Shown here in pieces: positions 1 to 64,000 of a stretch of DNA of 64,000 nucleotides. The number at the start of each line of letters is the position of its first letter. The stretch's first letter is position 1. Position numbers and translations under genes: made by a program. The notes below the pieces were generated by a model. That model had not been told where the DNA came from. It was given only the letters and a program-made list of their open reading frames with translations, and ran no database searches. Origin of the DNA: Actinomycetes bacterium (GTDB taxonomy: Bacteria; Actinomycetota; Thermoleophilia; BMS3ABIN01). The DNA lies in contig JAJYXB010000008.1 of the NCBI GenBank assembly GCA_021791195.1, positions 136,921 to 200,920 on the forward strand, given 5' to 3'.

Positions 1-15
1 TCGGCGAGGAAGGAG

Positions 16-792
16 CTACCCACGCAGAATTTCTTCCAGGTATGATCCGATGCGATCCTTGTTGGTTCCGAGGCTTGAAAACTGCTTTTCGCAGACATCT
101 GTGAAGCGGGCCAGATCTTTACGATTAATGTTTTCCTGGTCTTCAAAGATGCCCAGAGAGTGAAACTTTAGACCCCACTTTTCAAACTGCAGCATTGTGA
201 TAGTTGCCACCTGCGTACGATGGTCGTTCAGGAGAGCAAAAATGTGTAGCGGTCGCTTCATACCATTTATCCGGCAGTCAACAAGGTACTTGGCCTCTGG
301 GTCGTGTTGTGGATCATTCCAGTCGAAGGATCTTCTTTCTTCTGGTATCAGTTCTGTCATCAATGCGCGGAAATCATCCATGAAAGTTGATTTCACTCTT
401 TCGCGAGACAGAAATGTGACGTCGCTGATTTTCAGTAAGGCCTGCACAAATGAGTACAGGGCGTCGCCGTACTGTTCATTATCGATGCGAAGAACCAGCT
501 CGCCCTCCTGGTCTTCAACCCCGAATACCGAAAGTGCGTTACTGATTATTTTTTGACGTGTCCCTTTTTGGAGGTCTTTTTCATCCAGGCTATAAGTGAG
601 ATGCATGTAAGTATGGCCCTCATCGGAAAGGAGCCAGCGGTTATTTTCCCGCCTGAGAACAATAGCGAGGTGATCTCCATCTTCGAACAGGAATGGCGTA
701 AAAACCCGGAACCGATTGACCCCCTCCGGAGTCAGTCTGAGTTTTGAGCAGGCTTTTTCGCGGAATTCGCGTTCTATCGTGTCAAGATTCAT
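16..792 (-). CDS. DUF1828/DUF1829-like protein
   Basis: A protein of about 258 residues. The N-terminal half (region around [19 protein letters not shown] and [13 protein letters not shown]) looks like the DUF1828 domain and the C-terminal half like DUF1829; this assignment is from memory of the families. No catalytic motif or membrane segment is visible and the function is unknown. The ATG at 792 is preferred over an upstream in-frame ATG at 849, because GAGGAGG lies just before it and it starts two bases after the stop of the upstream gene. It forms a two-gene operon with the 160-residue gene at 795-1277. The pair sits in DNA visibly lower in GC than the rest of the window, which suggests an acquired module, possibly defence or toxin-antitoxin-like. 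That role is a guess from context. Confidence 0.7.
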
Positions 793-794
793 AT

Positions 795-1277
795 TTATCC
801 CTCCTCGAATAGCTGCTGCTGAGGATCGTATGGCAATTCGAAGCCGCATTCTTCAAACATGCACCGAAGTGCACTATGATAGTCATTGAACTTACCCGAA
901 GTCTCAGCAAATGTGTCTTCTCTGGCACCAAGATCCTGATATCTCTCTGTGGCCATGTGAACATGAAAATCATAAAAAGTATTTTTCTCAATTTCGTTAG
1001 AATGTTCGTGACTCTTGCCGTTGTACCTTCGCAATCGAAACAGCTGATTTGAGTCAGGAATAGCGACGGCAAGAATTATAGAAAAATCCAGGATGTTAAA
1101 CATGCTTTGACGCAGAATCAACCTGAAACTATTACCGTCATCGCCCGCGACATCAAGAAAGCTTTCTTTGTGGCCTCTCTTGTCCCGCAACTTTGTGTAT
1201 GATTTATAATCAGCTGGCAGCTGCTTACGTGCGGCAATCATTTTTGCAATTTCGTAGTCAGAATATTTGGCTGCCAT
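795..1277 (-). CDS. Hypothetical protein, partner of the DUF1828-like gene
   Basis: A soluble protein of 160 residues starting at an ATG at 1277 and ending two bases before the next gene on the same strand, so the two are translationally close. It begins with a basic helical segment ([16 protein letters not shown]) and contains a mixed beta region with FRLILRQS and [13 protein letters not shown]. It has an acidic C-terminus. I recognise no enzyme motif; it resembles small proteins of unknown function often found beside DUF1828 proteins (possibly DUF6978), which I cannot verify. Codon use and base composition match its partner and differ from the GC-rich genes after 1629. Confidence 0.65.
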
Positions 1278-1509
1278 CCTGCAACACTTCTCCTACGTCG
1301 ATCGCGTCCAAATCATGCTTGCAGTGTCAGAAATCCTATCATGCTGAACGGACAGACAATGTTGGAAACCGCAGCCCGTCAAACTAATCATGCTAGTGGA
1401 TTTTACGATAAAGCCTAGGGCCATTTCTTCCTCAATTTGTTTTCCAGCAAGAACCCGGCCGCGTCTTCGCCTCTTAAAGCGTAAAAGCAAACCGCTGGTT
1501 TTGTGTTGT

Positions 1510-1629
1510 TCAAACTGGGAGCAGTCTTTTTTCGATTTCAGATACGTCGGCTGGCAAATAATAATCGGAGATGACAAAGTCCGTGCCAGTGACTAGAATA
1601 TCGTGGTCAACTTCCCCCTGGAGGCACAT
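1510..1629 (-). pseudogene. Possible 3' gene remnant at the edge of the low-GC island
   Basis: The minus strand has an open frame of 39 codons from an ATG at 1629 to a TGA at 1512-1510. Its composition is protein-like (VDHDILVTGTDFVI then SDYYLPADVSEIEKRLLPV). There is no convincing ribosome site, and upstream sequence is the start of the pfkB-type gene on the other strand. It may be the C-terminal piece of a gene cut at the island boundary, or a chance frame. The rest of 1278-1509 is AT-richer intergenic DNA in which I see no clear gene. Confidence 0.25.
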
Positions 1630-2549
1630 TGTCCATTCTGGTAGTCGGTTCCATCGCCCTCGACACCGTCGAGACCCCTTTCGGCCAGGCCGAGGAAGCG
1701 CTCGGCGGCGCCGCGGTGTATTTTTCCTATGCCGCCAGCTTCTTCAACCAGGTGCGGCTGGTGGGCGTCATCGGCGAGGATTTCCCCGAGGAGCACCTGC
1801 GGCTGCTGGAGAACCGCAACATCGATCTGGCCGGCCTGGAGCGCGGCCAGGGTCCCACCTTCCGCTGGAAGGGACGCTACGACTTCGACCTTAACGAGGC
1901 CCACACGCTCGACACGCAGCTGAACGTGTTCGAGACTTTCGCGCCGAAGATCCCCGACGGCTTCAAGGACAGCGAGTTCGTCTTTCTGGCCAACATCCAG
2001 CCGGGGCTGCAGCTGCAGGTCGCCCGGCAGGTGGAGTCACCGCGCATCATCGCCTGCGATACGATGAACTTCTGGATCGAAGGCGCTTACGACCAGCTGC
2101 GGGAGACGCTGAAGTCTGTTGACATTTTGGTGATAAATGATGCAGAGGCGCGCGAGCTGGCGCGCGAACCCAGTCTGGTGAAGGCGGCGCGGCAGATCCT
2201 CGAGTGGGGTCCGCAGACGCTGGTAGTCAAGCGGGGGGAATACGGCGTGCTGATGTTCAACGGCCGTTCCGTCTTCTCGGCGCCGGCCTATCCGCTGGAG
2301 AACGTCTACGATCCCACGGGCGCCGGCGACACCTTTGCCGGCGGCTTCATGGGTTACCTCTCCACGGTGGCGGATATCAACGAGGCCTCCATCCGCCAGG
2401 CGATCGTCTTCGGCTCCACGCTGGCCAGCTTCAACGTGGAGGATTTCAGCCTGAACCGGATGAAGACGCTCCGGATGCAGGATATCCTCGACCGCTTCGC
2501 CGAGTTCAAACTGCTGTCGCATTTTGAAGAAGTGCATGCTGTGGAGTAG
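1629..2549 (+). CDS. PfkB/ribokinase-family carbohydrate kinase
   Basis: A 306-residue kinase of the ribokinase superfamily, which phosphorylates a sugar or nucleoside hydroxyl with ATP in the cytoplasm. The N-terminus (ILVVGSIALDTVETPFG) is the usual first strand. The GGAAVYFSYAASFF segment matches the substrate-binding N-terminal signature. The C-terminal PfkB signature DPTGAGDTFAGGF supplies the anion hole and catalytic Asp. The length is normal. The start is a TTG at 1629 with GGAGG six bases upstream; no better start exists. The substrate cannot be told from sequence. The downstream small membrane gene overlaps its 3' end by 26 bases. It is the first gene of the GC-rich segment after the accessory pair. 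Confidence 0.88.
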   Translation: MSILVVGSIALDTVETPFGQAEEALGGAAVYFSYAASFFNQVRLVGVIGEDFPEEHLRLLENRNIDLAGLERGQGPTFRWKGRYDFDLNEAHTLDTQLNVFETFAPKIPDGFKDSEFVFLANIQPGLQLQVARQVESPRIIACDTMNFWIEGAYDQLRETLKSVDILVINDAEARELAREPSLVKAARQILEWGPQTLVVKRGEYGVLMFNGRSVFSAPAYPLENVYDPTGAGDTFAGGFMGYLSTVADINEASIRQAIVFGSTLASFNVEDFSLNRMKTLRMQDILDRFAEFKLLSHFEEVHAVE

Positions 2550-2895
2550 CCTCAAGTTCTGGCGTTTCTCGGCGCTGGTGCTGTTCCTCGCGGTGCTGGC
2601 GCTGGCATATCCGCACCTCGGGCCGCAGACGCACTTCGTGCTTAAGTCTTCGAGCATGGAGATGCAGTCGGGCGACCGCACCGGCGCCCTGTTCAGATAT
2701 ACAGTCCAGAACACCGGCAGCCAGGGTGGCAGCGTCAACGTCAACTTTCACGCCTATCTGTACGACCGCGGCGGCGACACCGACGACGATTACGTCACCA
2801 TCGGCGTCAACTCCGGCCAGACCAAGTCCGGCGAATACTTCATGCAGCTCCGCCCCGGACAGACCGTCCACGACTGGCGCATCGAGCTGACCTGA
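2524..2895 (+). CDS. Small membrane-anchored beta-rich protein
   Basis: A 123-residue protein with one hydrophobic N-terminal segment (ALVLFLAVLALAYPHL), which would anchor it in the membrane or act as an uncleaved signal. An outward-facing beta-rich domain follows (FRYTVQNTGSQGGSVNVNF then QTKSGEYFMQLRPGQT). That pattern resembles the FxLYD/CARDB-like domains of actinobacterial extracellular proteins. It begins at a TTG at 2524 or an ATG at 2536, overlapping the end of the kinase gene. There are no catalytic residues to point to. A real gene is likely because the membrane segment and domain layout are coherent. Confidence 0.6.
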   Translation: MKKCMLWSSLKFWRFSALVLFLAVLALAYPHLGPQTHFVLKSSSMEMQSGDRTGALFRYTVQNTGSQGGSVNVNFHAYLYDRGGDTDDDYVTIGVNSGQTKSGEYFMQLRPGQTVHDWRIELT

Positions 2896-2990
2896 CCGGA
2901 GCCGGCCGGCCGTTGTGCGGATCCGGTCTGGCATGACCGGGGCCGGCCGTCCGTTGTGCGGATCCGATCTGGCATGGCCGGGGCCGGTCT
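2894..2990. repeat. 41-bp tandem repeat, 2.3 copies
   Basis: Units start at 2894, 2935 and 2976 with an exact 41-bp period and only a few substitutions; the third unit is partial. Each unit carries the core GTTGTGCGGATCC or the beginning of it. The array starts at the stop of the small membrane gene and ends about 60 bases before the ABC transporter ATPase. No function is apparent. Confidence 0.85.
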
Positions 2991-3052
2991 GACGGTTTAT
3001 TTGCGCCCGGCTTCCCGGTAGAATCTGGCAACCCTGAAGCGAGGACGCCCAA

Positions 3053-4000
3053 ATGCCGGAATCGATAGTTACCGCCGACCATCTGGTTAAACGCTACGGC
3101 GAACTTGCCGCGGTGGATGGAGTCAGCTTCTCGATCGCGGAAGGCCAGATCTTCGGTTTCCTCGGTCCCAACGGCGCGGGCAAGACAACAACGATCTCCA
3201 TCCTGTCAACCTACCTGGAGCCGACGTCCGGCGAAGCCGCGATCGATGGCATCAGTGTCATCAGGGAGCCCGCGCGCGTACGCGGGATCATCGGCCTGGT
3301 GCCGCAGGAGATCGCCCTCTATCCCACCCTGAGCGCGCTGCAGAACCTGAAGTTCTACGGCAGGATGTACGGCCTGAGCGGCGAACGCCTGGAGCGGCGC
3401 TGCCGCGATGTCCTGGAACTGGTGGAGCTGTGGGAGCGGCGCGATGACCGCGTCGAGCGCTTCTCCGGCGGCATGAAGCGGCGCATCAATCTGGGCGCCG
3501 GACTGCTGCACCACCCCCGCTTCCTGCTGCTGGACGAGCCCACCGTCGGCGTCGATCCGCAGTCGCGCGAGCACATCTTCGACACCATCTTCAAAATCCG
3601 CGACGCGGGCACCACGATTCTTTATACCTCCCATTACATGGAGGAAGTGGAGCTTCTGTGCGACCGCATCGCCATCATGGACCGCGGCCGCGTGATCGCC
3701 GACGGCACGCTGAAGGAGCTTTTGAAGATGCTGGGCGAGGGCGGTGTCATCGAGCTGGAGGTCTCGCCGCCGGGCTGCCCGGCGCACCTCGAAGATGAGC
3801 TCGCCCGCCAGGAGGCCGTCACCAGCGTCAGGCACGAAGGCAACCGCCTGTTCATCTCATCGGCGGACAGCGCCCGTTCGCTGGCGCCGGTGATGCAGAA
3901 GCTGGCGGGCGCCGGCTGCCAGGTGGCCAGCCTGGAGCTCTACAGCCCCACCCTGGAAAAACTGTTCATTCACCTGACCGGCAAAGAGCTGCGGGAATGA
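3053..4000 (+). CDS. ABC transporter ATP-binding protein (ABC-2 type exporter)
   Basis: A 315-residue ATPase subunit of an ABC-2 exporter. Walker A is GPNGAGKTTT at residues 38-47. The signature FSGGMKRR lies near residue 137 and Walker B (LLLDEPTVGVD) near 158, followed by the switch His in YTSHYMEEVE. The last ~90 residues form the accessory domain common in the drug/antibiotic exporter group (DrrA/CcmA-like). ATG at 3053 follows the GAGG in AAGCGAGGACG. The stop overlaps the permease start, so the two are co-translated. The substrate is unknown; drugs, lipids or polysaccharides are exported by relatives. Confidence 0.93.
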   Translation: MPESIVTADHLVKRYGELAAVDGVSFSIAEGQIFGFLGPNGAGKTTTISILSTYLEPTSGEAAIDGISVIREPARVRGIIGLVPQEIALYPTLSALQNLKFYGRMYGLSGERLERRCRDVLELVELWERRDDRVERFSGGMKRRINLGAGLLHHPRFLLLDEPTVGVDPQSREHIFDTIFKIRDAGTTILYTSHYMEEVELLCDRIAIMDRGRVIADGTLKELLKMLGEGGVIELEVSPPGCPAHLEDELARQEAVTSVRHEGNRLFISSADSARSLAPVMQKLAGAGCQVASLELYSPTLEKLFIHLTGKELRE

Positions 4001-5208
4001 TGGCATCCCTGCGCAAACTCAGGTATGTGGCCGCCAAGGATCTGCTCATCATCGCCAAGGACCGCGGCTCCTGGATGACGCTGCTGGTGACGCCGCTGGT
4101 GGTGATCGTGGTGACTTCGTTCGCGCTGGCGCCGGTGTACAGGGGCGGCAGCCTGCACGCCACCCTGCTGGTGACCAACAATGATCGCGGCAGCATCGGC
4201 CGGTCGCTGGTCGACACGCTGAAGACCAACGCCAACATGAGCGTTCAACCGGCCAGCGAAGCGGAAAGCCAGACCCTGAAGCGGGGCGGCTCGACCTACG
4301 CCCTGTCGCTGGTGATACCGGCAGACTTCTCCAGCCGGGTGATGGCCGGCCAGTCCTCGGCGCTCACGGTCTATGAAGATCCCAACTCCACCACTTCCGG
4401 CCCATTCCTCAAAGGCATGCTCAATGGCACCGTCAACCGTTTCTCCGCCGTGGAGGTGGCCACCAGGGTGGCGGTGGCCGAGGCGCAAAAGGCCAATCCG
4501 GCCGCCAGCACGGCGGCGGTAGCCGGCAACGCCTCTGCGGCGGCGACCGCGCAGATGGCCGACCAGCCGATCAAGACCGACGTCAGGACCGCCAGCGGCC
4601 TCAAGACGCTGAACACGTTCGACATCCAGACACCCGGCTTCGCGGTGATGTTCCTGCTCTTCGGCGTGATGATCGGCGCCGAAGGCCTGCTGGAAGAGCG
4701 CGACAAGGGCACGCTGGGCCGGCTGCTGGTAGCGCCGATCTCCAAGACCTCGATCATGGGCGGCAAGCTGGCGGCGCAGTTCGCCGTCAGCATCAGCCAG
4801 ATCACGCTGCTGTTCGCCATCGGCCACTTCGCCTTCGGCATGGATCTGGGCAATTCGCTGCTGGGGCTGGCGCTGATGGTGACGATGACCGCCTTTACCG
4901 CCACCACCTTCGGCCTGCTGCTGGCCGCCATCGCCCGCACCCGGCGCCAGGCCTCGGCGATCGGCATCCTCACTATCCTGCTGATGTCCGCCCTGGGCGG
5001 CAGCTGGTGGCCGCTTGACATCGTGCCTGATTTCATGCAAAAGCTGGGGCACATCACGATCAACGCCTGGGCGCTGGACGGCATTCGCGGGCTCATTCTT
5101 CACGGCGAAGGATTCTCTGATATCCTTCCTCAGGCGGGTGTATTGTTTATTTATGGATCTGTCTGCTTCATAATCGGCATCAAAATGTTCAGATTCCGGA
5201 ATGCCTGA
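3997..5208 (+). CDS. ABC-2 type transporter permease
   Basis: A 403-residue permease that pairs with the ATPase directly upstream (4-base overlap). It has one N-terminal membrane helix (near residues 25-45). A long extracytoplasmic domain of about 170 residues follows, then a C-terminal block of about five or six helices containing EGLLEERDKGTLGRLLVAPIS, the typical coupling segment of ABC-2 permeases. The GGSWWPLDIVPDFMQKLGH motif before the last helix is also typical of this family. Transport substrate cannot be inferred. The next gene starts at the base after its stop. Confidence 0.9.
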   Translation: MMASLRKLRYVAAKDLLIIAKDRGSWMTLLVTPLVVIVVTSFALAPVYRGGSLHATLLVTNNDRGSIGRSLVDTLKTNANMSVQPASEAESQTLKRGGSTYALSLVIPADFSSRVMAGQSSALTVYEDPNSTTSGPFLKGMLNGTVNRFSAVEVATRVAVAEAQKANPAASTAAVAGNASAAATAQMADQPIKTDVRTASGLKTLNTFDIQTPGFAVMFLLFGVMIGAEGLLEERDKGTLGRLLVAPISKTSIMGGKLAAQFAVSISQITLLFAIGHFAFGMDLGNSLLGLALMVTMTAFTATTFGLLLAAIARTRRQASAIGILTILLMSALGGSWWPLDIVPDFMQKLGHITINAWALDGIRGLILHGEGFSDILPQAGVLFIYGSVCFIIGIKMFRFRNA

Positions 5209-6594
5209 ATGACCCCTCGCAGAATTCGACGCAACACGTCGCGCGCGGCAGCGCGCTCCCGCGGCGGCCGGCACGTCTACCGGCGGCGGCGCCTCGGATT
5301 CGCCGCCGTGCTGGCGGCGGTGCTGCTGATACTCTTCCTCGCCGGCGTTTTCACCGGCGGAGCCACGCCTGCCAGCAGCTCCGGCCCCGAGGTGCGCGCC
5401 ATCCCCGTGAACGGCATCATCGACCCGCTGATGGCTGATTACGTCAGCCGCAGCATCGACGCCGCCCAGCGGGACCAGGTCAAGGCCGTGGTGCTGGAAC
5501 TGGACACGCCGGGAGGCCTGGACGGCCCGATGCGCGACATCATCAAGAAGATGGAGAGCTCGCCCCTGCCAGTGATCGCCTACGTGTCGCCCTCAGGGGC
5601 GCGGGCCGCCTCCGCCGGCACCTTCATCTGCATGGCCGCCGACGTCACCGCGATGGCGCCGGGCACCAACCTGGGAGCGGCGCATCCGGTCGGTATCGGC
5701 GCCGATCCCGGCACCGAGGAAGGCCGCAAGGTCATCAATGACGCCGCCGCCTACATCCGCTCGCTGGCAGACGCCAACGGCCACAACGCCGACTGGGCGG
5801 AGCTGGCCGTGCTCCAGTCGGTTTCGCTGCCTGCTGATGCCGCCCTTTCGGAGAAAGTGATCGATTTCGAGGCCGTTGACCTGACCGCGCTGCTCGGCCA
5901 GGTCAACGGCTTTAAAACCAAGGCGAAGGGTATCACCCTGGAAACCAGGGGCGCCACGGTCACAACAGCCGGCATGGACGTGAAGGAACGGCTGCTCTAC
6001 TTCCTGGATAATCCCAACGTCGCCTACCTGCTGCTCGTCTTTGGGCTGCTGGCGCTGGCTTTCGAGTTCGTGCACCCTGGCATCGGCGTGGGCGCCGCCG
6101 CGGGCATCATCGCCCTCCTGCTGGCCGGTTATTCCCTGTATCAGCTGCCGGTCAACCTTGTCGGCATCCTTCTGACCATTTTCGGAGTCGGCCTGCTGGC
6201 GGCGGAGCTGTTCGTGCCCGCGCACGGAACGCTGACCGCAGCAGGCGTCATCAGCATGATCGCCGGCTCGTTCCTGCTCTATGACAGCTCCGCGGGTTTC
6301 CTGCGCGTGTCGCTGCCGCTCAACATCGTCATGGCGGCGCTGGCGCTCGGCTTCTTCATCTTCGTGGCGCGGGCAGGCATCCGGGCTCGGCGGCTGCCGG
6401 TGAAGAACCCGCGCAGCGCCATGATTGGCGAGTCCGGCATCACGCGCACGCGGCTCGATCCGCTGGGACAGGTCTTTATCATGGGTGAGATCTGGAGCGC
6501 CGCGGCGCCCGGGGATGAACCGATCGAAAAAGGGGAAGAAGTAGAGGTCGTGGAAGTGAGCGGATTGATACTGAAGGTAAGAAGAACCGTCTGA
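5209..6594 (+). CDS. nfeD: NfeD-type membrane serine protease
   Basis: A 461-residue long-form NfeD protein. It has a basic N-terminus, a signal/anchor helix (about residues 28-48) and a ClpP-like protease domain with SPSGARAASAGTF carrying the nucleophile Ser. A block of membrane helices (about 265-395) and a C-terminal OB-fold domain ending in VSGLILKVRRTV follow. In the archaeal homologue the Ser/Lys dyad cleaves the hydrophobic C-terminus of the partner stomatin. The SPFH slipin gene follows 63 bases later, the usual pairing, so the two likely act together in membrane quality control or microdomains. The start at 5209 abuts the permease stop, so it may share that transcript. Confidence 0.9.
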   Translation: MTPRRIRRNTSRAAARSRGGRHVYRRRRLGFAAVLAAVLLILFLAGVFTGGATPASSSGPEVRAIPVNGIIDPLMADYVSRSIDAAQRDQVKAVVLELDTPGGLDGPMRDIIKKMESSPLPVIAYVSPSGARAASAGTFICMAADVTAMAPGTNLGAAHPVGIGADPGTEEGRKVINDAAAYIRSLADANGHNADWAELAVLQSVSLPADAALSEKVIDFEAVDLTALLGQVNGFKTKAKGITLETRGATVTTAGMDVKERLLYFLDNPNVAYLLLVFGLLALAFEFVHPGIGVGAAAGIIALLLAGYSLYQLPVNLVGILLTIFGVGLLAAELFVPAHGTLTAAGVISMIAGSFLLYDSSAGFLRVSLPLNIVMAALALGFFIFVARAGIRARRLPVKNPRSAMIGESGITRTRLDPLGQVFIMGEIWSAAAPGDEPIEKGEEVEVVEVSGLILKVRRTV

Positions 6595-6657
6595 CGCGCC
6601 GCTCACCCCGGTGGGCAATGGGCAGGGCGAAACGATCAATCGACCCGGGAGGCTCCA

Positions 6658-7416
6658 ATGGCTGTCGCAGGAATTCTGATCGGCATCATCGGCGTTATCG
6701 TCCTGTCGCTGCTGCTGTCCGCGATCCGCATCGCCAAGGAGTATGAACGCGGCGTTATCTTCCGGCTGGGGCGGGTGATCGGCACCAAGGGCCCCGGCCT
6801 GTTCCTGCTCATCCCGGTCGTTGACCGCATGGTAAAGATTGACCTGCGCATCGTCACCATGAGCGTGCCGCCCCAGGAGGTGATCACCCGCGACAACGTG
6901 CCGGTGCGGGTCAACGCCGTCCTCTTCTTTCGCGTGATCGACGCCAGAAACGCGGTGGTGACGGTGGAGAACTTCATTATGGCTACCTCGCAAATCGCCC
7001 AGACCACGCTCAGGAGCACGCTGGGACAGGCCGACCTGGACCACCTGCTGGCGGAGCGCGACAAGATCAACCAGCAACTGCAGCAGATCATCGACGAACA
7101 GACCGCGCCCTGGGGGATCAAGGTGACGACCGTGGAGGTCAAGGACGTGGAGATTCCGCAGACGATGCAGCGGGCGATGGCGCGGCAGGCGGAGGCCGAG
7201 CGGGAGCGCCGCGCCAAAATCATCGCGGCCGAGGGCGAGTTCCAGGCTTCGGAGAAGCTGGCCAGCGCGGCCCACATCATCTCCGCCGAGCCGATGGCGC
7301 TGCAATTGCGTTTCCTGCAGACGCTTGTTGAAGTTGCATCCGAGCATAACTCAACCACCATCTTCCCGGTGCCGATAGATCTGATCAAGCCTTTCCTGGA
7401 GAAGGCGAAATCCTGA
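6658..7416 (+). CDS. SPFH/slipin (stomatin-like) protein
   Basis: A 252-residue slipin. It has an N-terminal membrane-inserting segment (residues 1-22) followed by the SPFH/PHB domain ([19 protein letters not shown], then [13 protein letters not shown]). The alanine/glutamate-rich coiled coil ([17 protein letters not shown] and on) drives oligomerisation. Length and layout match stomatin-like proteins paired with NfeD. ATG at 6658 follows GGGAGG by about seven bases. Expected role: scaffolding of membrane microdomains and substrate or partner of the upstream NfeD protease. Confidence 0.92.
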
Positions 7417-7530
7417 CCGCCACGGCGCCGCGAAAATCCGGGACACCGTGGCGTTTCATCACTGACTGCTGGTTTCGGGACAGCGCCCGCGAGTTAGAAT
7501 CAATATTATTCATGCGACACACAGGCAGCC

Positions 7531-8307
7531 ATGGGCCAATATGACCTCCTTGATCCGGAGAACGCTCCGGGCAGATTCGAAACACTGAAGAGCCCCAGGA
7601 AGCGCGGCTCGAAGGGCGACGGCGTGCCCTGGGGCGTAAGGGATGTCTTCCTGATGATCCTGCTGGCGGTTATCGGCTTCCTGGCTGCCATGCTGGGGCT
7701 GACGGTCGCGGTCCGCCTTGTTCTTGATATCTTCCCCAATCTGAAATCACTGCCGACGCTGGTGGTCAATTCGCTCTTCCTCGTTTTCCAGGACGGCATC
7801 ATCCTCACCATCTCGCTGGTTTTTTTGCACCTGCGCGGCTACCGCTTCAACCTGGCGACGCTGGGATTCCGCCGCACCGGCCTGCTGATGGCGATCCTGC
7901 TGGTGTTCACGGTGCTGGCGCTGTCAGAGGTCGGCAGCGCCATCTACCAGAGCTTCGTGACCCCGCAGCCGCAGCCGGTGCTGAAGGAGATCCAGCCCGG
8001 CCTGCCGGCGCTGGCGCTGGCCATCATCCAGATCGCCATCATCGCCCCGATCGCCGAGGAGATCCTGTTCCGCGGCATCATCCACCAGGGCCTCGAACAC
8101 CAGCTGGGCTTCATCCCGGCGGGAATCATCTCCGCGGCCATTTTCGCCGCGGCGCATCTGCAGCCGGACATCTTCGTGCCCATATTCATCCTCGGCTTCG
8201 GCTTCGCTTTCCTGATGCACTACACGCGCTCGCTCTGGCCGTCGATCGCCGGACATATGCTGTTTAACCTGTTGTCCGTGATCGCCGTCTACAGCAGCCT
8301 TCGCTGA
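7531..8307 (+). CDS. CPBP-family intramembrane metalloprotease
   Basis: A 258-residue integral membrane protein with about seven hydrophobic segments. The CPBP (CAAX/Abi) motifs are present: AEEILFRGI (EExxxR) near residue 172, an AAHLQPD His motif about 30 residues later, and GHMLFN near the C-terminus. These supply the metal ligands and general base in the Rce1-type fold. Prokaryotic members have been linked to bacteriocin self-immunity or processing of membrane peptides; no partner peptide is seen here. The ribosome site is weak (AGGCAGCC before ATG at 7531). The gene stands alone, 114 bases after the slipin gene. Confidence 0.88.
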   Translation: MGQYDLLDPENAPGRFETLKSPRKRGSKGDGVPWGVRDVFLMILLAVIGFLAAMLGLTVAVRLVLDIFPNLKSLPTLVVNSLFLVFQDGIILTISLVFLHLRGYRFNLATLGFRRTGLLMAILLVFTVLALSEVGSAIYQSFVTPQPQPVLKEIQPGLPALALAIIQIAIIAPIAEEILFRGIIHQGLEHQLGFIPAGIISAAIFAAAHLQPDIFVPIFILGFGFAFLMHYTRSLWPSIAGHMLFNLLSVIAVYSSLR

Positions 8308-8648
8308 TGGCGGCGGCCGGCGGGCGGCCGCATCGCGTTCGGACAGCTACTCCGGGAAATACCCCCCCTGGTTTGTAATTACAGCGAGTGTTTAATATAG
8401 TAACGCATCGGGAGCGGCAAGCCGCCGGCTTTCGGCACTGTGCGAACCTCTCTTCATTCGAACCGGTTCACCGGTAGTTTCATCTGGACATCCAACCGGA
8501 TAGACTATGCGATTGATACCATTATTGGGCTCAGACGTGCGGGGGTTGAAAGAATTCCAGGTTTCGCTGACAGTGAGCTCCGGGCGGATGACTGCGCGCC
8601 ATATCCTGGCCGGTCGCCGCTCGCCATCCAGCCTGCGGGGAGTCGCCT
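8308..8648. other. Intergenic region, probable complex I operon leader
   Basis: About 340 bases between the CPBP protease and nuoA. A GC-rich stretch with partial dyad symmetry (GGCGGCC/GGCCGC, 8310-8335) directly after the protease stop could end its transcript. Further on an AT-rich patch (near 8380-8402) is the likeliest promoter area, but I could not find a pair of good -35 and -10 boxes. An open frame at 8440-8652 has no protein-like character. Confidence 0.4.
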
Positions 8649-9020
8649 GTGACTCCTGATTACGCGCACAGTTACATCTTCATCGCCGCCCTCGGCGTTG
8701 CCGCCTTTGTCTTCGTTTTCGGGGTGGTGTACCTCTCCCGCCTGATCCAGCGGCGCCATCCATACCCGGAAAAGCTATCCCCCTACGAATGCGGCATCGA
8801 GCCGGCGGTGGGCGACAGCTGGCACCCGTTCGCCGTGCGCTACTACGTCTTCGCGCTGCTCTTCGTCATCTTCGACGTGGAAGCGGTGTTCATATTCCCC
8901 TGGGCCCTTGTCTTCCGCAGCCTGGGCCGCAGCGGCTTTGCCGAGATGATGATCTTTATCGGCGTCCTGTTCGTGGGCCTGGTCTACGCCTGGGCCAAGG
9001 GAGCGCTGGAATGGGACTGA
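8649..9020 (+). CDS. nuoA: NADH-quinone oxidoreductase subunit A
   Basis: A 123-residue membrane subunit of complex I with three helices. The conserved loop ([27 protein letters not shown]) and [12 protein letters not shown] are typical of NuoA, which contributes to the quinone cavity together with NuoH and NuoD. The start is a GTG at 8649 with GGGGAG upstream. It opens the 12-gene operon that runs to nuoN at 22393 without a gap larger than about 50 bases, so the genes are probably one transcript. Confidence 0.95.
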
Positions 9021-9021
9021 C

Positions 9022-9561
9022 ATGTCGGTAATCGAGAAATTCGAGCATCCGAATATCCTCACGTCCACAACCGACCGCCTCTTCAACTGGGCGCGGTTGA
9101 ACTCGCTGTGGCCGTTTACCTACGGCCTGGCCTGCTGCGCCATCGAGATGATCTCCACCGCGATGCCGCGCCATGACATGGCCCGTTTCGGAATGGAGGC
9201 GCTGCGCGCCACACCCAGGCAGGCCGACGTGATGATCGTTTCCGGTACCATCACCGACAAGATGGCGCCGGTCCTGATCCACCTTTACCACCAGATGAGC
9301 GAGCCGCGCTGGGTGGTCGCCATGGGCGCCTGCGCCTCGGGCGGCGGCATGTTCTGGGATTCCTACAATGTCGTCCAGGGCGCCGACCTGCTGGTGCCGG
9401 TAGACATCTACATCCCCGGCTGCCCGCCGCGGCCAGAGGCGCTCCTTTACGGGATGATGCAGCTGCAGGCGAAGGTCAGGCAGCAATCCCAGGTGGGGCT
9501 GGCCCGGCGGCTGGCTGCCGCGACGATGGTCCAATATGACGCCGCCGGGAGCCAGCGATGA
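9022..9561 (+). CDS. nuoB: NADH-quinone oxidoreductase subunit B
   Basis: A 179-residue subunit that carries the terminal [4Fe-4S] cluster N2, the electron donor to quinone. The ligand motifs are present: the Cys pair in [10 protein letters not shown] (residues 38-39), MGACASGGG and [13 protein letters not shown]. It begins one base after the nuoA stop and overlaps nuoC by four bases. The distal part is of normal length, unlike the second copy at 60811, which has a long basic tail. Confidence 0.95.
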
Positions 9562-10103
9562 GCGCCGCGTCAAAGCTGACCGGGGAGGCAGCCCTTAAGC
9601 AGGCCGAAGCGCTGCTGAGCAGCGCCGGAGCCCGGGCGCGCCTGGCGCGGGGCCGGATCGTGGTGACGCTGGAGCCGGCGGACCTGGTCGAGACGGCGGC
9701 GCGGCTGCGCGACGACGAAAAGCTTTCCTTCACATATCTGAGTTTTGTCAGCGGCGTCGACTATCCTGACCGGATGGAAGCCGTGTACATCCTGCGTTCG
9801 CTTGAGCATCAGCAGCTGCTCGAGCTGCGTGTGCGGCTTGACCGGGACCGGCCGTCGCTCCCCACCGTTTCAGGCATCTGGAGCACGGCGGCATGGCACG
9901 AGCGCGAAGCTTACGACCTGCTGGGAATCGTCTTTGAAGGCCATCCGGACCTGCGGCGGATCCTCACCCGCGGCGAGGATGGCGTCTTTCCGCTGCGCAA
10001 GGACGCGCGGCCCCACCGGGTTCAGCGCGACGAATGGAGTTTTGCCGGCATCGGCGCCGCCAAGCGGCTGCCCGGTGAAGAAGACCGTTCGGAACGGAGC
10101 TGA
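9558..10103 (+). CDS. nuoC: NADH-quinone oxidoreductase subunit C
   Basis: A 181-residue peripheral-arm subunit. The family motif is visible as [20 protein letters not shown] then [18 protein letters not shown]. It bridges NuoD and NuoI in the assembled complex. The ATG at 9558 overlaps the nuoB stop. NuoC and NuoD are separate genes here, whereas the second complex I cluster (61543) has them fused, so the two clusters are of different origin rather than a recent duplication. Confidence 0.94.
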
Positions 10104-10106
10104 AAC

Positions 10107-11279
10107 GTGGCCGAATCACGCGACATACTGATGCCGCCTGCCATTGGCCGGAGCCCTGACCCGTATGCCGACGAGCACCGCGACTTCCACCTGGAAGAGA
10201 TGGTGCTCAACATGGGCCCGCAGCACCCCTCCACTCATGGCGTTCTCCGGCTGGTGCTGCACCTGGACGGCGAACTGATCGTCAGCGTCGACCCGCAGCT
10301 CGGCTACCTGCACCGCGGCTTCGAGAAGCTGGCGGAAAACCGCACCTACCTGCAGTTCTTCTCCATGCTGGCGCGGCTTGATTACCTCGCGGGCTTCTTC
10401 ATGGAATGGGCCTATGTGCGCGCCATCGAGGACCTGATGCAGATAGAGCCTCCGCCGCGGGCCGAGTACCTGCGCGTCATCTGCGGCGAGCTCAACCGCA
10501 TCATCAGCCATCACATGGCAATCGGCGATTATCTGCTGAACCTTGGCGCCGTCACGCCTGTGCTGTGGGCTTTCCGCGACCGCGAGGACGTCCTCGACCT
10601 GCTGGAGATGCTCACCGGCCAGCGGATGATGTACAACTTCGCTCGTGTCGGCGGCGTGCGTTACGACCTGCCCGACGGCTTCGCGGAGCAGTGCCGCCGC
10701 TTCCTGAAAGGCTTTCCCGCCAAGATCGACGAGTACGAGCAGCTGATTTCCGGCAACGAGATATTCCTGGCCAGGTCGCTGGGAATGGGCGTAATCACGC
10801 CCGGGCAGGCGGCCGATTTCGGCCTCTCGGGGCCGAACCTGCGCGCCACCGGCGTGGCGATGGATCTCAGGCGGCATGCCCCTTATTCGGTTTACCCCAA
10901 GCTTGATTTTGACATCCCGGTTGGTAAGAACGGTGACAGCTTCGACCGCTACAAGTGCCGCATCGAGGAGCTGCGCCAGTCAGTGCGCATCATCGAACAG
11001 GCGCTGGACGCCATGCCCGGCGGACCGGTCAACATGAAGGTGCCGCCGATGCTCCGGCCACCGGCGGGCGAGGCCTTTTGCGCCGTGGAGACCGGACGCG
11101 GCGAGTGGTCCAACTACCTGGTCTCCGATGGCTCCCTCAGGCCCCACCGCCTGAAGCTGCGCGATTCCTGCTTTGTGGCAATATCAACTCTGCCCAAAAT
11201 CCTGCCCGGCTTCAAGATCGCCGACGTGGTCGGCATCACCGGCAGCCTCGACCTGATCATGGGGGCGGTCGACCGGTGA
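10107..11279 (+). CDS. nuoD: NADH-quinone oxidoreductase subunit D
   Basis: A 390-residue subunit related to the large subunit of [NiFe] hydrogenases, forming the quinone head-group site. MGPQHPSTHGVLRLVLHLDG near residue 36 holds the conserved His and Thr-His-Gly of the quinone site. The C-terminus ends with the usual DLIMGAVDR. The nickel-binding Cys pairs of hydrogenases are absent, as expected. It starts at a GTG at 10107, three bases after nuoC, and overlaps the GTG of nuoH. Confidence 0.95.
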   Translation: MAESRDILMPPAIGRSPDPYADEHRDFHLEEMVLNMGPQHPSTHGVLRLVLHLDGELIVSVDPQLGYLHRGFEKLAENRTYLQFFSMLARLDYLAGFFMEWAYVRAIEDLMQIEPPPRAEYLRVICGELNRIISHHMAIGDYLLNLGAVTPVLWAFRDREDVLDLLEMLTGQRMMYNFARVGGVRYDLPDGFAEQCRRFLKGFPAKIDEYEQLISGNEIFLARSLGMGVITPGQAADFGLSGPNLRATGVAMDLRRHAPYSVYPKLDFDIPVGKNGDSFDRYKCRIEELRQSVRIIEQALDAMPGGPVNMKVPPMLRPPAGEAFCAVETGRGEWSNYLVSDGSLRPHRLKLRDSCFVAISTLPKILPGFKIADVVGITGSLDLIMGAVDR

Positions 11280-12364
11280 ACTGGAACCTGTCGTTCTTCG
11301 AACATCTGATTGCGGCGGTGGTGATCGGGCTGGCAGCGCCGGCCCTGAGCGCCATCGTCTTTCCCTTCGCCGTCCGCCGCCTCTCGGGCTTCATGAGCGA
11401 CCGCCTCGGCCCCAACCGCGTCGGCCCTGCCGGCTTCCTGCAGCCCATGGCCGACTTCATCAAGCTGCTGCTGAAAGAGGACATCACTCCCAGCCGCAGC
11501 GACAGGCTGCTGTTCATGCTGGCGCCGGCGATCGCTTTCGTCACGCCGGTGATTGCCATCAGCGTCATCCCCTTCAGCCCGGGCTACACGATCGCCAGCC
11601 TCAACGTCGGCCTGGTGTTTGTAGTCGCGGCCGGCTCTTTCGCCGTGCTCGGCATCCTTCTGGCGGGCTGGGCCTCGCACAACAAGTATTCGCTGCTGGG
11701 CGGCCTCAGGTCGGTGGCGCAGATGATCTCGTACGAGATACCGCTCATCTTCAACATCATCATCGTGGCGATGCTGGTTGGCTCGCTCAGCCTCAACGAC
11801 GTCGTTGGCGCGCAGGGTAAAGTCTGGTATATCGCGGTGCAGCCGCTGGCATTCCTGTTCTTCATCATCGCCGGCATGGCCGAGCTCAACCGCACCCCCT
11901 TCGACCTGCCCGAAGCGGAATCGGAGCTGGTGGGCGGCTACATGACCGAGTACGGCGGCATGCGTTTCGGCTTCTTTTACGGCCTTGTCGAATGGGGCAA
12001 CGCCACCATCTGGTCGCTCACCGGCGCCACCCTGTTTCTGGGAGGCTGGCGCGGTCCGTTCGGCGGCAGCCCCGGCTGGCTGATCCTGAAAATGCTCGTG
12101 CTCGTGTTTGTCGTCATCTGGTTTTTTGCGACCTTCCCGCGGCTGCAGATCGACCAGCTGATGGGCTTCGCCTGGAAGGTGCTGATCCCGCTGAGCCTGG
12201 TGAACCTGGGCGTCACCGGCGGCCTCATCATCCTGCTGCCGGACAACTTCCTGCCGCCGGTGGCGGCGTTCAGCTGGGTGTCGGTGATCGTCCTGGTGCT
12301 GCTGTTCCCGCCGGTGCAGCGCAAACTGCTGCTGAGGAAGCGGCTGGGGAAGGCAGCGGCATGA
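11276..12364 (+). CDS. nuoH: NADH-quinone oxidoreductase subunit H
   Basis: A 362-residue membrane subunit with about eight helices, which links the quinone site to the proton-pumping arm. SDRLGPNRVGPAGFLQPMAD and GMAELNRTPFDLPEAESELVGG are hallmark segments. I place the start at the GTG at 11276, whose second and third bases lie in the nuoD stop; the frame stays open further upstream but that stretch is the shadow of nuoD. It overlaps the next gene by four bases. Confidence 0.95.
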   Translation: MNWNLSFFEHLIAAVVIGLAAPALSAIVFPFAVRRLSGFMSDRLGPNRVGPAGFLQPMADFIKLLLKEDITPSRSDRLLFMLAPAIAFVTPVIAISVIPFSPGYTIASLNVGLVFVVAAGSFAVLGILLAGWASHNKYSLLGGLRSVAQMISYEIPLIFNIIIVAMLVGSLSLNDVVGAQGKVWYIAVQPLAFLFFIIAGMAELNRTPFDLPEAESELVGGYMTEYGGMRFGFFYGLVEWGNATIWSLTGATLFLGGWRGPFGGSPGWLILKMLVLVFVVIWFFATFPRLQIDQLMGFAWKVLIPLSLVNLGVTGGLIILLPDNFLPPVAAFSWVSVIVLVLLFPPVQRKLLLRKRLGKAAA

Positions 12365-14214
12365 TCGGCCTGCTGAAAGGACTGCAGGCGACGATGTCGC
12401 ATCTCTTCAGCCGGAACGTGACCGTACAGTATCCGGAAGTGCGGCGCGAGCTGCCGCAGCGCAGCCGCGGCCTCATCCGCCTGCGGCTGAAGGATGACGC
12501 CAGAACGCCGCGCTGCATCGCCTGCACCTTCTGCGAGCAGGTCTGCCCGGCTGTTGCCATAAAGATTATTTATGATGATGTGCGTGCCGGGAAGGTCTGG
12601 AGCTTCGATGCCGGCGCCGGGCCAATGCTCTCCTGTTTCAACCGCGGCGAGAAGCCGCTGGGCATCGCCTGGCCCGCCGGTAGCGAAAACGGCGGGGCGG
12701 CAGACGCAGCTGACAGCGGCGCGGCGCCGGAAGGCTGCATCGCCAGTTCGCTGCTTGACGCTGCGGGGCTGACGGAGGCCGTACTGACCCGGACGGCGCT
12801 CAAAAACGGCGTCTGGCTGAGCCAGGTGTTCTCCATCGCCACCTTCTACGAGCAGCTCGGCCCCGGCAAACCGGCCAAAAAGCCGGACGGCGAGCCGCCC
12901 GCGGCGCGGGTGACGGCGGAAGGCTGCCCGCCCATCCTGCTCGGTTACATCGGCGCCGTCGACCCGGAGAACATCGATTCCTATGCCGGCGCCGGCGGCT
13001 ATCAGGCGGTGACGCGCACGCTCACGGAGATGTCGCCCGCCGAAGTGATCGACGAGCTGTCCATCAGCGGGCTGCGCGGCCGCAGCGGCTCCGGTTTTCC
13101 CGTTGGCCGCAAATGGAAACTGGCCGCGGAGACAGAGGCGCCGCAGAAATATGTCATCTGCAACGCCGAGGAGGGCGATCCCGGCTCGGTGAAGGACCGG
13201 GTCATCCTGGAGGAGAACCCCCATGCTGTCATCGAAGGCTTGATCGTAGCCGGCTATGCCACCGGCGCCAGTGAAGGCTACATCTATATCGGCGTAGAAA
13301 ACGCGACGGCCGCGGCGCGCATCCGCAAGGCGGTGGAGCAGGCGCGTGAGCGGGGCCTGCTGGGTAAAGAGCTGCCCGGCACGGACTTCCGCTTTTCGGT
13401 TACGGTTGTGGAAGTGCCGCGCGCCTTCATGGGCGGCGAAGAAACGGCGCTGATAGCAACGCTGGAGGGCCGGCGGCCGATGCCGTCGCCGCGGCCTCCC
13501 TATCCGGCAGAGAAGGGCCTGCGCGGCATGCCCACCGTGGTCGACAACGTCGAGACGCTGGCGACCGTGCCCTGGATCATCAACAACGGCGCCCGCTCCT
13601 TCCAGCAGATCGGCGCCGCCAACGCGCCGGGAACCAAACTTTTCACCCTCCGGGGCGCCGTGGCCCGGCCGGGAGTCTACGAAGCCACGCTCGATACCAG
13701 CCTGAAGAAACTGGCCACCGACGAGGCGGGCGGCTTCACCGGCACGCCGCGGGCGGCGCTGGTGGGCTCGCTCGGCGGCGGCTTCCTCTCGCCGGGACTT
13801 TTTGACATACCGCTCGACTACGACTCCATTAGCGAGACCGGCGGCGATCTGAGCTCGGGCACCATCAGCGTTCTGGGGGATGCGGACTGCGTCGTGGATG
13901 TCGCCCGTCAGAGCCTGGCCTTCTTCTCGCGGCAGTCATGCGGCAAGTGCGTCCCCTGCCGGCTGGGAAACTGGCGCCTGCTGGAGATCATGGAGAAGAT
14001 CTGTGCCGGCCAGGGCAGCGAAGCGGACATCGGGCTGGCCGCGGACCTGGCGGCGGATATCCGGGACGGCGCCCTTTGCGGCCTCGGCCGGGGCGCGGTG
14101 CGGCCGCTGCTGACCGGGCTGAAATTTTTCCGCGATGAATTCATCCGGCATGCGGCGGAAGGAAGCTGCAGCGCCGGTAAATGCAACATGGATGGGAAGG
14201 AAAGTAAAGCTTGA
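12361..14214 (+). CDS. nuoF: Fused complex I subunit: NuoI half, NuoE remnant and NuoF
   Basis: A 617-residue composite. Residues 1-70 resemble the first half of NuoI and hold one [4Fe-4S] motif (RCIACTFCEQVCP at 51-63); the second cluster motif of NuoI is missing. Residues 125-170 resemble the helical part of NuoE (LSQVFSIATFYEQLG). The thioredoxin-fold [2Fe-2S] half of NuoE is absent. Residues 220-617 are a complete NuoF. They include GLRGRSGSGFPVGRKW for FMN/NADH, CNAEEGDPGSVKDR, PTVVDNVETLA, and the N3 cluster ligands in SCGKCVPC plus LCGLG. I see no frameshift, so the fusion looks genuine. The ATG at 12361 overlaps nuoH. It should take electrons from a pyridine nucleotide through FMN, with an altered cluster chain. 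Confidence 0.85.
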   Translation: MIGLLKGLQATMSHLFSRNVTVQYPEVRRELPQRSRGLIRLRLKDDARTPRCIACTFCEQVCPAVAIKIIYDDVRAGKVWSFDAGAGPMLSCFNRGEKPLGIAWPAGSENGGAADAADSGAAPEGCIASSLLDAAGLTEAVLTRTALKNGVWLSQVFSIATFYEQLGPGKPAKKPDGEPPAARVTAEGCPPILLGYIGAVDPENIDSYAGAGGYQAVTRTLTEMSPAEVIDELSISGLRGRSGSGFPVGRKWKLAAETEAPQKYVICNAEEGDPGSVKDRVILEENPHAVIEGLIVAGYATGASEGYIYIGVENATAAARIRKAVEQARERGLLGKELPGTDFRFSVTVVEVPRAFMGGEETALIATLEGRRPMPSPRPPYPAEKGLRGMPTVVDNVETLATVPWIINNGARSFQQIGAANAPGTKLFTLRGAVARPGVYEATLDTSLKKLATDEAGGFTGTPRAALVGSLGGGFLSPGLFDIPLDYDSISETGGDLSSGTISVLGDADCVVDVARQSLAFFSRQSCGKCVPCRLGNWRLLEIMEKICAGQGSEADIGLAADLAADIRDGALCGLGRGAVRPLLTGLKFFRDEFIRHAAEGSCSAGKCNMDGKESKA

Positions 14215-16580
14215 GCAACGGCAGGAGCGACAGGCCACAGACGCTGCCACCGGTCCGGGTCCCCGGGACCGGCGCGCCCGTAACCCTGACGATCAACGGC
14301 CGCGAGGTCAAGGCGCGGCAGGGCGACACCATCCTCGAAGCCGCCAAGTCGCTGAAGATCAAGATCCCGCACCTGTGCATCCTCAAGGGCCTGGAGCCCT
14401 TCGGCGGCTGCCGCGTCTGCGTGGTCGAGGTCGAGGGCGAGGAGCGGCCGGTGCCGTCATGCGCCACCTGTGTGCGCGACGGCATGGTGGTGACAACCGA
14501 GAGCGAGCGCCTCGCGCGACTGCGCCGCACCTACCTGGAGCTGCTGCTGTCGGACCACAACGCTTACTGCCTGCCGCCGTGCAAGTACGGCTGCCCCACC
14601 AACGTGGACATCCCCGGCTTCATCGGCCTGATCGCCCAGGGAGACTATGAGGAATCGCAGCGGGTGCTGAAAACGAACCTGCCCTTCCCGGCGATCGTCG
14701 GCCGTGTCTGCCCGCACCCCTGTGAAGGGAACTGCCGCCGCGAAGAGGTCGAGGAGCCGATCTCGATCCGGCTCTCACACCGGTTCGTCGGCGACGTCGC
14801 CATCGAGAAGGGCTTCATGCCGGAGCAGCCGGAGCCGGCCACCGGCAAGCGGGTGGCGGTCATCGGCGCCGGGCCCGCCGGGCTCACCAACGCCTACTAC
14901 CTGGCGCTGAAAGGCCACGCGGTCACGATCTTTGAGGCGCTGCCGGACACCGGCGGCATGCTGCGCTACGGCATCCCCGAGTACCGGCTGCCGAAAAGGG
15001 TGCTCGAAGCCGAGCTGGAACCGCTGTGGAAGATGGGCGTGGAGCTGAAAACCGGCATGGCGCTCGGACCGGATTTTTCCCTCGATGACCTGCTGGGCGA
15101 GATGGGCTTTGACGCCGTCTTTCTCGGCATCGGCGCCCACGACAGCCGCGCCATGGGCGTGGAAGGCGAGGAGCTCAAGGGCGTGGTCACCGTGGTGGAT
15201 TTCCTGCGCGAGGTGGCGCTGGGCAACCCGCCGGAAGTGGGCGACAGGGTCGCGGTCATCGGCGGCGGCTTCTCCGCCATGGACGGCGCCCGCGTCTCGC
15301 GCCGGCTGGGAGCAAGCCAGGTTTCGGTCCTTTACCGCCGCACACAGAAGGAGATGCCGGCGCACGAGCTCGAAGTCCGCGACGCCATGGCGGAGGGCGT
15401 GGAGTTCACCTTCCTGGTGGCTCCGGTCCGGGTCGAGGGCAAAGACGGCCGCGTCACCGGCATCGTCTGCCAGAGGATGGAGCTGGGCGAGCCCGACGAG
15501 AGCGGCCGCCGCCGGCCGCAGCCGGTGCCCGGCTCGGAATACGTCACCGAGGTGGATACGATCATCCCCGCTATCGGCCAGATGCCGAAGCTGACATTTA
15601 TCGATGTGGAGACCAGGGAAGAATGCGAGATCCTGCCCGAAGACGGGGGCGTCGCCTGTACCCGCTGGCGTACCGTCGAGATCAACCCGAAAACGGGCCA
15701 GACGGCGCGGCCGGAAGTGTTCGCCGCCGGGGACGCCGCCACCGGCGCCAAGACGGTGGTGCAGGCGATCGGCGGCGCCAAGCAGGCGGCCTGGGCGATG
15801 GACGCCTTCCTCAGGGGCGAGGACCTGGCGGCCTATGAGGCCGGCCTGCCGGAATTTGATAAACCGCCGATGATTGCCATTCCCGCGTACCGGGAAGAAA
15901 AGGAATCCCGCCGCGAGACGCCGCAGCTGGGCGTCGCCGAACGCGACGGCAATTTCCTCGAGATCGACCGCGGCTTTCCCGAGCCGGAGGTGGTCGCCGA
16001 AAGCAGGCGCTGCCTGCAGTGCATCTGCGAAGGCGTCGAGACCTGCAAGCTCAGGCGCTACAGCGTCGCCGCCGGCCTGATGCGGAACGAAGGCAACCGC
16101 TTCACGGGTCCGCAACACCTTTACGGCCGCGACACCACACATGATTTCATCCAGCGCGATCCCAACCGCTGCATCGACTGCGGCCGCTGCATCCGTGTCT
16201 GCAAGTACGTGACCGGCTCCGGCGTCTATGATTTCACCGGCCGCGGACCGCACACGATCGCGACACCACCTTTCGACCGTTCACTCAACGAAACCGATTG
16301 TGTCTCCTGCGGGCGCTGCGCCAGCTTTTGCCCCACCGGCGCGCTGTTCATGAAGGAACGCGAACTGACCAACTGGCATTTGGACACTTCACGCTGTATA
16401 TTTTGCGCCGACTGCGTCGAGGTCTGCCCGGTGGAATCGCTGGCGATCACACCCGCGTTCGAGCTGGCCACGCCCGAGCACAGCGAGCTGCACTGCAACC
16501 TGCTGGATATGGCCCGCGGCCCGGATCAGGGTCCTGATGACGCGGCGTCCGAAGACCAGCAAAAGGATGCGCCGGAGTGA
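14211..16580 (+). CDS. NuoG-like/GltD-like/ferredoxin hybrid oxidoreductase
   Basis: A 789-residue multi-domain protein in the nuoG position. Residues ~20-100 form a [2Fe-2S] domain (HLC, FGGCRVC, PSCATC). Next comes a GltD/NfnB-type cluster region (CLPPCKYGCPT, CPHPCEGNCRR). An FAD domain (VIGAGPAGL) and NAD(P) domain (VIGGGFSAMDGA) follow, with FAAGDAATGAKTVVQAIGG closing the fold. The last ~130 residues hold three cluster motifs: CIDCGRCIRVCKY, CVSCGRCASFCP and CIFCADCVEVCP, the last two like NuoI. The molybdopterin-fold part of NuoG is absent. A TTG start at 14211 overlaps the upstream stop. It may add a second flavin/NAD(P)H or ferredoxin entry to the complex and replace NuoG and the missing half of NuoI. 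Confidence 0.85.
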   Translation: MSNGRSDRPQTLPPVRVPGTGAPVTLTINGREVKARQGDTILEAAKSLKIKIPHLCILKGLEPFGGCRVCVVEVEGEERPVPSCATCVRDGMVVTTESERLARLRRTYLELLLSDHNAYCLPPCKYGCPTNVDIPGFIGLIAQGDYEESQRVLKTNLPFPAIVGRVCPHPCEGNCRREEVEEPISIRLSHRFVGDVAIEKGFMPEQPEPATGKRVAVIGAGPAGLTNAYYLALKGHAVTIFEALPDTGGMLRYGIPEYRLPKRVLEAELEPLWKMGVELKTGMALGPDFSLDDLLGEMGFDAVFLGIGAHDSRAMGVEGEELKGVVTVVDFLREVALGNPPEVGDRVAVIGGGFSAMDGARVSRRLGASQVSVLYRRTQKEMPAHELEVRDAMAEGVEFTFLVAPVRVEGKDGRVTGIVCQRMELGEPDESGRRRPQPVPGSEYVTEVDTIIPAIGQMPKLTFIDVETREECEILPEDGGVACTRWRTVEINPKTGQTARPEVFAAGDAATGAKTVVQAIGGAKQAAWAMDAFLRGEDLAAYEAGLPEFDKPPMIAIPAYREEKESRRETPQLGVAERDGNFLEIDRGFPEPEVVAESRRCLQCICEGVETCKLRRYSVAAGLMRNEGNRFTGPQHLYGRDTTHDFIQRDPNRCIDCGRCIRVCKYVTGSGVYDFTGRGPHTIATPPFDRSLNETDCVSCGRCASFCPTGALFMKERELTNWHLDTSRCIFCADCVEVCPVESLAITPAFELATPEHSELHCNLLDMARGPDQGPDDAASEDQQKDAPE

Positions 16581-17077
16581 CCGATTACTCGACACCGCTC
16601 TTTTACATTGTCGCCGCCGTGGTGCTCATCCCGGCGGTGCTGATGGTCACCTTCCGCAACCTCATTTACAGCGCCGCCGCCATGATCCTCTGCTTCATCG
16701 GCGTGGCCATGGTATTCGTCACCCTGAACGCGGAGCTGCTGGCTATTTCCCAGGTGCTGATCTATGTGGGCGCGATCTCGATCCTGATCATGTTCGCCAT
16801 CATGCTCACCCGCCAGCGCAGCGGCGAGATCCGGCTCTTTTTCCACCGGCAGGCCTGGCTGGCGCTGCCCGCCGCCCTGGCGCTGGCGGTGACGATGGCG
16901 GTAGTGCTCTCCCGCGCCAGCTTCAGCACGACTCCCGGGCCCCGGAATCCTGGCACCAGCGACCTTTCCAACCTGCTGTTCGACCAGTATGCCTTCCCCT
17001 TCGAGCTTGTTTCCCTGGTGCTGCTGGTCGCCATCGTCGGCGCCATCCTGCTGGCGCGGAGGGAGAGGCGCAGATGA
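16577..17077 (+). CDS. nuoJ: NADH-quinone oxidoreductase subunit J
   Basis: A 166-residue membrane subunit with five predicted helices. LIYSAAAMILCFIGVAMVFVTL and the segment VLIYVGAISILIMFAIMLT (the conserved pi-bulge helix) are characteristic of NuoJ. A GTG start at 16577 overlaps the upstream stop by four bases, and its own stop overlaps nuoK. It has the expected length and takes part in proton translocation at the base of the membrane arm. Confidence 0.95.
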   Translation: MTDYSTPLFYIVAAVVLIPAVLMVTFRNLIYSAAAMILCFIGVAMVFVTLNAELLAISQVLIYVGAISILIMFAIMLTRQRSGEIRLFFHRQAWLALPAALALAVTMAVVLSRASFSTTPGPRNPGTSDLSNLLFDQYAFPFELVSLVLLVAIVGAILLARRERRR

Positions 17078-17382
17078 CGCCGCTGCAGCATTACCTGGCT
17101 CTGTCCGTGGCCCTGTTCGCCATCGGCGCCTGGGGCGTGATGGCCCGCCGCAGCATCATCGTCGTGGTGATGAGCCTGGAGCTGATGCTCAATGCGGCCA
17201 ACATCGCGCTGGTGGCGTTCTCCAACTACTCGCCCGGCACTCCCGGACGGGGCGAAGTCTTCGTTTTTTTCGTGCTGGCGGTGGCGGCGGCTGAGGTCGC
17301 CATCGGCCTGGCGATCGGTATCGCGATGTACCGCCTCCGCGAGCGGCTCGACGTCGACGAGCTGGACGAGCTGAAAGGGTGA
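17074..17382 (+). CDS. nuoK: NADH-quinone oxidoreductase subunit K
   Basis: A 102-residue MrpC-like subunit with three helices. The two membrane glutamates of the proton path are present in VVVMSLELMLNAANIAL and in VAAAEVAIGLAIG. The ATG at 17074, overlapping the nuoJ stop, is the correct start; the frame is open for 180 codons further upstream but that part only shadows nuoJ. It is followed 43 bases later by nuoL. Confidence 0.95.
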   Translation: MTPLQHYLALSVALFAIGAWGVMARRSIIVVVMSLELMLNAANIALVAFSNYSPGTPGRGEVFVFFVLAVAAAEVAIGLAIGIAMYRLRERLDVDELDELKG

Positions 17383-17425
17383 GCCTGACCACGACCCGCA
17401 GACATGACCAGGCCGGGGCGACGGC

Positions 17426-19315
17426 ATGAAAGCCGCCGTCCTGCTCATACCGCTGCTGCCGCTGCTGTCCTTTGCGTTCACGGGACTGCTCGGACGCCGC
17501 TACCTGAAAGAGAGAAGCCACTACGTATCGGTGGCCGCCGTCGGCATCAGCTGGCTGCTCTCCATGTACGTGCTGGTGGAGGTGGAGCGTGGCCAGACGC
17601 TCTCGTGGCAGCTGTATTCCTGGATCGCCGTCGGCAGATTCAGTGTCGACATCGGCTTCCTGGTGGACCAGCTGACCGCGGTCATGCTGCTGGTGGTCTC
17701 CACCGTCGGCTTCATGGTACACGTCTATTCCATCGGCTACATGCACGGCGACAAGGGGTATTACCGCTTCTTCGCCTATATCAACCTGTTCATGTTCTCG
17801 ATGTTCATGTTGGTGCTGGCGAACAATTTCCTGCTGCTCTACGTCTTCTGGGAAGCTGTGGGCCTGTGCTCCTATCTGCTGATCGCCTTCTGGTTCCCCA
17901 AGCGCAGCGCCGCCAATGCCGGCATGAAAGCGTTTCTGGTCAACCGCGTCGGCGACTTCGGATTCAGCCTGGGGATCATGCTGATCTTCATCACCCTGGG
18001 AACGCTTAGCTACAGCGGCGTCTTCGCCTCCGCCAGCACCCTGAGCGGCGGCATGGCGACCGCCATCTGCCTGCTGCTATTCACGGGCGCCGTCGGCAAG
18101 AGCGCCCAGTTCCCGCTGCACGTGTGGCTGCCGGACGCCATGGAAGGCCCGACGCCGGTCAGTTCGCTGATCCACGCCGCCACCATGGTTAACGCCGGCG
18201 TCTACATGGTGGCCCGCTCCAATCCCCTCTTTGCCCAGTCGCATACGGCCATGATGGTGGTGGCCATTATCGGCACCTTCACCGCCATCTTCGCCGCCAC
18301 GATCGCCATGGTGCAGAACGACATCAAGAAAGTGCTGGCGTACTCCACCATCAGCCAGCTCGGCTACATGTTCCTTGCTCTCGGCGTCGGCGCCTGGACA
18401 GCGGCCATATTCCATCTGCTGGCGCACGGCTTCTTCAAGGGCCTGCTCTTCCTCTGCTCCGGCTCGGTGATCCACGCCCTCGGCGGCGAGCAGGACATGC
18501 GCAAGATGGGCGGCCTGAAGCGTAAGACAAAAATCACCTACTGGACCTTTGTCATCGGCGCCCTGGCGCTATCGGGATTCCCAGGACTGTCCGGCTTCTT
18601 CAGCAAGGACGCTGTGCTGACGGGAGCGTTCGCCGAAGGCTACTGGTATTTCTGGATCGTGGCGCTGATCACCGTATTACTGACGGCTTTTTATTCGTTC
18701 AGGCTGATTTTCATGACTTTCCATGGCGAGCCGCGCACGGATCCCAAGGTCTTTGCCCACGCGCATGAATCGCCGCGCGTGATGACCGTGCCGCTGATCC
18801 TGCTGGCGATACCGACGGTGATCGGCGGCCTGATGCTGGGCATCCCGCCGGAGAATGGCCACATCGATCGCCTGCTGCACCACATCTTCGAAGCCGCAAT
18901 TCCGGCAGGTGAGCATGTCTTCGGCCCCCTGACCCTGAGCCTGATGATTATTTCCGCGCTCGTGGGCATCGCCGGCATCCTCCTGGCCTGGCATCTTTAC
19001 GAGCGCTGCCCGTGGCTGCCCAACGCGGCCTGCAAGCGCGCCGGGCGGCTGTACACACTGCTGCTCAACAAGTACTACATCGACGAGATCTATGCCGCCG
19101 TCATCATCAACCCGCTGCGCGGATTCTGCGGCTGGCTGTGGCGCTTCGTGGACGCGGGCGTCATCGACGGCGCCGTCAACGGCGCCGGCTGGCTGGCGAT
19201 GGGCGCCGGCCGGCTGCTGAGACCGATCCAGTCCGGCAAGGTGCAGGGCTATCTGTTTTCCATGTTCCTCGGCCTGCTGGCGCTGATGGTGGCCTACCTT
19301 CTGTTTAACATCTGA
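17426..19315 (+). CDS. nuoL: NADH-quinone oxidoreductase subunit L
   Basis: A 629-residue antiporter-like subunit with about 15-16 helices. It includes the DQLTAVMLLVVSTVGFMVH segment and the core HVWLPDAMEGPTPVSSLIHAATMV with its Lys/Glu/His relay, then LLAHGFFKGLLFLCSGSVIHA. The long C-terminal lateral helix region is present (GCGWLWRF through VAYLLFNI), so this is a full NuoL rather than an Mrp antiporter fragment. ATG at 17426 follows GGGGCGACGGC. It forms the distal proton channel of complex I. Confidence 0.95.
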   Translation: MKAAVLLIPLLPLLSFAFTGLLGRRYLKERSHYVSVAAVGISWLLSMYVLVEVERGQTLSWQLYSWIAVGRFSVDIGFLVDQLTAVMLLVVSTVGFMVHVYSIGYMHGDKGYYRFFAYINLFMFSMFMLVLANNFLLLYVFWEAVGLCSYLLIAFWFPKRSAANAGMKAFLVNRVGDFGFSLGIMLIFITLGTLSYSGVFASASTLSGGMATAICLLLFTGAVGKSAQFPLHVWLPDAMEGPTPVSSLIHAATMVNAGVYMVARSNPLFAQSHTAMMVVAIIGTFTAIFAATIAMVQNDIKKVLAYSTISQLGYMFLALGVGAWTAAIFHLLAHGFFKGLLFLCSGSVIHALGGEQDMRKMGGLKRKTKITYWTFVIGALALSGFPGLSGFFSKDAVLTGAFAEGYWYFWIVALITVLLTAFYSFRLIFMTFHGEPRTDPKVFAHAHESPRVMTVPLILLAIPTVIGGLMLGIPPENGHIDRLLHHIFEAAIPAGEHVFGPLTLSLMIISALVGIAGILLAWHLYERCPWLPNAACKRAGRLYTLLLNKYYIDEIYAAVIINPLRGFCGWLWRFVDAGVIDGAVNGAGWLAMGAGRLLRPIQSGKVQGYLFSMFLGLLALMVAYLLFNI

Positions 19316-19362
19316 TGGGGACAGGATCATGACAAGCGGACAACGCAATCCGGACAAGTCAC

Positions 19363-20925
19363 GTGCATAGCTTTCAGCAACAGGCAGGATTTCCCATCCT
19401 GACGGTGATGACCTTCCTGCCGACGCTGGGAGCGCTGGTGATGCTGGCGCTGATGCGCGGCCGTCCGCAACTTTACAAGTCCACCGCCCTGGTGACCGCC
19501 GGCGCGACATTCTTCCTGTCGCTGGCAATGGTGCTGAAGTTCGACCAAAGCAGCGCCGACTTCCAGTTCATCGAGAAAGTCAGCTGGATCGAACGCCTCG
19601 GCGCCAGTTACCACATGGGCGTGGACGGCATCAGCGTCCTGCTGATCCTGCTGACGACACTGCTGTCGCTGGTCATCGTGCCGGCGTCCTGGAACTACAT
19701 CAAGGACCGGGAGCTGACCTTCTTCGCCTCGTTCCTGTTCCTGGAGACCGGCATGCTGGGCACTTTCTGCGCCCGCGACCTGCTGCTCTTTTATGTCTTC
19801 TGGGAGATCATGCTGATCCCGATGTATTTCATCATCGGCGTCTGGGGCGGCCCGCGGCGGATATACGCGGCGCTGAAATTCTTCCTCTTTACCATGGCCG
19901 GCAGCGTGCTGATGCTGGTGGCCATCGTCGGCATCGCCTACCTGGCGCGGCCCGACCGGTACGCGGCGCCGGTCTTCGACCTCGACCAGCTGCAAAAAGC
20001 AGTTTTTTCCTTCCCGGTGCAGGTAGCGGCGTTTTTGGCCTTTTTCATCGCCTTTGCCATCAAGGTGCCCATGTGGCCGGTACATACCTGGCTGCCGGAC
20101 GCGCACGTGGAGGCGCCTACCGCCGGCAGCGTCATCCTGGCCGGCGTGCTGCTGAAGATGGGCGGCTACGGCATCATCCGCTTCTGCATCCCGCTGTTTC
20201 CGGACGCCGCCGCGGCGGCGGTTCCGTACATCCTTATCCTCTCGATCATCGCCATCATCTATGGCGCCATGGTCTCCCTGGTGCAAAAGGATCTGAAGAA
20301 GCTGGTGGCCTACTCCAGCGTCAGCCACATGGGCTTCGTCACCGGGGGCATCTTTGCTTTCAACGTCATCGGCCTGAGCGGCGCCGTGCTGGTGATGTTC
20401 AGCCACGGCCTGCTCACCGGCGCCCTGTTCCTGCTGGTCGGCTTCATGTACGAGCGGCTGCACACCCGCGAGATCTCGCTGATGGGCGGGCTGGCCTCGC
20501 CGTTCCCGGTGCTGGCGGCCTTCCTGCTGTTCTTCACGCTGGCTTCCCTGGGGCTGCCGGGGCTCTCCGGCTTCATCGGCGAATTCCTCAGCCTGCTGGG
20601 GCTGTTCAGCTATAACAAGGCGATGGCGGTGGTGGCGGCCAGCGGCATCATCCTGGCGGCCGCCTACCTGCTGTGGATGTATCTGCGGGTGATGTTCACC
20701 GGCACCCGTGACGAGGAATGGTTCAAGCTCTCCGACCTGAACCTGCGCGAGATCGCCTCGCTGGCGCCACTGGCGGTGCTGGCGGTGTGGGTCGGCGTCT
20801 ACCCCAGCACGTTCCTGAACATTATCAATCCTTCAGTCAACAAACTGGTCACCCAGATGGCGCCCTACGTGGCCCAGCACGGCGGCCTGCTGACGCATCT
20901 GTTCGCTTCCAGGGGAGGCCTGTAG
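19363..20925 (+). CDS. nuoM: NADH-quinone oxidoreductase subunit M
   Basis: A 520-residue antiporter-like subunit. YHMGVDGISVLLILLTTLLS, YVFWEIMLIPMYFIIGVWGG and TWLPDAHVEAPTAGSVILAG are standard NuoM motifs, including the Glu in the fifth helix and the channel Lys residues. The start is a GTG at 19363 with GGACAAG upstream. It provides the middle proton channel of the membrane arm. Confidence 0.95.
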   Translation: MHSFQQQAGFPILTVMTFLPTLGALVMLALMRGRPQLYKSTALVTAGATFFLSLAMVLKFDQSSADFQFIEKVSWIERLGASYHMGVDGISVLLILLTTLLSLVIVPASWNYIKDRELTFFASFLFLETGMLGTFCARDLLLFYVFWEIMLIPMYFIIGVWGGPRRIYAALKFFLFTMAGSVLMLVAIVGIAYLARPDRYAAPVFDLDQLQKAVFSFPVQVAAFLAFFIAFAIKVPMWPVHTWLPDAHVEAPTAGSVILAGVLLKMGGYGIIRFCIPLFPDAAAAAVPYILILSIIAIIYGAMVSLVQKDLKKLVAYSSVSHMGFVTGGIFAFNVIGLSGAVLVMFSHGLLTGALFLLVGFMYERLHTREISLMGGLASPFPVLAAFLLFFTLASLGLPGLSGFIGEFLSLLGLFSYNKAMAVVAASGIILAAAYLLWMYLRVMFTGTRDEEWFKLSDLNLREIASLAPLAVLAVWVGVYPSTFLNIINPSVNKLVTQMAPYVAQHGGLLTHLFASRGGL

Positions 20926-20926
20926 C

Positions 20927-22393
20927 TTGAGTCATGACATACTTGCCATCGTCCCGGAGCTGATGCTGGTCGTGACCGCGATCGTGCTGCTCCTGATCGA
21001 CCCGATGCTGCCGCACCACGGCCGCCGCGGCCTCAGCTGGCTGGGCATCCTCGCCTGCGGCACGGCGGCGGTATCGGCGTGGCTGGCGCGCAACGAGCAG
21101 TTCAGCACCTTTTCCCACGGGATCGCCCTGGACCGCTTCACAATTTATTTCAAGATCCTGCTGCTGCTGGTAGCGGCGCTGGCGATGCTGCTCTCCGAAC
21201 AGCACCTGCACCTGAAAAAGCGGCTGCTGGGCGACTATTACGCCCTCATCCTGCTGGCGACGGTGGGGATGATGGTGATGGCCTCGGCGATCGACCTGAC
21301 CGTGTTCTTCGTTGGCCTGGAGCTGATGTCGCTGGCAAGCTACCTGCTGGCGGGTTTCCTGCGCTACAACTCGCGCTCGATCGAGGCGGGGCTGAAATAT
21401 TTCCTCACCGGCTCGTTCGCCTCGGCCATCCTGCTGTTCGGGATGGCGCTGCTTTACGGCGTCGGCGGCAGCACCAACTACCAGGAGATCGGCCAGGCGC
21501 TGCGCAGCGGCAACGTCGATACCGGCGTGATCGTCATCGCCATCGTGCTGCTCCTGGGGGGCTTCGCCTTCAAGGTGGCGGCGGCGCCGTTCCACAGCTG
21601 GGCGCCGGATGTCTACCAGGGAGCGCCGACGCCGACGGCAGCATTTCTTTCAGTCGGTCCCAAGATCGCCGCCTTCGCCGTTATCATCAAGTTCTTCACG
21701 ATTATCCTGGGTGGCGAGCACAGCCGCTGGGTGCCGCTGGTGATCGCGATGGCGATCGCCACGATGCTGATCGGCGCCACCATGGCGCTGCTGCAGCGCG
21801 ACCTCAAGCGGCTGCTCGGATTCTCCAGCGTCGCCCACGTCGGCTACCTGCTGCTGGCGGTGGTGGCGATGGGCCAGAGCAGCTACACGCTGAGCTCCTC
21901 GGCGATCCTGTTCTACCTGGCCGCCTACGCCGCCATGAACATGGGCGCCTTCGGCGTGCTCACCTTCATGGCGAACGCCGGCAGATTCGGGGACAGCCTC
22001 GATGAGATGGCGGGGCTGGGCCGCCGCTATCCCGGCGTTGCCGGCGTAATGGCGGTGCTGATGTTCTCACTGGCGGGAATACCGCCGACCGCTGGCTTTC
22101 TGGCAAAATTCTACCTGTTTGCCAGCGTAGTCGATGCCGGCTACGCCTGGCTGGCGGTGATCGGTGTGCTCTTCAGCGTCGTCTCGGCGTTTTATTACCT
22201 GCGGGTGATCGTCTACATGTACATGCGCGAGCCGGAAGCGGGCGCGCTGGAGGGCGTCCCCAGCCACGGGCGTTCGTTCGACCTCAGCCTCGCTCTGGGG
22301 CTGGCTACCGCCGCCGTGCTGGCGCTGGGCATGCTGCCCGGTCCGGTGCTGAACGCGGCCCAGGACGCGGTGGGAAAGATCCTGGGAAGCTGA
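20927..22393 (+). CDS. nuoN: NADH-quinone oxidoreductase subunit N
   Basis: A 488-residue antiporter-like subunit. FVGLELMSLASYLLAGF, APFHSWAPDVYQGAPTPTAA and LAGIPPTAGFLAKFYLF are typical NuoN sequences. It starts at a TTG at 20927 one base after the nuoM stop, with GGGGAGG just before. It closes the first complex I operon; no strong T-tailed hairpin is visible just after it. Confidence 0.95.
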   Translation: MSHDILAIVPELMLVVTAIVLLLIDPMLPHHGRRGLSWLGILACGTAAVSAWLARNEQFSTFSHGIALDRFTIYFKILLLLVAALAMLLSEQHLHLKKRLLGDYYALILLATVGMMVMASAIDLTVFFVGLELMSLASYLLAGFLRYNSRSIEAGLKYFLTGSFASAILLFGMALLYGVGGSTNYQEIGQALRSGNVDTGVIVIAIVLLLGGFAFKVAAAPFHSWAPDVYQGAPTPTAAFLSVGPKIAAFAVIIKFFTIILGGEHSRWVPLVIAMAIATMLIGATMALLQRDLKRLLGFSSVAHVGYLLLAVVAMGQSSYTLSSSAILFYLAAYAAMNMGAFGVLTFMANAGRFGDSLDEMAGLGRRYPGVAGVMAVLMFSLAGIPPTAGFLAKFYLFASVVDAGYAWLAVIGVLFSVVSAFYYLRVIVYMYMREPEAGALEGVPSHGRSFDLSLALGLATAAVLALGMLPGPVLNAAQDAVGKILGS

Positions 22394-22512
22394 CCCGGCC
22401 CAGTATTTGCCTTTCATTCTGCCTCCCTGATAGACTCGGGCCGTCCATCCGGGTTTATAATTCTGAAATCGTGGCAGGATAAAGGTACCCAACCTCCCCC
22501 GAAAGGGAACCG

Positions 22513-22710
22513 ATGGATCTCCACGTATGCAAAAGTTGCGGGGCTGTCGCCAACGTCGAGGTGCAGGGCCGCTGCCGAGCCACCCGGAACGGGAAACATG
22601 CCTGGCTCTCAGGCTATCTGGCGGAAAACTACATGCAGCGCCTGTGGCAGCTTAAATCCCGGACGGCTGGCGCCGGGGCCGCAACCAGCCTGACCATCAC
22701 CCGCTCTTAG
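22513..22710 (+). CDS. Small hypothetical Cys-containing protein
   Basis: A possible 65-residue protein. The ATG at 22513 is preceded by AAAGGGAACCG. It opens with a CKSCG motif near residue 6 and a further GRC near residue 19, suggesting a small metal-binding knuckle. A basic segment (RATRNGKHAW) and a low-complexity tail follow. I recognise no family. It lies between the complex I operon and rmuC, and could be a chance frame. Confidence 0.4.
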   Translation: MDLHVCKSCGAVANVEVQGRCRATRNGKHAWLSGYLAENYMQRLWQLKSRTAGAGAATSLTITRS

Positions 22711-22938
22711 TCCGGCAAAGCCCACGGCTGGCGCGTATCTGCCGTCCGGGACTTGTCAGAGCGGCGCCATTTGAGCACGCTGCATCTGTTCGTCCTCAAT
22801 TTTCCTTTCCGGTCCGGGCACGGGAAACCACTTTCTCTTTCCGGCAACTTTTCCAGCTATTTTGTCGCGGGGCTTTATCCGTCCGCCCGGTGTGATAGGC
22901 TCATCCCGAATTGATCAAAGCATCTTCTGGAGGCGGAA

Positions 22939-24222
22939 ATGGGAGCGATCGTACTGGCTGGCGCCGCCGGTTTCCTGTTGGGCGCCGCAATTATTTACTT
23001 CTTCCGGATCGGGCAGGGGAAGAATGCGCGCGAGATTGCCAGCGAACTGCTGCGCGAGAGCGAAACGCGGCGGCAGTCCGATATCGACACCGTGATCGGG
23101 CACCTCAAGGCCAGTTTCGGCGACATGTCGCTGGAGGCGCTGACGAAATCATCCAGCCAGCTGATCGAGCTGGCGAAGGCGGAGCTGGGCGCCGTCGGCA
23201 AGATGAGCGCCAGCGAGCTCGGCGCCAAGAAGGGCCTGATCGACCAGCAGCTGAAGAACATGGCCACCCAGCTGGAGGGCGTCTCCAGCATGGTCAAGGA
23301 ACTGGAGAAGGACCGCGAGCAGAAGTTCGGCGAGCTTACCAGCCACCTGCGCAACGCCGGGGAGCAGACGCAGGCGCTGGCCAGGTCCACCAACTCGCTG
23401 CGGGAAGCGCTGGCCAGCACCAGGGCACGGGGGCAATGGGGCGAGCGCATGGCCGAAGACGTCCTCAGGATGGCCGGATTCATCGAGAACGTCAACTACC
23501 TGAAACAGAAATCATCCGCGGAAGGCGACCGTCCCGACTTCACCTTCCTGCTGCCCAAGGAACTCAAGCTCAACATGGACGCCAAGTTCCCGCTGGACAA
23601 CTACATGCGTTATCTGGAGACGGAACCAGGCGTCGAGCAGGAACAGTACCGCAAGGCATTCCTGCGCGACGTCAAGGCGCGCGTGAAAGAGGTTACAACC
23701 AGGAACTATATCAATCATGCCGACAATACGGTCGATTACGTATTGCTGTTCATCCCTAACGAGCAGATCTACTCCTTCATCCATGAACAGGACAGCTCCA
23801 TTCTGGACGAGGGCCTCAGGCGGCACGTGGTCTTCTGCTCCCCCATCACCCTGTTTGCCGTGCTCGCGGTTATCCGCCAGGCGGTGGATAATTTCTCGCT
23901 GGAGCAGACTTCCAACGAGATCCTGGAGCTGCTTAACATGTTCCGCAAGCAGTGGGGCGAGTTCGTCAAGCGGCTGGAGAAGCTGGGCAAGAAGCTCGAA
24001 GCTGCCCAGAAAGATTACGAGATGCTGACCACGACCCGCCAGCGGCAGCTGGAGCGGCCGCTGGATAAGATCGAAGACCTGAGGCTGCAGCGGGGCCTGG
24101 CGCTGGCCGAACCGGCAAACGCCGAGAACGCTGCCCTTGAGGCCGGCCTTGCTGCGGAGCAGATGGACGAGCCGCAGCCCGACGATGCGGCGCTGCCCGC
24201 ACCGGAGCCGCTGGCGCCATGA
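22939..24222 (+). CDS. rmuC: DNA recombination protein RmuC
   Basis: A 427-residue RmuC protein. It has an N-terminal membrane anchor (GAIVLAGAAGFLLGAAIIYFF), then a long coiled coil (about residues 30-160). The RmuC nuclease-like core follows: RGQWGERMAEDVLRMAGF, then DFTFLLPKELKLNMDAKFPLDNY and SPITLFAVLAVIRQAV. RmuC limits inversions between inverted repeats and is proposed to process DNA structures. An acidic, proline-rich tail ends the protein. ATG at 22939 follows CTGGAGGCGG. It is a single gene followed by a strong hairpin at 24246. Confidence 0.93.
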   Translation: MGAIVLAGAAGFLLGAAIIYFFRIGQGKNAREIASELLRESETRRQSDIDTVIGHLKASFGDMSLEALTKSSSQLIELAKAELGAVGKMSASELGAKKGLIDQQLKNMATQLEGVSSMVKELEKDREQKFGELTSHLRNAGEQTQALARSTNSLREALASTRARGQWGERMAEDVLRMAGFIENVNYLKQKSSAEGDRPDFTFLLPKELKLNMDAKFPLDNYMRYLETEPGVEQEQYRKAFLRDVKARVKEVTTRNYINHADNTVDYVLLFIPNEQIYSFIHEQDSSILDEGLRRHVVFCSPITLFAVLAVIRQAVDNFSLEQTSNEILELLNMFRKQWGEFVKRLEKLGKKLEAAQKDYEMLTTTRQRQLERPLDKIEDLRLQRGLALAEPANAENAALEAGLAAEQMDEPQPDDAALPAPEPLAP

Positions 24223-24245
24223 TCACCACGCCATCCCACGTGATC

Positions 24246-24275
24246 GGAAGGGCGGCCCGGATGGGCCGCCCTTCC
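24246..24275 (+). terminator. Hairpin after rmuC
   Basis: A perfect 13-bp stem (GGAAGGGCGGCCC with GGGCCGCCCTTCC) around a GGAT loop, 24 bases after the rmuC stop. The tail is only weakly T-rich (TGTTCC), so it may be an intrinsic terminator of the actinobacterial kind, where long U runs are often absent. Confidence 0.75.
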
Positions 24276-24509
24276 TGTTCCAGTGACGGCCGGCTGCTGC
24301 AAAAACAGAGTTCGAAGCGCAACATGAAACTTGCCGAGCTCAGCCGGGTAATCATCGAAGCCAGCGACCTGCTCTGAAGCAGTCCGCCGCAAAGCGAAGG
24401 TTTTAAGTCCAGTTTCTCCGGGGATGCTTCGTTTGGGCGCTTCGACTCCCGCGGCTGCGGGCGGCAAGCGGACAGATAAAGACGAGCATGGACTGAAAGG
24501 AGCACCGCG

Positions 24510-24896
24510 ATGGCAGAGCAGACGGCAACCGTCGAGGAATGTGTCAACACCGAGATCAAGGGCGAGACCTGGGAGGTCATCCAGTATCTGGCGATGGCGC
24601 TCAAGGCTGATAATGAGGGCCGCACCGAGGTCGCGCAAACCCTCAGGAGCATCGCCATGGACGAAGCGGCCCACGGCTCCCGCTTCAAGTACCTCGCAGG
24701 CAATATCGGCGACCTGAAAGACGAGATCGGCAAGATGCTCGCCGGTGAGGAGCAGGCCTATGATGGCAAGCACGAAGGCATGAAAACCGCCGAAACCGCC
24801 GGCCAGAAGGAGATGGCTTCATGGTTCGACACCGCCGCCCATGACGAGGCCCGGCACGCCGCCATGCTGCGCAACCTGCTGGAGCGCTATTTCTAG
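24510..24896 (+). CDS. Rubrerythrin-like ferritin-fold protein
   Basis: A 128-residue four-helix protein of the rubrerythrin/ferritin superfamily without a C-terminal rubredoxin domain. Candidate di-iron ligands are the Glu residues near 16-20 plus DEAAHGSRF (ExxH) in the first half, and GEEQAYDGKH with HDEARHAAML (ExxH) in the second half. Relatives reduce hydrogen peroxide or act in iron storage in anaerobes. The start at 24510 follows AAAGGAGCACCGCG. The 5' region (24276-24509) holds no clear gene. A terminator hairpin follows at 24926. Confidence 0.85.
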   Translation: MAEQTATVEECVNTEIKGETWEVIQYLAMALKADNEGRTEVAQTLRSIAMDEAAHGSRFKYLAGNIGDLKDEIGKMLAGEEQAYDGKHEGMKTAETAGQKEMASWFDTAAHDEARHAAMLRNLLERYF

Positions 24897-24925
24897 CACT
24901 ACGCCGAGAACCGGAAACTATTGTG

Positions 24926-24957
24926 AAGACGCTGCCAGCCAGCGTCTTTCCTTTTCT
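24926..24957 (+). terminator. Rho-independent terminator
   Basis: A 9-bp perfect stem (AAGACGCTG with CAGCGTCTT) with a 5-base loop, followed by the T-rich TCCTTTTCTGT. It lies 30 bases after the rubrerythrin-like gene and separates it from the next ferritin-like gene. Confidence 0.85.
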
Positions 24958-25088
24958 GTGGACCGGCCTTTTCCCGCACAGGGACGGGGAGAGCGGCGAA
25001 ATCCTGGCAACAGGCGTTATTCACCGGTCAAAGGGTATATAGACCAGTAAGGAAATTCGTTCAAAAGAAACCGGATCTGGAGGGCAAA

Positions 25089-25523
25089 ATGGCTATCGAA
25101 GGCATGGTGGAGGAAAAACAGCAGTTCGAACGGGGTATCCGCAAATGGCAGCAGGTCGAGGACGTCACCATCGAGTCATGTGAAGCGCTCAAGGATGCGT
25201 CCGACAACGTGCTGGTCAGGACCATCGCCGATATCATCCGCGCCGATTCGATGAAGCACAAGGAAGTGCTGGCAGTAATACTGCAGGCGCTGGACGGCAC
25301 GATCACGCTCACACCCGAGGAGCTGGGCGGCATTTCGACACTTCTGGACGATCATCTCAACATCGAGCGGGATTCGATCCAGCTGGCGATGGACGAGTTT
25401 GAGAACAGCCGCCATTTCGTCATCCGCCAGCTGCTGTCCTATCTGCTGGAAGACGAGCGCAAGCACTACAAGCTGCTCAGTCAGCTGAACGACTTCAAGC
25501 GCCACCTCTATCCTTACGCCTGA
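25089..25523 (+). CDS. Ferritin-like domain protein
   Basis: A 144-residue all-helical protein. Spaced acidic and His residues recall the ferritin/rubrerythrin fold: ESCEALKDAS, ADSMKHKEVL, LDDHLNIERDS and LLEDERKHYKLL. The match to the di-iron pattern is partial, so it may be a degenerate or scaffolding member. ATG at 25089 follows CTGGAGGGCAAA. With the preceding rubrerythrin-like gene it forms an oxidative-stress or iron-handling neighbourhood, though the two have separate transcripts. Confidence 0.7.
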   Translation: MAIEGMVEEKQQFERGIRKWQQVEDVTIESCEALKDASDNVLVRTIADIIRADSMKHKEVLAVILQALDGTITLTPEELGGISTLLDDHLNIERDSIQLAMDEFENSRHFVIRQLLSYLLEDERKHYKLLSQLNDFKRHLYPYA

Positions 25524-25558
25524 TCAGAGGGCGCCGGCGCAGGTCTGGCCCGCTCAGC

Positions 25559-26281
25559 TTACTTTCCCAGTAACGATACGAAGGCGATCTGGCTGGCAAA
25601 ATCCTTACCGTTGCCGCCGATAGTCACCTTGCGCACCGAGGCGAGATCGGGCAGCATCGTCAGCAGGTTTTCGCTCTTGTAGGTGTACCAGTAGCCGGCG
25701 GGGATGGACTGGTCGCGATTGGGATAGTCGACCTTGCCGACCAGCAGGCCGTGCGTCCAGCTCTTGACCTCGCCTGAGGCGGTGACGTAATCCAGAGTGA
25801 CAAATACGGGCGTCTCGCCTCCCAGGATGCCGTCGGAAGTCATGTACTGCTGGTTGATCTTCGCAACCAGCTGTACCTGCAGGCTGGAGAGGTTTCCCTT
25901 GTCGGCGCTCAGCGGCTGTTCCAGGCCAATCAGGCCGCTGGTTCTCCCCGATCCCTGCCGCGTGAGTGTCAGCACGCTGAAGCCGCAGGAAGAGTCGTTC
26001 ACCAGCTGCGCCAGATCGGTGCCCTCGCTGCCAGGAACATCCACCGTCTTCCATTCAGCCATGCCATTGGCAAAGCCGCCGTTTTTGATGAATTCCGTGC
26101 CATGACGGTCGATGTCCTCACCACAAATCTGCCCTGACGAAACCTGCTTTGGCGAAACCTGCGTCGCGGTAGTTTCGGATACCGGAGCCTGCGATCCGCA
26201 TCCGCTGAGCAACATGATTTCCGCCAGCGCCAGCGCCAGCAACAGCAAAGCCGTCCGGAAAGAACTCCTGCTCAGATCCAA
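25559..26281 (-). CDS. Secreted lipoprotein, beta-sandwich type
   Basis: A 240-residue lipoprotein. It has a basic N-terminus, a hydrophobic signal (ALLLLALALAEIMLLSGC) and a lipobox LLSGC that would be lipidated at Cys 28. A Thr/Ser-rich linker follows. The mature part (ICGEDIDRHGTEFIKNGGF through ASQIAFVSLLGK) looks like a jelly-roll or carbohydrate-binding-like domain, with NGGFANGMAEW near its start. No enzyme motif is visible. It faces the ferritin-like gene convergently. About 200 bases upstream, towards 26482, contain a GGCGCC inverted pair but no clear gene. Confidence 0.75.
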   Translation of the reverse strand: MDLSRSSFRTALLLLALALAEIMLLSGCGSQAPVSETTATQVSPKQVSSGQICGEDIDRHGTEFIKNGGFANGMAEWKTVDVPGSEGTDLAQLVNDSSCGFSVLTLTRQGSGRTSGLIGLEQPLSADKGNLSSLQVQLVAKINQQYMTSDGILGGETPVFVTLDYVTASGEVKSWTHGLLVGKVDYPNRDQSIPAGYWYTYKSENLLTMLPDLASVRKVTIGGNGKDFASQIAFVSLLGK

Positions 26282-26482
26282 AGCCGCCTTCCTTTTCCCG
26301 TTAACACATCCGTGATCATTATTAGCCCGGAAAGGACGCTTCTAAACCTGGCACGGGCCTGGCGCCACTCGCCCCGAAGGCGCCTCCGTGGGGTTTGGAT
26401 CTACAGGAAAGGCGCATATAACGGCGGGCCCGGAATGAATGAAAAAATGAACGCCTTCACCAGCGATTGCCGGCGAATCCGG

Positions 26483-27397
26483 TCAGAGCTTCCGCACCGG
26501 ATTTGACAATCTGCCGATCCCTTCTATCAATATCTCGACCGTGTCACCGTCACGCAGGCAGAGTTCGTTTGGCACCATGATGCCCGTGCCGGTGGAGACC
26601 ACCGTGCCCAGCGGGATGGGATTGTCGCGGTAAAGGTATTCGTTCAGCTCCTCGAATGTGCGGCCGATCAGCCCGCTGTTGGTCGAGCCGGAGAAAATCT
26701 CCGCCCCGCCGCGCAGGATTCGGCAGCTGATGCCGAGCGAATAGGGATCGGGGATCTCGGTGGCAGTGACCACCATGGGACCCAGAGCGCAGCAGCCGGC
26801 GTAGATCTTCGATTGCGGCAGATAGAGCGGGTTCCGCCGCTCCAGATCCCAGGCGGAAACGTCATTGCAGATTGTATAGCCGACGATCTCCTTGTTGGCG
26901 CCCAGGATGAACGCCAGTTCCGGCTCCGTGGCGGTCAGCTCCGAATCGCTGCGGATGCCGATGTGGCCGTTGGGGCCGACGCAGCGGGCCGCGGTCGCCT
27001 TGAAGAAACACTCGGGCCGCTCGCTGTTATAGACACGATTGTAGATATTTGCCATGTTCTGCACCTGGTGATCGGCGTCGCGCGTCTCGGCGCTGCGCCG
27101 ATAAGTGACGCCAAAACCCCAGACCTCCGGTGAAAATATCGGCACCAGCAGATGGGGAAAAGAAGGATCAGGAACGCGGTCAAGTTCTTCCCACTCATAA
27201 ATAGCCTGCTCCGGCACCCTCGCCCCCTTCTCGCGCACGAACCGCTCCAGCGTGGCGGCCTGGCCGCCAGCGCTTTCCAGCAGGGCCATAAAGGAGAAGT
27301 ACGCCGGCTCCACCTCGGTCAGGTCGTGCACGAGACCGTCGTAGAGCAAGCCCAGGCGCATACCCTGATCGGGTGTATAGAACTGCACCAGTTTCAT
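26483..27397 (-). CDS. FAH-family 2-dehydro-3-deoxy-pentonate dehydratase
   Basis: A 304-residue protein of the fumarylacetoacetate hydrolase fold. Segments such as WGFGVTYRRSAETR, YNSERPECFFKAT, EPELAFILG, GYTICNDVSAWDLE and NPLYLPQSKIYAGCCALGP are those of the dehydratase that converts 2-dehydro-3-deoxy-D-xylonate or -arabinonate to 2,5-dioxopentanoate (alpha-ketoglutarate semialdehyde). The acidic ligands for Mg2+ are present (EPE, and D in NDVS). ATG at 27397 is preferred over one at 27424 because GAGG lies just upstream. It follows the matching semialdehyde dehydrogenase by 51 bases, which strongly supports the assignment. Confidence 0.8.
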   Translation of the reverse strand: MKLVQFYTPDQGMRLGLLYDGLVHDLTEVEPAYFSFMALLESAGGQAATLERFVREKGARVPEQAIYEWEELDRVPDPSFPHLLVPIFSPEVWGFGVTYRRSAETRDADHQVQNMANIYNRVYNSERPECFFKATAARCVGPNGHIGIRSDSELTATEPELAFILGANKEIVGYTICNDVSAWDLERRNPLYLPQSKIYAGCCALGPMVVTATEIPDPYSLGISCRILRGGAEIFSGSTNSGLIGRTFEELNEYLYRDNPIPLGTVVSTGTGIMVPNELCLRDGDTVEILIEGIGRLSNPVRKL

Positions 27398-27448
27398 AAA
27401 ACCTCGTTTCGCCTTTCCTGCCAACCAACCACGGCCGGCGCCGGGGAA

Positions 27449-28900
27449 TCAGTATTCCAGATAAACCGTCTTGATCTCGGTGTAAAAATCTATCGCCACC
27501 CGGCCCTGCTCGCGCGTGCCGGTGCTGGAGTCCTTCATGCCGCCAAAAGGCACCTGCACCTCGGCGCCGACCGTGGGCGAATTCACATGCACCAGCCCCG
27601 CCTCGATACGGTCGATGAACTCCATCGCCCGCGTGAGGTCACGCGTGCAGATTGAGGCGCTCAGCCCGAACCGGACGGAGTTGGCCACCTGCATCGCCTC
27701 CTCGAAATCGGCAACGGCGATGACAGCGAGCACCGGCCCGAAGATCTCCTCCTGGGCGATGCGCATCTGCGGCGTGACGTCGCCAAAAACGGTGGGCGCG
27801 ACGAAGAAACCGCGGTCGAGCGGCGGGTCCGTCAGGCGTTCGCCGCCGGCCAGCAGCCTGGCGCCCTCCTCCTTGCCGATGTCGATGTAGCGCAGCACCG
27901 TCTGCAGCTGGGTTTCGTCGATTGAAGGCCCGACCTGTGTCTCGGGCTCGGCGCCGTTGCCCACCCTGATATCGGCCACCCCGGCCAGCAGCTTTTCGGT
28001 GAACTCCTCGACCACGGACTGATGCACGATCGCCCTGCTGGTGGCGGTGCACTTCTGTCCGGTTGACCACATGGCGCCGTTGATCGCAAGCTCGACCGCC
28101 TTGTCGATGTCGGCATCAGCGAGGACGATCAGCGGGTTCTTGCCGCCCATCTCGCATTGGGCCTTGCCGCCGCGGCCGGTGACCAGGGCATAGATGCCAC
28201 AGCCCACGGTGTCGGAGCCGGTGAAGGAAACGCCGGCAACCGCGCCGCTGGCAACCAGCCCGACGCCGGCCACCGACCCGGAGCCGGTGACGAAGTTAAG
28301 CACGCCGGCGGGCAGGCCTGCTTCTTCCAGCGCCCGCACGATGTTGAGCGCCGTCAGCGGCGCGCCGCTGGCAGGCTTGAGCACGACGGTATTGCCGCTC
28401 ACCAGCGCCGGGGCCAGCTTCCAGGCCGGAATCGCTACCGGGAAGTTCCAAGGTGTGATCAGCCCGACTACGCCAAGTGGCTCGCGTACGGTATAAAGCA
28501 GCGTGCGGCCGAACTCCGACGGCGTGGTCTCGCCGGACAGGCGCCGGCCCTCGCCGGCGAAGTAGTCAAAGATCTGGACGGCGCGCGCTGTCTCTCCGCG
28601 AGCCTCGGGCAGCGTCTTGCCCTCCTCCCGGGTGAGCCCGGCGGCAATCTTTTCCAGGTCGCGCTCGATCAGGCGCGCCGCGCGGGCCAGGATCTCTCCG
28701 CGTCGAGGCGCCCCAAGGGCCCGCCACCCGGAGCGGGCCTGCTGCGCCGCGGCGACCGCCGCTTCAATATCCGCTACAGTGGAATCCTGAAAATTGCCGA
28801 CGATATCATCCCTGTCGGCGGGATTGATGTTCGCGAAGGTCTCTCCGGAGCCGGAATCGATCCATTTGCCATTGATCAGATTCTGATAAAGATCAGTCAT
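27449..28900 (-). CDS. Alpha-ketoglutaric semialdehyde dehydrogenase
   Basis: A 483-residue NAD(P)-dependent aldehyde dehydrogenase. The catalytic Cys sits in GQKCTATSR and the general base Glu in CEMGGKN; TPWNFPVAIPAWKLAPAL forms part of the cofactor site. The N-terminal NPADRDDIVGNFQ is typical of the semialdehyde dehydrogenases of the pentose and sugar-acid oxidative pathways. With the neighbouring dehydratase it would turn 2-keto-3-deoxy-pentonate into alpha-ketoglutarate (lower Weimberg pathway). ATG at 28900 has GGAGGGAGG upstream, three bases after the GGDEF gene, so the three genes are one operon. The upper-pathway dehydrogenase and sugar-acid dehydratase are not in the window. Confidence 0.85.
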   Translation of the reverse strand: MTDLYQNLINGKWIDSGSGETFANINPADRDDIVGNFQDSTVADIEAAVAAAQQARSGWRALGAPRRGEILARAARLIERDLEKIAAGLTREEGKTLPEARGETARAVQIFDYFAGEGRRLSGETTPSEFGRTLLYTVREPLGVVGLITPWNFPVAIPAWKLAPALVSGNTVVLKPASGAPLTALNIVRALEEAGLPAGVLNFVTGSGSVAGVGLVASGAVAGVSFTGSDTVGCGIYALVTGRGGKAQCEMGGKNPLIVLADADIDKAVELAINGAMWSTGQKCTATSRAIVHQSVVEEFTEKLLAGVADIRVGNGAEPETQVGPSIDETQLQTVLRYIDIGKEEGARLLAGGERLTDPPLDRGFFVAPTVFGDVTPQMRIAQEEIFGPVLAVIAVADFEEAMQVANSVRFGLSASICTRDLTRAMEFIDRIEAGLVHVNSPTVGAEVQVPFGGMKDSSTGTREQGRVAIDFYTEIKTVYLEY

Positions 28901-28903
28901 TTA

Positions 28904-30148
28904 TCAAATTCCTCCCTCCTGGTCTTCGTCGTGCTCGTGCCGCTGGCCTAACTCATAAGCATCCGCCCGTTGCACCTGGTTGCCGCCTGAGTTTTTCGCC
29001 TTGTACATGGCCGTATCCGCACGGGTCACTAACTCATCAACCATTTCACCCACGCCCAGCTCGGCCATGCCGATGCTCAGGCTTGTATCCGGGAAGGAAA
29101 AGTCCTCGAAGGTCTTACGGATGCGCTCCGCCACCACCAGCGCATCTTCCTGCCCGCTGTAAGGCAGGATGACTGCGAACTCGTCGCCGCCATAACGATA
29201 GCCGGTGTCGACGTCCTGACGGATGCTGGCCGTGATCGCCTGGGCGACGCCGCGCAGGGCTTCATCGCCCCTGAGATGTCCGTACCGGTCGTTGTAATCC
29301 TTGAGATTGTCCAGATCGACCACCAGCAGCGCCACCTGGTGCTGCTGCCGCTGTGCCCGCGCCATCTCCTCTTTGAGCTTACGGTAGAAATGGCGGCGGT
29401 TGTAAAGATGTGTGAGGCTGTCGGTCATCGACAGCTCTTCCATCTTTTTTGAGTGCGCATAAGATTTCTCATACAGCCAGGCGTTCTCGATCGCCACGCC
29501 GATCTCGCTGCCGATCGTCACCAGGAGTTTCAGCTCCTGGTCGCCGAACCGGCCTTTTTCCCTGCTGAGGACGCAAAGCACGCCGCGTACACGCCCTTTC
29601 GACTCCAGCGGGATACCGGCGAACGAGTTGAACTCCGGATGCCGGGACAGCAACTCGCTGTGTTCGCTGCCGGCGGCGCTGACATCCTCCACCAGCAGCG
29701 GCTCTCCTTTAAAAGCGACAACTCCCGGGCATTTGTTGCCGACGGGGCTGACTGCCATCTCTGCGATCATGTCCTCGGGCAGGCCGCGGTGGACCATCAG
29801 GTTGAGTTCGTTCTTTTTCTCGTCGACTAGGAAGACGCTGCCCACGTCCAGCTGCAGCAGCTCCAGCACTTTCTCAAGCGATTCGCGCAGGATCACATCC
29901 AGATTGAGCGAACGGCTGACCGAGGCGGCAATCCGGTTGACCGCCTCCAGTTCGCGTGTGCGCTCACGCACCTTCTGCTCCAGCTGCTCGGAATATTCCC
30001 GTAGCTGCAGTTCCAGCGCCGCGATCCGCTCACGCGCAGCAGCGAGCTCCTCCGAGGCCTGTCGCAGCTGCTCCTGAAGCGCCTCGGGAACAGTTGAACC
30101 GGCAGTATTATCGGGATCGGTGTTTGACGACTGGGAATTAATAGGCAT
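28904..30148 (-). CDS. GAF-GGDEF diguanylate cyclase
   Basis: About 414 residues. A coiled coil (EELAAARERIAALELQLREY) is followed by a GAF domain (about residues 85-240) and a GGDEF domain. The active-site signature YRYGGDEFAVILP is intact and DSLTHLYNRRHF marks the domain start, so cyclic di-GMP synthesis is expected. The RxxD product-inhibition site just upstream of the signature is not conserved (RQDV). There is no membrane segment, so it is a cytoplasmic sensor. I chose the ATG at 30148; an ATG at 30214 is also open but neither has a strong ribosome site. It is first in an operon with the two Weimberg enzymes, an odd pairing that hints at cyclic di-GMP signalling tied to carbon source. 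Confidence 0.85.
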   Translation of the reverse strand: MPINSQSSNTDPDNTAGSTVPEALQEQLRQASEELAAARERIAALELQLREYSEQLEQKVRERTRELEAVNRIAASVSRSLNLDVILRESLEKVLELLQLDVGSVFLVDEKKNELNLMVHRGLPEDMIAEMAVSPVGNKCPGVVAFKGEPLLVEDVSAAGSEHSELLSRHPEFNSFAGIPLESKGRVRGVLCVLSREKGRFGDQELKLLVTIGSEIGVAIENAWLYEKSYAHSKKMEELSMTDSLTHLYNRRHFYRKLKEEMARAQRQQHQVALLVVDLDNLKDYNDRYGHLRGDEALRGVAQAITASIRQDVDTGYRYGGDEFAVILPYSGQEDALVVAERIRKTFEDFSFPDTSLSIGMAELGVGEMVDELVTRADTAMYKAKNSGGNQVQRADAYELGQRHEHDEDQEGGI

Positions 30149-30227
30149 AGTCCAGAAATTCTGATTGGAGCCTGGCGGCCTCAAAGGAACAGAAGCGACA
30201 TATGATAATATCATCCGGCGACCGCAA

Positions 30228-30256
30228 TTGCACTTGTTGCTGCAAACCGCTAAAAT
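30228..30256 (+). promoter_or_regulatory. Promoter of tRNA-Phe
   Basis: TTGCAC (30228-30233) and TAAAAT (30251-30256) with an ideal 17-base spacer, ending 49 bases before the tRNA. It lies in the divergent gap to the GGDEF operon. Confidence 0.7.
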
Positions 30257-30305
30257 GCGCCTGCGCGAAGCTTGGCCGCAAGAGCCCGGCCATTTTTCCG
30301 TCCCC

Positions 30306-30381
30306 GGCGAGGTAGCTCAGTTGGTAGAGCGCAGGACTGAAAATCCTGGCGTCCCCGGTTCAATTCCGGGCCTCGCCACCA
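30306..30381 (+). tRNA. tRNA-Phe (GAA)
   Basis: A complete cloverleaf. The acceptor arms GGCGAGG and CCTCGCC pair perfectly. The D arm contains AGCTCAGTTGGTAGAGC, and the anticodon stem CAGGA/TCCTG carries the loop CTGAAAA with anticodon GAA. The T arm has CCCCGGTTCAATTCCGGG. The 3' CCA is encoded (30379-30381). Confidence 0.97.
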
Positions 30382-30451
30382 TCTAAGCCCTGCAAATAGT
30401 GGGATTCCTTCTCCCGCAAATTCAGCATTCCGGTTTTGACAGCCACCGGCC

Positions 30452-30721
30452 CTAAAGATCCTCTTTGAAGGATTGCCTCGCCTCGCCAATGAAGACAAGG
30501 AGCTGGCTTTCACTCACTCGAACGACGGCAACTCCCTGGCGTTCCGCCTCTGCAGGCAGGTGTGTCTGAAACTGGCCGGTTGGAACAAAGAGCGTGGCCG
30601 GCAGTTCTTTCTTATGTGCCCAGCCCGCTTTAAGCAGTCGCCGCGCTTCTAGCTGTGAGGGCTCCGCTTCGGCAGCCGGGATCAGACAGTTGCTCAAGAT
30701 GAAGCAACTTGCTGCATCCAT
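30452..30721 (-). CDS. Hypothetical short protein or gene fragment
   Basis: A frame of 89 codons with protein-like content (LEARRLLKAGWAHKKELPA, then a beta pattern GVAVVRVSESQLLVFIG). It begins at an ATG at 30721 without a visible ribosome site, directly beside a 14-bp inverted repeat. Base composition is lower in GC than neighbouring genes. It could be the C-terminal fragment of a longer lost gene. No family recognised. Confidence 0.4.
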   Translation of the reverse strand: MDAASCFILSNCLIPAAEAEPSQLEARRLLKAGWAHKKELPATLFVPTGQFQTHLPAEAERQGVAVVRVSESQLLVFIGEARQSFKEDL

Positions 30722-30731
30722 GAGACAGACG

Positions 30732-30780
30732 CAGTTGAACGATCCATTCCGCTCAGTCGGGATCGGGGATCGTTCAACTG
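30732..30780. repeat. Perfect 14-bp inverted repeat
   Basis: CAGTTGAACGATCC (30732-30745) and its exact reverse complement GGATCGTTCAACTG (30767-30780) are separated by 21 bases. There is no T tract, so it is not a typical terminator. It lies just upstream of the short gene on the minus strand and may be an operator or the scar of a mobile element. The remaining 30781-31058 is low-GC DNA in which I see only a 12-codon frame and no convincing gene. Confidence 0.75.
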
Positions 30781-31058
30781 GAACGCAATCCAGGCTACGT
30801 TTACGTTAAACTGATCTGGATGTAGCACAAACGCTCCTTGTATAAAACTTCACGTGTTCCAACCCCTACGCCACCCACTCCCCGATCGCAAATCTGGTTG
30901 CGAGAAAAACGAGCAGCAAAGGATGTGCCATGAAAAAAGCTACCACAGACCAGCAAGTTAAACCATAGGCAGGAAGATGTGCTAACCGGGGTGCTCAGGA
31001 AAGGAGCGGTGAAGCTGTTGGCCAAAGCAATCGAAACCAGGGGAGTGCATCGCCATAC

Positions 31059-32459
31059 TCAGTGCCTGAAGCTGTGTCCCGACTTTTTCGGCCTGTGCTC
31101 CGGATGTTTGTCAAACCATTTCATCTGCCGCTCGAAGTCATCGAGCAACATGTCGGCCAGGTCGCGGTTGAACCCTTCCTTGACGACGATGCGCAGGACG
31201 GCGATATGTTCACAGTTTCTGGGAAAGGTGTAGGCCGGTACCTGCCAGCCGCGACCGCGAAGCCGCGTCGAAATATCGAAAACCGTATAATTCCTGGTCT
31301 TTTCAGCTGCTTCTGTCATCCTGAAAGCAAACACGGGAATGTCGCCGCCGTCGGTGATCAGCTCGATCTCCTCATATGCCGCCAGCCGCCGGGAAAGATA
31401 TAGCGCCACGTCCTGACTCGCCTTATGGATGCGCCGGTATCCGTCCCTTCCCAGTCTCAGGAAGTTATAATACTGCGCCACCACCTGGCTGCCGGGACGC
31501 GAGAAATTGAGGGAGAACGTGGGCATCTCACCGCCAAGGTAGTTCACTTTAAATACCAGTTCCTGGGGGAGCGCATCCTCGTGACGCCAGACGATCCAGC
31601 CGACGCCGGGATAGACCAGGCCGTATTTATGCCCTGAAGCGTTGATCGATTGAACCCGGGGCACCCGAAAGTCCCATTCCAGTTGCGGCTGCAGGAAAGG
31701 GGCGACGAAGCCGCCGCTGGCGGCGTCCACATGGATCGGGATGTCCAGACCCTTCTCTTCATGCAGTTTGTCAAGCGCGGTGCTTAATTCCTTGACCGGT
31801 TCGTAGCTGCCATCGTATGTGCTGCCCATGATGGCCACGACGGCGATGGTGTTCTCGTCACACATTCCGGCTGCCTCCTGTGAGCCCAGGTGGTAGCGGC
31901 CATCCTCCATCGGGACGTACCGCGGCTCGACATCCCAGTAGACGCAGAATTTCTCCCAGCAGACCTGCACATTGATTCCCATCACCATGTTTGGCCTGTC
32001 GGCAGCCTTCCCCTGCGCCTCACGCCGCTTGCGCCAGTTCTTCAGCAGTGCCATGCCGCCCAGCATGGCTGCTTCGCTGGAGCCGATAGTGGAGGTTCCT
32101 ACCGCCACTTCATCTTCCGGTGAGTTCCAAAGCCGGGCGATCATGTTGACGCAACGCGCTTCTATCTCCGCGGTTTGGGGGTATTCATCCTTGTCAGCCA
32201 GGTTCTTGCTTAACGACTCCCGCATCAGGCGGTCGGCTTCCGGCTCCATCCAGGTGCCGACAAATGTGGCCAGGTTCAGCCTGGGATTTCCATCCAGCAT
32301 CAACTCATCGTGGATCAGGAAATATGCCGTCTCCGGCAGCATCTCGTCCCCGGGCAGCTCATATTTGGGAATACCCTTGCCCATTGCCCGGCGCGCGAAG
32401 GCAGGCGCGAGCATCTCGCTCCCCGGTCCCAGCTCACTGATTTTTTTCTTTTTGTGCAT
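31059..32459 (-). CDS. gadB: Glutamate decarboxylase
   Basis: A 466-residue PLP-dependent group II decarboxylase that converts glutamate to GABA and CO2 while consuming a proton. The lysine that binds PLP lies in SINASGHKYGLVYPG. The substrate and cofactor regions TSTIGSSEAAMLGG and HVDAASGGFVAPF are intact. The length and the C-terminal regulatory tail (ending GHSFRH) match bacterial GadA/GadB, whose tail closes the site at neutral pH. No glutamate/GABA antiporter gene is in the window. A ClC chloride channel gene lies 1.4 kb away; in E. coli, ClC antiporters support glutamate-dependent acid resistance. ATG at 32459 starts the gene. Confidence 0.95.
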   Translation of the reverse strand: MHKKKKISELGPGSEMLAPAFARRAMGKGIPKYELPGDEMLPETAYFLIHDELMLDGNPRLNLATFVGTWMEPEADRLMRESLSKNLADKDEYPQTAEIEARCVNMIARLWNSPEDEVAVGTSTIGSSEAAMLGGMALLKNWRKRREAQGKAADRPNMVMGINVQVCWEKFCVYWDVEPRYVPMEDGRYHLGSQEAAGMCDENTIAVVAIMGSTYDGSYEPVKELSTALDKLHEEKGLDIPIHVDAASGGFVAPFLQPQLEWDFRVPRVQSINASGHKYGLVYPGVGWIVWRHEDALPQELVFKVNYLGGEMPTFSLNFSRPGSQVVAQYYNFLRLGRDGYRRIHKASQDVALYLSRRLAAYEEIELITDGGDIPVFAFRMTEAAEKTRNYTVFDISTRLRGRGWQVPAYTFPRNCEHIAVLRIVVKEGFNRDLADMLLDDFERQMKWFDKHPEHRPKKSGHSFRH

Positions 32460-32869
32460 CGTTCGTATCCTTTACCCGTTTATGTTGACATTATTTCGTC
32501 ATCCAGCTGCCGATACAAAAAGACTGAATATCTTCCGGCGGCAGATCCTTTTGTGCCTGATGCTGGCTCAAAACCATACCAGCAGCGTGGATGAAGATAA
32601 ATGGAGCGGCAGGTCATGGAGCGGAAAAATTTCCCATTGCGACCGGTGGTCTGGAAGTTAAGGCGGGCCGCTTTTCAACTGGCTCGCGCTTCCCTGGGGG
32701 TTTTAATAAAAGGATTTTTGGCCGCGTGAGTGTATAATAAAGCGTCAAACCACATAACGGTTCGTCCAACTGCGTCATGAAACCGGCGAATCGGAGTATT
32801 TAATGGGCCAGGGAGCCCCCCAATTCCCGGAATTCTTCCTGGCAAAACCGGCAAGAGAAAGGATTACGG
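32460..32869 (+). promoter_or_regulatory. Divergent promoter region and cytochrome leader
   Basis: A 410-base gap between gadB and the cytochrome gene. A clear -10 TATAAT at 32733-32738, preceded by TG, would start a transcript near 32745. I see no good -35 (an AAGGAT lies at the right distance). The resulting leader of about 125 bases contains CCGG-CGAA-TCGG and GGGCC-rich segments that could fold. I could not match it to a known riboswitch. The gadB promoter on the other strand is not obvious. Confidence 0.45.
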
Positions 32870-33778
32870 ATGAAATTGAGGGCAAGGATAATCATACCAG
32901 CCGGCATGGCGCTGGCATTTGTGCTGGCGCTTTGCGCGATCGCGCTGGCCAGCAACGGTAATCCCTCCGCTACGGTTCCCAGCAGCGGCAACACCACTCC
33001 TGGAACCGCGGCCAGCATGTTCGGCAGCGCCTCCCGCGGACTGACGGTATTCAATGCCAGCTGCGCCTCCTGTCACGGGCCTGCCGGGCAGCCGACACTC
33101 GCCTATCCGGGGCTTGCAAGCGTACAGAACACCAACACCAATTATTCCATCGATCCGGAGCTGTACGATCCCAACCCGGCGCGGTTCGCGCTTAACATCG
33201 ATCCTTTTGTCCAGCATGGGTCCAATCCCGGCGGTGTGCCGTCGCCGATGCCTTCCTTCGGTGACAGCGGCACCCTGACCCAGTCCCAGATCGCCGACGC
33301 CGAAGCTTATGTCATGAGCCTAAGCAACGTCAACTGGCCCACGCTGGCACTGAACGGCACCACTTTGAACGGCAGCGGCTTCGTGCCCCAGACGACGATC
33401 CAGCTCTATAACAACAGCACCGCGTTTGGCTCTACGATCAACGCGGATGCCAGCGGCAAGCTGTCGACCTCATTCTCCGCGCCGGCCGGGCAGTCGGGGA
33501 CCATCACCGCCAAATACGCCGTGCTTGATGAATACGGCATCTATCCCAACGGTGACCCAAGCCAGGGCAACCTGGCCATGGACGGCACCAGGACTGCCAC
33601 CCTGGCGGTGGCCACTGTCGGATATTCCGCTGCGGCAGCAGCCACTGCGCCCGCGACCACAACAACCGTGACCACGCTGCCCAACACCGGCAGCGATGTT
33701 CTGGTACTCATCCTGGCAAGCGCCATGCTGACCATTATGGGCAGCGCGGTACTGCTGCGCAGGCGCGGTTCCAGCTAA
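32870..33778 (+). CDS. Cell-wall-anchored c-type cytochrome (LPXTG)
   Basis: A 302-residue exported protein with a signal peptide (residues 1-27, AGMALAFVLALCAIALAS). A mono-haem cytochrome c domain follows (about 50-155), with CASCHGPAG as the haem site and PMPSFGD as the likely distal Met. A C-terminal beta domain (about 160-250) and a Thr/Ala linker precede a sorting signal LPNTG, a hydrophobic helix and the tail RRRGSS. Sortase would link it to peptidoglycan, so it would carry electrons in the wall. A single haem plus LPXTG anchor is unusual. ATG at 32870 follows AGAGAAAGGATTACGG. A strong terminator follows at 33794. Confidence 0.88.
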   Translation: MKLRARIIIPAGMALAFVLALCAIALASNGNPSATVPSSGNTTPGTAASMFGSASRGLTVFNASCASCHGPAGQPTLAYPGLASVQNTNTNYSIDPELYDPNPARFALNIDPFVQHGSNPGGVPSPMPSFGDSGTLTQSQIADAEAYVMSLSNVNWPTLALNGTTLNGSGFVPQTTIQLYNNSTAFGSTINADASGKLSTSFSAPAGQSGTITAKYAVLDEYGIYPNGDPSQGNLAMDGTRTATLAVATVGYSAAAAATAPATTTTVTTLPNTGSDVLVLILASAMLTIMGSAVLLRRRGSS

Positions 33779-33793
33779 ATCCGTCGCATTCAT

Positions 33794-33835
33794 CGGGCCC
33801 GCCGCTGAGTTGACAGCGGCGGGCCCGTTTTTTTT
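33794..33835 (+). terminator. Strong rho-independent terminator
   Basis: A perfect 14-bp stem (CGGGCCCGCCGCTG with CAGCGGCGGGCCCG) around a 6-base loop followed by eight T. It ends the cytochrome transcript. A degenerate copy of the right arm with GGCGGGCCCGTTTTC occurs about 45 bases further on. Confidence 0.95.
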
Positions 33836-33882
33836 CACCCGCGTCGGCTGGACCCAGGCGGCGCTTGACGGCGGGCCCGTTT

Positions 33883-35289
33883 TCATCCCTCGCGGCCGCC
33901 GGCGCGGCAGAGGAACCGCCAGACCCGGTAATAAAGGAATGAGACAAGGCTCTTTTCCCGCGGCGCAAAGGTCGGCCGGGCGTCGACTATCTCACACCCT
34001 TGCTCCACCTCAAGCGACGGCGATTTGGTCATCGCCAGCACCTGCGACGGATAGACGCTGCGGTGGCCCGAGATCAGGAAGCTGGTGACGGCGGCGATAG
34101 CGGCGTAGGGCGCGATCGCCGGACCGAACAGCTCCACTGACAGGATGCTGGCCGCAATCGGCGTATTGGCGGCGCCGGCCACCAGCGCCACCATGCCGAT
34201 GGCGGCAAAAGTGGCGGGGTCAAGCCCCAGCAATGAGGCGAAAGCGCTGCCGGCGGTGGCGCCGACGAAAAATATCGGCGTGATGATGCCGCCGCTGCCT
34301 TCCATCCCCAGGGTGATGCTGGTAAAGACAATCTTAAGCAGAAATGCGTACCAGACGAATTGCAGCCCCGTCAGCGCCCCCTCGATGCTGTCAAGTCCCA
34401 GGCCAAGATATTGCCTGGAAAAGACGAAGGTCAACACGATAAGCATGCAGCCGCCCACTACTCCCCTGAGCGGTGTCCAGAATTTCATCCTGTGAGCCAG
34501 CTTTTCGCCCAGCTTCAGTCCTTCGATCATGATCACCGAGACAATACCGAAGAAGATGCCGGCCAGGATGACCTTGGAGAAAAACGAACTGCTGAAGCTG
34601 GGGACGAAATTGAAATGATGGTAGAAATATGACACTCCCAGGTGGGAAGCCACCTCGAAACTGATGATGCCGGCGATAAAAGAAGGCAGCAGCACCTCGT
34701 ACATCATGCCGCCGATGAACAGGACCTCGATGCCGAAGATGGAACCCGCGATCGGCGTGCCAAAGACAGAGGCAAAGCCGGCGCTGATGCCGCAGATGAC
34801 CAGTTTTTTGCGGTCGGCATCGCTGAAGCGGAACAGGCCGGCGAAGGCCGATGCGAGACCGGCCCCAATCTGGGCGCTGGGTCCCTCCTTACCGACCGAC
34901 CCGCCGACAAAAAGCGTAACGACCGTTGCCGCCAGCTTCACCGGCACCACCGGCAGGGCGATCTTGCCGGAGCGCTTGTGCACCGCCTCGATGACCTTCT
35001 CTGTGCCGTGGCCTTTGGCATCCGGCGCCAGGTACCTCACCAGCACCGAACTGATGAAGAAGCCCGCCGGCAGCAGCAGAAAATAGTAAGAATACCGGCC
35101 GCTGAAGCCGGTAGCCCACTGCAGCAGCTTGAGGAAGCCGCCGGAAGACAGCCCGACGATGGCGCCGGTGATCGTGGCCAGCACCGTCCATTTGAGGACG
35201 CTGATGACCATGATGCCTTCCTCGGCGAGCGCCCGCTTGATGCGGTCCTCGATCTGTTTCCTGATAAAGGTTGTTATGAATCCGGTCAT
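33883..35289 (-). CDS. ClC-family chloride channel/antiporter
   Basis: A 468-residue membrane protein with the ClC fold. GKEGPSAQIGAGLAS contains the gating Glu of GxEGP, and GMEGSGGIITPIF corresponds to the GxFxP region; the initial GSGxP motif is not canonical. FGTPIAGSIFGIEVLF and ANTPIAASILSVELFG are the paired inverted-repeat helices. Retention of the gating Glu fits either a H+/Cl- exchanger or a channel. No CBS domains follow. The upstream leader was checked for a fluoride riboswitch because some ClC proteins export fluoride; none was found. Confidence 0.92.
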   Translation of the reverse strand: MTGFITTFIRKQIEDRIKRALAEEGIMVISVLKWTVLATITGAIVGLSSGGFLKLLQWATGFSGRYSYYFLLLPAGFFISSVLVRYLAPDAKGHGTEKVIEAVHKRSGKIALPVVPVKLAATVVTLFVGGSVGKEGPSAQIGAGLASAFAGLFRFSDADRKKLVICGISAGFASVFGTPIAGSIFGIEVLFIGGMMYEVLLPSFIAGIISFEVASHLGVSYFYHHFNFVPSFSSSFFSKVILAGIFFGIVSVIMIEGLKLGEKLAHRMKFWTPLRGVVGGCMLIVLTFVFSRQYLGLGLDSIEGALTGLQFVWYAFLLKIVFTSITLGMEGSGGIITPIFFVGATAGSAFASLLGLDPATFAAIGMVALVAGAANTPIAASILSVELFGPAIAPYAAIAAVTSFLISGHRSVYPSQVLAMTKSPSLEVEQGCEIVDARPTFAPREKSLVSFLYYRVWRFLCRAGGREG

Positions 35290-35415
35290 GGAAAATCCCG
35301 ACAGGGCATACCGGATCGCGGAAGGGATGATGGGCTGAAAAATCAGGGATGGAGATGTGGTTTCTGCAACAAGTAAACCGATCAGCCGCTCACGCGCCGG
35401 TCACGCACGTGGGCG

Positions 35416-35433
35416 GGCTTTCAGTCGAAAGCC
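35416..35433 (-). promoter_or_regulatory. Hairpin in the ClC leader
   Basis: A perfect 7-bp stem (GGCTTTC with GAAAGCC) and a 4-base loop lies in the upstream region of the ClC gene, between its likely promoter (35480-35509) and its start. There is no T run on the minus strand, so its role is unclear. Confidence 0.4.
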
Positions 35434-35479
35434 TGCGTCAGGTGATCATAGCTTTTTGGTTGCAGAACCATGCGGGCAG

Positions 35480-35509
35480 ATTATATCACTGCCGGCGGCC
35501 GCTCAGAAA
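35480..35509 (-). promoter_or_regulatory. Candidate ClC promoter
   Basis: On the minus strand TATAAT (35485-35480) with an 18-base spacer from a poor -35 TTTCTG (35509-35504). It would yield a leader of about 185 bases before the ClC start. Confidence 0.4.
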
Positions 35510-35530
35510 GGGAGGCGACTGTCCGCAGCC

Positions 35531-36385
35531 TCAGAAAGAGCGGGCGACCAGCACGGCGCAGCTGGCGTGACCAACGACGCGCTCGGTGACGCTGCCCATC
35601 AGCAGCCGGTCCAGCTTGCCGCGGCCATGGCGGCCGACGACGATCAGGTCCGCATCGTTGTCTTCCGCTGCCTTGATGATCTCCACGTAAGGTTTGCCGG
35701 TAGCGGTCAGGGTCTGGATCTCCATGCCCGCCTCCGTGGCGGCCTGCTCTGCCTTGACCAGCGCCTCGGACGCTTCTGCGGCCCGGCCCTGGGACGGAGC
35801 CACCGAGAGCACCTGCAGCCGGGCACCGCATTTTGTGGCCATCTTGATGGCTTCGGCCACCGCCGTCTCGCCGTCGCGCGAACCGTCCGTGGCGGCCATG
35901 ATGTGTTTGCACCCGGTCACGGCGCCCCGGGGAACCACCAGCACGTCGCCGGGCATGTTGCCGATCACCTTGGCGGTGACGCTGCCCATGGCCACACGCT
36001 CGAAGCGGGTATGGCCGCGGCGGCCCATGATGATGAGCTCGGAACCTCTATTGCGGGCTTCCTCGACGATGATGTTGAACGGATCGCCAGCTTTGACGAC
36101 AACATTGCATTCGATGCCCTTCTCCTCAGCCCGCGCCTTCACGCCTTTGAGGTACTTCTTCGCCTCCTGCTCCTGCTCTTCGACCGCGGTGGCCATCGGC
36201 CCCACGACGTAGGGCGCCAGGGAGGCAAACCGCTGAAATGTCTCAACTGCGAGCACCACGTCCAGCTGGCTGGAGCACCGGCCTGCCAGGCTGATAGCTT
36301 CCCGCACGGCGCCTTCGCCGGAATCGGAGCCGTCGGTCGCCAGCAGGATTTTTTTCAGTTCAGTCAAGGGGCATTGCTCGGCCAT
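35531..36385 (-). CDS. Tandem UspA universal stress protein
   Basis: A 284-residue protein of two universal stress domains. Both halves keep the nucleotide motif G-x2-G-x9-G-S: GRRGHTRFERVAMGS in the first and GRHGRGKLDRLLMGS in the second, so ATP binding is expected in each. DGSDSGEGAV and DGSRDGETAV begin the two domains. Such proteins aid survival in stress, often under low oxygen. ATG at 36385. It follows the efflux pump gene by about 46 bases on the same strand and may share its transcript. Confidence 0.92.
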   Translation of the reverse strand: MAEQCPLTELKKILLATDGSDSGEGAVREAISLAGRCSSQLDVVLAVETFQRFASLAPYVVGPMATAVEEQEQEAKKYLKGVKARAEEKGIECNVVVKAGDPFNIIVEEARNRGSELIIMGRRGHTRFERVAMGSVTAKVIGNMPGDVLVVPRGAVTGCKHIMAATDGSRDGETAVAEAIKMATKCGARLQVLSVAPSQGRAAEASEALVKAEQAATEAGMEIQTLTATGKPYVEIIKAAEDNDADLIVVGRHGRGKLDRLLMGSVTERVVGHASCAVLVARSF

Positions 36386-36431
36386 GTTATTAACCTACCT
36401 CCCGGTATCTTTTCCGTCCAGCTGCATCTTG

Positions 36432-37937
36432 TCAGATTCCTTCGAACTCCTTGACTGCCTCGGAGTCCAGCGCTTCGCCCTCTTTCTTGGAGACCGAAAG
36501 CACAGTGGCGATCACGGTCAGCGCCAACATGATGATCATTGCTATCTCCAGGCCGTGCAGAAAAGCGCCGTACCTGTCGGCCGTCGGAATATTATTGCCG
36601 CTAAAGATGTGTTTGGGTTTTGGATAGCCTTTTCCGTTAAGATAAATGCCCTCCCAGATAGCCAATACCAGGCTGGAGACAGCGACGCCAAAAATCGACC
36701 CCAGCGACCGGGTCATGTTCAGAATCCCTCCGGCCACGCTGAGTTTGTCCCTGGGAGCTGCCCCCATGATAGCGCTATTATTGGGCGGCGTGAACATGCC
36801 CATGCCCACGCCGATGACGAGCAGCTCGAGTATCAGCAGCCACACGGGCGTCGTGGAGCTCAGGAAAATCATTGCCAGGCAGCCAATCGAGGCCGCCACC
36901 ATGCCGGCCGTGGTCATTATCCTCGAGCCGTACTTGTCAGAAATGTTGCCCGAGAACGGGGCCACAATCGCCATGGAAAGCGGTACCGGCGTCAGCAACA
37001 GACCTGTCATGCCGGCGGCATATCCCAGTACGTTCTCCATGTAGAACGGCATCAGGAATAAAATCCCGAACAGCACGTAGTACGAGAGCATGCCGGTCAC
37101 GTTCCCCAGCATGAACAGTCCGTTTTTAAACATGTTGAAATCAATCAGCGGGAACCTGACTCTAAGCTCGGTGAAGGCAAAGATTGCCAGGAACACAACC
37201 GCGATCGCCAGGTAAGCGATGATCGTGGGTGTAAATCCGTCGGTTCCCATCCCGTTTATCCCCAGCACCAGCGAACCCAGACCGATAACAAAGGCCAGGG
37301 TGCCAAAGTAATCGATCTTCTCCTTCTCGGCGGCCTTCTCGCTCTTCGGCAGGATCAGGAGCGCCGCCGTCACGCCAACCAGACCAATCGGCAGGTTCAC
37401 GTAGAAGATAGCGCGCCAGCCGATGGCGGCGATCAGGCCCCCGCCAACGAGGGGACCGATGGACATGGAGATTGCCTGGACGGCGCCCTGGATGCCGATT
37501 GCCTTTCCTCTCTCACTTGAAGGGAAAGCCGAAACGATAATCGCCACCGAATTCGCCTGCAAGAGGCCGGCGCCAACAGCCTGCAGGACGCGGGAGCCAA
37601 TCAGGAAGTATGCGCTCGGCGCTATGCCGCATAAAAACGAGCCTACGGTAAAGACTATAAATCCGAAGGTATACAATTTTGTCCGGCCCAGCATATCCGC
37701 CAGCCGGCCGAAGAACGGCAGGAAGATCGTCAGCGTGATCATGTATGCCATCGCCACCCACGCGATCATGGAGGTGGAGACATTGAAATCATCTTTCATG
37801 GTCGGCATGGCGACGTTGACGATGCTGACGTCCAGCGCCGACATGGTGGCGCCCATAAGAACGGTAACCAGGATGAACCATTTCCAGTTAGGCTTGCTGG
37901 AAAAGAATGGATGCGGGAACCCTGAAATTTTACTCAC
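36432..37937 (-). CDS. MFS drug efflux transporter (DHA2/EmrB-QacA type)
   Basis: A 501-residue transporter with 14 predicted helices, the layout of the drug:H+ antiporter-2 family. SALDVSIVNVAMPTM in helix 1 is the DHA2 motif D1. GRLADMLGRTKLY is the loop 2-3 motif A, and ISMSIGPLVGGGLIAAIGWRAIF matches motif C in helix 5. It likely expels hydrophobic drugs. The start is a GTG at 37937 with AAGGAG eight bases upstream. A near-perfect palindrome at 38015-38043 between promoter and start suggests control by a TetR- or MarR-type repressor, though no regulator gene is adjacent. Confidence 0.9.
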   Translation of the reverse strand: MSKISGFPHPFFSSKPNWKWFILVTVLMGATMSALDVSIVNVAMPTMKDDFNVSTSMIAWVAMAYMITLTIFLPFFGRLADMLGRTKLYTFGFIVFTVGSFLCGIAPSAYFLIGSRVLQAVGAGLLQANSVAIIVSAFPSSERGKAIGIQGAVQAISMSIGPLVGGGLIAAIGWRAIFYVNLPIGLVGVTAALLILPKSEKAAEKEKIDYFGTLAFVIGLGSLVLGINGMGTDGFTPTIIAYLAIAVVFLAIFAFTELRVRFPLIDFNMFKNGLFMLGNVTGMLSYYVLFGILFLMPFYMENVLGYAAGMTGLLLTPVPLSMAIVAPFSGNISDKYGSRIMTTAGMVAASIGCLAMIFLSSTTPVWLLILELLVIGVGMGMFTPPNNSAIMGAAPRDKLSVAGGILNMTRSLGSIFGVAVSSLVLAIWEGIYLNGKGYPKPKHIFSGNNIPTADRYGAFLHGLEIAMIIMLALTVIATVLSVSKKEGEALDSEAVKEFEGI

Positions 37938-38014
37938 ACTGCACTCCTTGGTCTAAACCATGCCCGTTTGCCGATGCCGTTGCCTGAATCAATGATCCAT
38001 AAAAAAATGACGTA

Positions 38015-38043
38015 GTAAACATAAGCTTGGCTTATCGTTACTA
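38015..38043. promoter_or_regulatory. Palindromic operator candidate for the efflux pump
   Basis: Two 13-base arms (AGTAAACATAAGC and GCTTATCGTTACT), matching at 11 of 13 positions, flank a 3-base centre. It lies about 80 bases upstream of the transporter start in strongly AT-rich DNA with promoter-like TATACT and TATACA patches just beyond it on the minus strand. Size and position suit a dimeric repressor site. Confidence 0.6.
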
Positions 38044-38189
38044 AGTCTTGTATAAGTATACTCATTATTGTTCAATTATTAAACACTTTATTTACATTTT
38101 TGTCACGCTTTCGTTTCATAATGTTACATTATTTCGCATGGCAGGTATAAGTAATGCCTGCTGCAAGGACGATTGGCATCGCCCGGATG

Positions 38190-38195
38190 TATAAT
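38190..38195 (+). promoter_or_regulatory. -10 box next to the kinase start
   Basis: An exact TATAAT preceded by TG, ten bases before the ATG at 38205. If used, transcription would begin within about 3 bases of the start codon, giving a nearly leaderless message, which would fit the lack of a ribosome site there. No good -35 box is present at 17 bases. Confidence 0.35.
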
Positions 38196-38204
38196 CATGG
38201 CAGA

Positions 38205-39794
38205 ATGTCCCTCCGAAAAAAGATAATATTCAGCTTCTTCATCAGCGCCCTGATCATTGGCATTCTCGCCACCTTTGAATATATCAATTTCATCCAGGTA
38301 AAGAACCAGATGGGATTCCTCGAGGTGGCCGATTCCGCCCGGGACCGGTCGCTCAAGATTCTGCGGCATGAGAAGAACTTCTTTCTTTTCCCCGATCAGG
38401 CCGCCCGGGAATCAGCCGCGACTCTCGATTACCTCAAACAGCTCGACAGCCTGAACGGCGACATCGAGGCCGAGGACCCCGCCGCCGCCGCCAACCTCAC
38501 CAACCTCGTAGCCACCTACCGGACGCAGTTCAGCAACATCCAGAGCTCGCTGACACAGATCGCGCAGGGAAACGACAGCCTGAAAACCTCCTTCCCGACG
38601 GCGGCCAGCCTCGAGCCGGTGATCCAGGCCGGTTCGCGTGACAATCCTTCGCTGGTGGCCAATTACCTGCAGAGCTATCTCTCGCTGCCGCCGACAAACC
38701 CGCAGATCGTGGCGCTCCGGCAGCTGGACGCGCAGATCACCCAGCTGCGGAGCCAGAGTGATAACATCGTCGCCGCCGCCAACGACCTGGACAAGAATAC
38801 CCGCAACAACGCCAACTCCGTGATCCGGCAATCGCAGATCGAGATCCTGGTGGTGTTCCCCCTGTTCCTGATGATCGGCCTGGGCGCCCTGCTCTATGTC
38901 AGCTCGGATGTGGTCAAAAAACTGAGGGCGCTGACCGGCGCCGTGGAGCGGATCAGCCGGATGTTCGGCCCCCGCTCGCCGCGGCCCGCAGTGGATGAAG
39001 GACATGTCCACAAGGATGAAGTCGACATCCTCGTTGACAAGTTCAACCGCATGAACCAGCTGCGCACCGACTGGGAGCGCAAGATCCAGGAGAAGAACCA
39101 GGAGGCGCTGCTCCAGGCGAAAAAGCTGGCAGCCATCGGCACGCTGGCCTCCGGCGTTGCCCATGAGCTCAACAACCCGCTCAACAACATCAGCCTGTCG
39201 GCGCAGGTGCTGAAGAAAAAAATCAGTTCCGACGAGCCGCCGGCGGTAGCCCGCATCGTCAATGACATAGTCGGGCAGACCGAACGGGTCAGGGATATCG
39301 TCAGCAATCTGCTAGAGTTTGCCAGGGAGCGCGAGCTGCAGCGGCAGGAGGTGGAGGTAAACAGCCTCATCAGAAGCGCTTACCACCTGGCGGGCAAGGC
39401 CGCGGACACCTCCGCCATCCGGTTCGAGCTCGATTCCCAGGAAGCGGTCAATGTCATCGAGGCCGACCGTCCCCAGCTGGAGCGGGTTTTTGTCAACCTG
39501 TTCGCCAACGCCATCGCCGCGATCGAGGGCGAGGGAAGGATAATCGTCCGCATCCGGCCGAAGAAAGGGAACCTGGAGATCCTGGTGTCCGACACCGGCA
39601 GGGGGATGTCTGCCGCGGACCGGGAAAAGGTCTTTGATCCCTTCTTCACCAGGAAGGACAAGGGAACCGGGTTGGGACTTGCCATTGTAATGAATACAAT
39701 CCAGAAACACGGAGGCCAGATATCCGTGATCAGCGAAGAAGGGATCGGCACAATTTTCGAGATCATTCTGCCGGTGAAAGGCAAAGAGGCATGA
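38205..39794 (+). CDS. Membrane sensor histidine kinase (NtrB-like output)
   Basis: About 529 residues. Two membrane helices (IIFSFFISALIIGILATFEY near residue 6 and IEILVVFPLFLMIGLGALLY near 210) enclose a ~180-residue helical extracytoplasmic sensor. A HAMP-like segment follows, then the kinase: H box SGVAHELNNPLNNI, N box NLFANAIAAIE, G1 DTGRGM, F box FDPFFTRKDKGTGLGLAIV. The HELNNPL form is typical of kinases that pair with NtrC-type regulators, and that gene overlaps its stop by four bases. The ATG at 38205 (MSLRKK) is chosen because the basic segment then directly precedes the first helix; an ATG at 38154 is also open. The sensed signal is unknown. Confidence 0.9.
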   Translation: MSLRKKIIFSFFISALIIGILATFEYINFIQVKNQMGFLEVADSARDRSLKILRHEKNFFLFPDQAARESAATLDYLKQLDSLNGDIEAEDPAAAANLTNLVATYRTQFSNIQSSLTQIAQGNDSLKTSFPTAASLEPVIQAGSRDNPSLVANYLQSYLSLPPTNPQIVALRQLDAQITQLRSQSDNIVAAANDLDKNTRNNANSVIRQSQIEILVVFPLFLMIGLGALLYVSSDVVKKLRALTGAVERISRMFGPRSPRPAVDEGHVHKDEVDILVDKFNRMNQLRTDWERKIQEKNQEALLQAKKLAAIGTLASGVAHELNNPLNNISLSAQVLKKKISSDEPPAVARIVNDIVGQTERVRDIVSNLLEFARERELQRQEVEVNSLIRSAYHLAGKAADTSAIRFELDSQEAVNVIEADRPQLERVFVNLFANAIAAIEGEGRIIVRIRPKKGNLEILVSDTGRGMSAADREKVFDPFFTRKDKGTGLGLAIVMNTIQKHGGQISVISEEGIGTIFEIILPVKGKEA

Positions 39795-41128
39795 CTTTCA
39801 GGGTTCTGATAGCGGAGGATGAGGAAATCACCCGCAATCATCTCGCCGATGTGCTGCGCGACGAAGGCTTCGACGTAGTCAGCACAGGAAACGGTCTTGA
39901 TGCGCTAAATGAGATCAGGTCAAGTGACTTTGATATCCTCATCGCCGACATCAAGATGCCCAGGATGGATGGGCTGGAACTGCTCTCGCAGGTGAAGAAG
40001 GTCTCGCCCGAGACCGAAGTGCTGATCGTCACCGGCTTCGGCAGCATCAACTCGGCGGTCGATGCCATCAAGAAAGGCGCTTTCGATTACCTGCCCAAGC
40101 CATTCGACCTGGATGAGCTGATCCTGAAGGTGCGCAAGGTCCAGGAACAGAATGAGCTCAGGCAGGAGAACGTCGCCCTGCGCACCTCGCTGAACATGGA
40201 GAAGAAGATCGACGTGATCGCCGAGAGCAAAGGCATGAAAAAAGTGCTCGAGGTGATCGACGGCATCAGGGAATCAGACTGCAACGTCCTTCTGACCGGC
40301 GAGAGCGGCGTGGGCAAGAATCTGCTGGCCAAGGTCATTCACTATTCCAGCCCCCGCAGCGAGCGGCCGTTCCTGTCGCTCAACTGCGCCACCTTCTCCG
40401 AGGAACTGCTGGCCAGTGAGCTGTTCGGTCATGAGAAAGGCGCTTTCACCGGCGCTACGACGCAGAAGCCGGGCCTGATGAAGATCGCCGATCACGGTAC
40501 GCTCTTTTTTGATGAGATCACCGAGATGGCGCCAAATCTGCAGGCGAAGCTGCTGAAGGCGATCGAGGAACGTGAATTCTACCGCGTCGGCGGCACCAAG
40601 CCGGTGCGCGTGGATGCGCGCTTTATCGCCGCCACCAACCAGCGCATCGACCAGGCGATCGCGCAGGGAACGTTCCGCAAGGATCTCTATTACCGCCTCA
40701 ATGTCATGGAGATATATGTGCCGCCCCTGCGCGAGCGCAAGAGTGACATCACGCCGCTGAGCCGCTTCTTTTTGCGCAAGCATTCGCGCGAGTACGGCAA
40801 GAAGATCAAGAAGTTCACCAAGGATGCGCTTGACGTGCTCAGGCGCTATAGCTACCCTGGCAACGTGCGCGAGCTGGAGAATATCATCGAGCGCGCCGTC
40901 ATCCTGGAAAAGGGTCCCTACATCACCGCTGAATCGCTGCCTCAGTCGCTCCTGATGTTCCAGATCGAAACGACGCTGGAGCCGGACAAGGTGAAATCCC
41001 TCGCCGAGATCAACAAGGAATACGTGCATTCGGTCCTGGAGATGTTCGGCGGCAACAAGTCCGAAGCCTCGCGGGTGCTGGGCGTTTCGCGCACGAGCCT
41101 CTGGCGGATGCTCAAAGAAGAGGAATAG
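39791..41128 (+). CDS. Sigma-54-dependent NtrC-family response regulator
   Basis: A 445-residue three-domain activator. The receiver has the phospho-acceptor Asp near residue 53 (LIADIKMPRMDG). The AAA+ domain has Walker A GESGVGKN, the sigma-54 contact loop GAFTGA, Walker B-like TLFFDEI and the R finger region. The C-terminal Fis-type helix-turn-helix is NKSEASRVLGVSRTSLWRML. It should be phosphorylated by the upstream kinase and remodel sigma-54 holoenzyme. A perfect -24/-12 promoter lies 151 bases after its stop, upstream of the next operon. Sigma-54 systems are rare in Actinomycetota-like bacteria, and no rpoN gene is in the window. Confidence 0.95.
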   Translation: MTFRVLIAEDEEITRNHLADVLRDEGFDVVSTGNGLDALNEIRSSDFDILIADIKMPRMDGLELLSQVKKVSPETEVLIVTGFGSINSAVDAIKKGAFDYLPKPFDLDELILKVRKVQEQNELRQENVALRTSLNMEKKIDVIAESKGMKKVLEVIDGIRESDCNVLLTGESGVGKNLLAKVIHYSSPRSERPFLSLNCATFSEELLASELFGHEKGAFTGATTQKPGLMKIADHGTLFFDEITEMAPNLQAKLLKAIEEREFYRVGGTKPVRVDARFIAATNQRIDQAIAQGTFRKDLYYRLNVMEIYVPPLRERKSDITPLSRFFLRKHSREYGKKIKKFTKDALDVLRRYSYPGNVRELENIIERAVILEKGPYITAESLPQSLLMFQIETTLEPDKVKSLAEINKEYVHSVLEMFGGNKSEASRVLGVSRTSLWRMLKEEE

Positions 41129-41183
41129 CGCCGGCTCCCGCTCAACCCGGTGGGAGTCCCGGGGCTTGCCCCCGACGTTCACC

Positions 41184-41204
41184 TGCGTTTCCCGTTGAAA
41201 CACA
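41184..41204. promoter_or_regulatory. Candidate enhancer for the NtrC-type regulator
   Basis: A 21-base imperfect palindrome, TGCGTTTC-N5-GAAACACA, in which 7 of 8 arm positions match. Its centre lies about 87 bases upstream of the -24 element and about 110 bases before the expected start of transcription, the usual place for an activator enhancer. The inner GTTTC-N5-GAAAC is perfect. A second palindrome, AATTAGC-AG-GCTAATT at 41257-41272, sits next to the promoter and may bind a bending protein. Confidence 0.5.
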
Positions 41205-41279
41205 TTTTCCTCGCCGGCGCCGGTCCCTTGGCGGCGTCTGACCGTAAAAATCCCTTAATTAGCAGGCTAATTGTATAGT

Positions 41280-41295
41280 TGGCACGGATCTTGCT
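41280..41295 (+). promoter_or_regulatory. Sigma-54 promoter (-24/-12)
   Basis: TGGCACGGATCTTGCT matches the sigma-54 consensus TGGCACG-N4-TTGCW at every fixed position, with GG at 41281-41282 and GC at 41293-41294. Transcription would begin near 41305, with AGGAGG just ahead of the ATG at 41322. It faces the UspA-like/DUF202 operon and lies directly downstream of the sigma-54 activator gene. Confidence 0.93.
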
Positions 41296-41321
41296 CCTAT
41301 TATTAAAAAAGGAGGAAGGTC

Positions 41322-41846
41322 ATGTCAACACAGGAACTGATATATGTAGCGTACAGGGACGAACATCTCGATGATGAGCGGTCCGACCACGGCATCTCCT
41401 ATGCCATCTACCTCTCCAAGGTGCTCAGCGAGACTTTGCGTGTGCTGCTGCTGAGTCCGCGCGGTTCCAGTAGCCGGTTCAACGACGTTGTTTCCTCCGT
41501 CGCTTCGGTCTCACCGTTCCCCCACACGCAGGCGGACGCCGCCGCCGCCGAATGGGAGCACAGCAATTCCGAGGCGGCGGCGCTGGCAAAAGACTTCATG
41601 CTGAAGAAGTGCAGCAGCCAGGGCATCGCCGCCGATGTCCACATCGGCCTGGAGGCCAACGCCGCGGAGATCATGCGCTTCCTGCGGCGGATGAAGGTGC
41701 ACCTCGTGCTGCTCAGCCCCAGAGTCACGGAGACCAGGCATATCCACAAGCGGCTGGTGAAGTCTTCTCCGCGGCCGGTCGTGACCATGGCCCGCGGCGC
41801 CGCCTATCCGGCGCTCGGCGCACAGGCGGATGCCGGCATTGTTTGA
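41322..41846 (+). CDS. UspA-like protein, first gene of the sigma-54 operon
   Basis: A 174-residue protein with an alternating alpha/beta pattern like universal stress proteins. ELIYVAYRDEHLDDERSDHG at the N-terminus resembles the first strand and helix, and VHLVLLSPRVTETRHIHKRLV ends with SSPRPVVTMARG, like the last strand. The ATP motif G-x2-G-x9-G-S/T is not recognisable, so nucleotide binding is doubtful. ATG at 41322 follows AAAGGAGGAAGGTC. It overlaps the next gene by 17 bases, so it is translated with the membrane protein and may be its soluble partner. Confidence 0.75.
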   Translation: MSTQELIYVAYRDEHLDDERSDHGISYAIYLSKVLSETLRVLLLSPRGSSSRFNDVVSSVASVSPFPHTQADAAAAEWEHSNSEAAALAKDFMLKKCSSQGIAADVHIGLEANAAEIMRFLRRMKVHLVLLSPRVTETRHIHKRLVKSSPRPVVTMARGAAYPALGAQADAGIV

Positions 41847-43455
41847 CCGGCTGCTCGACAATCACATCGTCGGCAGGGACGAGTTGGAGACGGCCCGCGC
41901 AGAGGCCGAAGCCAGCGGCCACCCGCTGGAACAGGTGCTGCTGGAGAAAGGCGTCCCCAAGCATGAGATCCTGAACGGCCTTTCTGAGCACTTCGGCGTG
42001 CCCTGGGTCGAGTACGACGAAGACCTGATGGTTTCGGCCGCGATCATGAAGCAAATCGACCCCGAGCAGCTCAAGCGAAGCCTATGGCTGCCCATCGCCA
42101 TCAGCGACAGCCACGCCGAGGTCATCGCCAGCCGGCCGGACGATCCGAAGGTGCTTGCCCAGATCAAAAGCATGCTCGGGGTCGGCGCAGTCGACTTCCG
42201 CGTCGCCCTTCCAGGCGATGTGCTGCGCATCATCGAGAACAACCAGGACCTGAATCCGGGCTTTCCGCCGGAAGCGGGCAGAACACCGCTGGCCAAGACC
42301 CGGACGTATCTGGCCGGAACGCGTTCCACGCTGGCCATCCAGCGCACATCGATGGCCAAGGCCAGGACGGCGTTGGCCTTCCTCCGCACCGGGATTTCCT
42401 CGATCACGATCGGAGTGGTCCTGATCACGCTGTTCGGCGGCGGCTTTTTTCTGCCGCTGGAAATGCTGCTGCTGGCAATCGGCGTGTATGCGGTGATGGA
42501 CGGCCTCATCTGGTATGTCCCGGCCAGAGGCCAGGCGCTGAAGAACCAGAGTTACGCCGAACCGGCGAATGACGGCGGCGGCATGAGCGTACTTTCCACC
42601 CGCAACGAGGTCGCCGGCCCCGAATTCGTCCGTTCCGGAACCCTTACCGGAGCCGTTGACCAGAGGCGGGGCTGGCGCCGGCTTTCACCGGTGATGCGCC
42701 GCCGCTTCCTCGCCAGCGACCGCACCGACCTGGCGGAAGGGCGCACGGTCAACGCCTCTTTGCGCACCACCATGGCGCAGGCCCGGACCGGCCTGGCCTT
42801 TGCCCGCACCGGCGTGGCCTTCGGCGGCCTGGGACTGGGCCTGCTGAAGAAGTTTCCCAGCGTCAGCTGGTCCTATTTTGACTTTTTCCTCATCCTTGCC
42901 GGAACGTTCATGGTGCTCGAAGGCTTCTACTGGTACCTGCCAGGATACCGCGCCGGCAGGGACGGTCTGCGCAGCTTCATCGCCGCCCTTCATGAAGACA
43001 CGATCTGGGACGAGGTTTTTCCACCGCTGCACCGGCTGCGGGAACAAGCCCCGCCGGTCAGCGCGGCGCAGGCTCCCGGCATCTGGGGCACCACGGGTCT
43101 GGCGCTGGAACGGACGGTTCTGGCGGAGCGGCGCAACCTGATGTCACGGCTGCGGACGGTGATGGCCTACTCGCGCACGGGGCTGGCCTTCATCCGCACC
43201 GGCATGAGCATCGCCGGCGTAGGCGCGACTTTGTTCGTGCTGCTGCTGCCGAACAGCCTGGGCTGGAAGGTGACGCCGGTCATCCTGATCGCCACCGGGC
43301 TCTTTCTGGCCGGGGACGGCCTGCGCTGGTCCCTGGGCACAGAGAAGGTCTGGCGGGAATATCCTTTCTGCCGGGGCGAGTTCGAGATCCAGCTGCCGGA
43401 TTACGGCAAGCCGGCGCGGAAGTGGGGCAGGGTGGTGTTTGATGATGAACTCTAG
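41830..43455 (+). CDS. MshEN-like domain plus three DUF202-like modules
   Basis: A 541-residue membrane protein with a novel layout. Residues 1-137 look like the GspE N-terminal/MshEN domain (HPLEQVLLEKGVPKHEILNGL, then ALPGDVLRIIENNQ). Three modules follow, at about 154-232, 294-372 and 424-502. Each has five consecutive heptads of the pattern [LM]AxxR[TN]x ending in LAFxRTG, then two membrane helices and a closing (D/E)G(L/F)xW. LAFxRTG plus two helices resembles DUF202 (YidH/Vtc1 family). The heptads would put an Arg on one helix face every two turns. MshEN domains in other proteins can bind cyclic di-GMP; whether this one does is unclear. Gene overlaps on both sides show co-translation. 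Confidence 0.8.
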   Translation: MPALFDRLLDNHIVGRDELETARAEAEASGHPLEQVLLEKGVPKHEILNGLSEHFGVPWVEYDEDLMVSAAIMKQIDPEQLKRSLWLPIAISDSHAEVIASRPDDPKVLAQIKSMLGVGAVDFRVALPGDVLRIIENNQDLNPGFPPEAGRTPLAKTRTYLAGTRSTLAIQRTSMAKARTALAFLRTGISSITIGVVLITLFGGGFFLPLEMLLLAIGVYAVMDGLIWYVPARGQALKNQSYAEPANDGGGMSVLSTRNEVAGPEFVRSGTLTGAVDQRRGWRRLSPVMRRRFLASDRTDLAEGRTVNASLRTTMAQARTGLAFARTGVAFGGLGLGLLKKFPSVSWSYFDFFLILAGTFMVLEGFYWYLPGYRAGRDGLRSFIAALHEDTIWDEVFPPLHRLREQAPPVSAAQAPGIWGTTGLALERTVLAERRNLMSRLRTVMAYSRTGLAFIRTGMSIAGVGATLFVLLLPNSLGWKVTPVILIATGLFLAGDGLRWSLGTEKVWREYPFCRGEFEIQLPDYGKPARKWGRVVFDDEL

Positions 43456-44689
43456 GCAGATGATCACTTATCGCCGCCTGGTCAAAGACGGTCATATCAG
43501 CAAGGAGCGGCTGGAGACGGCCTGCGCCTCCGCCAGCGAACGCGATGCGGAGATCGAGACCGTGCTCATGGACGAATATGGCGTGCCAAAAAAGGCACTG
43601 CTGGACGCGCTGGCCGAGGAATTCGGCTTCCCCGCCATCGAGTTCGACGAGCGCCTGCCAGTGCCGCCCGAGCTGCTCGAAGGGCTGGAGCCCGACAGAC
43701 TCCGGCGGGAGCCGATGTTTCCGCTCATCCTCGAGAACGGGAAAGTGATCGCGGCGCTTAACGATCCCGGTTCGCCGGTGGCGCGCGAAGAGATCGACCG
43801 GTTTGTCAACGGCCCTTATACGCTCAGGGTCAGCCTGGTGATGGAGATCCTCTGGTACATGCAGGATTATCTCAACGACCATCCCGGACGCATCATCGGC
43901 ACCGAGCGTACCGGCCTCGCCTTCTGGCGCAACACGATGGCAGCCTGGCGGACGCGGATGGCCTGTTACCGCACCGAGATGGCGCGCATGCGGACCTGGC
44001 AGGCGCTGATGCGCTGGGGCCTGGGCCTGATGACCCTGGCGACGGCGTTCATCATCCTCGACTGGCGGACGGTAGATTCCCAGATCCTGATCTGGCTGAC
44101 GGTGGGCGCCGGTATGGGGCTGGCCGGGTTCGGCACCTGGAAGTATTCCCACATGCGGCGGTTCATGATGCGCATGCCCCGCCCGCAGACGCTGGCCGAG
44201 GTAACCTCGGCCACGACCGTCTTCCTGGAACGATACCATGTGGATGACGCGCCCCAGCCGCGGACCAAGAACACGATGCTGTCACGCCTCAGCGATCTGC
44301 TGCCCACTTACAGCACCATTCTCAGGCCGGTGCCGGCCAGCCGCGAGCGCACCCACCTGGCACGGGAACGTAACATTCTGGCCGCACAGCGAACCATCGC
44401 CGGCTGCTACCGGACGATGTATGCCCGTGCCCGTACCGGCCTGGGGTTCATCCGCACCGGAATCACCTTTTTGAGCATCGGCTTGGGCCTGGTCAAGATT
44501 TACGAGCTTCGTACTGCCGGGCTCATGGGCATACTGCTCGCGGTTGCCGGCGCGCTGATGGCGATCGACGGGGTCATCTGGTACTACCCGGCGCGCAAGG
44601 AGGAACCGGATCTCGGCAGGCTGCTCAGCGAGCCGGCTCCGGAAAGTTACGCCGACACGGCGCCGGAACAGCTGCTCGATTCGGCTTGA
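43442..44689 (+). CDS. MshEN-like domain plus two DUF202-like modules
   Basis: A paralogue of the preceding protein, about 415 residues. Residues 1-145 form a second GspE-N/MshEN-like domain (GHISKERLETACASASERD, EFGFPAIEFDERLPVP). Modules lie at about 153-240 and 300-385. The first has six heptads from GTERTG to QALMRWG, and the second six from SRERTH to LGFIRTG. A pair of membrane helices follows each, and the second module ends in IDGVIWYYPARKEE. An in-frame TTG sits at 43439, but ATG at 43442 or 43445 with GGGTGG upstream is likelier. It overlaps the upstream gene's stop. The two proteins probably form one membrane complex. Confidence 0.8.
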   Translation: MMNSRQMITYRRLVKDGHISKERLETACASASERDAEIETVLMDEYGVPKKALLDALAEEFGFPAIEFDERLPVPPELLEGLEPDRLRREPMFPLILENGKVIAALNDPGSPVAREEIDRFVNGPYTLRVSLVMEILWYMQDYLNDHPGRIIGTERTGLAFWRNTMAAWRTRMACYRTEMARMRTWQALMRWGLGLMTLATAFIILDWRTVDSQILIWLTVGAGMGLAGFGTWKYSHMRRFMMRMPRPQTLAEVTSATTVFLERYHVDDAPQPRTKNTMLSRLSDLLPTYSTILRPVPASRERTHLARERNILAAQRTIAGCYRTMYARARTGLGFIRTGITFLSIGLGLVKIYELRTAGLMGILLAVAGALMAIDGVIWYYPARKEEPDLGRLLSEPAPESYADTAPEQLLDSA

Positions 44690-44822
44690 TGCTCGATTCG
44701 GTTCAGGCGTTTTCGCTATAATCTTCCTGGCGATTCAGGGCCGCCAAATCCGCAGGGCCGCAAGTTCTTCCTGTCCGCTGGCGCGGGCAGGCAACCTGAC
44801 ACGTGAACAGACGGGAAGTCGC

Positions 44823-45191
44823 ATGAGCTACAGGGTAATGATCATCGATGATGAGAAGATCGCCGCTGATATGACCAGGGTTTCGCTCGAGGACGAGGGC
44901 TACGAAGTGGAGACATTCGCCGACGGCGCGTCCGCCCTGGCAAGGCTGAAGGAAACTCCCTTCGACGTCGTCATCACCGACCTGAAGATGAAAGGGCTGG
45001 ACGGGTTCGACGTCCTCAACAAGATCAGGGAAACCGGCTCGGGCGCCAAGGTGATCATGGTCACCGCTTTTGCCAACCTCGACATCGCCATCGAGGCGAT
45101 CAAGGGTGACGCATTCGATTTCTTCACCAAGCCGGTGAAGCTGAAAGAGTTGAAGGCTTCGGTCAGGAAAGCGGTGCAGGGAGAAGGCTAG
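44823..45191 (+). CDS. Stand-alone receiver domain protein (CheY-like)
   Basis: A 122-residue receiver with no output domain. Acidic pocket MIIDDEK, phospho-acceptor Asp in VVITDLKMKGLDG, switch Thr in IMVTAF and Lys in FFTKPVKLKEL are all present. It is closest in style to receivers of NtrC-type regulators, including the long SAKVIMVTA stretch. It lies 133 bases after the second DUF202-like gene, so it may belong to the same sigma-54 operon and compete for, or relay, phosphate from the kinase at 38205. ATG at 44823 follows GACGGGAAGTCGC. It converges with the adenine deaminase gene by 4 bases. Confidence 0.9.
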   Translation: MSYRVMIIDDEKIAADMTRVSLEDEGYEVETFADGASALARLKETPFDVVITDLKMKGLDGFDVLNKIRETGSGAKVIMVTAFANLDIAIEAIKGDAFDFFTKPVKLKELKASVRKAVQGEG

Positions 45192-46861
45192 CCGCTCCGC
45201 GGGCCCGCATCAGCGCGTCCTTGAACGAACAGTTCCACGATCCGGAACTGCTCCACGTCCACCAGTCCCCTGTCTGTGAGCTTGAGTTTCGGCACCACCG
45301 GCAGGGCCAAAAACGACATGGTGATGAACGGGTCCGGCAGGATGCAGCCCAGCTCGGCGGCGGCAGCGATGGCCTGCCCGGCGCCGGCAGCGACCTCCGC
45401 CACCGGGCGGTCGGACATCAGGCCCGCCACCGGCAGCGCCAGCGACGCCAGCACCTCGCCCGCGGCGGCGACGGCGATACCGCCTCCCAGCCGCCTCAGC
45501 TCCCGGACCGCCACGCGGATGTCGTCATCGCTGACTCCCGCCGCGATGATGTTGTGTGAATCGTGCGCGACCGTGCTGGCCAGGGCGCCAGACTTCAGCC
45601 CGAGGCCGTGGACGAAACCGATGCCGACGTTACCGCTGGCGTGGTGGCGCTCGATGACCGTCAGCTTGAGGATGTCGCGGCCGGGGTCGGCAACGGCGAG
45701 GCCGTTCTCGATCAGCGGTTCGGTGCGCAGCTCTTCGGTGACGATCTGCTGCGGCACGATGCCGATCACGCGCAGGCGGCCGCCGGGCGCGGGCGCGGGG
45801 ACTCCCAGGTCTTCCAGGCTGTCAATGTCGATGTTGACGGTGTCGTGGATGACGCCTCCGGGCGCCGGCGAGTCGAAGCCGGCAGCGCGGCCGTCGCGGG
45901 CGACCTCCCTGCCATCCTTAAAGACGCGCGATACCGTCACCGCCTTAAGGTCATCCAGCACCAGCAGGTCGGCGGCATAGCCGGGGGCCACGGCCCCCAC
46001 CCGGTCCAGGCCATAGTGGACCGCGGTGTTGAGCGTCGCCATCCGGATTGCCGTTACCGGCGGCACTCCTTCGCCGATCGCCAGCCGCACCAGATAGTTT
46101 ATGTGCCCTTCGGCCAGCAGGTCGCCGGGGTGGCGGTCGTCGGTCACCAGGCTGAAATGGTGCGAGTTGCCGGCGTCCACAACGCCGATCAGTTCCCGCA
46201 GGTTCCGGGCGGTCGAGCCCTCGCGCAAATGGATGTGCATCCCTGCCCGCAGCTTCTCCAGCGCTTCGGCGGCGGTAACGCATTCATGCTCGGAGCTGAT
46301 GCCGGCGCCGGCGTAGGCGGCCAGATCCTTGCCGCTCAGGCCGGGGGCATGACCGTCGACACGGCGGCCGCCGGCCACCGCCAGCTTGGCCATCACCTCC
46401 GGGTCGCCGGCCAGCACGCCGGGGTAATCCATCATCTCCGCGATGCCGATCACCCGCTCCCGGCCGATCAGCCGCGCCAGCGCGGCGCTGTCCAGCCTCG
46501 CGCCGGCGGTCTCCATGGCGGTGGTAGGCACACACGACGGCAGCATCACATAGAAAGTCACGGGCAGGCCGTGGCTGGACTCCAGCATGTACTCGATGCC
46601 CGCTTCCCCGAGCACGTTGGCGATCTCGTGAGGATCGATGACCACGGCGGTCGTGCCCAGCGGGATGACGGCGCGGGCGAACTCCGGCGGGGTCAGCATC
46701 GTGCTCTCAACATGGATGTGCCCGTCGATGAAGCCCGGGCAGACAAAGCGCCCTTCCAGATCGATGACTTCGGCGGCGTCGTAATCGCCCAGGCCCGCCA
46801 CCCGGCCCCGGTGCAGCGCGATGCCGGTCTGGACGATGGCGCCCGAGAACACGTCGATCAC
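45188..46861 (-). CDS. ade: Adenine deaminase
   Basis: A 557-residue amidohydrolase-type adenine deaminase that converts adenine to hypoxanthine. Metal-binding GFIDGHIHVEST, VIDPHEIANVLG, VDGHAPGL and SSEHECVTAAEAL are present. The C-terminal domain carries FVHGLGLKSGALASTVAHDSHNIIAAG, typical of Ade. The canonical GTG start at 46861 would remove about 27 conserved residues: the frame stays open upstream with DQELIEVARGLRAAQLTLKN, normal for this family, back to about 46942, but without ATG, GTG or TTG. GAGGTGG lies just before an in-frame ATC at 46942, so initiation may be non-canonical. Confidence 0.9.
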   Translation of the reverse strand: MIDVFSGAIVQTGIALHRGRVAGLGDYDAAEVIDLEGRFVCPGFIDGHIHVESTMLTPPEFARAVIPLGTTAVVIDPHEIANVLGEAGIEYMLESSHGLPVTFYVMLPSCVPTTAMETAGARLDSAALARLIGRERVIGIAEMMDYPGVLAGDPEVMAKLAVAGGRRVDGHAPGLSGKDLAAYAGAGISSEHECVTAAEALEKLRAGMHIHLREGSTARNLRELIGVVDAGNSHHFSLVTDDRHPGDLLAEGHINYLVRLAIGEGVPPVTAIRMATLNTAVHYGLDRVGAVAPGYAADLLVLDDLKAVTVSRVFKDGREVARDGRAAGFDSPAPGGVIHDTVNIDIDSLEDLGVPAPAPGGRLRVIGIVPQQIVTEELRTEPLIENGLAVADPGRDILKLTVIERHHASGNVGIGFVHGLGLKSGALASTVAHDSHNIIAAGVSDDDIRVAVRELRRLGGGIAVAAAGEVLASLALPVAGLMSDRPVAEVAAGAGQAIAAAAELGCILPDPFITMSFLALPVVPKLKLTDRGLVDVEQFRIVELFVQGRADAGPRSG

Positions 46862-47013
46862 CCTGGCGTTCTTCAGCGTCAGCTGCGCCGCCCTGAGCCC
46901 GCGGGCGACCTCGATCAGTTCCTGGTCCTGCTCGGCAGCGATTGATCCACCTCTTTTGGTTTTCCCGGCTGCGCCGGCGGATGCAGATAAACCCGGCTGA
47001 TAAACGCCCGGAT

Positions 47014-48228
47014 TCAGCGCCGCGTCAACAGGTACTCCTGCGCCGACAGCGCCGCCTTGGCGCCCTCGCCCGCGGCGACGACGATCTGCTTGTCGCGCAC
47101 CTGGGTGACGTCACCGGCGGCAAAGACGCCGGGGACGCCGGTCCGGCATTCACAGTCGACCTCGATCTCGCCGTGGCGGTTGAGCCGCACCAGGTCGACG
47201 GCGAAACCGGAGTTCGGCTGCAGGCCGATCTCGATGAAAACAGCCCGGACCGGTATCTGCACTTGCTTGCCGCCGCCATCGGGCGCGATTGCAGCCGCTG
47301 TGACCTGCTTGCCGTCCCCGTCGATCGCCACCACGCGCCAGCCCAGGTGCATCCGGATGCGCGGCTCCGCCTGCGCCTTCCCCAGCAGTAGCTCATCGGC
47401 AGTAAATGGGGCGGGCGCGACCAGATGGACCTCCGAGCAGAGCGCGGCCAGCTCCAGCGCCGCCTGCATGCCGGAATTGCCGCCGCCGGCGACCATCACC
47501 GGCTCGCCGGCGTAAAGCGGCGCATCGCAGGTGGCGCAATAGCTTACGCCGCGGCCGGCATATTCCTGCTCGCCGGAAGCGTTCAGCAGCCGCGACCGCT
47601 TCCCGGTGGCGATGATCGCCGTCCGTCCGGTGAAGCGCCTGCCGGACTGGGTGGTCGCCTGCTTCATCCCTCCGGCTATCTCGAGCTTGACGACCTCCTC
47701 ACCCTCCACCAGCGCCACGCCGCCGTAGCGGCGCACCTGGTCCTCGAACCGGGTCATCAGCTCCGGACCAGTGACGAACTGGAACCCCATGTAGTTCTCG
47801 ATGCCGGCGGTAAGCGCCGGCTGGCCACCCAGCTGGTCAGCCACCAGCACAGCGCTCAGGCCTTTGCGGGCGATGTAGACCGCGGCGGTCATCGCCGCCG
47901 GACCGCCGCCGATGATGATCACGTCCCGGACCTCTTCGGTCACGGGCGGCCGGGCGGGCGCGCGTCCCAGCTTGCGGTCGAAACCCCCCCTGGCGTCAAG
48001 CACAAGGAAATCCTCGTAGCCGCCGATGTATTCGTCGCCGATGAATATCTGCGGCACGACGTTCTTGCCGGTCAGCCGGCGCATCTCTTCCAGCGCCATC
48101 AGGTTGCCGGCAATGTCAACCTCGTTGAATTCTACACCCCGCTCACGGAAGAGCGCCTTCAGCCTGCGGCAGAAAGGTCAACCAGGCGTGGTGTAAATCG
48201 TGACTTTTTTGTCCTGTTTTTCGTTCAT
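47014..48228 (-). CDS. Glutaredoxin-thioredoxin reductase fusion, probable selenoprotein
   Basis: Read through one in-frame TGA at 48180-48178, this is a 404-residue fusion. Residues 1-80 form a glutaredoxin domain (KVTIYTTPG, then Sec17-PFC, and VPQIFIGDEYIGGYEDF). Residues ~100-404 form an FAD/NAD(P)H thioredoxin reductase: VIIIGGGPAAMTAAVYIARKG, redox pair CATC in SYCATCDAPLYAG, MVAGGGNSGMQAALEL and GVFAAGDVTQV. The TGA falls exactly at the first Cys of the CPFC active site, with no frameshift around it, so selenocysteine is the best reading. The start is ATG at 48228 with AGAAGGCGG upstream. Stopping at TGA and restarting at 48099 would lose the active site. Confidence 0.88.
48148..48177 (-). 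promoter_or_regulatory. Candidate bacterial SECIS hairpin
   Basis: Downstream of the UGA on the minus strand, 17 bases precede a hairpin GAAG-GCGCT-CTTC (48160-48148), which can extend with an outer GCT/AGC pair. The loop is 5 bases and starts with G. Distance to UGA, stem size and loop G agree with the known bacterial SECIS rules. I folded it by eye only. Confidence 0.45.
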
Positions 48229-48315
48229 GAGTCCGCCTTCTGGCTATTTCTGCCCCGAATCCGCCCGGCGAAAACAGTGCCAGGGGTGGAAGAAGAGGCG
48301 GGCGCACCACGAAAA

Positions 48316-48337
48316 AGGGCGGCCGCAGCCGCCCTTA
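48316..48337 (-). terminator. Terminator after the ferredoxin gene
   Basis: Minus-strand hairpin with a perfect 9-bp stem (AAGGGCGGC with GCCGCCCTT) and a 4-base loop, followed by TTTCG, so that five T in total trail the GC stem. It lies 33 bases after the ferredoxin stop and separates it from the fusion reductase. Confidence 0.8.
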
Positions 48338-48370
48338 AAAAGCACGAGGTCAAACACGGTTGTTCTTTAT

Positions 48371-48571
48371 TCAGTCTTCCTCGACGATGATGATCTCCGC
48401 GGGGCATTCGTCCGCGGCGCTTTGCACCGCTTCGCGCAGACTCTCATCGGGCGACTCGTTGACAACCATCGCCAATCCGTCTTCGTCGTTGATCACGAAA
48501 ACCTGCGGGCACTCATCGGCGCAGATGCCGTCGCCGAGGCACTCATCCCGGGGTTCGATCCTGACTCGCAT
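48371..48571 (-). CDS. Ferredoxin with Asp in place of the second cluster Cys
   Basis: A 66-residue single-cluster ferredoxin. The ligand segment reads ECLGDGICADECPQVF, where the second Cys of CxxCxxC is replaced by Asp, and the remote Cys is in ADECPAEII. This C-x2-D-x2-C form is known from archaeal and Desulfovibrio ferredoxins that hold a low-stability [4Fe-4S] or a [3Fe-4S] cluster. The acidic surface is typical. ATG at 48571 follows AGAGAGGAG. The gene stands just upstream of the selenoprotein reductase, but a strong terminator lies between them, so joint function is only possible, not shown. Confidence 0.9.
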   Translation of the reverse strand: MRVRIEPRDECLGDGICADECPQVFVINDEDGLAMVVNESPDESLREAVQSAADECPAEIIIVEED

Positions 48572-48826
48572 TTTTTCTCCTCTCTGTTACTGTTGACACC
48601 CGGCCGCCCCGCCCTGCCGCCTTCAGACGTTTACTTTGCTTTCCCCCGAGGTAAAATTGAAAACAATGCTCGAACAGCCGGCGGCGGCGCATGAACGATT
48701 GCCCGCTTTATATAACATCTGTTCCACAATATTCAATACAAGACCGCCAAACTGGTATTATTTCAACCGCGGCCCGCGTCACCGCAACCACTACAGCCTT
48801 TTCCGGCAAATCGGACGGAGGAAAAC

Positions 48827-49171
48827 ATGGAATTCAACATCGAAAGCGAAAAAACTCCGGACGGGGTCGCAGTGATCGAGGTCGCCGGCGAGCTCGATCT
48901 CTACACCGCCCCGCGCCTCAAGGAAGCGCTGCTGAGCGCGATGGATGAGGGCGTTCTCAATATCATCGTCGACATGTCCGGCGTCCATTTCATCGACAGC
49001 TCCGCCCTGGGAGTCCTCATCGGCGGTGTCAAGCGGTTGAAGCCGAAGGAAGGCAAGCTCGTCCTGGTCAGCGTGGATGAAAACGTCAACTGGATCTTCC
49101 AGATCACCGGCCTGAACAGCGTCTTCGACATTTTCCAGACCCGGGAAGAGGCGCTGGCCGGCGTTCACTAG
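48827..49171 (+). CDS. STAS-domain anti-sigma factor antagonist
   Basis: A 114-residue SpoIIAA-like protein. VIEVAGELDLYTAPRLKEALL and DMSGVHFIDSSALGVLIGG carry the conserved Asp-x-Ser phospho-site. It would bind an anti-sigma kinase when unphosphorylated. No kinase or sigma gene is adjacent. ATG at 48827 has GGAGG upstream. The AT-richer gap to the divergent ferredoxin gene (48572-48826) holds both promoters; TATAAC near 48715 is one possible -10. Confidence 0.9.
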   Translation: MEFNIESEKTPDGVAVIEVAGELDLYTAPRLKEALLSAMDEGVLNIIVDMSGVHFIDSSALGVLIGGVKRLKPKEGKLVLVSVDENVNWIFQITGLNSVFDIFQTREEALAGVH

Positions 49172-49292
49172 CGCCGTCGCGCCCGGCGCCGGTTTTGGCG
49201 TCCCGGTCCAGGGGTAATAAAGCGTATCCCGGTAATCATGGAGGGCCGGTCACCCGTGGCCGTTTTTCCATACCAATGAGGGGGATACGGTC

Positions 49293-49526
49293 ATGGCTGA
49301 CAAGGTGAGCGCCGTCAACAAACCGGGCTCCGGCAAAGTCCGCTGCTGCCCGTTTTTCTGGACCAGCCAGGCGCCCGGCGGCGATGAGCCCGCCTACCTT
49401 TCCCGTTATCAGCAAAGGTTCGTCTGCCGCGGCGGCAGGCACAGCTCGCTTCTGACTTACGATGAACTGCTGGCCTGTCTGGAGCGAAACGGGGACCGCT
49501 GCCCCACCGCCAGCGTGACGGCGTAA
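49293..49526 (+). CDS. Small Cys-rich hypothetical protein
   Basis: A 77-residue protein beginning at ATG 49293, preceded by GAGGGGGATACGGTC. Cysteines cluster as RCCPFFW, RFVCRGG, LLACLERN and DRCP, suggesting a small zinc- or redox-active fold. It directly precedes the ETF operon by 42 bases and could be its first gene. I recognise no family. Confidence 0.55.
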   Translation: MADKVSAVNKPGSGKVRCCPFFWTSQAPGGDEPAYLSRYQQRFVCRGGRHSSLLTYDELLACLERNGDRCPTASVTA

Positions 49527-49568
49527 GCGTGGCGCTCCAGACAGGTCCGTCCCTTAAAGAGGTTCGCC

Positions 49569-50465
49569 TTGGCATTTCATAGCGTCGTCTGCATAAAACA
49601 GGTGCCCGACACCACTCAGGTGAGGATCGATCCTGAGACTGGCAGCCTTGTCCGCAAGGGGATCCCCTCGGTGATAAATCCCTTCGACCTGTTCGCGGTC
49701 GAGGCGGCGTTGCGCCTGCGTGACGAGCACGGCGGCACGGTAACCGCGCTTTGCATGGGACCGCCCCAGGCGGAAGAGGCGCTGCGAAAAGTGCTCGGCT
49801 ACGGCGTGGACCGGGCGGTGCTGGTTACCGATCGCGCCTTTGCCGGCGCGGACACGCTGGCGACGACCTATACGCTGGCGGCTGCGATCAGGAAGATCGC
49901 CGGCGCCCGGAACGACCAGAAAGCGGCGGGAAACGAGGGCGGTGAGGCCGGACCGCGCGACGCCGACGGCGAGCCGGTGGACCTCGTTTTCTGCGGCAAG
50001 CAGTCGATCGACGGCGATACCGGCCAGGTCGGCCCCGGACTGGCCCGGCGGCTGGGATTCAGCCAGTTGACATACGTTTGTTCCCTGCTGCAGATCGATC
50101 CGGAAAAGCGGAAACTGCGCGCCTGGCGCCAGCGGGAGGACGGCCGCGAGCTGCTGGAGGCCGATTTGCCGGTGGCGGTGACGATCACCGAAGCCTGCAA
50201 CCGCATCCGCTACGCGTCACTGCCGGACCTGCTGGCCGCCGCTGACAAAAAGATCGATACGTGGCGCGCTGACGATCTGGACGCCGAGCGCGGGCGCCTG
50301 GGCCTGAAGGGCTCCCCCACCCGGGTCAACCGTATCTTCGCGCCGCCCGTGCGCCAGCGCGGCGAGACCGTCGGCGAGCCGGGGATGGAGCCGGCCGCGG
50401 TGGCGGCGCTGCTGTTCGACCGGTTATCCGAACGCGGCATGAAGCCGGGAGTTGCGCGTGCCTGA
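49569..50465 (+). CDS. fixA: Electron transfer flavoprotein beta subunit (FixA)
   Basis: A 298-residue EtfB. VCIKQVPDTTQVRIDPETG, VINPFDLFAVEAALRL, LVFCGKQSIDGDTGQVGPGLA and AVTITEACNRIRYASLP are the family hallmarks, including residues of the AMP/FAD site. The start is TTG at 49569. Its 3' end overlaps the alpha-subunit gene. With fixB, fixC and fixX it forms a quinone-linked ETF complex, some of which bifurcate electrons from NADH to ferredoxin and quinone. Confidence 0.93.
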   Translation: MAFHSVVCIKQVPDTTQVRIDPETGSLVRKGIPSVINPFDLFAVEAALRLRDEHGGTVTALCMGPPQAEEALRKVLGYGVDRAVLVTDRAFAGADTLATTYTLAAAIRKIAGARNDQKAAGNEGGEAGPRDADGEPVDLVFCGKQSIDGDTGQVGPGLARRLGFSQLTYVCSLLQIDPEKRKLRAWRQREDGRELLEADLPVAVTITEACNRIRYASLPDLLAAADKKIDTWRADDLDAERGRLGLKGSPTRVNRIFAPPVRQRGETVGEPGMEPAAVAALLFDRLSERGMKPGVARA

Positions 50466-51588
50466 GGACAGGCCGAAAATCAGCAAGAACTCACCCGATG
50501 ATGCCGCACGGGCTGGAAAGGATGCCGCGCAGGACAGCAGTACCGCAGGCGGCGAGGTCTGGGTTGTCGTGGAGCAGGTGGCCGGAGAGGCCGCCCCGGT
50601 TTCGTGGGAACTGATGGGAGAAGCGCGCGCGCTCGCGGAAGCGCTCGGCGTGCGCGCGGCCGCGGTGATCCTCGGCGCCGGCGCGCCGGAACTGGCGCGG
50701 CAGGCATTCAGCTACGGCGCCGCTGCGGCTTATACCGGCAGCGACCCGGCGCTGGAGCCATTCATCACCGACCCGCACTGCCAGGCGCTGGTGGATCTGG
50801 CGCGGGCGCACCAGCCACAGATCATCCTGCTGGGCGCGACCACCCGCGGCCGCGACCTGGCCTCGGCGGCCGCCACCGAGCTCGAGACCGGACTGACAGC
50901 CGATTGCACCCATCTGGAGATCGATGAGGCCAAGGGACTGCTCAAGCAGACGCGCCCGGCTTTCGGCGGCAATGTCATGGCAACCATCATCACACCCAAT
51001 CACCGGCCGCAGATAGCGACCGTGCGGCCGGGAGTTTTTCCCCTGCCGGAGGCCGCGGCTGAAGCCGGCGGCGAGATTATCGAATCGCGGCCCGCGATCA
51101 CGGCCGCTGCGGCAGCCGTCAGGCAGCTGCAGTTCCTGCCCAATCCCGGGGAGGAATCACTCATGGGGGCGCACGTGATCGTCGCCGGCGGGCGCGGCAT
51201 GCGCAGCGCGCATAATTTTGCCTTGCTGGAGAAGCTGGCCACAGAGCTCGGCGGCACGGTGGCCGCCTCGCGCGCGGCGGTGGACGCGGGCTGGATCTCG
51301 CAGCGGCGCCAGGTCGGCCAGACCGGCCAGACCGTGCGGCCGCTGCTTTATATCGCCGTGGGCATCTCCGGCGCCGTCCAGCATCTGGCCGGGATCCAGG
51401 AATCCGACGTCATCGTGGCGATCAACAGCGATCCGGACGCGCCCATCTTCGACGTCGCCGATTACGGCATCGTCGGCGACCTCTTCGAGATCGTGCCGGC
51501 CCTGATCGAGGAAGCGCATGCACGGCTGAGCGGCGCGGCAGGATCGGATGCCGCCGGCGAACGGCAGATCGGAGTGGAATCAACATGA
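50452..51588 (+). CDS. fixB: Electron transfer flavoprotein alpha subunit (FixB)
   Basis: A 378-residue EtfA. Its N-terminal 30 residues are low-complexity and perhaps not all translated: a TTG at 50452 and a GTG at 50458 are both possible. The AMP-like first domain has [19 protein letters not shown]. The C-terminal FAD domain has [62 protein letters not shown] and [22 protein letters not shown], all intact. FAD should bind here. The fixC gene follows with a 4-base overlap. Confidence 0.93.
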
Positions 51589-52892
51589 GTGCGGCCACTT
51601 CGCGCTACGATGCCATCGTCGTCGGCGGCGGTCCGGCTGGCCTGGCGGCTGCCTACACGCTGGCAAAGGGAGGCGCCAGCGTCGTCTGCCTGGAGCGCGG
51701 CGACTGGTCCGGCAGCAAGAACATGATGGGCGGCCTCATTTATTCCCAGCCGACCGGCAGCGTCTTCCCCGAGTTCTGGCGCGAGGCGCCGCTGGAGCGC
51801 CACGTGACCCGTCGTGACATGTGGCTGGCGACCGGCGATTCCGCCATCAAGCTGTCCTTCGAGACCGCCGACTTCGCGGTCGAGCCCTACAATTCTTTCA
51901 CCGTCTACCGTTCCAGTTTCGACAAATGGCTTTCCCGCCAGACGGCTGCCGCCGGCGCCCTGATGATCAGGGAGACGCTGGTGGAGGATTTGCTGTGGGA
52001 TGGCGGCCGCATCGCCGGCGTGCGCACCGGCAGGCCGCAGGGAGACCTGGAAGCAGACGTGGTCATCATCGCCGAGGGCGTCAACACCTTCCTGACGGAG
52101 AAGGCCGGCCTGTCGCCCTGCCCGCCGCGCGCCGCCAACGTGGCGCTGGCGGTAAAAGAGGTGCTGGCGCTGCCCAAGGAGCGGATCGAGGACCGCTTCG
52201 ACCTCGACCCCGGCGCCGGCGCCGCCATCGAGATCATCGGCGAGACTACCGGCGGATTGCCGGGCACCGGCTTCATCTACACCAATCGCGACACGATCTC
52301 GGTGGGAGTAGGAGTGCTGCTGGACAGCCTGGTTGATAATCGCGCTGAGGCATATAACCTGCTGGAGCGCTTCAAGCAGCAGTCGCAGGTGCGGCGGCTC
52401 ATCCAGGGGGCGGCTCCGCGCGAGTATTCGGCCCACCTCATTCCCGAGGGCGGCTACAGTTGCATGCCCCGGCTGTACGGCGACGGCGTGCTGGTCGCCG
52501 GCGACGCCGCCGGTATGGTCAATGCCATCAACAGCGAGGGCGCCAACCTGGCGCTGCTTTCCGGCAAAATGGCCGCCGAAACCGTGCTCGCGTGCCGCGA
52601 GCGCGGCGATTTCAGCGCCGCAGCCCTGGGGCGCTACCGGCTGCTGCTGGAGGACACTGTGATCCTGAAGGATCTGCGCAAATATGACAATGCCACCAAA
52701 TTTCTGTCAACACATCATCATCTGTTCGGACTTTATCCCGAGCTGATGGCCGCGCTGGCGCGGGAGTTCCTCACCGTCGACCAGCTCAGCAAGGCCGAAA
52801 AAGAGCGGCTGCTGCTGAAACTGTTCCGTTCACAGGTGCCTACGCGCCGCCTGCTGAAGGATTTCTATCAGGCCTGGAGGGCGCTGACATGA
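51585..52892 (+). CDS. fixC: ETF-quinone oxidoreductase flavoprotein (FixC)
   Basis: A 435-residue FAD protein. VGGGPAGLAAAYTLAKGGASV is the dinucleotide fold, GDAAGMVNAINSEGANLAL the second FAD motif, and SGSKNMMGGLIYSQPTG is typical of FixC. It passes electrons from ETF to the quinone pool at the membrane surface. The short partner ferredoxin, fixX, overlaps its stop. Confidence 0.94.
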   Translation: MSAATSRYDAIVVGGGPAGLAAAYTLAKGGASVVCLERGDWSGSKNMMGGLIYSQPTGSVFPEFWREAPLERHVTRRDMWLATGDSAIKLSFETADFAVEPYNSFTVYRSSFDKWLSRQTAAAGALMIRETLVEDLLWDGGRIAGVRTGRPQGDLEADVVIIAEGVNTFLTEKAGLSPCPPRAANVALAVKEVLALPKERIEDRFDLDPGAGAAIEIIGETTGGLPGTGFIYTNRDTISVGVGVLLDSLVDNRAEAYNLLERFKQQSQVRRLIQGAAPREYSAHLIPEGGYSCMPRLYGDGVLVAGDAAGMVNAINSEGANLALLSGKMAAETVLACRERGDFSAAALGRYRLLLEDTVILKDLRKYDNATKFLSTHHHLFGLYPELMAALAREFLTVDQLSKAEKERLLLKLFRSQVPTRRLLKDFYQAWRALT

Positions 52893-53278
52893 GCATCGAT
52901 GTCCGCCGTTTCTTTAGACGAAAACCGGGCGAAACCGCCGCTGGACGAGAAGACCTGCCTTCGCCGGAGCAGCTGGGCATGCCGCAGCCGGCGCCGACGG
53001 TGGCCAACAAGCTGGGGCTGGTCAAGTTCAATCCCGACACCGAATCGCACCTGCGGATCATCGACAGCGAGGTCTGCCGCCGCCGGTGCCGCCAGAAATT
53101 CTGCACCCACTCCTGTCCCGCCCAGGTCTACCGCTGGGAGGAGGAGGAAAAGCAGATCACGGTCGCTTTTGAAGGCTGCCTGGAGTGCGGCACCTGCCGC
53201 AGCGGCGGCTGCCCGTACGAGAACATCGAGATGCGCTACCCGCGCGGCGGTTTCGGAGCCCAGTACCGGTTCGGCTAG
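52889..53278 (+). CDS. fixX: FixX ferredoxin-like protein
   Basis: A 129-residue protein. The N-terminal 45 residues are basic and variable. The FixX ferredoxin domain carries Cys in VCRRRCRQKFCTHSCPAQVY and FEGCLECGTCRSGGCPYENI, giving ligands for at least one [4Fe-4S] cluster. It ends in YPRGGFGAQYRFG, a strong FixX signature. ATG at 52889 overlaps fixC. No nitrogenase genes are near, so the complex probably serves respiration or low-potential ferredoxin supply. Confidence 0.94.
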   Translation: MSIDVRRFFRRKPGETAAGREDLPSPEQLGMPQPAPTVANKLGLVKFNPDTESHLRIIDSEVCRRRCRQKFCTHSCPAQVYRWEEEEKQITVAFEGCLECGTCRSGGCPYENIEMRYPRGGFGAQYRFG

Positions 53279-53286
53279 TTTCCGGA

Positions 53287-53312
53287 TAAAAAAAGATGCC
53301 GCATAACGGCAT
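53287..53312 (-). terminator. Terminator of the zinc-ribbon gene, possibly bidirectional
   Basis: On the minus strand ATGCCG-TTATG-CGGCAT is followed by C and seven T. It would end the minus-strand transcript of the gene at 53367-53678. It also sits just after fixX and may stop that operon. Confidence 0.8.
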
Positions 53313-53366
53313 GATATCAATCGGCGCCGGAAATGAAACAGCCGCTTTTCACCTGCCGCGGCCACA

Positions 53367-53678
53367 TCAGGAAGGAGCGGTGGAAACACGCAGCGATCGC
53401 GCGACGATGCCGCGCCGCTCCTCACCCCCGTACTGATCGGCCTCCAGACGCCGGTCGACGATCGCTTCCTTCTCCAGTTCGCCCTTCTCACGCCACTCGG
53501 CCATCAGATCTTCGGCTACCTGCCAGGCATTCGTCAGCCTATTGTCGAGGATGACAAGTGTCTGGTAACCCGTTTCCGCCTCCGCAAACCGCTTGCCGCA
53601 GTAAGCGCACTCCGCCATCGCGAACGGACTGCTGGTGTGATTATCCCGCCTGCAGTATGGACATGTCACGGTTTCCAT
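53367..53678 (-). CDS. Zinc-ribbon hypothetical protein
   Basis: A 103-residue protein. The N-terminus has two CxxC pairs (CPYCRRDN and ECAYCGKRF) that would bind one zinc. A helical segment (NAWQVAEDLMAEWREKGELEKEA) follows. ATG at 53678 is chosen because GGGAGG lies six bases upstream; the frame is open 19 codons further. No function is known. It stands alone with its own terminator. Confidence 0.75.
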   Translation of the reverse strand: METVTCPYCRRDNHTSSPFAMAECAYCGKRFAEAETGYQTLVILDNRLTNAWQVAEDLMAEWREKGELEKEAIVDRRLEADQYGGEERRGIVARSLRVSTAPS

Positions 53679-53921
53679 GGCCGCCTCCCTGACTTTGGCG
53701 ACATAACGCTGCTTGGTTCCCTTGAATGGTTCCATTATGTATATAACCGCCGCATCAGGATCGTAACCCGATGCCCGGCAAATCGCGCGGCCGTCCCTGT
53801 CAGAGAGCGTGCCGCCGCGGTTTCCGGAGGATTAGCCGGCGGCTGCGCGAAAGACTGATGCGGGAAACGGGTAGAATGCGGGAGTAGAATGCGAAAGACT
53901 GACGCGGCTGAAAGGATGACA

Positions 53922-55019
53922 ATGAAGGCAAGACGCGGCTTTGTGAATCCCGGTGGCTGGCTGGCGGTGGCGATAGCCATCCTGGCCCTGTCCGGAGCAG
54001 CCGGCTGCGGGCAGGACCAGACCACAGCGACCACAGCGACCCGGGCGGCGACCGTGACCGCGCCACCTTACCAGCGGCGGCAGATCGGATACTTCAAGGG
54101 GCTCACCGAGCCGCGGCCGGAGGCGTGGCAGGATGTCGTCGCCGATACGGCGCGGCTGAAAGGCGATGGCATCAACACCGTCACCGTCGAACCGCCGGTG
54201 CTGATCTCGCAGCGCGCGGGCCGGCGGCAGGCCGTCATCCTCCAGGGACAAGCCGCCAGCGCCGCCGCGATGATCGATCAGCTGCACCAGGCTGGTCTGG
54301 CGGTATGCGTCATCCCTTCCACAAAAAGTCCAGGGCTCAAACCCCAGGTCGATACTTCGGACGCGGTGCTGGGACAGCTGAACGCCGACGTGCTCAAATG
54401 GGCAGGCATGGCCGAGCAGAAACAGGTGGAGCTGTTCGCGCCCCTGGATGATTACAACCTCGTGCTCGGTACTGACAAGGGCGACGCGTGGTCCAAACAG
54501 ATATTGCCCCAGATCCGCCAGCACTTCCACGGCCTGATAGCGGCCAAGGTCGTGCCCGACGTGGGCGCCCCGCCGCCGCCGGGAGCACCGCATGATTTCG
54601 AACGCCTGGACTACAGGGGATACGACTATCTGATGCTGGACATCTATCCCACCGGGACCGTTTTTGACCAGACCGGTTTCACCGCCTACGTTGATGATTT
54701 GATGAAGCGTGCCAACGCCATCGTCAAGCGCGACGGTCTCAGGGGCGTGATCGTTCAGTTCGGCGCCTGGAGGGAGCCGGCAGCCAGCGAGCCGCTTGAC
54801 GGCCCGGCGCTGGGCGCAGCGGGCCAGGCCAGCATGGCCGCTCACCTGCTGCAACAGGTGATGCCACAGACCAGAGGCGTTTTTTACCATGGCTGGACGC
54901 TTCCCGGCCGCGGCGCCAGGGGTTTCCCGGTGGAGGCGACGCTGAGCAAATATTTCGGCGGCACGGGTCCGCCGCCGGCGACAGCCGCTACGGCAGGGAC
55001 CGGCACAACCACACCTTAA
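53922..55019 (+). CDS. Lipoprotein with TIM-barrel-like domain
   Basis: About 365 residues. A signal peptide with lipobox SGAAGC predicts a lipid-anchored surface protein. The ATG at 53922 (MKARRG) follows AAAGGATGACA; an ATG at 53916 is an alternative. A Thr-rich linker leads to a domain with alternating strands and helices (IGYFKGLTEPRPEAWQDVVA, DGINTVTVEPPVLIS, YDYLMLDIYPTG, GVIVQFGAW). These recall glycoside-hydrolase-like or related TIM-barrel proteins. GVFYHGWTLPG appears near the end. I cannot name catalytic residues with confidence. Confidence 0.7.
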   Translation: MKARRGFVNPGGWLAVAIAILALSGAAGCGQDQTTATTATRAATVTAPPYQRRQIGYFKGLTEPRPEAWQDVVADTARLKGDGINTVTVEPPVLISQRAGRRQAVILQGQAASAAAMIDQLHQAGLAVCVIPSTKSPGLKPQVDTSDAVLGQLNADVLKWAGMAEQKQVELFAPLDDYNLVLGTDKGDAWSKQILPQIRQHFHGLIAAKVVPDVGAPPPPGAPHDFERLDYRGYDYLMLDIYPTGTVFDQTGFTAYVDDLMKRANAIVKRDGLRGVIVQFGAWREPAASEPLDGPALGAAGQASMAAHLLQQVMPQTRGVFYHGWTLPGRGARGFPVEATLSKYFGGTGPPPATAATAGTGTTTP

Positions 55020-55030
55020 AAGGAGGATGC

Positions 55031-55474
55031 ATGATCAGCCGCATTCTGGTACCGACCGACGGTTCGGAACTGGCGGAAAAAGCCGGCGCCTATGCCATCA
55101 GCCTGGCGCGCGACAACAAGGCGTCGATCGTCTTCCTGAGTGTCGTCGACGAGCTGGCGCCGGCTTACGCCTTTGAGACCGAAACCGGTGTCAACCCCAA
55201 CTTTCCGCAGCTGACCGAGCAGCTGAACCGGGCGGCGCACGCATTCGTCACCCGCCTCGAGACGCAGGCGGCTCAGGCCGGCGTCGCGTCAGTCGCGCTT
55301 GTGACCGAAGGCCACCCGTGGGAAGAAATCCTGGCCGAAGCCGAACGCCAGGACTGCGACCTGATCGTGCTGGGTTCACACGGGCGCCGCGGCCTGGCCG
55401 CCGCGCTCCTCGGCAGCGTCACCACCAATGTGATCCACAAGACCAGGATCCCGGTGACGATCGTCCCGGAGTAG
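55031..55474 (+). CDS. Universal stress protein, single domain
   Basis: A 147-residue UspA protein. It starts SRILVPTDGSELAEKAGAYA and ends with LIVLGSHGRRGLAAALLGS plus VTTNVIHKTRIPVTIVPE, a complete ATP-binding motif G-x2-G-x9-G-S. ATG at 55031 follows AAAAGGAGGATGC. It lies 11 bases after the lipoprotein gene and is probably co-transcribed. Confidence 0.93.
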   Translation: MISRILVPTDGSELAEKAGAYAISLARDNKASIVFLSVVDELAPAYAFETETGVNPNFPQLTEQLNRAAHAFVTRLETQAAQAGVASVALVTEGHPWEEILAEAERQDCDLIVLGSHGRRGLAAALLGSVTTNVIHKTRIPVTIVPE

Positions 55475-55625
55475 GGAAAGCACGCTGGGCCAGTGGCGGT
55501 GGGCAGGGGAATTCGCGGGCAGCCGGGGCGCGGGGTTTCAAAGGTCGCCGGCGGGCGGGGTTTTGCCGATCGCCGGCGCGAGCGGAGATTTCACCCGCTG
55601 CGGAAACTGCCAGCCGGCGCTGATT

Positions 55626-56861
55626 TCACGCCAGCGCCCGCTCCAGCATGAAATGGTCATCGGCCAGCTGCTCCTGCAGCGAACCGATCTGCTGGCGGCT
55701 GACGATCAGCTGCTTAACCGCGCGCCGCTCCGCCGGCGAGCGGTTAAGCAGCAGCGCCGCCTTGAGCACTCCGCCGCTCAGATACAGAAGCGCCGCGGTT
55801 TTGCGGTCGAAGGAACCCCGCGTCACCATCTCGTCATAACCGCTCATGTCCCCGAAGAACTCATATGTGATGCCGAAAACCGTCGAATAGAAATACGAGA
55901 CGCCGGCGTAAGGTTCGCGCGCGCCGGCCATGTTGCGAGCGGCCAGCCTGCCCAGGGTGATGGCATTGTCCCAATGCTCGAGGCGCCGCCGGCGGCCGAA
56001 TACGGGATCGAAGAAATTGGCGACGTCGCCGGCAGCGAAGACATCGGGCGCGCCGGCCTCAAGATACTCGTTGACCACGATACCGTTATTTATTTCAATG
56101 CCGCTGCCGTCCAGGTATGCCACGCCGGGCTCGACGCCGATGCCGGCGCAGGCGAAATCACAGGGCAGCGTGCGTCCGGCCCGCGTGACGACTTTGCGCA
56201 GCCGCCCGTCCCCCTCCAGCCGCCGGACTTCGTCCTCGTAAACCACGTGCACGCCGTGATCGAGATAGTGGCGCTCGAAAAACGTGCACAGTTCTTCACT
56301 GGCGAATCTCTCGAACAGGCGGTCGGCGCGGTGGACGATCGTGACGCCGATGTCGCGCTGGGCCAGCGCCGAGGCGACCTCGAGACCGATGAAGCCCCCG
56401 CCGATGACGACCGCGTGGCCACCGCCGGCGATCGCCTGCCTGAGCGCTTCCGCGTCCGCGAGCGTGCGCAGATAAAAAAGGCCGGGCAGGTCCGCGCCCG
56501 GGATCCGCAGCCGGCGCACGGCGCAGCCGGACGCGATCAGCAGCCTGCCGTACTCGAATTCATCGCCGCCGGCAGAGGTGACCAGATGCAAGCCGGGGCT
56601 GACGGAAGCGGCCGGCGTGCCCAGATGCAGGCCGACGCCATGCTCGCGGTAGACCCGCTCGCCGAGGAGGAAGACCGAAGCGCGCGGCGCCTGGTCGAGG
56701 AGGAAATCCTTTGAAAGAGGCGGCCGCTCGTAGGGAAGCTCCGTTTCGGCGGCCAGCATGCCGATGCTCCCCTGCGCCCCCGTCAGCAGAAGCTCCTTCA
56801 CCGCCGTGGCGCCGGCCAGTCCCCCGCCGATGATCAGGTAATCGTAGTGGCTGCGGCCCAT
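55626..56861 (-). CDS. FAD/NAD(P)H oxidoreductase (ferredoxin reductase type)
   Basis: A 411-residue protein of the ferredoxin reductase/AIF group. LIIGGGLAGATAVKELL binds FAD, ELPYERPPLSKDFLL is the RPPLSK motif of oxygenase-coupled reductases, AVVIGGGFIGLEVASALAQ binds NAD(P)H, and DVFAAGDVANFF is the second FAD site. The neighbour Rieske protein (12 bases upstream) is a plausible electron partner. The two may form a small redox chain, since no oxygenase subunit is nearby. Confidence 0.9.
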   Translation of the reverse strand: MGRSHYDYLIIGGGLAGATAVKELLLTGAQGSIGMLAAETELPYERPPLSKDFLLDQAPRASVFLLGERVYREHGVGLHLGTPAASVSPGLHLVTSAGGDEFEYGRLLIASGCAVRRLRIPGADLPGLFYLRTLADAEALRQAIAGGGHAVVIGGGFIGLEVASALAQRDIGVTIVHRADRLFERFASEELCTFFERHYLDHGVHVVYEDEVRRLEGDGRLRKVVTRAGRTLPCDFACAGIGVEPGVAYLDGSGIEINNGIVVNEYLEAGAPDVFAAGDVANFFDPVFGRRRRLEHWDNAITLGRLAARNMAGAREPYAGVSYFYSTVFGITYEFFGDMSGYDEMVTRGSFDRKTAALLYLSGGVLKAALLLNRSPAERRAVKQLIVSRQQIGSLQEQLADDHFMLERALA

Positions 56862-56873
56862 GAGGGCGGCACC

Positions 56874-57167
56874 TCAGTCCAGGACGATCTCGCCGTTTTC
56901 AATCCGGTGTTCAAGCCGCGGCAGCGGCGCCTGGGCCGGGCCCCGCAGCACCGCGCCGTTTGCGTGGTAGCGCGAGCCGTGACAGGGACAGTCCCAGGTC
57001 TGCTCAAAAGTGTTCCAGCCGGTCTCGCAGCCCATGTGGGTGCAGACGTTCTCCAGCACCACCAGCTCTTCACCGGAGTTATACACTGCCACCGGCCTGC
57101 CCTGGATCTCAGCCGTCACGCCCTGGCCGGCCGGGATCTCCGATACCTTGATGGAGGATGAGCTCAT
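56874..57167 (-). CDS. Rieske [2Fe-2S] protein
   Basis: A 97-residue ferredoxin of the Rieske type. Ligand boxes are CTHMGC and CPCHGSRYH, spaced about 18 residues apart, within the usual fold (AVYNSGEELVVLENVC before, GAVLRGPAQAPLPRLE after). There is no membrane anchor, so it is soluble. It belongs to an operon with the reductase and a DUF2769 protein. Confidence 0.93.
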   Translation of the reverse strand: MSSSSIKVSEIPAGQGVTAEIQGRPVAVYNSGEELVVLENVCTHMGCETGWNTFEQTWDCPCHGSRYHANGAVLRGPAQAPLPRLEHRIENGEIVLD

Positions 57168-57174
57168 TGTCAGT

Positions 57175-57387
57175 TCAACTCGCTTTGCCGTTGATGCAGT
57201 AGTAGCCCTCGCCGCTGAGACTGAACTCAGACCAGATCTCGCAGTCGTCGCAGAAGCAGCCCTTTTGCGACGGGCCCTTGTCGCTGGCGCCGGTCATGCA
57301 AAAAGCGCCCGTGTCCCCCTGGATGTACGAAGGGCAGCGGCCGCAGATGCACTTGGACATATTCTCCTGAGTATTTGGCACTTCCAT
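57175..57387 (-). CDS. DUF2769-like Cys-rich protein
   Basis: A 70-residue protein with eight or more Cys in CICGRCPSYIQGD, GAFCMTGASDKG, KGCFCDDCEIW and GYYCINGKAS, the DUF2769 pattern. It likely binds a metal or Fe-S cluster. ATG at 57387 is preferred over 57414 because GGGAGGAG lies just upstream. First protein gene of the operon with the Rieske and FAD proteins, seven bases apart. Confidence 0.85.
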   Translation of the reverse strand: MEVPNTQENMSKCICGRCPSYIQGDTGAFCMTGASDKGPSQKGCFCDDCEIWSEFSLSGEGYYCINGKAS

Positions 57388-57479
57388 CCGTCTCTCCTCC
57401 CAGGGCTTTGACATTGCTTGTTAAATACCCCTTGCCGGGGAGGGACAAACGCGGGGGGAAGGTTTTGGGAGAAAGGTAA

Positions 57480-57557
57480 TGGCGGGAGCGACGGGACTCG
57501 AACCCGCGACCTCCGGCGTGACAGGCCGGCGCTCTAAACCAACTGAGCTACGCCCCC
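57480..57557 (-). tRNA. tRNA-Asp (GTC)
   Basis: Acceptor arms GGGGGCG and CGCTCCC pair with one G-T. The anticodon stem CCGGC/GCCGG holds the loop CTGTCAC with anticodon GTC. The T arm is CGGGTTCGAGTCCCG. Discriminator G and an encoded CCA end the gene. It lies about 90 bases ahead of the DUF2769 operon on the same strand. Confidence 0.95.
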
Positions 57558-57783
57558 GGGGCGTAAAGACATATTGTACAAAATCAGCCGCCGGAAACCG
57601 AAAGGCGGTGCAACGCGATGACGGTCCACTGGAAACTGAGGGGCGACGGCCAGGAAGACAAATAATAGGGGAAGGCCGGTGCCGGGTCAACCTGGGCGGG
57701 TCCGCAGCGCCGCGAACGCGCCTGGGCAGCGGCCTGGCGTCTGCCGGTCCAGCCGGCGCACGAGCTTGCGCCGGCAAAAAAGA

Positions 57784-57801
57784 AGGCTCCCGGAGGAGCC
57801 T
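57784..57801 (-). terminator. Terminator of the short RiPP-like gene
   Basis: On the minus strand AGGCTCC-TCCG-GGAGCCT is followed by TCTTTTTT. It lies 27 bases after the stop of the 47-codon gene and fits as its terminator. Confidence 0.85.
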
Positions 57802-57828
57802 AAAAAACGTTTCGTTGCCGCAGACCGG

Positions 57829-57972
57829 TCAATCGTCCCCGTGGTCGCAATCATGATCGTCGTTATCCCCGGAAGAGCTGCAGTTCCACAGAGGCGAAAC
57901 GAACGTGATTTCGACGATGTTTCCCAGTTTCCGCAACTCGGGCTGCTGATAAGCCGTACTTGAGCTATTCAA
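57829..57972 (-). CDS. RiPP precursor-like peptide with lasso-type leader
   Basis: A 47-residue peptide not seen as a long frame. It starts at a TTG at 57972 with CGGGAG six bases upstream. The leader matches the lasso recognition motif YxxPxLxxxGxxxxxT at every fixed position: Tyr8, Pro11, Leu13, Gly17 and Thr23. The part after the leader begins VSPLWNCSSSG and ends in a tail rich in Asp, His and Cys (Cys31, Cys42). There is no Asp or Glu at positions 7-9 of the expected core, so a classic lasso ring is doubtful. A consensus promoter and a terminator bracket it. No modifying enzymes (protease, cyclase, PqqD-like protein) are nearby. It may be of the group of orphan lasso-leader proteins. Confidence 0.75.
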   Translation of the reverse strand: MNSSSTAYQQPELRKLGNIVEITFVSPLWNCSSSGDNDDHDCDHGDD

Positions 57973-58041
57973 GATATTCTCCCGATTCCCTACCCTGTTT
58001 GTGATCCCCAGTCATTGGTCACCCGATGGCGCAACTTAAAT

Positions 58042-58070
58042 ATTATAGGGCCGGTCAGATTTTATGTCAA
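58042..58070 (-). promoter_or_regulatory. Consensus sigma-70 promoter of the RiPP-like gene
   Basis: Minus-strand TTGACA (58070-58065), 17-base spacer, TATAAT (58047-58042): a perfect match to the housekeeping consensus. It gives a leader of about 60 bases before the TTG start at 57972, so high expression is expected. Confidence 0.88.
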
Positions 58071-58081
58071 TGAAGCAAACG

Positions 58082-58111
58082 TTGACAATACAATGAAAGT
58101 ACTTCTATAAA
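58082..58111 (+). promoter_or_regulatory. Promoter facing glucose-6-phosphate isomerase
   Basis: TTGACA (58082-58087), 18-base spacer, TATAAA (58106-58111). It is divergent to the RiPP-like promoter 12 bases away and would give a leader of about 285 bases including the tandem repeats at 58245. Confidence 0.75.
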
Positions 58112-58244
58112 TTTGGTATGGCATTCGGTGATGACTTTTTAGTTTATTGACGGCTCACTTACCCTGCGAAAGAGACGCCCCAGGTTTTGTTTTTTGCCAT
58201 TGGGGAAAATCTCTGGCGTCGCGGCTTCACGGCTGGCGCAGTCC

Positions 58245-58358
58245 GTGCGTGCCCGGAATCGCCGCGCCGAACCGGGTGCGGCCGGAATCGCGCAACCGGG
58301 TACGCCCGGAATCGCCGCGCGGAACTGAGCACGCCCGGAATCGTCGCGCGGAAAGCGG
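58245..58358. repeat. Imperfect GC-rich tandem repeat, four copies
   Basis: Four units of 24-31 bases, each around the core GCCGGAATCG or GCCCGGAATCG and ending near GCGCGGAA. It lies in the leader of the isomerase gene. The frame remains open through it, which explains why an over-long N-terminus could be predicted. Confidence 0.75.
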
Positions 58359-58402
58359 AAATCAAGCGGGATGATATCCCCGGACCTGGATTGGAGCATT
58401 CA

Positions 58403-60148
58403 TTGACGGAGAAACCTTACATACCCACGAAGCTGCCCGGCAGGCAGTCGCTTGACCTGGGCCAGTATCAGGGCGCGGTCGCCAGACAGCTGGACGAGCT
58501 GAAGCAGGACCGCTTCAGCGCCCGCCTGTGGAACAGGGAGCCGGAGTTGTGGAGCAAAGACGCGGCCCGGCAGGCGGGTATCCGCGGCTCCCTGGGCTGG
58601 CTGGATGTGGCCGGCACGATGGCCGCCAACCGCGAGTTGCTGGCGCTGCTGCTGGACGAGGTGCTGGCGGCCGGCTTCAAACGGGTGGTGCACATGGGCA
58701 TGGGCGGCAGCTCGCTGGCGCCGCTGGTGCTGGCGGAGGTGATCCCGCGCGGCGAGCGCGGCCTGCCGTTGACGGTGCTGGACTCGACCGACCCCGCCAC
58801 CATCCTGGCGGTGGAGGACGCGGCGCCGCTGGCAGAGACCCTCTTTATCGTCGCCAGCAAATCGGGCACCACCGCCGAACCGCGCGCTTTCGAGGAATAT
58901 TTCTACCAGGCCGTCATGCGCCTGAAGGGGGAGAGCGCCGGCGAGAACTTCATCGCCATCACCGATCCGGACAGCCCGCTGGCCGGATCGGCCGAAGCCA
59001 GGGGATTTCGCCATATCTTCCTCAACTTCCCCGATATCGGCGGCCGCTATTCGGCGCTGTCCTTCTTCGGCCTGGTGCCGGCGGCGCTGGCGGGCATCGA
59101 CGTTGCACAGCTGCTTCAGCGCGCCGAAGCGATGGTTGGCGCCTGCGGCGCCGGCGTGCCGGCGCAGGACAATCCCGGGCTGGTCCTGGGCGCGGTCCTG
59201 GGCACGCTGGGCCGGCACGGCCGCGATAAAGTCACATTTATGGCAGATCAGCAATTCGCGCCGCTGGCGTTATGGCTGGAGCAGCTGCTGGCGGAAAGCA
59301 CCGGCAAGCAGGGCAAGGGGCTGCTGCCCGTCGCCGGCGAAGAGCCCGGCGCCCCCGGCGACTACGGCAGCGACCGCCTGTTCGTCTATCTGCGCGGGGA
59401 AGGTGACAGCGCCAGCGCTCTGGACACCGTTGCCGGCGAGCTGATGCATGCCGGCCAGCCGCTGGTGACGATCGGCATCGAGGATCCCTATGACCTCGGC
59501 CAGGAGTTTTTCCGCTGGGAGATGGCCACCGCCACCGCCGGCGCGGTGCTGGGGATCGATCCCTTCGACCAGCCCAACGTCCAGGAGAGCAAGGACAACA
59601 CCAACCGGCTGCTGGCCGAGGTTGAGAAGCGGGGCGAGCTGCCGCCGGAAAGCCCGCTGCTGGTGGAAGAGCCGCTCAGCCTCTTCCACGAGGGTTTCGT
59701 GCCGCCGGTCAGCTCCATCGAAGCGGCGCTGGACGAGTTCCTCGGCCAGGCCCGGCCGGGTGATTACGTGGCGCTGATGGCGTACCTGACCGAGGATGCG
59801 GCCACCGCTCAGGCGCTGGCGCAGATGCGCCTCAGCCTCCGGAGCCGCCTGCGGCTGGCGACGACGCTGGGCTACGGTCCCAGGTTCCTGCACTCCACCG
59901 GCCAGTTCCACAAGGGCGGTCCCGACACCGGCATTTTCCTGCAGCTGACCGGCGATGATGCCCGGGACGCGCTCATCCCCGGCAAGGGATACGGATTCAG
60001 CACCTTCCGGCGAGCCCAGGCGCAGGGTGATCTGGAGGCGCTGCGCCGCCACGGCCGGCGGGTGCTGCGAATCCATCTGGGCCGCGACGCAGGAAAGGGA
60101 CTGGCGCGGCTGGAAAACATACTCCGGACGGCGACGCCGGAGTTCTGA
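58403..60148 (+). CDS. pgi: Glucose-6-phosphate isomerase (Tal-Pgi type)
   Basis: A 581-residue isomerase of the type found as the C-terminal half of transaldolase-Pgi fusions. VVHMGMGGSSLAPLVLAEV, FIVASKSGTTAEPRAFEEYF and the later GQFHKGGPDTGIFLQLT are characteristic. It interconverts glucose-6-P and fructose-6-P. I chose the TTG at 58403 (LTEKPY) with GGAG six bases upstream; the open frame back to 58187 is encoded by repeats and is unlikely to be translated. It is followed by the start of gnd, a pentose phosphate gene, as in Pgi-Gnd-Zwf operons of relatives. Confidence 0.88.
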   Translation: MTEKPYIPTKLPGRQSLDLGQYQGAVARQLDELKQDRFSARLWNREPELWSKDAARQAGIRGSLGWLDVAGTMAANRELLALLLDEVLAAGFKRVVHMGMGGSSLAPLVLAEVIPRGERGLPLTVLDSTDPATILAVEDAAPLAETLFIVASKSGTTAEPRAFEEYFYQAVMRLKGESAGENFIAITDPDSPLAGSAEARGFRHIFLNFPDIGGRYSALSFFGLVPAALAGIDVAQLLQRAEAMVGACGAGVPAQDNPGLVLGAVLGTLGRHGRDKVTFMADQQFAPLALWLEQLLAESTGKQGKGLLPVAGEEPGAPGDYGSDRLFVYLRGEGDSASALDTVAGELMHAGQPLVTIGIEDPYDLGQEFFRWEMATATAGAVLGIDPFDQPNVQESKDNTNRLLAEVEKRGELPPESPLLVEEPLSLFHEGFVPPVSSIEAALDEFLGQARPGDYVALMAYLTEDAATAQALAQMRLSLRSRLRLATTLGYGPRFLHSTGQFHKGGPDTGIFLQLTGDDARDALIPGKGYGFSTFRRAQAQGDLEALRRHGRRVLRIHLGRDAGKGLARLENILRTATPEF

Positions 60149-60175
60149 CAACCCCTTAACCTGCGGGAGACCTTC

Positions 60176-60814
60176 ATGAGCGGCCAGTACGAAATCGGCA
60201 TGGTCGGCCTGGGAGTGATGGGCCGCAACCTGCTGCTGAACATCGCCGGCCACGGTTTCAGCGCCGCCGGTTATGACAAGAACCCCTCCCAGGTCGAAGC
60301 TTTGAACACGGCCTGGATGACCGTACGGGCGGGAAGGATGGCCGCCCAGGTGGAGCTATGGCCGCTGGCCGTTTACTTCGGCGTCACCGTGCTGATGACC
60401 GGCGGGCTGCTGGCGCTGTCGTACATCCTGGGACAGCACCACCGGGAAACGGAGACCGATAAACCTTATGAATCCGGGATTGTGTCAACGGGAACAGCAC
60501 GGGTGCGCTTTGACGTCAAGTTCTACCAGAACGCCATCTTCTTCGTCATCTTCGACCTGGAGGCGATGTTCGTCATCGCCTGGGCGGTGGCCATCCGCCA
60601 GGCGGGCTGGTCGGGCTACGTCGAGATCGTCGTTTTCATCGCCGTCCTGACGGCGGCGCTGGCTTACCTCTGGCGCGAGGGCGCGCTCGACTGGGCGCCC
60701 CGGCGCAGACCTGTAGCCGCCGCGGAGCCACAGCCACAACCGCTCGCTGCCGCGAACGGCAGCAGCGATCCTGAGGATACCGCCGCGAAGGCGCCAGTCC
60801 GGGGTAAGCCGTGA
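60176..60814 (+). CDS. nuoA: gnd N-terminal remnant fused in frame to nuoA2
   Basis: A 212-residue chimera. Residues 1-47 are the start of 6-phosphogluconate dehydrogenase ([25 protein letters not shown] fold). From about residue 48 the sequence is Nuo[39 protein letters not shown] and [17 protein letters not shown], with a Pro/Ala tail. The join lies near 60310-60320, with ATGs at 60317 and 60338 that could start nuoA on its own; GGGAAGG touches the second. GGGAG before the ATG at 60176 is the better ribosome site. It suggests that the second nuo cluster was inserted into gnd. Confidence 0.8.
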
Positions 60815-61542
60815 CCGGGCGCCGGAGCGCCCCGAAAAACCGCACCGCCGGTGGGCTGCCGGCAGCCGGCTTCCCGGCCGTGGACGGCACCCCCGAGCAG
60901 GCAGTCGGGCAGGTGCTGCTGCTCTCCCGGCTGCAGGACCTGATCTCCTGGGGGCGGAAGAATTCCATCTGGCCGTTCAACTTCGGCCTTTCCTGCTGCT
61001 ACGTGGAGATGGCCACCAGCATCACCAGCAAATACGATATCGCCCGCTTCGGCGCCGAGGTGATCCGCGGCACCCCCCGGGAGGCCGATCTGATGGTGGT
61101 CGCCGGCACCGTTTTCGTGAAAATGGCGCCGATCATCAAGCTGCTGTACGAGCAGATGATGGAACCCCGCTGGGTGATCTCGATGGGCTCATGCGCCAAC
61201 TCGGGCGGCATGTATGACATCTACAGCGTCGTCCAGGGGGTCGACCGCTTCCTGCCGGTGGATGTTTACGTGCCCGGCTGCCCGCCGCGGCCGGAAGCCT
61301 TCATGGAAGGCCTGCTGCTACTGCGCAGCGCCATCGGCCAGGAGCGGCGGCCGCTCAGCTGGCGCACCGGCAGGAAGAAAACCGGGGGCGGGCCGCAGCC
61401 GGTTCAGCCGGAGGCCCACGGACCGGAAGGCAAGCCGCAACCGACCCATGGACCGGAGCACGCGCCGCGGCCGGCGCAGCGCGACCTGAAACGCGCCAGG
61501 CGGCGCCTGGCCGGCAGACTCAGATCCCCCGAAGAGGTCTAG
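60811..61542 (+). CDS. nuoB: NADH-quinone oxidoreductase subunit B, second copy
   Basis: A 243-residue NuoB with [28 protein letters not shown] and [17 protein letters not shown] for cluster N2. Unlike the first copy it has a variable N-terminal extension of about 30 residues and a basic, proline-rich tail of about 65 residues. A GTG start at 60811 overlaps the nuoA2 stop. Confidence 0.93.
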
Positions 61543-63312
61543 GTGGGCGCCACCGTCCAGGAAAACGGCGCAGATCTGGAGCTGCTGCGGGAGCTGCGTG
61601 AAAGGTTCCCCGGGGCAGGGTTCGCAGCTGAGCCAGCCGGACAGAGCCCGCCGACGATCTGGGCGCCGCCGGAAATCCTGCCCGAGGTGCTGCGGCACCT
61701 GAAGAGCGGCGCCGCCCAGACCTACGCGACCCTTTATGACCTGACCGCGGTGGACGAGCGCCTGCGCCGCCACCGCCCGGACCAGCCCGCCGGCGACTTC
61801 ACGCTGGCCTACCATCTCCTGTCGCTGGAACGCAACCGCGAACTGCGCGTCAAGACCGCGCTCGCCGGCGAAAAGCCGCACACCGCCAGCATCGTCGACA
61901 TCTGGCCGGCGGCCAACTGGTACGAGCGCGAGGCCTGGGACATGTTCGGCATCGTTTTCGACGGCCATCCGCACCTGCGGCGGATCCTGTTGCCGCCCAC
62001 CTGGGAAGGCCATCCGCTGCGCAAGGAGCATCCGGCGCGGGCCACGGAGATGCCGCCGTTCCAGCTGCCTGACGCCCGCGAGGTCCAGGAGGAGGAAGCG
62101 CTCAAGTTCCGTCCCGAGGACTGGGGCATCAAACGCACGCATGATGACACAGATTTTCTTTTCCTCAATGTTGGCCCGCAGCACCCCGGCACGCACGGCC
62201 TGCTGCGCATCGTGCTGGAGCTGGACGGCGAGGTGATCGTCGACGCCATGCCCGACATCGGCTTCCACCATCGCGGCGCCGAGAAGATGGGCGAGCGCCA
62301 GACCTGGCACACCTACATCCCCTATACCGACCGGATCGACTATCTCGGCGGCGTGCTCAACAACCTGCCGTATGTCATGGCCGTGGAACGGCTGGCCGGC
62401 ATCGAGGTGCCCGAACGGGCGCAGGTGATCCGGGTGATGCTGGCGGAGCTGTTTCGCATCGCCAGCCATCTGGTGTGGTACGGCACCTTTGCCCAGGACG
62501 TGGGCACGATGTCGCCGGTCTTTTACATGTTCACCGACCGCGAGCGCCTGTTCGACATCATCGCCGCCATCTGCGGCGACCGCATGCATCCCAACTGGTT
62601 CCGCATCGGCGGCGTCGCCCAGGACCTGCCCCGCGGCTGGGAGGAACTGGTGCGCGATTTCATCGCCTACCTGCCGGCGCGGCTGAAAGAATACGACCGC
62701 ATCGTGATGCAGAACCGCATCTTCAAGGGGCGCACCAAGGGTGTCGGCGCCTATTCGCTGGCCGACGCGATCGAGTGGGGCGTCACCGGCCCGGGGCTGC
62801 GCGCCTGCGGGCTGGCATGGGACCTGCGCAAGCGGCGCCCCTACAGCGGCTACGAACAGTTCGAGTTCGAGATCCCCACCGCCACCACCGGCGACTGCTA
62901 CGACCGGGCGCAGGTGCGCGTGGCGGAGATCTACCAGAGCCTGAGGATCGTCGGGCAGTGCGTGGACAACATGCCCGCCGGCCCCTGCAAGGCCGACCAT
63001 CCGCTGACGACGCCACCGCCAAGAGAGCGGACGCTGCATGACATCGAGACGCTGATCACGCACTTCCTGCAGGCAGGCTGGGGCCCGGTCATGCCGCCGG
63101 GCGAGGCGACCGCCGCGGTCGAAGGCGCCAAGGGCATCAACAGCTACTACCTGATCAGCGACGGCGGCGCCACCCCCTACCGCGTGCGCATCCGCACGCC
63201 GTCTTTCCCTCATCTGCAGATGATCCCGCTGATCAGCCGGGGCTCGATGATCCCCGATCTGCTGGCGATCCTCGGCAGCATGGATTACGTGCTGGCGGAC
63301 GTGGACCGCTGA
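61543..63312 (+). CDS. nuoCD: Fused NuoC-NuoD subunit, second cluster
   Basis: A 589-residue fusion. The NuoC part (about 1-185) has [20 protein letters not shown] and [14 protein letters not shown]. The NuoD part (about 205-589) has [46 protein letters not shown] and ends [14 protein letters not shown]. The fusion and the HPGTH variant distinguish it from the separate nuoC and nuoD at 9558-11279. GTG at 61543 directly follows the nuoB2 stop. Confidence 0.94.
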
Positions 63313-63373
63313 AGGAAACGCGGGCAGGCGGCAGCTGCGGGGCAGAAAATAAATATGGCAAAGGAATTCCACT

Positions 63374-63838
63374 TTGTTAAGCAAGGATGAAAAAGGGGAA
63401 ATAGAAGCCGAGGCCGCCCGTTACGAGACACGGCAGGCCGCTGCCATCGACGCCATGCGGATAGTGCAGCGCCGCCGGGGCTGGGTCTCCGACGAGGCCA
63501 TCGCGGAGCTGGCCGCCTTCCTGCAGATGCCCGCCGCGCAGCTGGACAGTGTCGCCAGCTTCTATAACCAGATATTCCGGCGGCCGGTGGGCAGGCATGT
63601 GATCCAGATTTGCGACAGCGTCAGCTGCTGGCTGACCGGCTACGAGCCGTTGCGCGACCACCTGGCAAGGGAGCTGGGAGTCGGCCTCGGCGGGACGACC
63701 GCCGACGGCCGCTTCACGCTGCTGCCGGTGGCCTGCCTCGGCGCCTGCGATCAGGCGCCGGCGATGCTGGTGGATGAGGACCTGCACACCGGCCTGGACG
63801 CCGGCAGTATCGGCGCGATCCTCGACCGGTACAGGTAG
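63374..63838 (+). CDS. nuoE: NADH-quinone oxidoreductase subunit E
   Basis: A 154-residue NuoE. The helical part has AIDAMRIVQRRRGWVSDEAI and QLDSVASFYNQIF. The thioredoxin-fold half carries the [2Fe-2S] Cys residues in CDSVSCWLTG and VACLGACDQAPAMLVDEDL. It starts at a TTG at 63374 with AAGGA upstream. The first complex I cluster lacks a complete NuoE. Confidence 0.93.
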   Translation: MLSKDEKGEIEAEAARYETRQAAAIDAMRIVQRRRGWVSDEAIAELAAFLQMPAAQLDSVASFYNQIFRRPVGRHVIQICDSVSCWLTGYEPLRDHLARELGVGLGGTTADGRFTLLPVACLGACDQAPAMLVDEDLHTGLDAGSIGAILDRYR

Positions 63839-63860
63839 TTGATGAGTTGTGGACAGGTAA

Positions 63861-64000
63861 TGGAAGAAGAGCGGGAAGAAACAAGGAGCGCACACCGCGA
63901 CCACCGCCAGTGAGAAAACCGAAAGACCGCTGACCGCCAACATCCGCCCCGGACGGGCGCCGCTGGACCTGGCTGCCTACCGGAAAGCAGGCGGGTATCA
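63861..64000 (+). CDS. nuoF: NuoF, 5' end only (cut by window end)
   Basis: The frame opens after a TAA at 63858-63860 and runs to the window end. It encodes LTANIRPGRAPLDLAAYRKAGGY, the usual NuoF N-terminus. There is no ATG, GTG or TTG in this frame. A ribosome site AAGGAG at 63883-63888 lies eight bases before a GCG at 63897, and an ATG at 63860 starts a different frame that stops at 63913. A sequencing error, a frameshift or an unusual start is possible. Confidence 0.75.

Follow-up and report, generated by a model that had tools for sequence, protein, structure and literature searches.

The VTC complex of yeast, a eukaryotic polyphosphate polymerase and channel, is a pentamer of three Vtc1 chains, Vtc3 and Vtc4 whose channel is formed by five TM1 helices, and the upper wall of this channel is lined by basic residues, namely K24 and R31 of Vtc1, K694, K698, R705 and R709 of Vtc3 and K622 and R629 of Vtc4, among which the pairs K24/R31, K622/R629 and K698/R705 stand seven residues apart (PMC9911596). 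This channel is the sole mechanistic anchor that we found for DUF202, which in bacteria is a domain of unassigned function. Canonical bacterial DUF202 proteins, of the YidH type, carry an ERT..LAW.RT core followed by two hydrophobic helices; each is a single short module with two or three arginines in heptad register and no MshEN domain, and we know of no kinase or phosphotransferase partners for them.

The locus considered here unites DUF202 modules in another manner. It lies on contig C19 of a host genome of 2.15 Mb that is 97.5% complete, within the window, as we call the whole 64,000-nucleotide stretch of DNA analysed. Four genes follow one another on the forward strand: UspL (41322-41846), encoding a distant Usp-like protein of 174 aa; M3 (41830-43455), encoding an MshEN domain (about residues 1-140) and three DUF202 modules; M2 (43439-44689), encoding MshEN and two DUF202 modules; and REC (44823-45191), a single-domain receiver according to Pfam. 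UspL and M3 overlap by 17 bases, M3 and M2 by 17 bases from a TTG start or 14 from the next ATG, and REC starts 133 bases beyond M2; the coordinates, gene order, overlaps of 14-17 bases and gap given by the first-pass annotation all hold.

Directly upstream and on the same strand are the two genes of a two-component pair. The histidine kinase HK (38154-39794) has HisKA and HATPase_c domains in Pfam and an AtoS/ZraS-like core in NCBIfam, and its start may lie 51 bases downstream, to judge by residue 18, which aligns with the start of its relatives. The NtrC-type regulator (39791-41128) combines a receiver, a sigma-54 activation domain (Sigma54_activat, 4.6e-66) that contains the GAFTGA motif and a Fis-type HTH (HTH_8, 4.1e-9), so that Pfam bears out the kinase and regulator expected at this place. 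Homologues of HK precede NtrC and UspL in Thermoleophilia and Nitrospirota, and the NtrC homologues found 5' of UspL are 61-63% identical in Nitrospirota and 69-73% in sister genera. AtoSC and ZraSR-type pairs likewise set a kinase and a sigma-54 activator beside a -24/-12 promoter, but the operon under study is another kind of target. On the reverse strand lie a divergent neighbour, the tandem Usp protein Usp2 (35531-36385; Pfam), and a DHA2-family MFS efflux transporter (36432-37937; NCBIfam).

The proposed sigma-54 promoter, TGGCACGGATCTTGC (41280-41294, +), is an exact match to the -24/-12 consensus, 42 bases 5' of UspL. A lone perfect site in the window is weak evidence by itself; sites with one mismatch at most number 8 there against 6 expected. 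We accept the promoter because most of 28 UspL homologues, drawn from Thermoleophilia (Actinomycetota) and Nitrospirota, are preceded by the same site at a similar distance: the best site stands at -41 to -57 in about 24 of them and at -32 in one more, usually in the form TGGCA[CT]-N5-[CT]TGCT, and most sites agree at 9-11 of 11 positions, which shuffled sequences rarely reach. Such conservation, far above chance, marks it as a real promoter and supports an NtrC/sigma-54-controlled, stress-type operon that is conserved in other genomes. No sigma-54 site was found upstream of M3 where UspL is missing. A second perfect -24/-12 site (30916-30930, -) lies between glutamate-decarboxylase-like and GAF-GGDEF genes with no obvious gene right behind it, and the region 27449-35289, which encodes a PLP decarboxylase (GadB-like), an aldehyde dehydrogenase, a cytochrome c and a CLC channel, is possibly an acid-stress or GABA-type group adjoining the operon.

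The union of MshEN with three and two DUF202 modules, read at first from the letters of the sequence, is confirmed by Pfam and profile comparison. DUF202 is detected in three stretches of M3 (E 1.6e-13, 51.3 bits, cut-off 23.4) together with MshEN (PF05157; E 2.5e-10, 40.6 bits, cut-off 23.1), and M2 has MshEN at E 1.4e-5 (25.4 bits, the same 23.1 cut-off). The C-terminal module of M2 falls just below the DUF202 (PF02656) cut-off of 23.4 in hmmscan (E 1.2e-4, 22.9 bits), and the M2 DUF202 domain alone exceeds it in the genome search; the N-terminal module was found by hhalign against the canonical DUF202 profile (E 3.7e-7). Among relatives, Pfam finds DUF202 in 59/59 M3 and, at E<=0.001, in 59/61 M2, and MshEN in 46/59 and 61/61, respectively. 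AlphaFold2 models of M3 (pLDDT 83.5, pTM 0.77) and M2 (pLDDT 80.4, pTM 0.63) contain three and two helices of about 50 residues, each followed by a second hydrophobic helix. Foldseek relates the MshEN/GSPII fold of both to 8pdk and 5htl, with a domain-wide TM-score of about 0.6-0.75; with whole chains the MshEN part alone was matched and VTC was not returned, the fold matches of the transmembrane part being unspecific (ABC transporters and designed bundles, E>0.02). Five modules per M3 and M2 together are not a strict rule, since one M2 (L121) has a single DUF202 module. An apparent M2-HK2 fusion (L099) was discarded as a frameshift, the M2 C-terminus reading out of frame. In L039 (G008) and L040 (G004) one in-frame stop, TGA and TAG, falls within the full-query M2 match, probably where a shorter gene begins.

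How these proteins relate to VTC can be traced through the canonical DUF202 family. A profile of 13 canonical proteins matches Vtc1 in the PDB (E 5.5e-6) and aligns to M3 (E 2.5e-7) as well as to M2, and by way of this profile the sequences indicate a real relationship of M3 and M2 to the VTC channel domain; a direct PDB search with the M3 and M2 profiles gave no Vtc1 or VTC match. Both systems have DUF202-type transmembrane modules and, on the channel-lining helix, basic residues seven apart, the final residues of the M3 and M2 ladders aligning with the VTC pore-lining region. Both would also have five modules per complex, if M3 and M2 pair 1:1. Yet the modules are fused as 3+2 in M3 and M2, whereas VTC uses five chains; each bears 5-6 arginine heptads against about two in VTC; and MshEN heads take the place of SPX and TTM, the latter being the polymerase domain, neither of which Pfam matches in M3, M2 or their relatives. 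A second kinase (HK2), a receiver and a phosphotransferase are partners of the M3-M2 system only. With the YidH-type proteins M3 and M2 share the core motif and the two hydrophobic helices that follow it.

The most conserved trait of M3 and M2 is a ladder of 29 near-invariant arginines at exact seven-residue spacing, 5-6 per module, counted as columns with arginine in >=85% of 120 sequences (59 M3 and 61 M2). The ladders run R151-R186 (6), R291-R326 (6) and R428-R456 (5) in M3 and R157-R192 (6) and R304-R339 (6) in M2, and the only departures among the 120 sequences are a two-position deletion in L100 and one lysine in L093. Arginine pairs at +7 number 14 in M3 against 2.3 expected, and 10 against 1.6 in M2. 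The repeating heptad is R-[TN]-x-[LM]-A-x-x, with arginine at 'a' in about 100%, leucine or methionine at 'd' in 83% and alanine at 'e' in 92%. AlphaFold2 joins each ladder and the first hydrophobic segment into one helix of about 50 residues, and places the ladder part mostly outside the membrane. Canonical DUF202 domains of this phylum have 2-3 in-register heptad residues, in a control that includes some uninformative loci, translated from the wrong strand. The ladder can be lengthened: a 288-aa protein of L136 (3173-4039, +) has a divergent single DUF202-like module after 20 consecutive heptad-spaced arginines, and its gene adjoins one for a nitrite-reductase-like cytochrome, with an NtrC-type regulator encoded about 1.5 kb 5' of it.

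When named genome contigs were scanned, the block turned up at 65 loci, in Thermoleophilia/Actinomycetes MAGs, many Nitrospirota and delta-type bacteria, the latter being Desulfobulbaceae and others including the cable bacteria Candidatus Electronema; a few are labelled Gammaproteobacteria or Proteobacteria. Of the order's 19 genomes, 13 have a relative of M3, one of them (G015) by a weak match only (E 8e-5, residues 8-118). Class-wide, M2 relatives at high score were found in 12 genomes, all of one family, and when 396 genomes of the phylum were searched by alignment, a set in which the rest of the family is sparsely sampled, M2 was confined to the window's genus. The M2 tree consists of three clades, Thermoleophilia (100/99), Nitrospirota (95/89) and delta-type (100/99), and a single gammaproteobacterial row on a long branch sits at its midpoint root; since the tree splits in this way, no donor of a gene transfer can be named. 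Conservation of the gene block elsewhere, on which the earlier proposal depended, is thereby established, and its statement that no described system has this content agrees with our searches, which found no published account under DUF202, MshEN or TauE in the part of the open literature accessible to us. The gene set is real and conserved, and we could find no description of it in that literature.

Outside the window's genus the gene order is M3-M2-HK2-REC followed by a gene for a PPDK-like enzyme. Outside Thermoleophilia, 38 loci extend more than 5.5 kb beyond M3-M2; HK2 and REC each follow in 36 of these, and the PPDK-like gene follows in 34. HK2 itself contains a HAMP domain and, in its N-terminal part, a putative sensor region. 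In sister genera, receivers 63-68% identical to the window REC sit directly after HK2, and in genus g5 (L065) UspL-M3-M2-HK2-REC is still intact. In the window's genus neither HK2 nor the PPDK-like gene is present and UspL is joined straight to M3-M2; REC is kept in the window, L060 and L061 and lost in L062-L064. Comparison of these loci suggests that the genus most likely lost the kinase and the phosphotransferase and that REC is a remnant of a kinase-receiver-phosphotransferase set; the 133-base gap would then most likely mark the place of HK2, which lies between M2 and REC in relatives. The lone receiver noticed earlier is thus present, but it is not the natural single partner of M3-M2, as elsewhere HK2 and the phosphotransferase accompany it.

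The PPDK-like enzyme contains PPDK_N (ATP-grasp) and a PEP-utilizers swivel domain with a conserved catalytic histidine, and these were the only domains found in it, the PEP/pyruvate barrel being absent. It shares both domains with the PEP synthase and rifampicin phosphotransferase superfamily and differs in lacking the barrel and in having a helical N-terminal and a conserved C-terminal domain, both outside any Pfam family. By analogy it probably moves phosphate from ATP via the histidine to an acceptor. Delta-type bacteria often have several such genes in succession beside M3; in L094-L109 and related delta-type loci 3-4 different PPDK-like genes, arrayed in tandem, flank M3-M2 together with kinase and receiver genes.

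The regulatory genes form a block that is separable from M3-M2. In Nitrospirota M3-M2 often follows HK-NtrC-UspL-TauE-TIGR02186-Usp2-Usp, with the Usp2 homologues inside the cluster just 5' of M3, and homologues of the MFS transporter (60-63% identity) come after M2 in several clusters. In sister Thermoleophilia genera the HK-NtrC-UspL block and the M3-M2 block lie apart, and since one genome (G006) has the HK-NtrC-UspL-TauE block and no M3-M2 match, UspL and M3-M2 need not act together. L177-L181, from sister genera, display a stand-alone conserved unit of HK, NtrC, sigma-54 site, UspL, TauE, TIGR02186, Usp2 and Usp, a regulon that is undescribed as far as we searched. The first operon gene had been called UspA-like, which is only partly upheld: the window UspL has no match to Pfam Usp (PF00582), 5 of 22 family members do (best 1.3e-5), and the family profile aligns weakly to Usp (hhalign E 1.4e-4, probability 53%). 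Judged by these similarities, UspL is a distant Usp relative at best.

From this we propose, with a probability of about 0.5, that M3-M2 forms a pseudo-five-fold, arginine-lined conduit or sensor for anions, is controlled by NtrC/sigma-54 and elsewhere is coupled to phosphotransfer; the five-fold assembly, the pore, the anion and a direct coupling to HK2 or the phosphotransferase are what we infer here. Under stress HK and NtrC would switch on the sigma-54 promoter, and UspL, M3 and M2 would be produced. M3, with three modules, and M2, with two, would most likely pair 1:1 into a covalently linked version of a VTC-like five-fold DUF202 channel. Each module would contribute one helix of about 50 residues, its membrane-proximal half serving as the channel-lining TM1 and its N-terminal half bearing the ladder heptads, with arginine at every 'a', leucine/methionine at 'd' and alanine at 'e'. 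Given this pattern, five such helices may make a long arginine-lined cytoplasmic funnel into the membrane, although arginine at the coiled-coil 'a' position could serve protein or membrane contact and not a lumen. The conduit might bind or pass a small or polymeric anion, phosphate-type or other, or report its level. In most bacteria it would be coupled to HK2, the receiver and the ATP-dependent histidine-swivel phosphotransferase; in the window's genus, after the presumed loss of HK2 and the phosphotransferase, the HK-NtrC control of expression would remain. The absence of these two partners there speaks against the conduit.

It is possible, though the odds are against it, that M3-M2 is a transmembrane sensor or scaffold whose ladders bind an anionic ligand, a lipid or a polyanion and signal to HK2 and the receiver. 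The presence of HK2 and a lone receiver after M3-M2 in nearly all loci counted fits such a role, as does the largely extramembrane position of the ladder helices in the models. MshEN domains are mostly protein-docking or regulatory, which also suits a scaffold. On the other hand, HK2 carries its own HAMP and putative sensor region, M3-M2 persists without HK2 in the window's genus, and the homologous VTC domain is a channel (PMC9911596). The MshEN heads might instead place the system under cyclic di-GMP control, in line with the nucleotide link suggested at first, since in fold and sequence they resemble PilF and MshE, both cyclic di-GMP binders, and a GGDEF protein is encoded nearby (28904-30214). 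However, the MshE-type motif (NF053729), which stands for a receptor with two RLG...L...Q motifs, reaches 16.9 and 16.4 bits here, where 38 is the cut-off, and at E<=0.01 it is recognised in 5 of 59 M3. PilF GSPII-A, off-consensus at only a few positions, does not bind (PMC12002112), and sister genera do without the MshEN of M3 and without the helical portion of the one in M2. With the motif test failed we reject this nucleotide link, to which we assign very little likelihood. The heads share the N-terminal fold and sequence of MshE, PilB and PilF GSPII domains; what follows them in M3 and M2 is a membrane module and not a traffic ATPase, and they do not retain the cyclic di-GMP motif. The simplest inference is regulatory docking.

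A further explanation makes M3-M2 a polyphosphate machine, in which the five-fold DUF202 channel exports or stores polyphosphate and the PEP-synthase-like enzyme is a new polymerase replacing PPK1. The sequence relationship with the VTC channel would agree with it, and so would a phosphotransferase that has ATP-grasp and the conserved swivel histidine and lacks the PEP/pyruvate barrel. Replacement also predicts the rarity of PPK1, which we found in 2 of 45 genomes tested (those of L110 and L116), a count over 44 M3-M2 carriers and the genome of L136 that by itself does not indicate a replacement. In L116 PPK1 lies about 7 kb from M3. Neither PPK1 nor PPK2 was found in the window's genome, and PPK2 was found in none of the 19 genomes of the order, which tells against synthesis by these known kinases and renders polyphosphate doubtful as the cargo; as the window's genome also lacks this phosphotransferase, it has no known polyphosphate source. 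We regard this machine as unlikely; of the polyphosphate link suggested earlier, the kinship to the VTC channel domain stands, and the absence of PPK1 and PPK2 here, and of PPK1 from nearly all tested carriers, tells against the rest. The least credible account, which we give almost no weight, is that unrelated genes of an ordinary stress operon came together by chance. Usp, MFS and other stress-type genes are indeed common neighbours, but this gene set is found again in all three deep clades of the M2 tree and has a conserved promoter, which already contradicts such an account.

Across Nitrospirota, delta-type bacteria and Thermoleophilia, according to our analysis, M3-M2 links DUF202 with a kinase, a receiver and an unassigned family of phosphotransferases, and the conserved 3+2 module pair with its near-invariant arginine ladder gives a testable idea of what DUF202 does in bacteria. 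We may even suggest, tentatively and with considerable doubt, a new system, widespread in bacteria, that moves or senses a phosphorylated polyanion through a pseudo-pentameric channel of fused DUF202 modules; this channel would have a cytoplasmic funnel lined with arginine and be served by its own kinase, receiver and a new dikinase-like phosphotransferase. If this were true, the fused DUF202 system would be a bacterial counterpart of VTC, perhaps making polyphosphate without PPK. Should M3-M2 prove to conduct or sense a polyanion, bacterial lineages seemingly without known polyphosphate kinases would have a relative of the polyphosphate channel.

Follow-up and report, generated by a model that had tools for sequence, protein, structure and literature searches.

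A probable selenocysteine glutaredoxin fused to an AhpF-type flavoprotein in a family of Thermoleophilia

A bacterium of the Thermoleophilia encodes what is very probably a selenoprotein, in which a dithiol glutaredoxin (Grx) with the active site U17-P-F-C20 is followed in the same chain by an AhpF-type FAD oxidoreductase that would supply it with electrons by the mechanism proposed below. A first-pass annotation of this DNA had suggested a glutaredoxin-reductase fusion with UGA-encoded selenocysteine (Sec) in its glutaredoxin part, and Sec decoding is now well supported by comparative sequence analysis, namely by the Sec machinery of the host, a UGA kept among relatives, related proteins with Cys at the same site, a covarying hairpin and an invariant codon in its loop. 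On balance, and less firmly, we favour the fuller reading of a self-contained, glutathione-independent system in which a Sec glutaredoxin and an NADH flavoprotein were fused from an adjacent gene pair within one actinobacterial lineage, with Sec in one family and Cys in its sisters.

The gene and its reading frame

The DNA analysed, called the window below, is a 64,000-nt stretch (positions 136,921-200,920 of the forward strand) of contig JAJYXB010000008.1 in assembly GCA_021791195.1. The host is an Actinomycetes bacterium (GTDB Bacteria; Actinomycetota; Thermoleophilia; BMS3ABIN01) whose genome comprises 2.15 Mb in 27 contigs and is 97.5% complete. The first-pass annotation had described a minus-strand frame opening at ATG 48228 with a TGA at the first CxxC position, an open continuation beyond it, and an automatic start at 48099 at which the active site would be lost; the sequence and a mechanical ORF call bear out all of this. 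The frame reads MNEKQDKKVTIYTTPG-UGA-PFCRRLKALF..., the UGA stands in the context TPG-UGA-PFC and takes the place of the leading Cys in a dithiol glutaredoxin CxxC, and no frameshift intervenes between 48228 and the terminal TGA at 47014-47016. Because ORF callers lose the active site, the enzyme is likely annotated in the family as a truncated reductase. Feature coordinates are collected in Table 1.

Table 1. Features of the fusion gene and its upstream neighbour, in window coordinates.
Feature	Position	Strand	Basis or remark
Whole gene, probable selenoprotein glutaredoxin/AhpF-type flavoprotein fusion	47014..48228	-	404 residues + stop, read-through frame
In-frame UGA read as Sec, residue 17, UPFC position 1	48178..48180	-	TGA at this codon in 15 genomes; fused class relatives have Cys
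Cys20 (TGC), second active-site residue	48169..48171	-	Sequence reading
Likely SECIS hairpin	48136..48155	-	Family consensus stem 27-33/39-45 (T of UGA = 1), RNAalifold + covariation
Loop codon CGU (Arg), GU presented in hairpin loop	48145..48147	-	CGT in 15/15 Sec genes
Internal ATG, ORF-caller start	48097..48099	-	Mechanical ORF call; active site dropped
Glutaredoxin domain, residues 9-85	47974..48204	-	Pfam match + alignment with glutaredoxin 3 (1fov), the closest solved structure
FAD/NAD(P)H domain, Pyr_redox_2, AhpF-type, residues 102-389	47062..47925	-	Pfam, NCBIfam, PDB match, tree
Flavoprotein redox motif CATC, Cys231 + Cys234	47527..47538	-	Invariant alignment columns
Upstream single-cluster ferredoxin gene, 66 residues	48371..48571	-	Neighbour kept in family; link to the system positional

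A glutaredoxin joined to an AhpF-type reductase

The read-through protein matches Pfam Glutaredoxin (PF00462) over residues 9-68 with 69.9 bits (cut-off 22.9) and Pyr_redox_2 with 149.7 bits (cut-off 26.1). Its N-terminal part aligns over 77 residues with glutaredoxin 3 (Grx3, 1fov), keeping the VPQIF and GGY stretches and setting UPFC opposite CPYC, and it combines a PF00462 score above the cut-off with the CPYC-type site of a dithiol glutaredoxin. For the flavoprotein, the best NCBIfam match is AhpF (TIGR03140; 308.6 bits, below the curated cut-off of 502.9), thioredoxin reductase (TrxR; TIGR01292) comes second at 266.6 bits, likewise below its curated cut-off of 343.45, and the top solved-structure match is AhpF 4o5q (218.6 bits). 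A tree built from 54 flavoprotein rows splits the clade of the fusion protein from eight classical TrxR rows with support of 100/100, and HRRxxxR, the NADPH (phosphate-binding) motif of thioredoxin reductase, occurs in none of the 46 rows of that clade as against all eight TrxR rows. By these tests on the predicted protein, the reductase is AhpF-type, lacks HRRxxxR and lies outside AhpF (TIGR03140) as curated. The earlier description of a glutaredoxin-thioredoxin reductase fusion was right as to a fused TrxR-type flavoprotein, but NCBIfam, PDB and HRRxxxR place the subtype as AhpF-type and not as classical thioredoxin reductase.

Alignment with an annotated AhpF of Mycetohabitans (533 aa) starts at AhpF residue 118, and U17 falls on the first Cys of the N-terminal CxxC; the fusion protein thus resembles AhpF without its first part, with a classical Sec glutaredoxin as donor domain. 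The N-terminal domain of AhpF is a double Trx-fold, and the single redox domain of the fusion protein sets it apart in this respect. Structure prediction with seven sequences was poor (pLDDT 64, pTM 0.54).

Proposed mechanism and possible roles

In the mechanism that we propose, SelB and Sec-tRNA would read the hairpin and decode the UGA as Sec, and NAD(P)H, probably NADH since the HRRxxxR phosphate-binding motif is absent, would reduce FAD. Electrons would then pass from FAD to C231/C234 and on to U17/C20, by analogy with the transfer from AhpF to its N-terminal CxxC, the order of steps being taken from what is known of AhpF and TrxR. The reactive selenol of U17 would reduce client disulfides or oxidized thiols and, being fed by the flavin, would leave the Grx domain with no need of glutathione. 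Candidate clients are MsrA, which is present in the host genome, and other thiol enzymes; in one study, a Sec glutaredoxin was reportedly adapted to reduce Sec-MsrA.

The client could also be a peroxiredoxin, in which case the Sec protein, equally real, would work as a dedicated AhpF- or Cp34/Cp9-like peroxiredoxin reductase and as a donor for peroxide scavenging, a role that we consider possible yet doubtful. The nearness of the flavoprotein to AhpF and the alignment of the Grx Sec with the N-terminal CxxC of AhpF would suit such a role, and one study is said to have found that a two-gene system of C. pasteurianum, made of a Grx and a TrxR-like protein, reduces AhpC. That pair, so far as it is described in extracts of its source (PMC3720550), supplies a precedent. 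However, no peroxiredoxin was noticed among the ORFs around the fusion gene, and among the five PF00578 places of the host genome the three that were read hold no typical AhpC, those on C24 and C14 being TlpA-like and that on C4 a Sec redoxin-SQR fusion.

The gene content of the host suggests glutathione independence, since the 97.5%-complete genome has no PF02955 glutathione synthetase match and its sole GCS2-family protein is a YbdK-type carboxylate-amine ligase, scoring above the cut-off for YbdK (TIGR02050) and above none for glutamate-cysteine ligase. The same two observations speak against a glutathione-type use, in which the protein would resemble thioredoxin-glutathione reductase and reduce GSSG or glutathionylated proteins. 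Such a use would draw on the existence of that GCS2-family protein and on the 77-residue likeness, VPQIF and GGY included, to Grx3, a GSH-using glutaredoxin; we judge it unlikely, and keep the glutathione-independent, flavin-fed glutaredoxin as the preferred reading.

Relation to known systems

AhpF (TIGR03140) resembles the fusion in placing a redox domain ahead of the FAD/NAD domain in a single chain, and differs in its extra N-terminal part (~117 residues in Mycetohabitans), which is missing from the fusion, and in having Cys where the fusion has Sec. Animal thioredoxin-glutathione reductase has its Sec C-terminally, in a reductase of another, high-Mr type, and Cp9 and Cp34 of C. pasteurianum use Cys and are not known to contain Sec. 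In the animal enzyme a Grx domain is attached to a thioredoxin reductase module, according to extracts of PMC3530482, and is monothiol, whereas the Grx of the window protein is of the dithiol type (UPFC). Cp9 (a redoxin) and Cp34 (NADH-dependent and TrxR-like), described in the extracts of PMC3720550 as a Grx-like protein and a flavoprotein encoded adjacently, are the closest functional precedent; the likeness is one of description, with two proteins there as against one chain here.

Sec glutaredoxins (Grx, PF00462, UxxC) are listed among prokaryotic selenoproteins and described as small, GSH-using oxidoreductases in the accessible portion of PMC13188914. They share domain and Sec position with the fusion protein, but the latter is joined to a flavoprotein and comes from a genome without a PF02955 match. 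A Sec homologue of the AhpF N-terminal domain (Grx-like, UxxC, TIGR02187) is recorded for Carboxydothermus and Symbiobacterium in excerpts of PMC1794560 and PMC13188914, with Sec at the corresponding CxxC as in the window protein. It is listed there as an N-terminal-domain homologue, whereas the Grx part of the window protein best matches classical Grx3 models, and TIGR02187 was not found among the 25 NCBIfam matches listed for that protein. Sec glutaredoxin and Sec AhpF-N-terminal homologues are already known, as excerpts of PMC13188914, PMC9312934 and PMC1794560 attest. A Sec glutaredoxin-reductase fusion was not found in the excerpts of PMC13188914, PMC9312934, PMC2398784 and PMC1794560 or in the other literature examined, and may be in print. 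The fusion itself points directly to where a Sec glutaredoxin draws its electrons.

Sec machinery and conservation of the UGA

The first-pass annotation had proposed a search of the genome for selA, selB, selD and tRNA-Sec, and all four are present: selA (589.5 bits), selB (360.4) and selD (361.4) score above curated cut-offs, and a tRNA-Sec with anticodon tca was found by the Rfam model and by ARAGORN, the latter used as confirmation because the Rfam model by itself hit further tRNAs as well and was positive in 14 of 14 controls. Across the family, selA was found in 19 of 19 genomes. Sec must moreover be in use in the host, because selD too has a TGA within its frame (SG-U-ACKL; L083, G000:C10:56500-60500, near 1513). 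UGA is not reassigned, since fusion genes also end in TGA in 8 of the 15 family members, the host copy included.

Among 60 relatives, the search returned 15 long matches carrying a single in-frame TGA; every one belongs to the host's own family, host genome included, and the other 14 proteins are 58-72% identical to the window protein. In all 15 genomes the TGA falls on the homologous codon, the surrounding residues being TPG-U-PFC or a variant of it (for example G-U-PHC), which argues against chance; one of these copies (L037) is cut by a contig end and was excluded from the tree. A sixteenth family genome (G011, L028) has a UPYC site with TGA and a frameshift shortly after, and no long match was found in G008, G009 and G012, three of the 19 family genomes. 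L028 (G011:C5) is the only frameshifted family copy, and could be an assembly error or a decaying gene.

A class-wide search of 399 genomes matched 28 at 1e-60, 16 of them being the family copies, and the fused copies beyond the family come from two further families of this class. The alignment of homologues that had been proposed for Cys or UGA at the site gives UGA in the 15 family genomes and a Cys codon in 9 of the 10 fused loci read outside the family (8 TGC, 1 TGT; the tenth, L114, is fused and its Grx site was missed by the search pattern), so that an in-frame UGA takes the place of the catalytic Cys of homologues. Missing Sec machinery does not explain the Cys, since selA is present in all five Cys-fusion genomes that lie within the 60-genome set (G032, G045, G050, G055 and G057).

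A conserved hairpin downstream of the UGA

With the T of UGA counted as position 1, RNAalifold on 14 distinct sequences (without L031, which is identical there to L030, and without the frameshifted L028) returned the stem 27-33/39-45 around a five-base loop, C-G-U-N-N. Paired cells make up 93.9% of this stem, with eight both-side changes at three pairs; none of 500 shuffles matched it in paired percentage or in both-side-change cells, and six slid versions of the stem were all lower in pairing, both-side changes and covariation score. The number of further pair types was not above that of the shuffles (344 of 500 as high). The strongest single sign for a putative SECIS element is the loop codon, for which all 15 Sec genes use CGT to encode an invariant Arg, against 23 of the 365 other Arg codons of the same genes (38 of 380 Arg codons overall); the Fisher value of 5e-17 for this bias is overstated, since related sequences are not independent. 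As a control, CGT occurs in none of the six Cys-fused genes having Arg at the loop position, and among 77 degenerate columns with complete conservation, the codon was invariant in just 2.

The bSECIS model, as given in excerpts of PMC13188914, calls for a loop of 3-9 nt, a stem of 4-16 bp, a spacing of 16-37 nt, a G within the first two loop positions and an energy of <= -7.5 kcal/mol, and some bacterial SECIS elements deviate from it. The family consensus fits the geometry, with a loop of 5, a stem of 7 and 30 nt from UGA to loop. In the host copy, the consensus stem contains a U.C mismatch and has an energy of -1.8 kcal/mol, with G second in the loop CGUGA, and an alternative stem CGCUC/GAGCG (26-30 with 37-41) reaches -7.0 kcal/mol with G fifth in the loop; for these reasons the host copy is not strictly within the published rules. 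The alternative stem shows a U-A to G-C double change in the host relative to its genus relatives. As a family hairpin it was rejected, with 68.6% of cells paired and no advantage over slid versions, and a 51-base single-sequence fold from the UGA did not exceed shuffles in stability (z 0.13). The first-pass annotation had placed a rule-abiding SECIS hairpin 17 bases past the UGA. That hairpin, GAAG-GCGCU-CUUC, exists (-1.2 kcal/mol) and is not conserved, with a stem 21-24/30-33 that does not covary and pairs 21-33 and 23-31 that are each disrupted in 8 of 14 sequences; the conserved hairpin sits further downstream, at 48136-48155. As a separate observation, UCCGU, as in the loop of the fusion gene, is also present 3' of the TGA in selD.

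Changes at codon positions 1/2/3 over all pairs of the 15 family genes number 250/148/501 before the UGA and 685/695/1167 from the UGA to 48099, a pattern that indicates coding constraint on either side of it. This bears on whether the UGA is a true stop, leaving a 16-residue peptide and a restart at ATG 48099 that would yield a flavoprotein of 361 residues that keeps half of the Grx domain. Such a reading matches the mechanical ORF call; we regard it as very improbable in view of the constraint on both stretches, of the persistence of UGA in 15 genomes where a single base change would give a Cys codon, and of the invariant loop codon, the covarying hairpin and the Sec machinery. A sequencing error or pseudogene at a single site, to which the one frameshifted copy among 16 in the family (L028) might be thought to point, is hardly credible, the same TGA being present in 15 separate genome records.

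Origin of the fusion

The selenoprotein fusion probably arose from an adjacent pair of Sec-Grx and flavoprotein genes that is still unfused elsewhere in the phylum. A phylum search returned 54 places, 24 of them outside the loci read. At 22 further phylum loci, a Sec glutaredoxin gene lies directly upstream of an unfused flavoprotein gene in 10 and a Cys glutaredoxin gene is upstream in 5, and no Grx was detected in the remaining 7 by a simple pattern, by which absence is unproven; two pattern-negative loci (L073 and L078) are near copies of loci with a Sec-Grx. At L042, the Cys-Grx and the flavoprotein are in different frames. In the tree, the Sec-fused rows group with L028 in one clade (99/98), and the Cys-fused rows make up a second (100/100). 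The two are sisters at 82/93, a value under the threshold at which the tool counts a branch as firm; one fusion event is therefore likely, not proven, and either Sec or Cys may have preceded in the fused lineage. The four states found in the phylum (Sec or Cys, fused or split) form a natural series on the benefit of Sec to a glutaredoxin and on the merging of donor and reductase.

Genomic neighbourhood and other observations

The ferredoxin ORF cluster upstream is present at 14 of 14 family loci examined versus none of three Cys-fused class loci. Between the ferredoxin and fusion genes, a palindrome followed by T's (48336-48311) is terminator-like by eye, and a terminator scan listed none. The downstream neighbour of the fusion gene is an adenine deaminase. 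On the plus strand of the window (49569-52892), two ORFs like electron-transfer flavoprotein subunits are followed by a FixC-like FAD enzyme (names given by eye), and many family loci retain these ORFs close to the fusion gene. When the window was scanned by codon GC content for further selenoprotein genes, only noise-like frames came up, and the known fusion gene was missed too.

Elsewhere in the host genome, a Cys glutaredoxin (CPYC) gene is followed by a TlpA-like lipoprotein gene on the minus strand of L106 (G000:C14:28500-40000, ~6700-7550), and a very long, repetitive, surface-like ORF lies between tRNA-Sec and selB-selA (L082, G000:C9:36000-52000, 2798-11041). A second Sec flavoprotein fusion of this genome is found at L107 (G000:C4:21000-25500, ~1955-3590), where a redoxin with an in-frame TGA (FWKGQ-U-QGC) is joined to a type III SQR-like enzyme; an ArsR-rhodanese gene adjoins it, and a clean GGCGGGA-GGC-UCCCGCC hairpin is visible by eye past the UGA.
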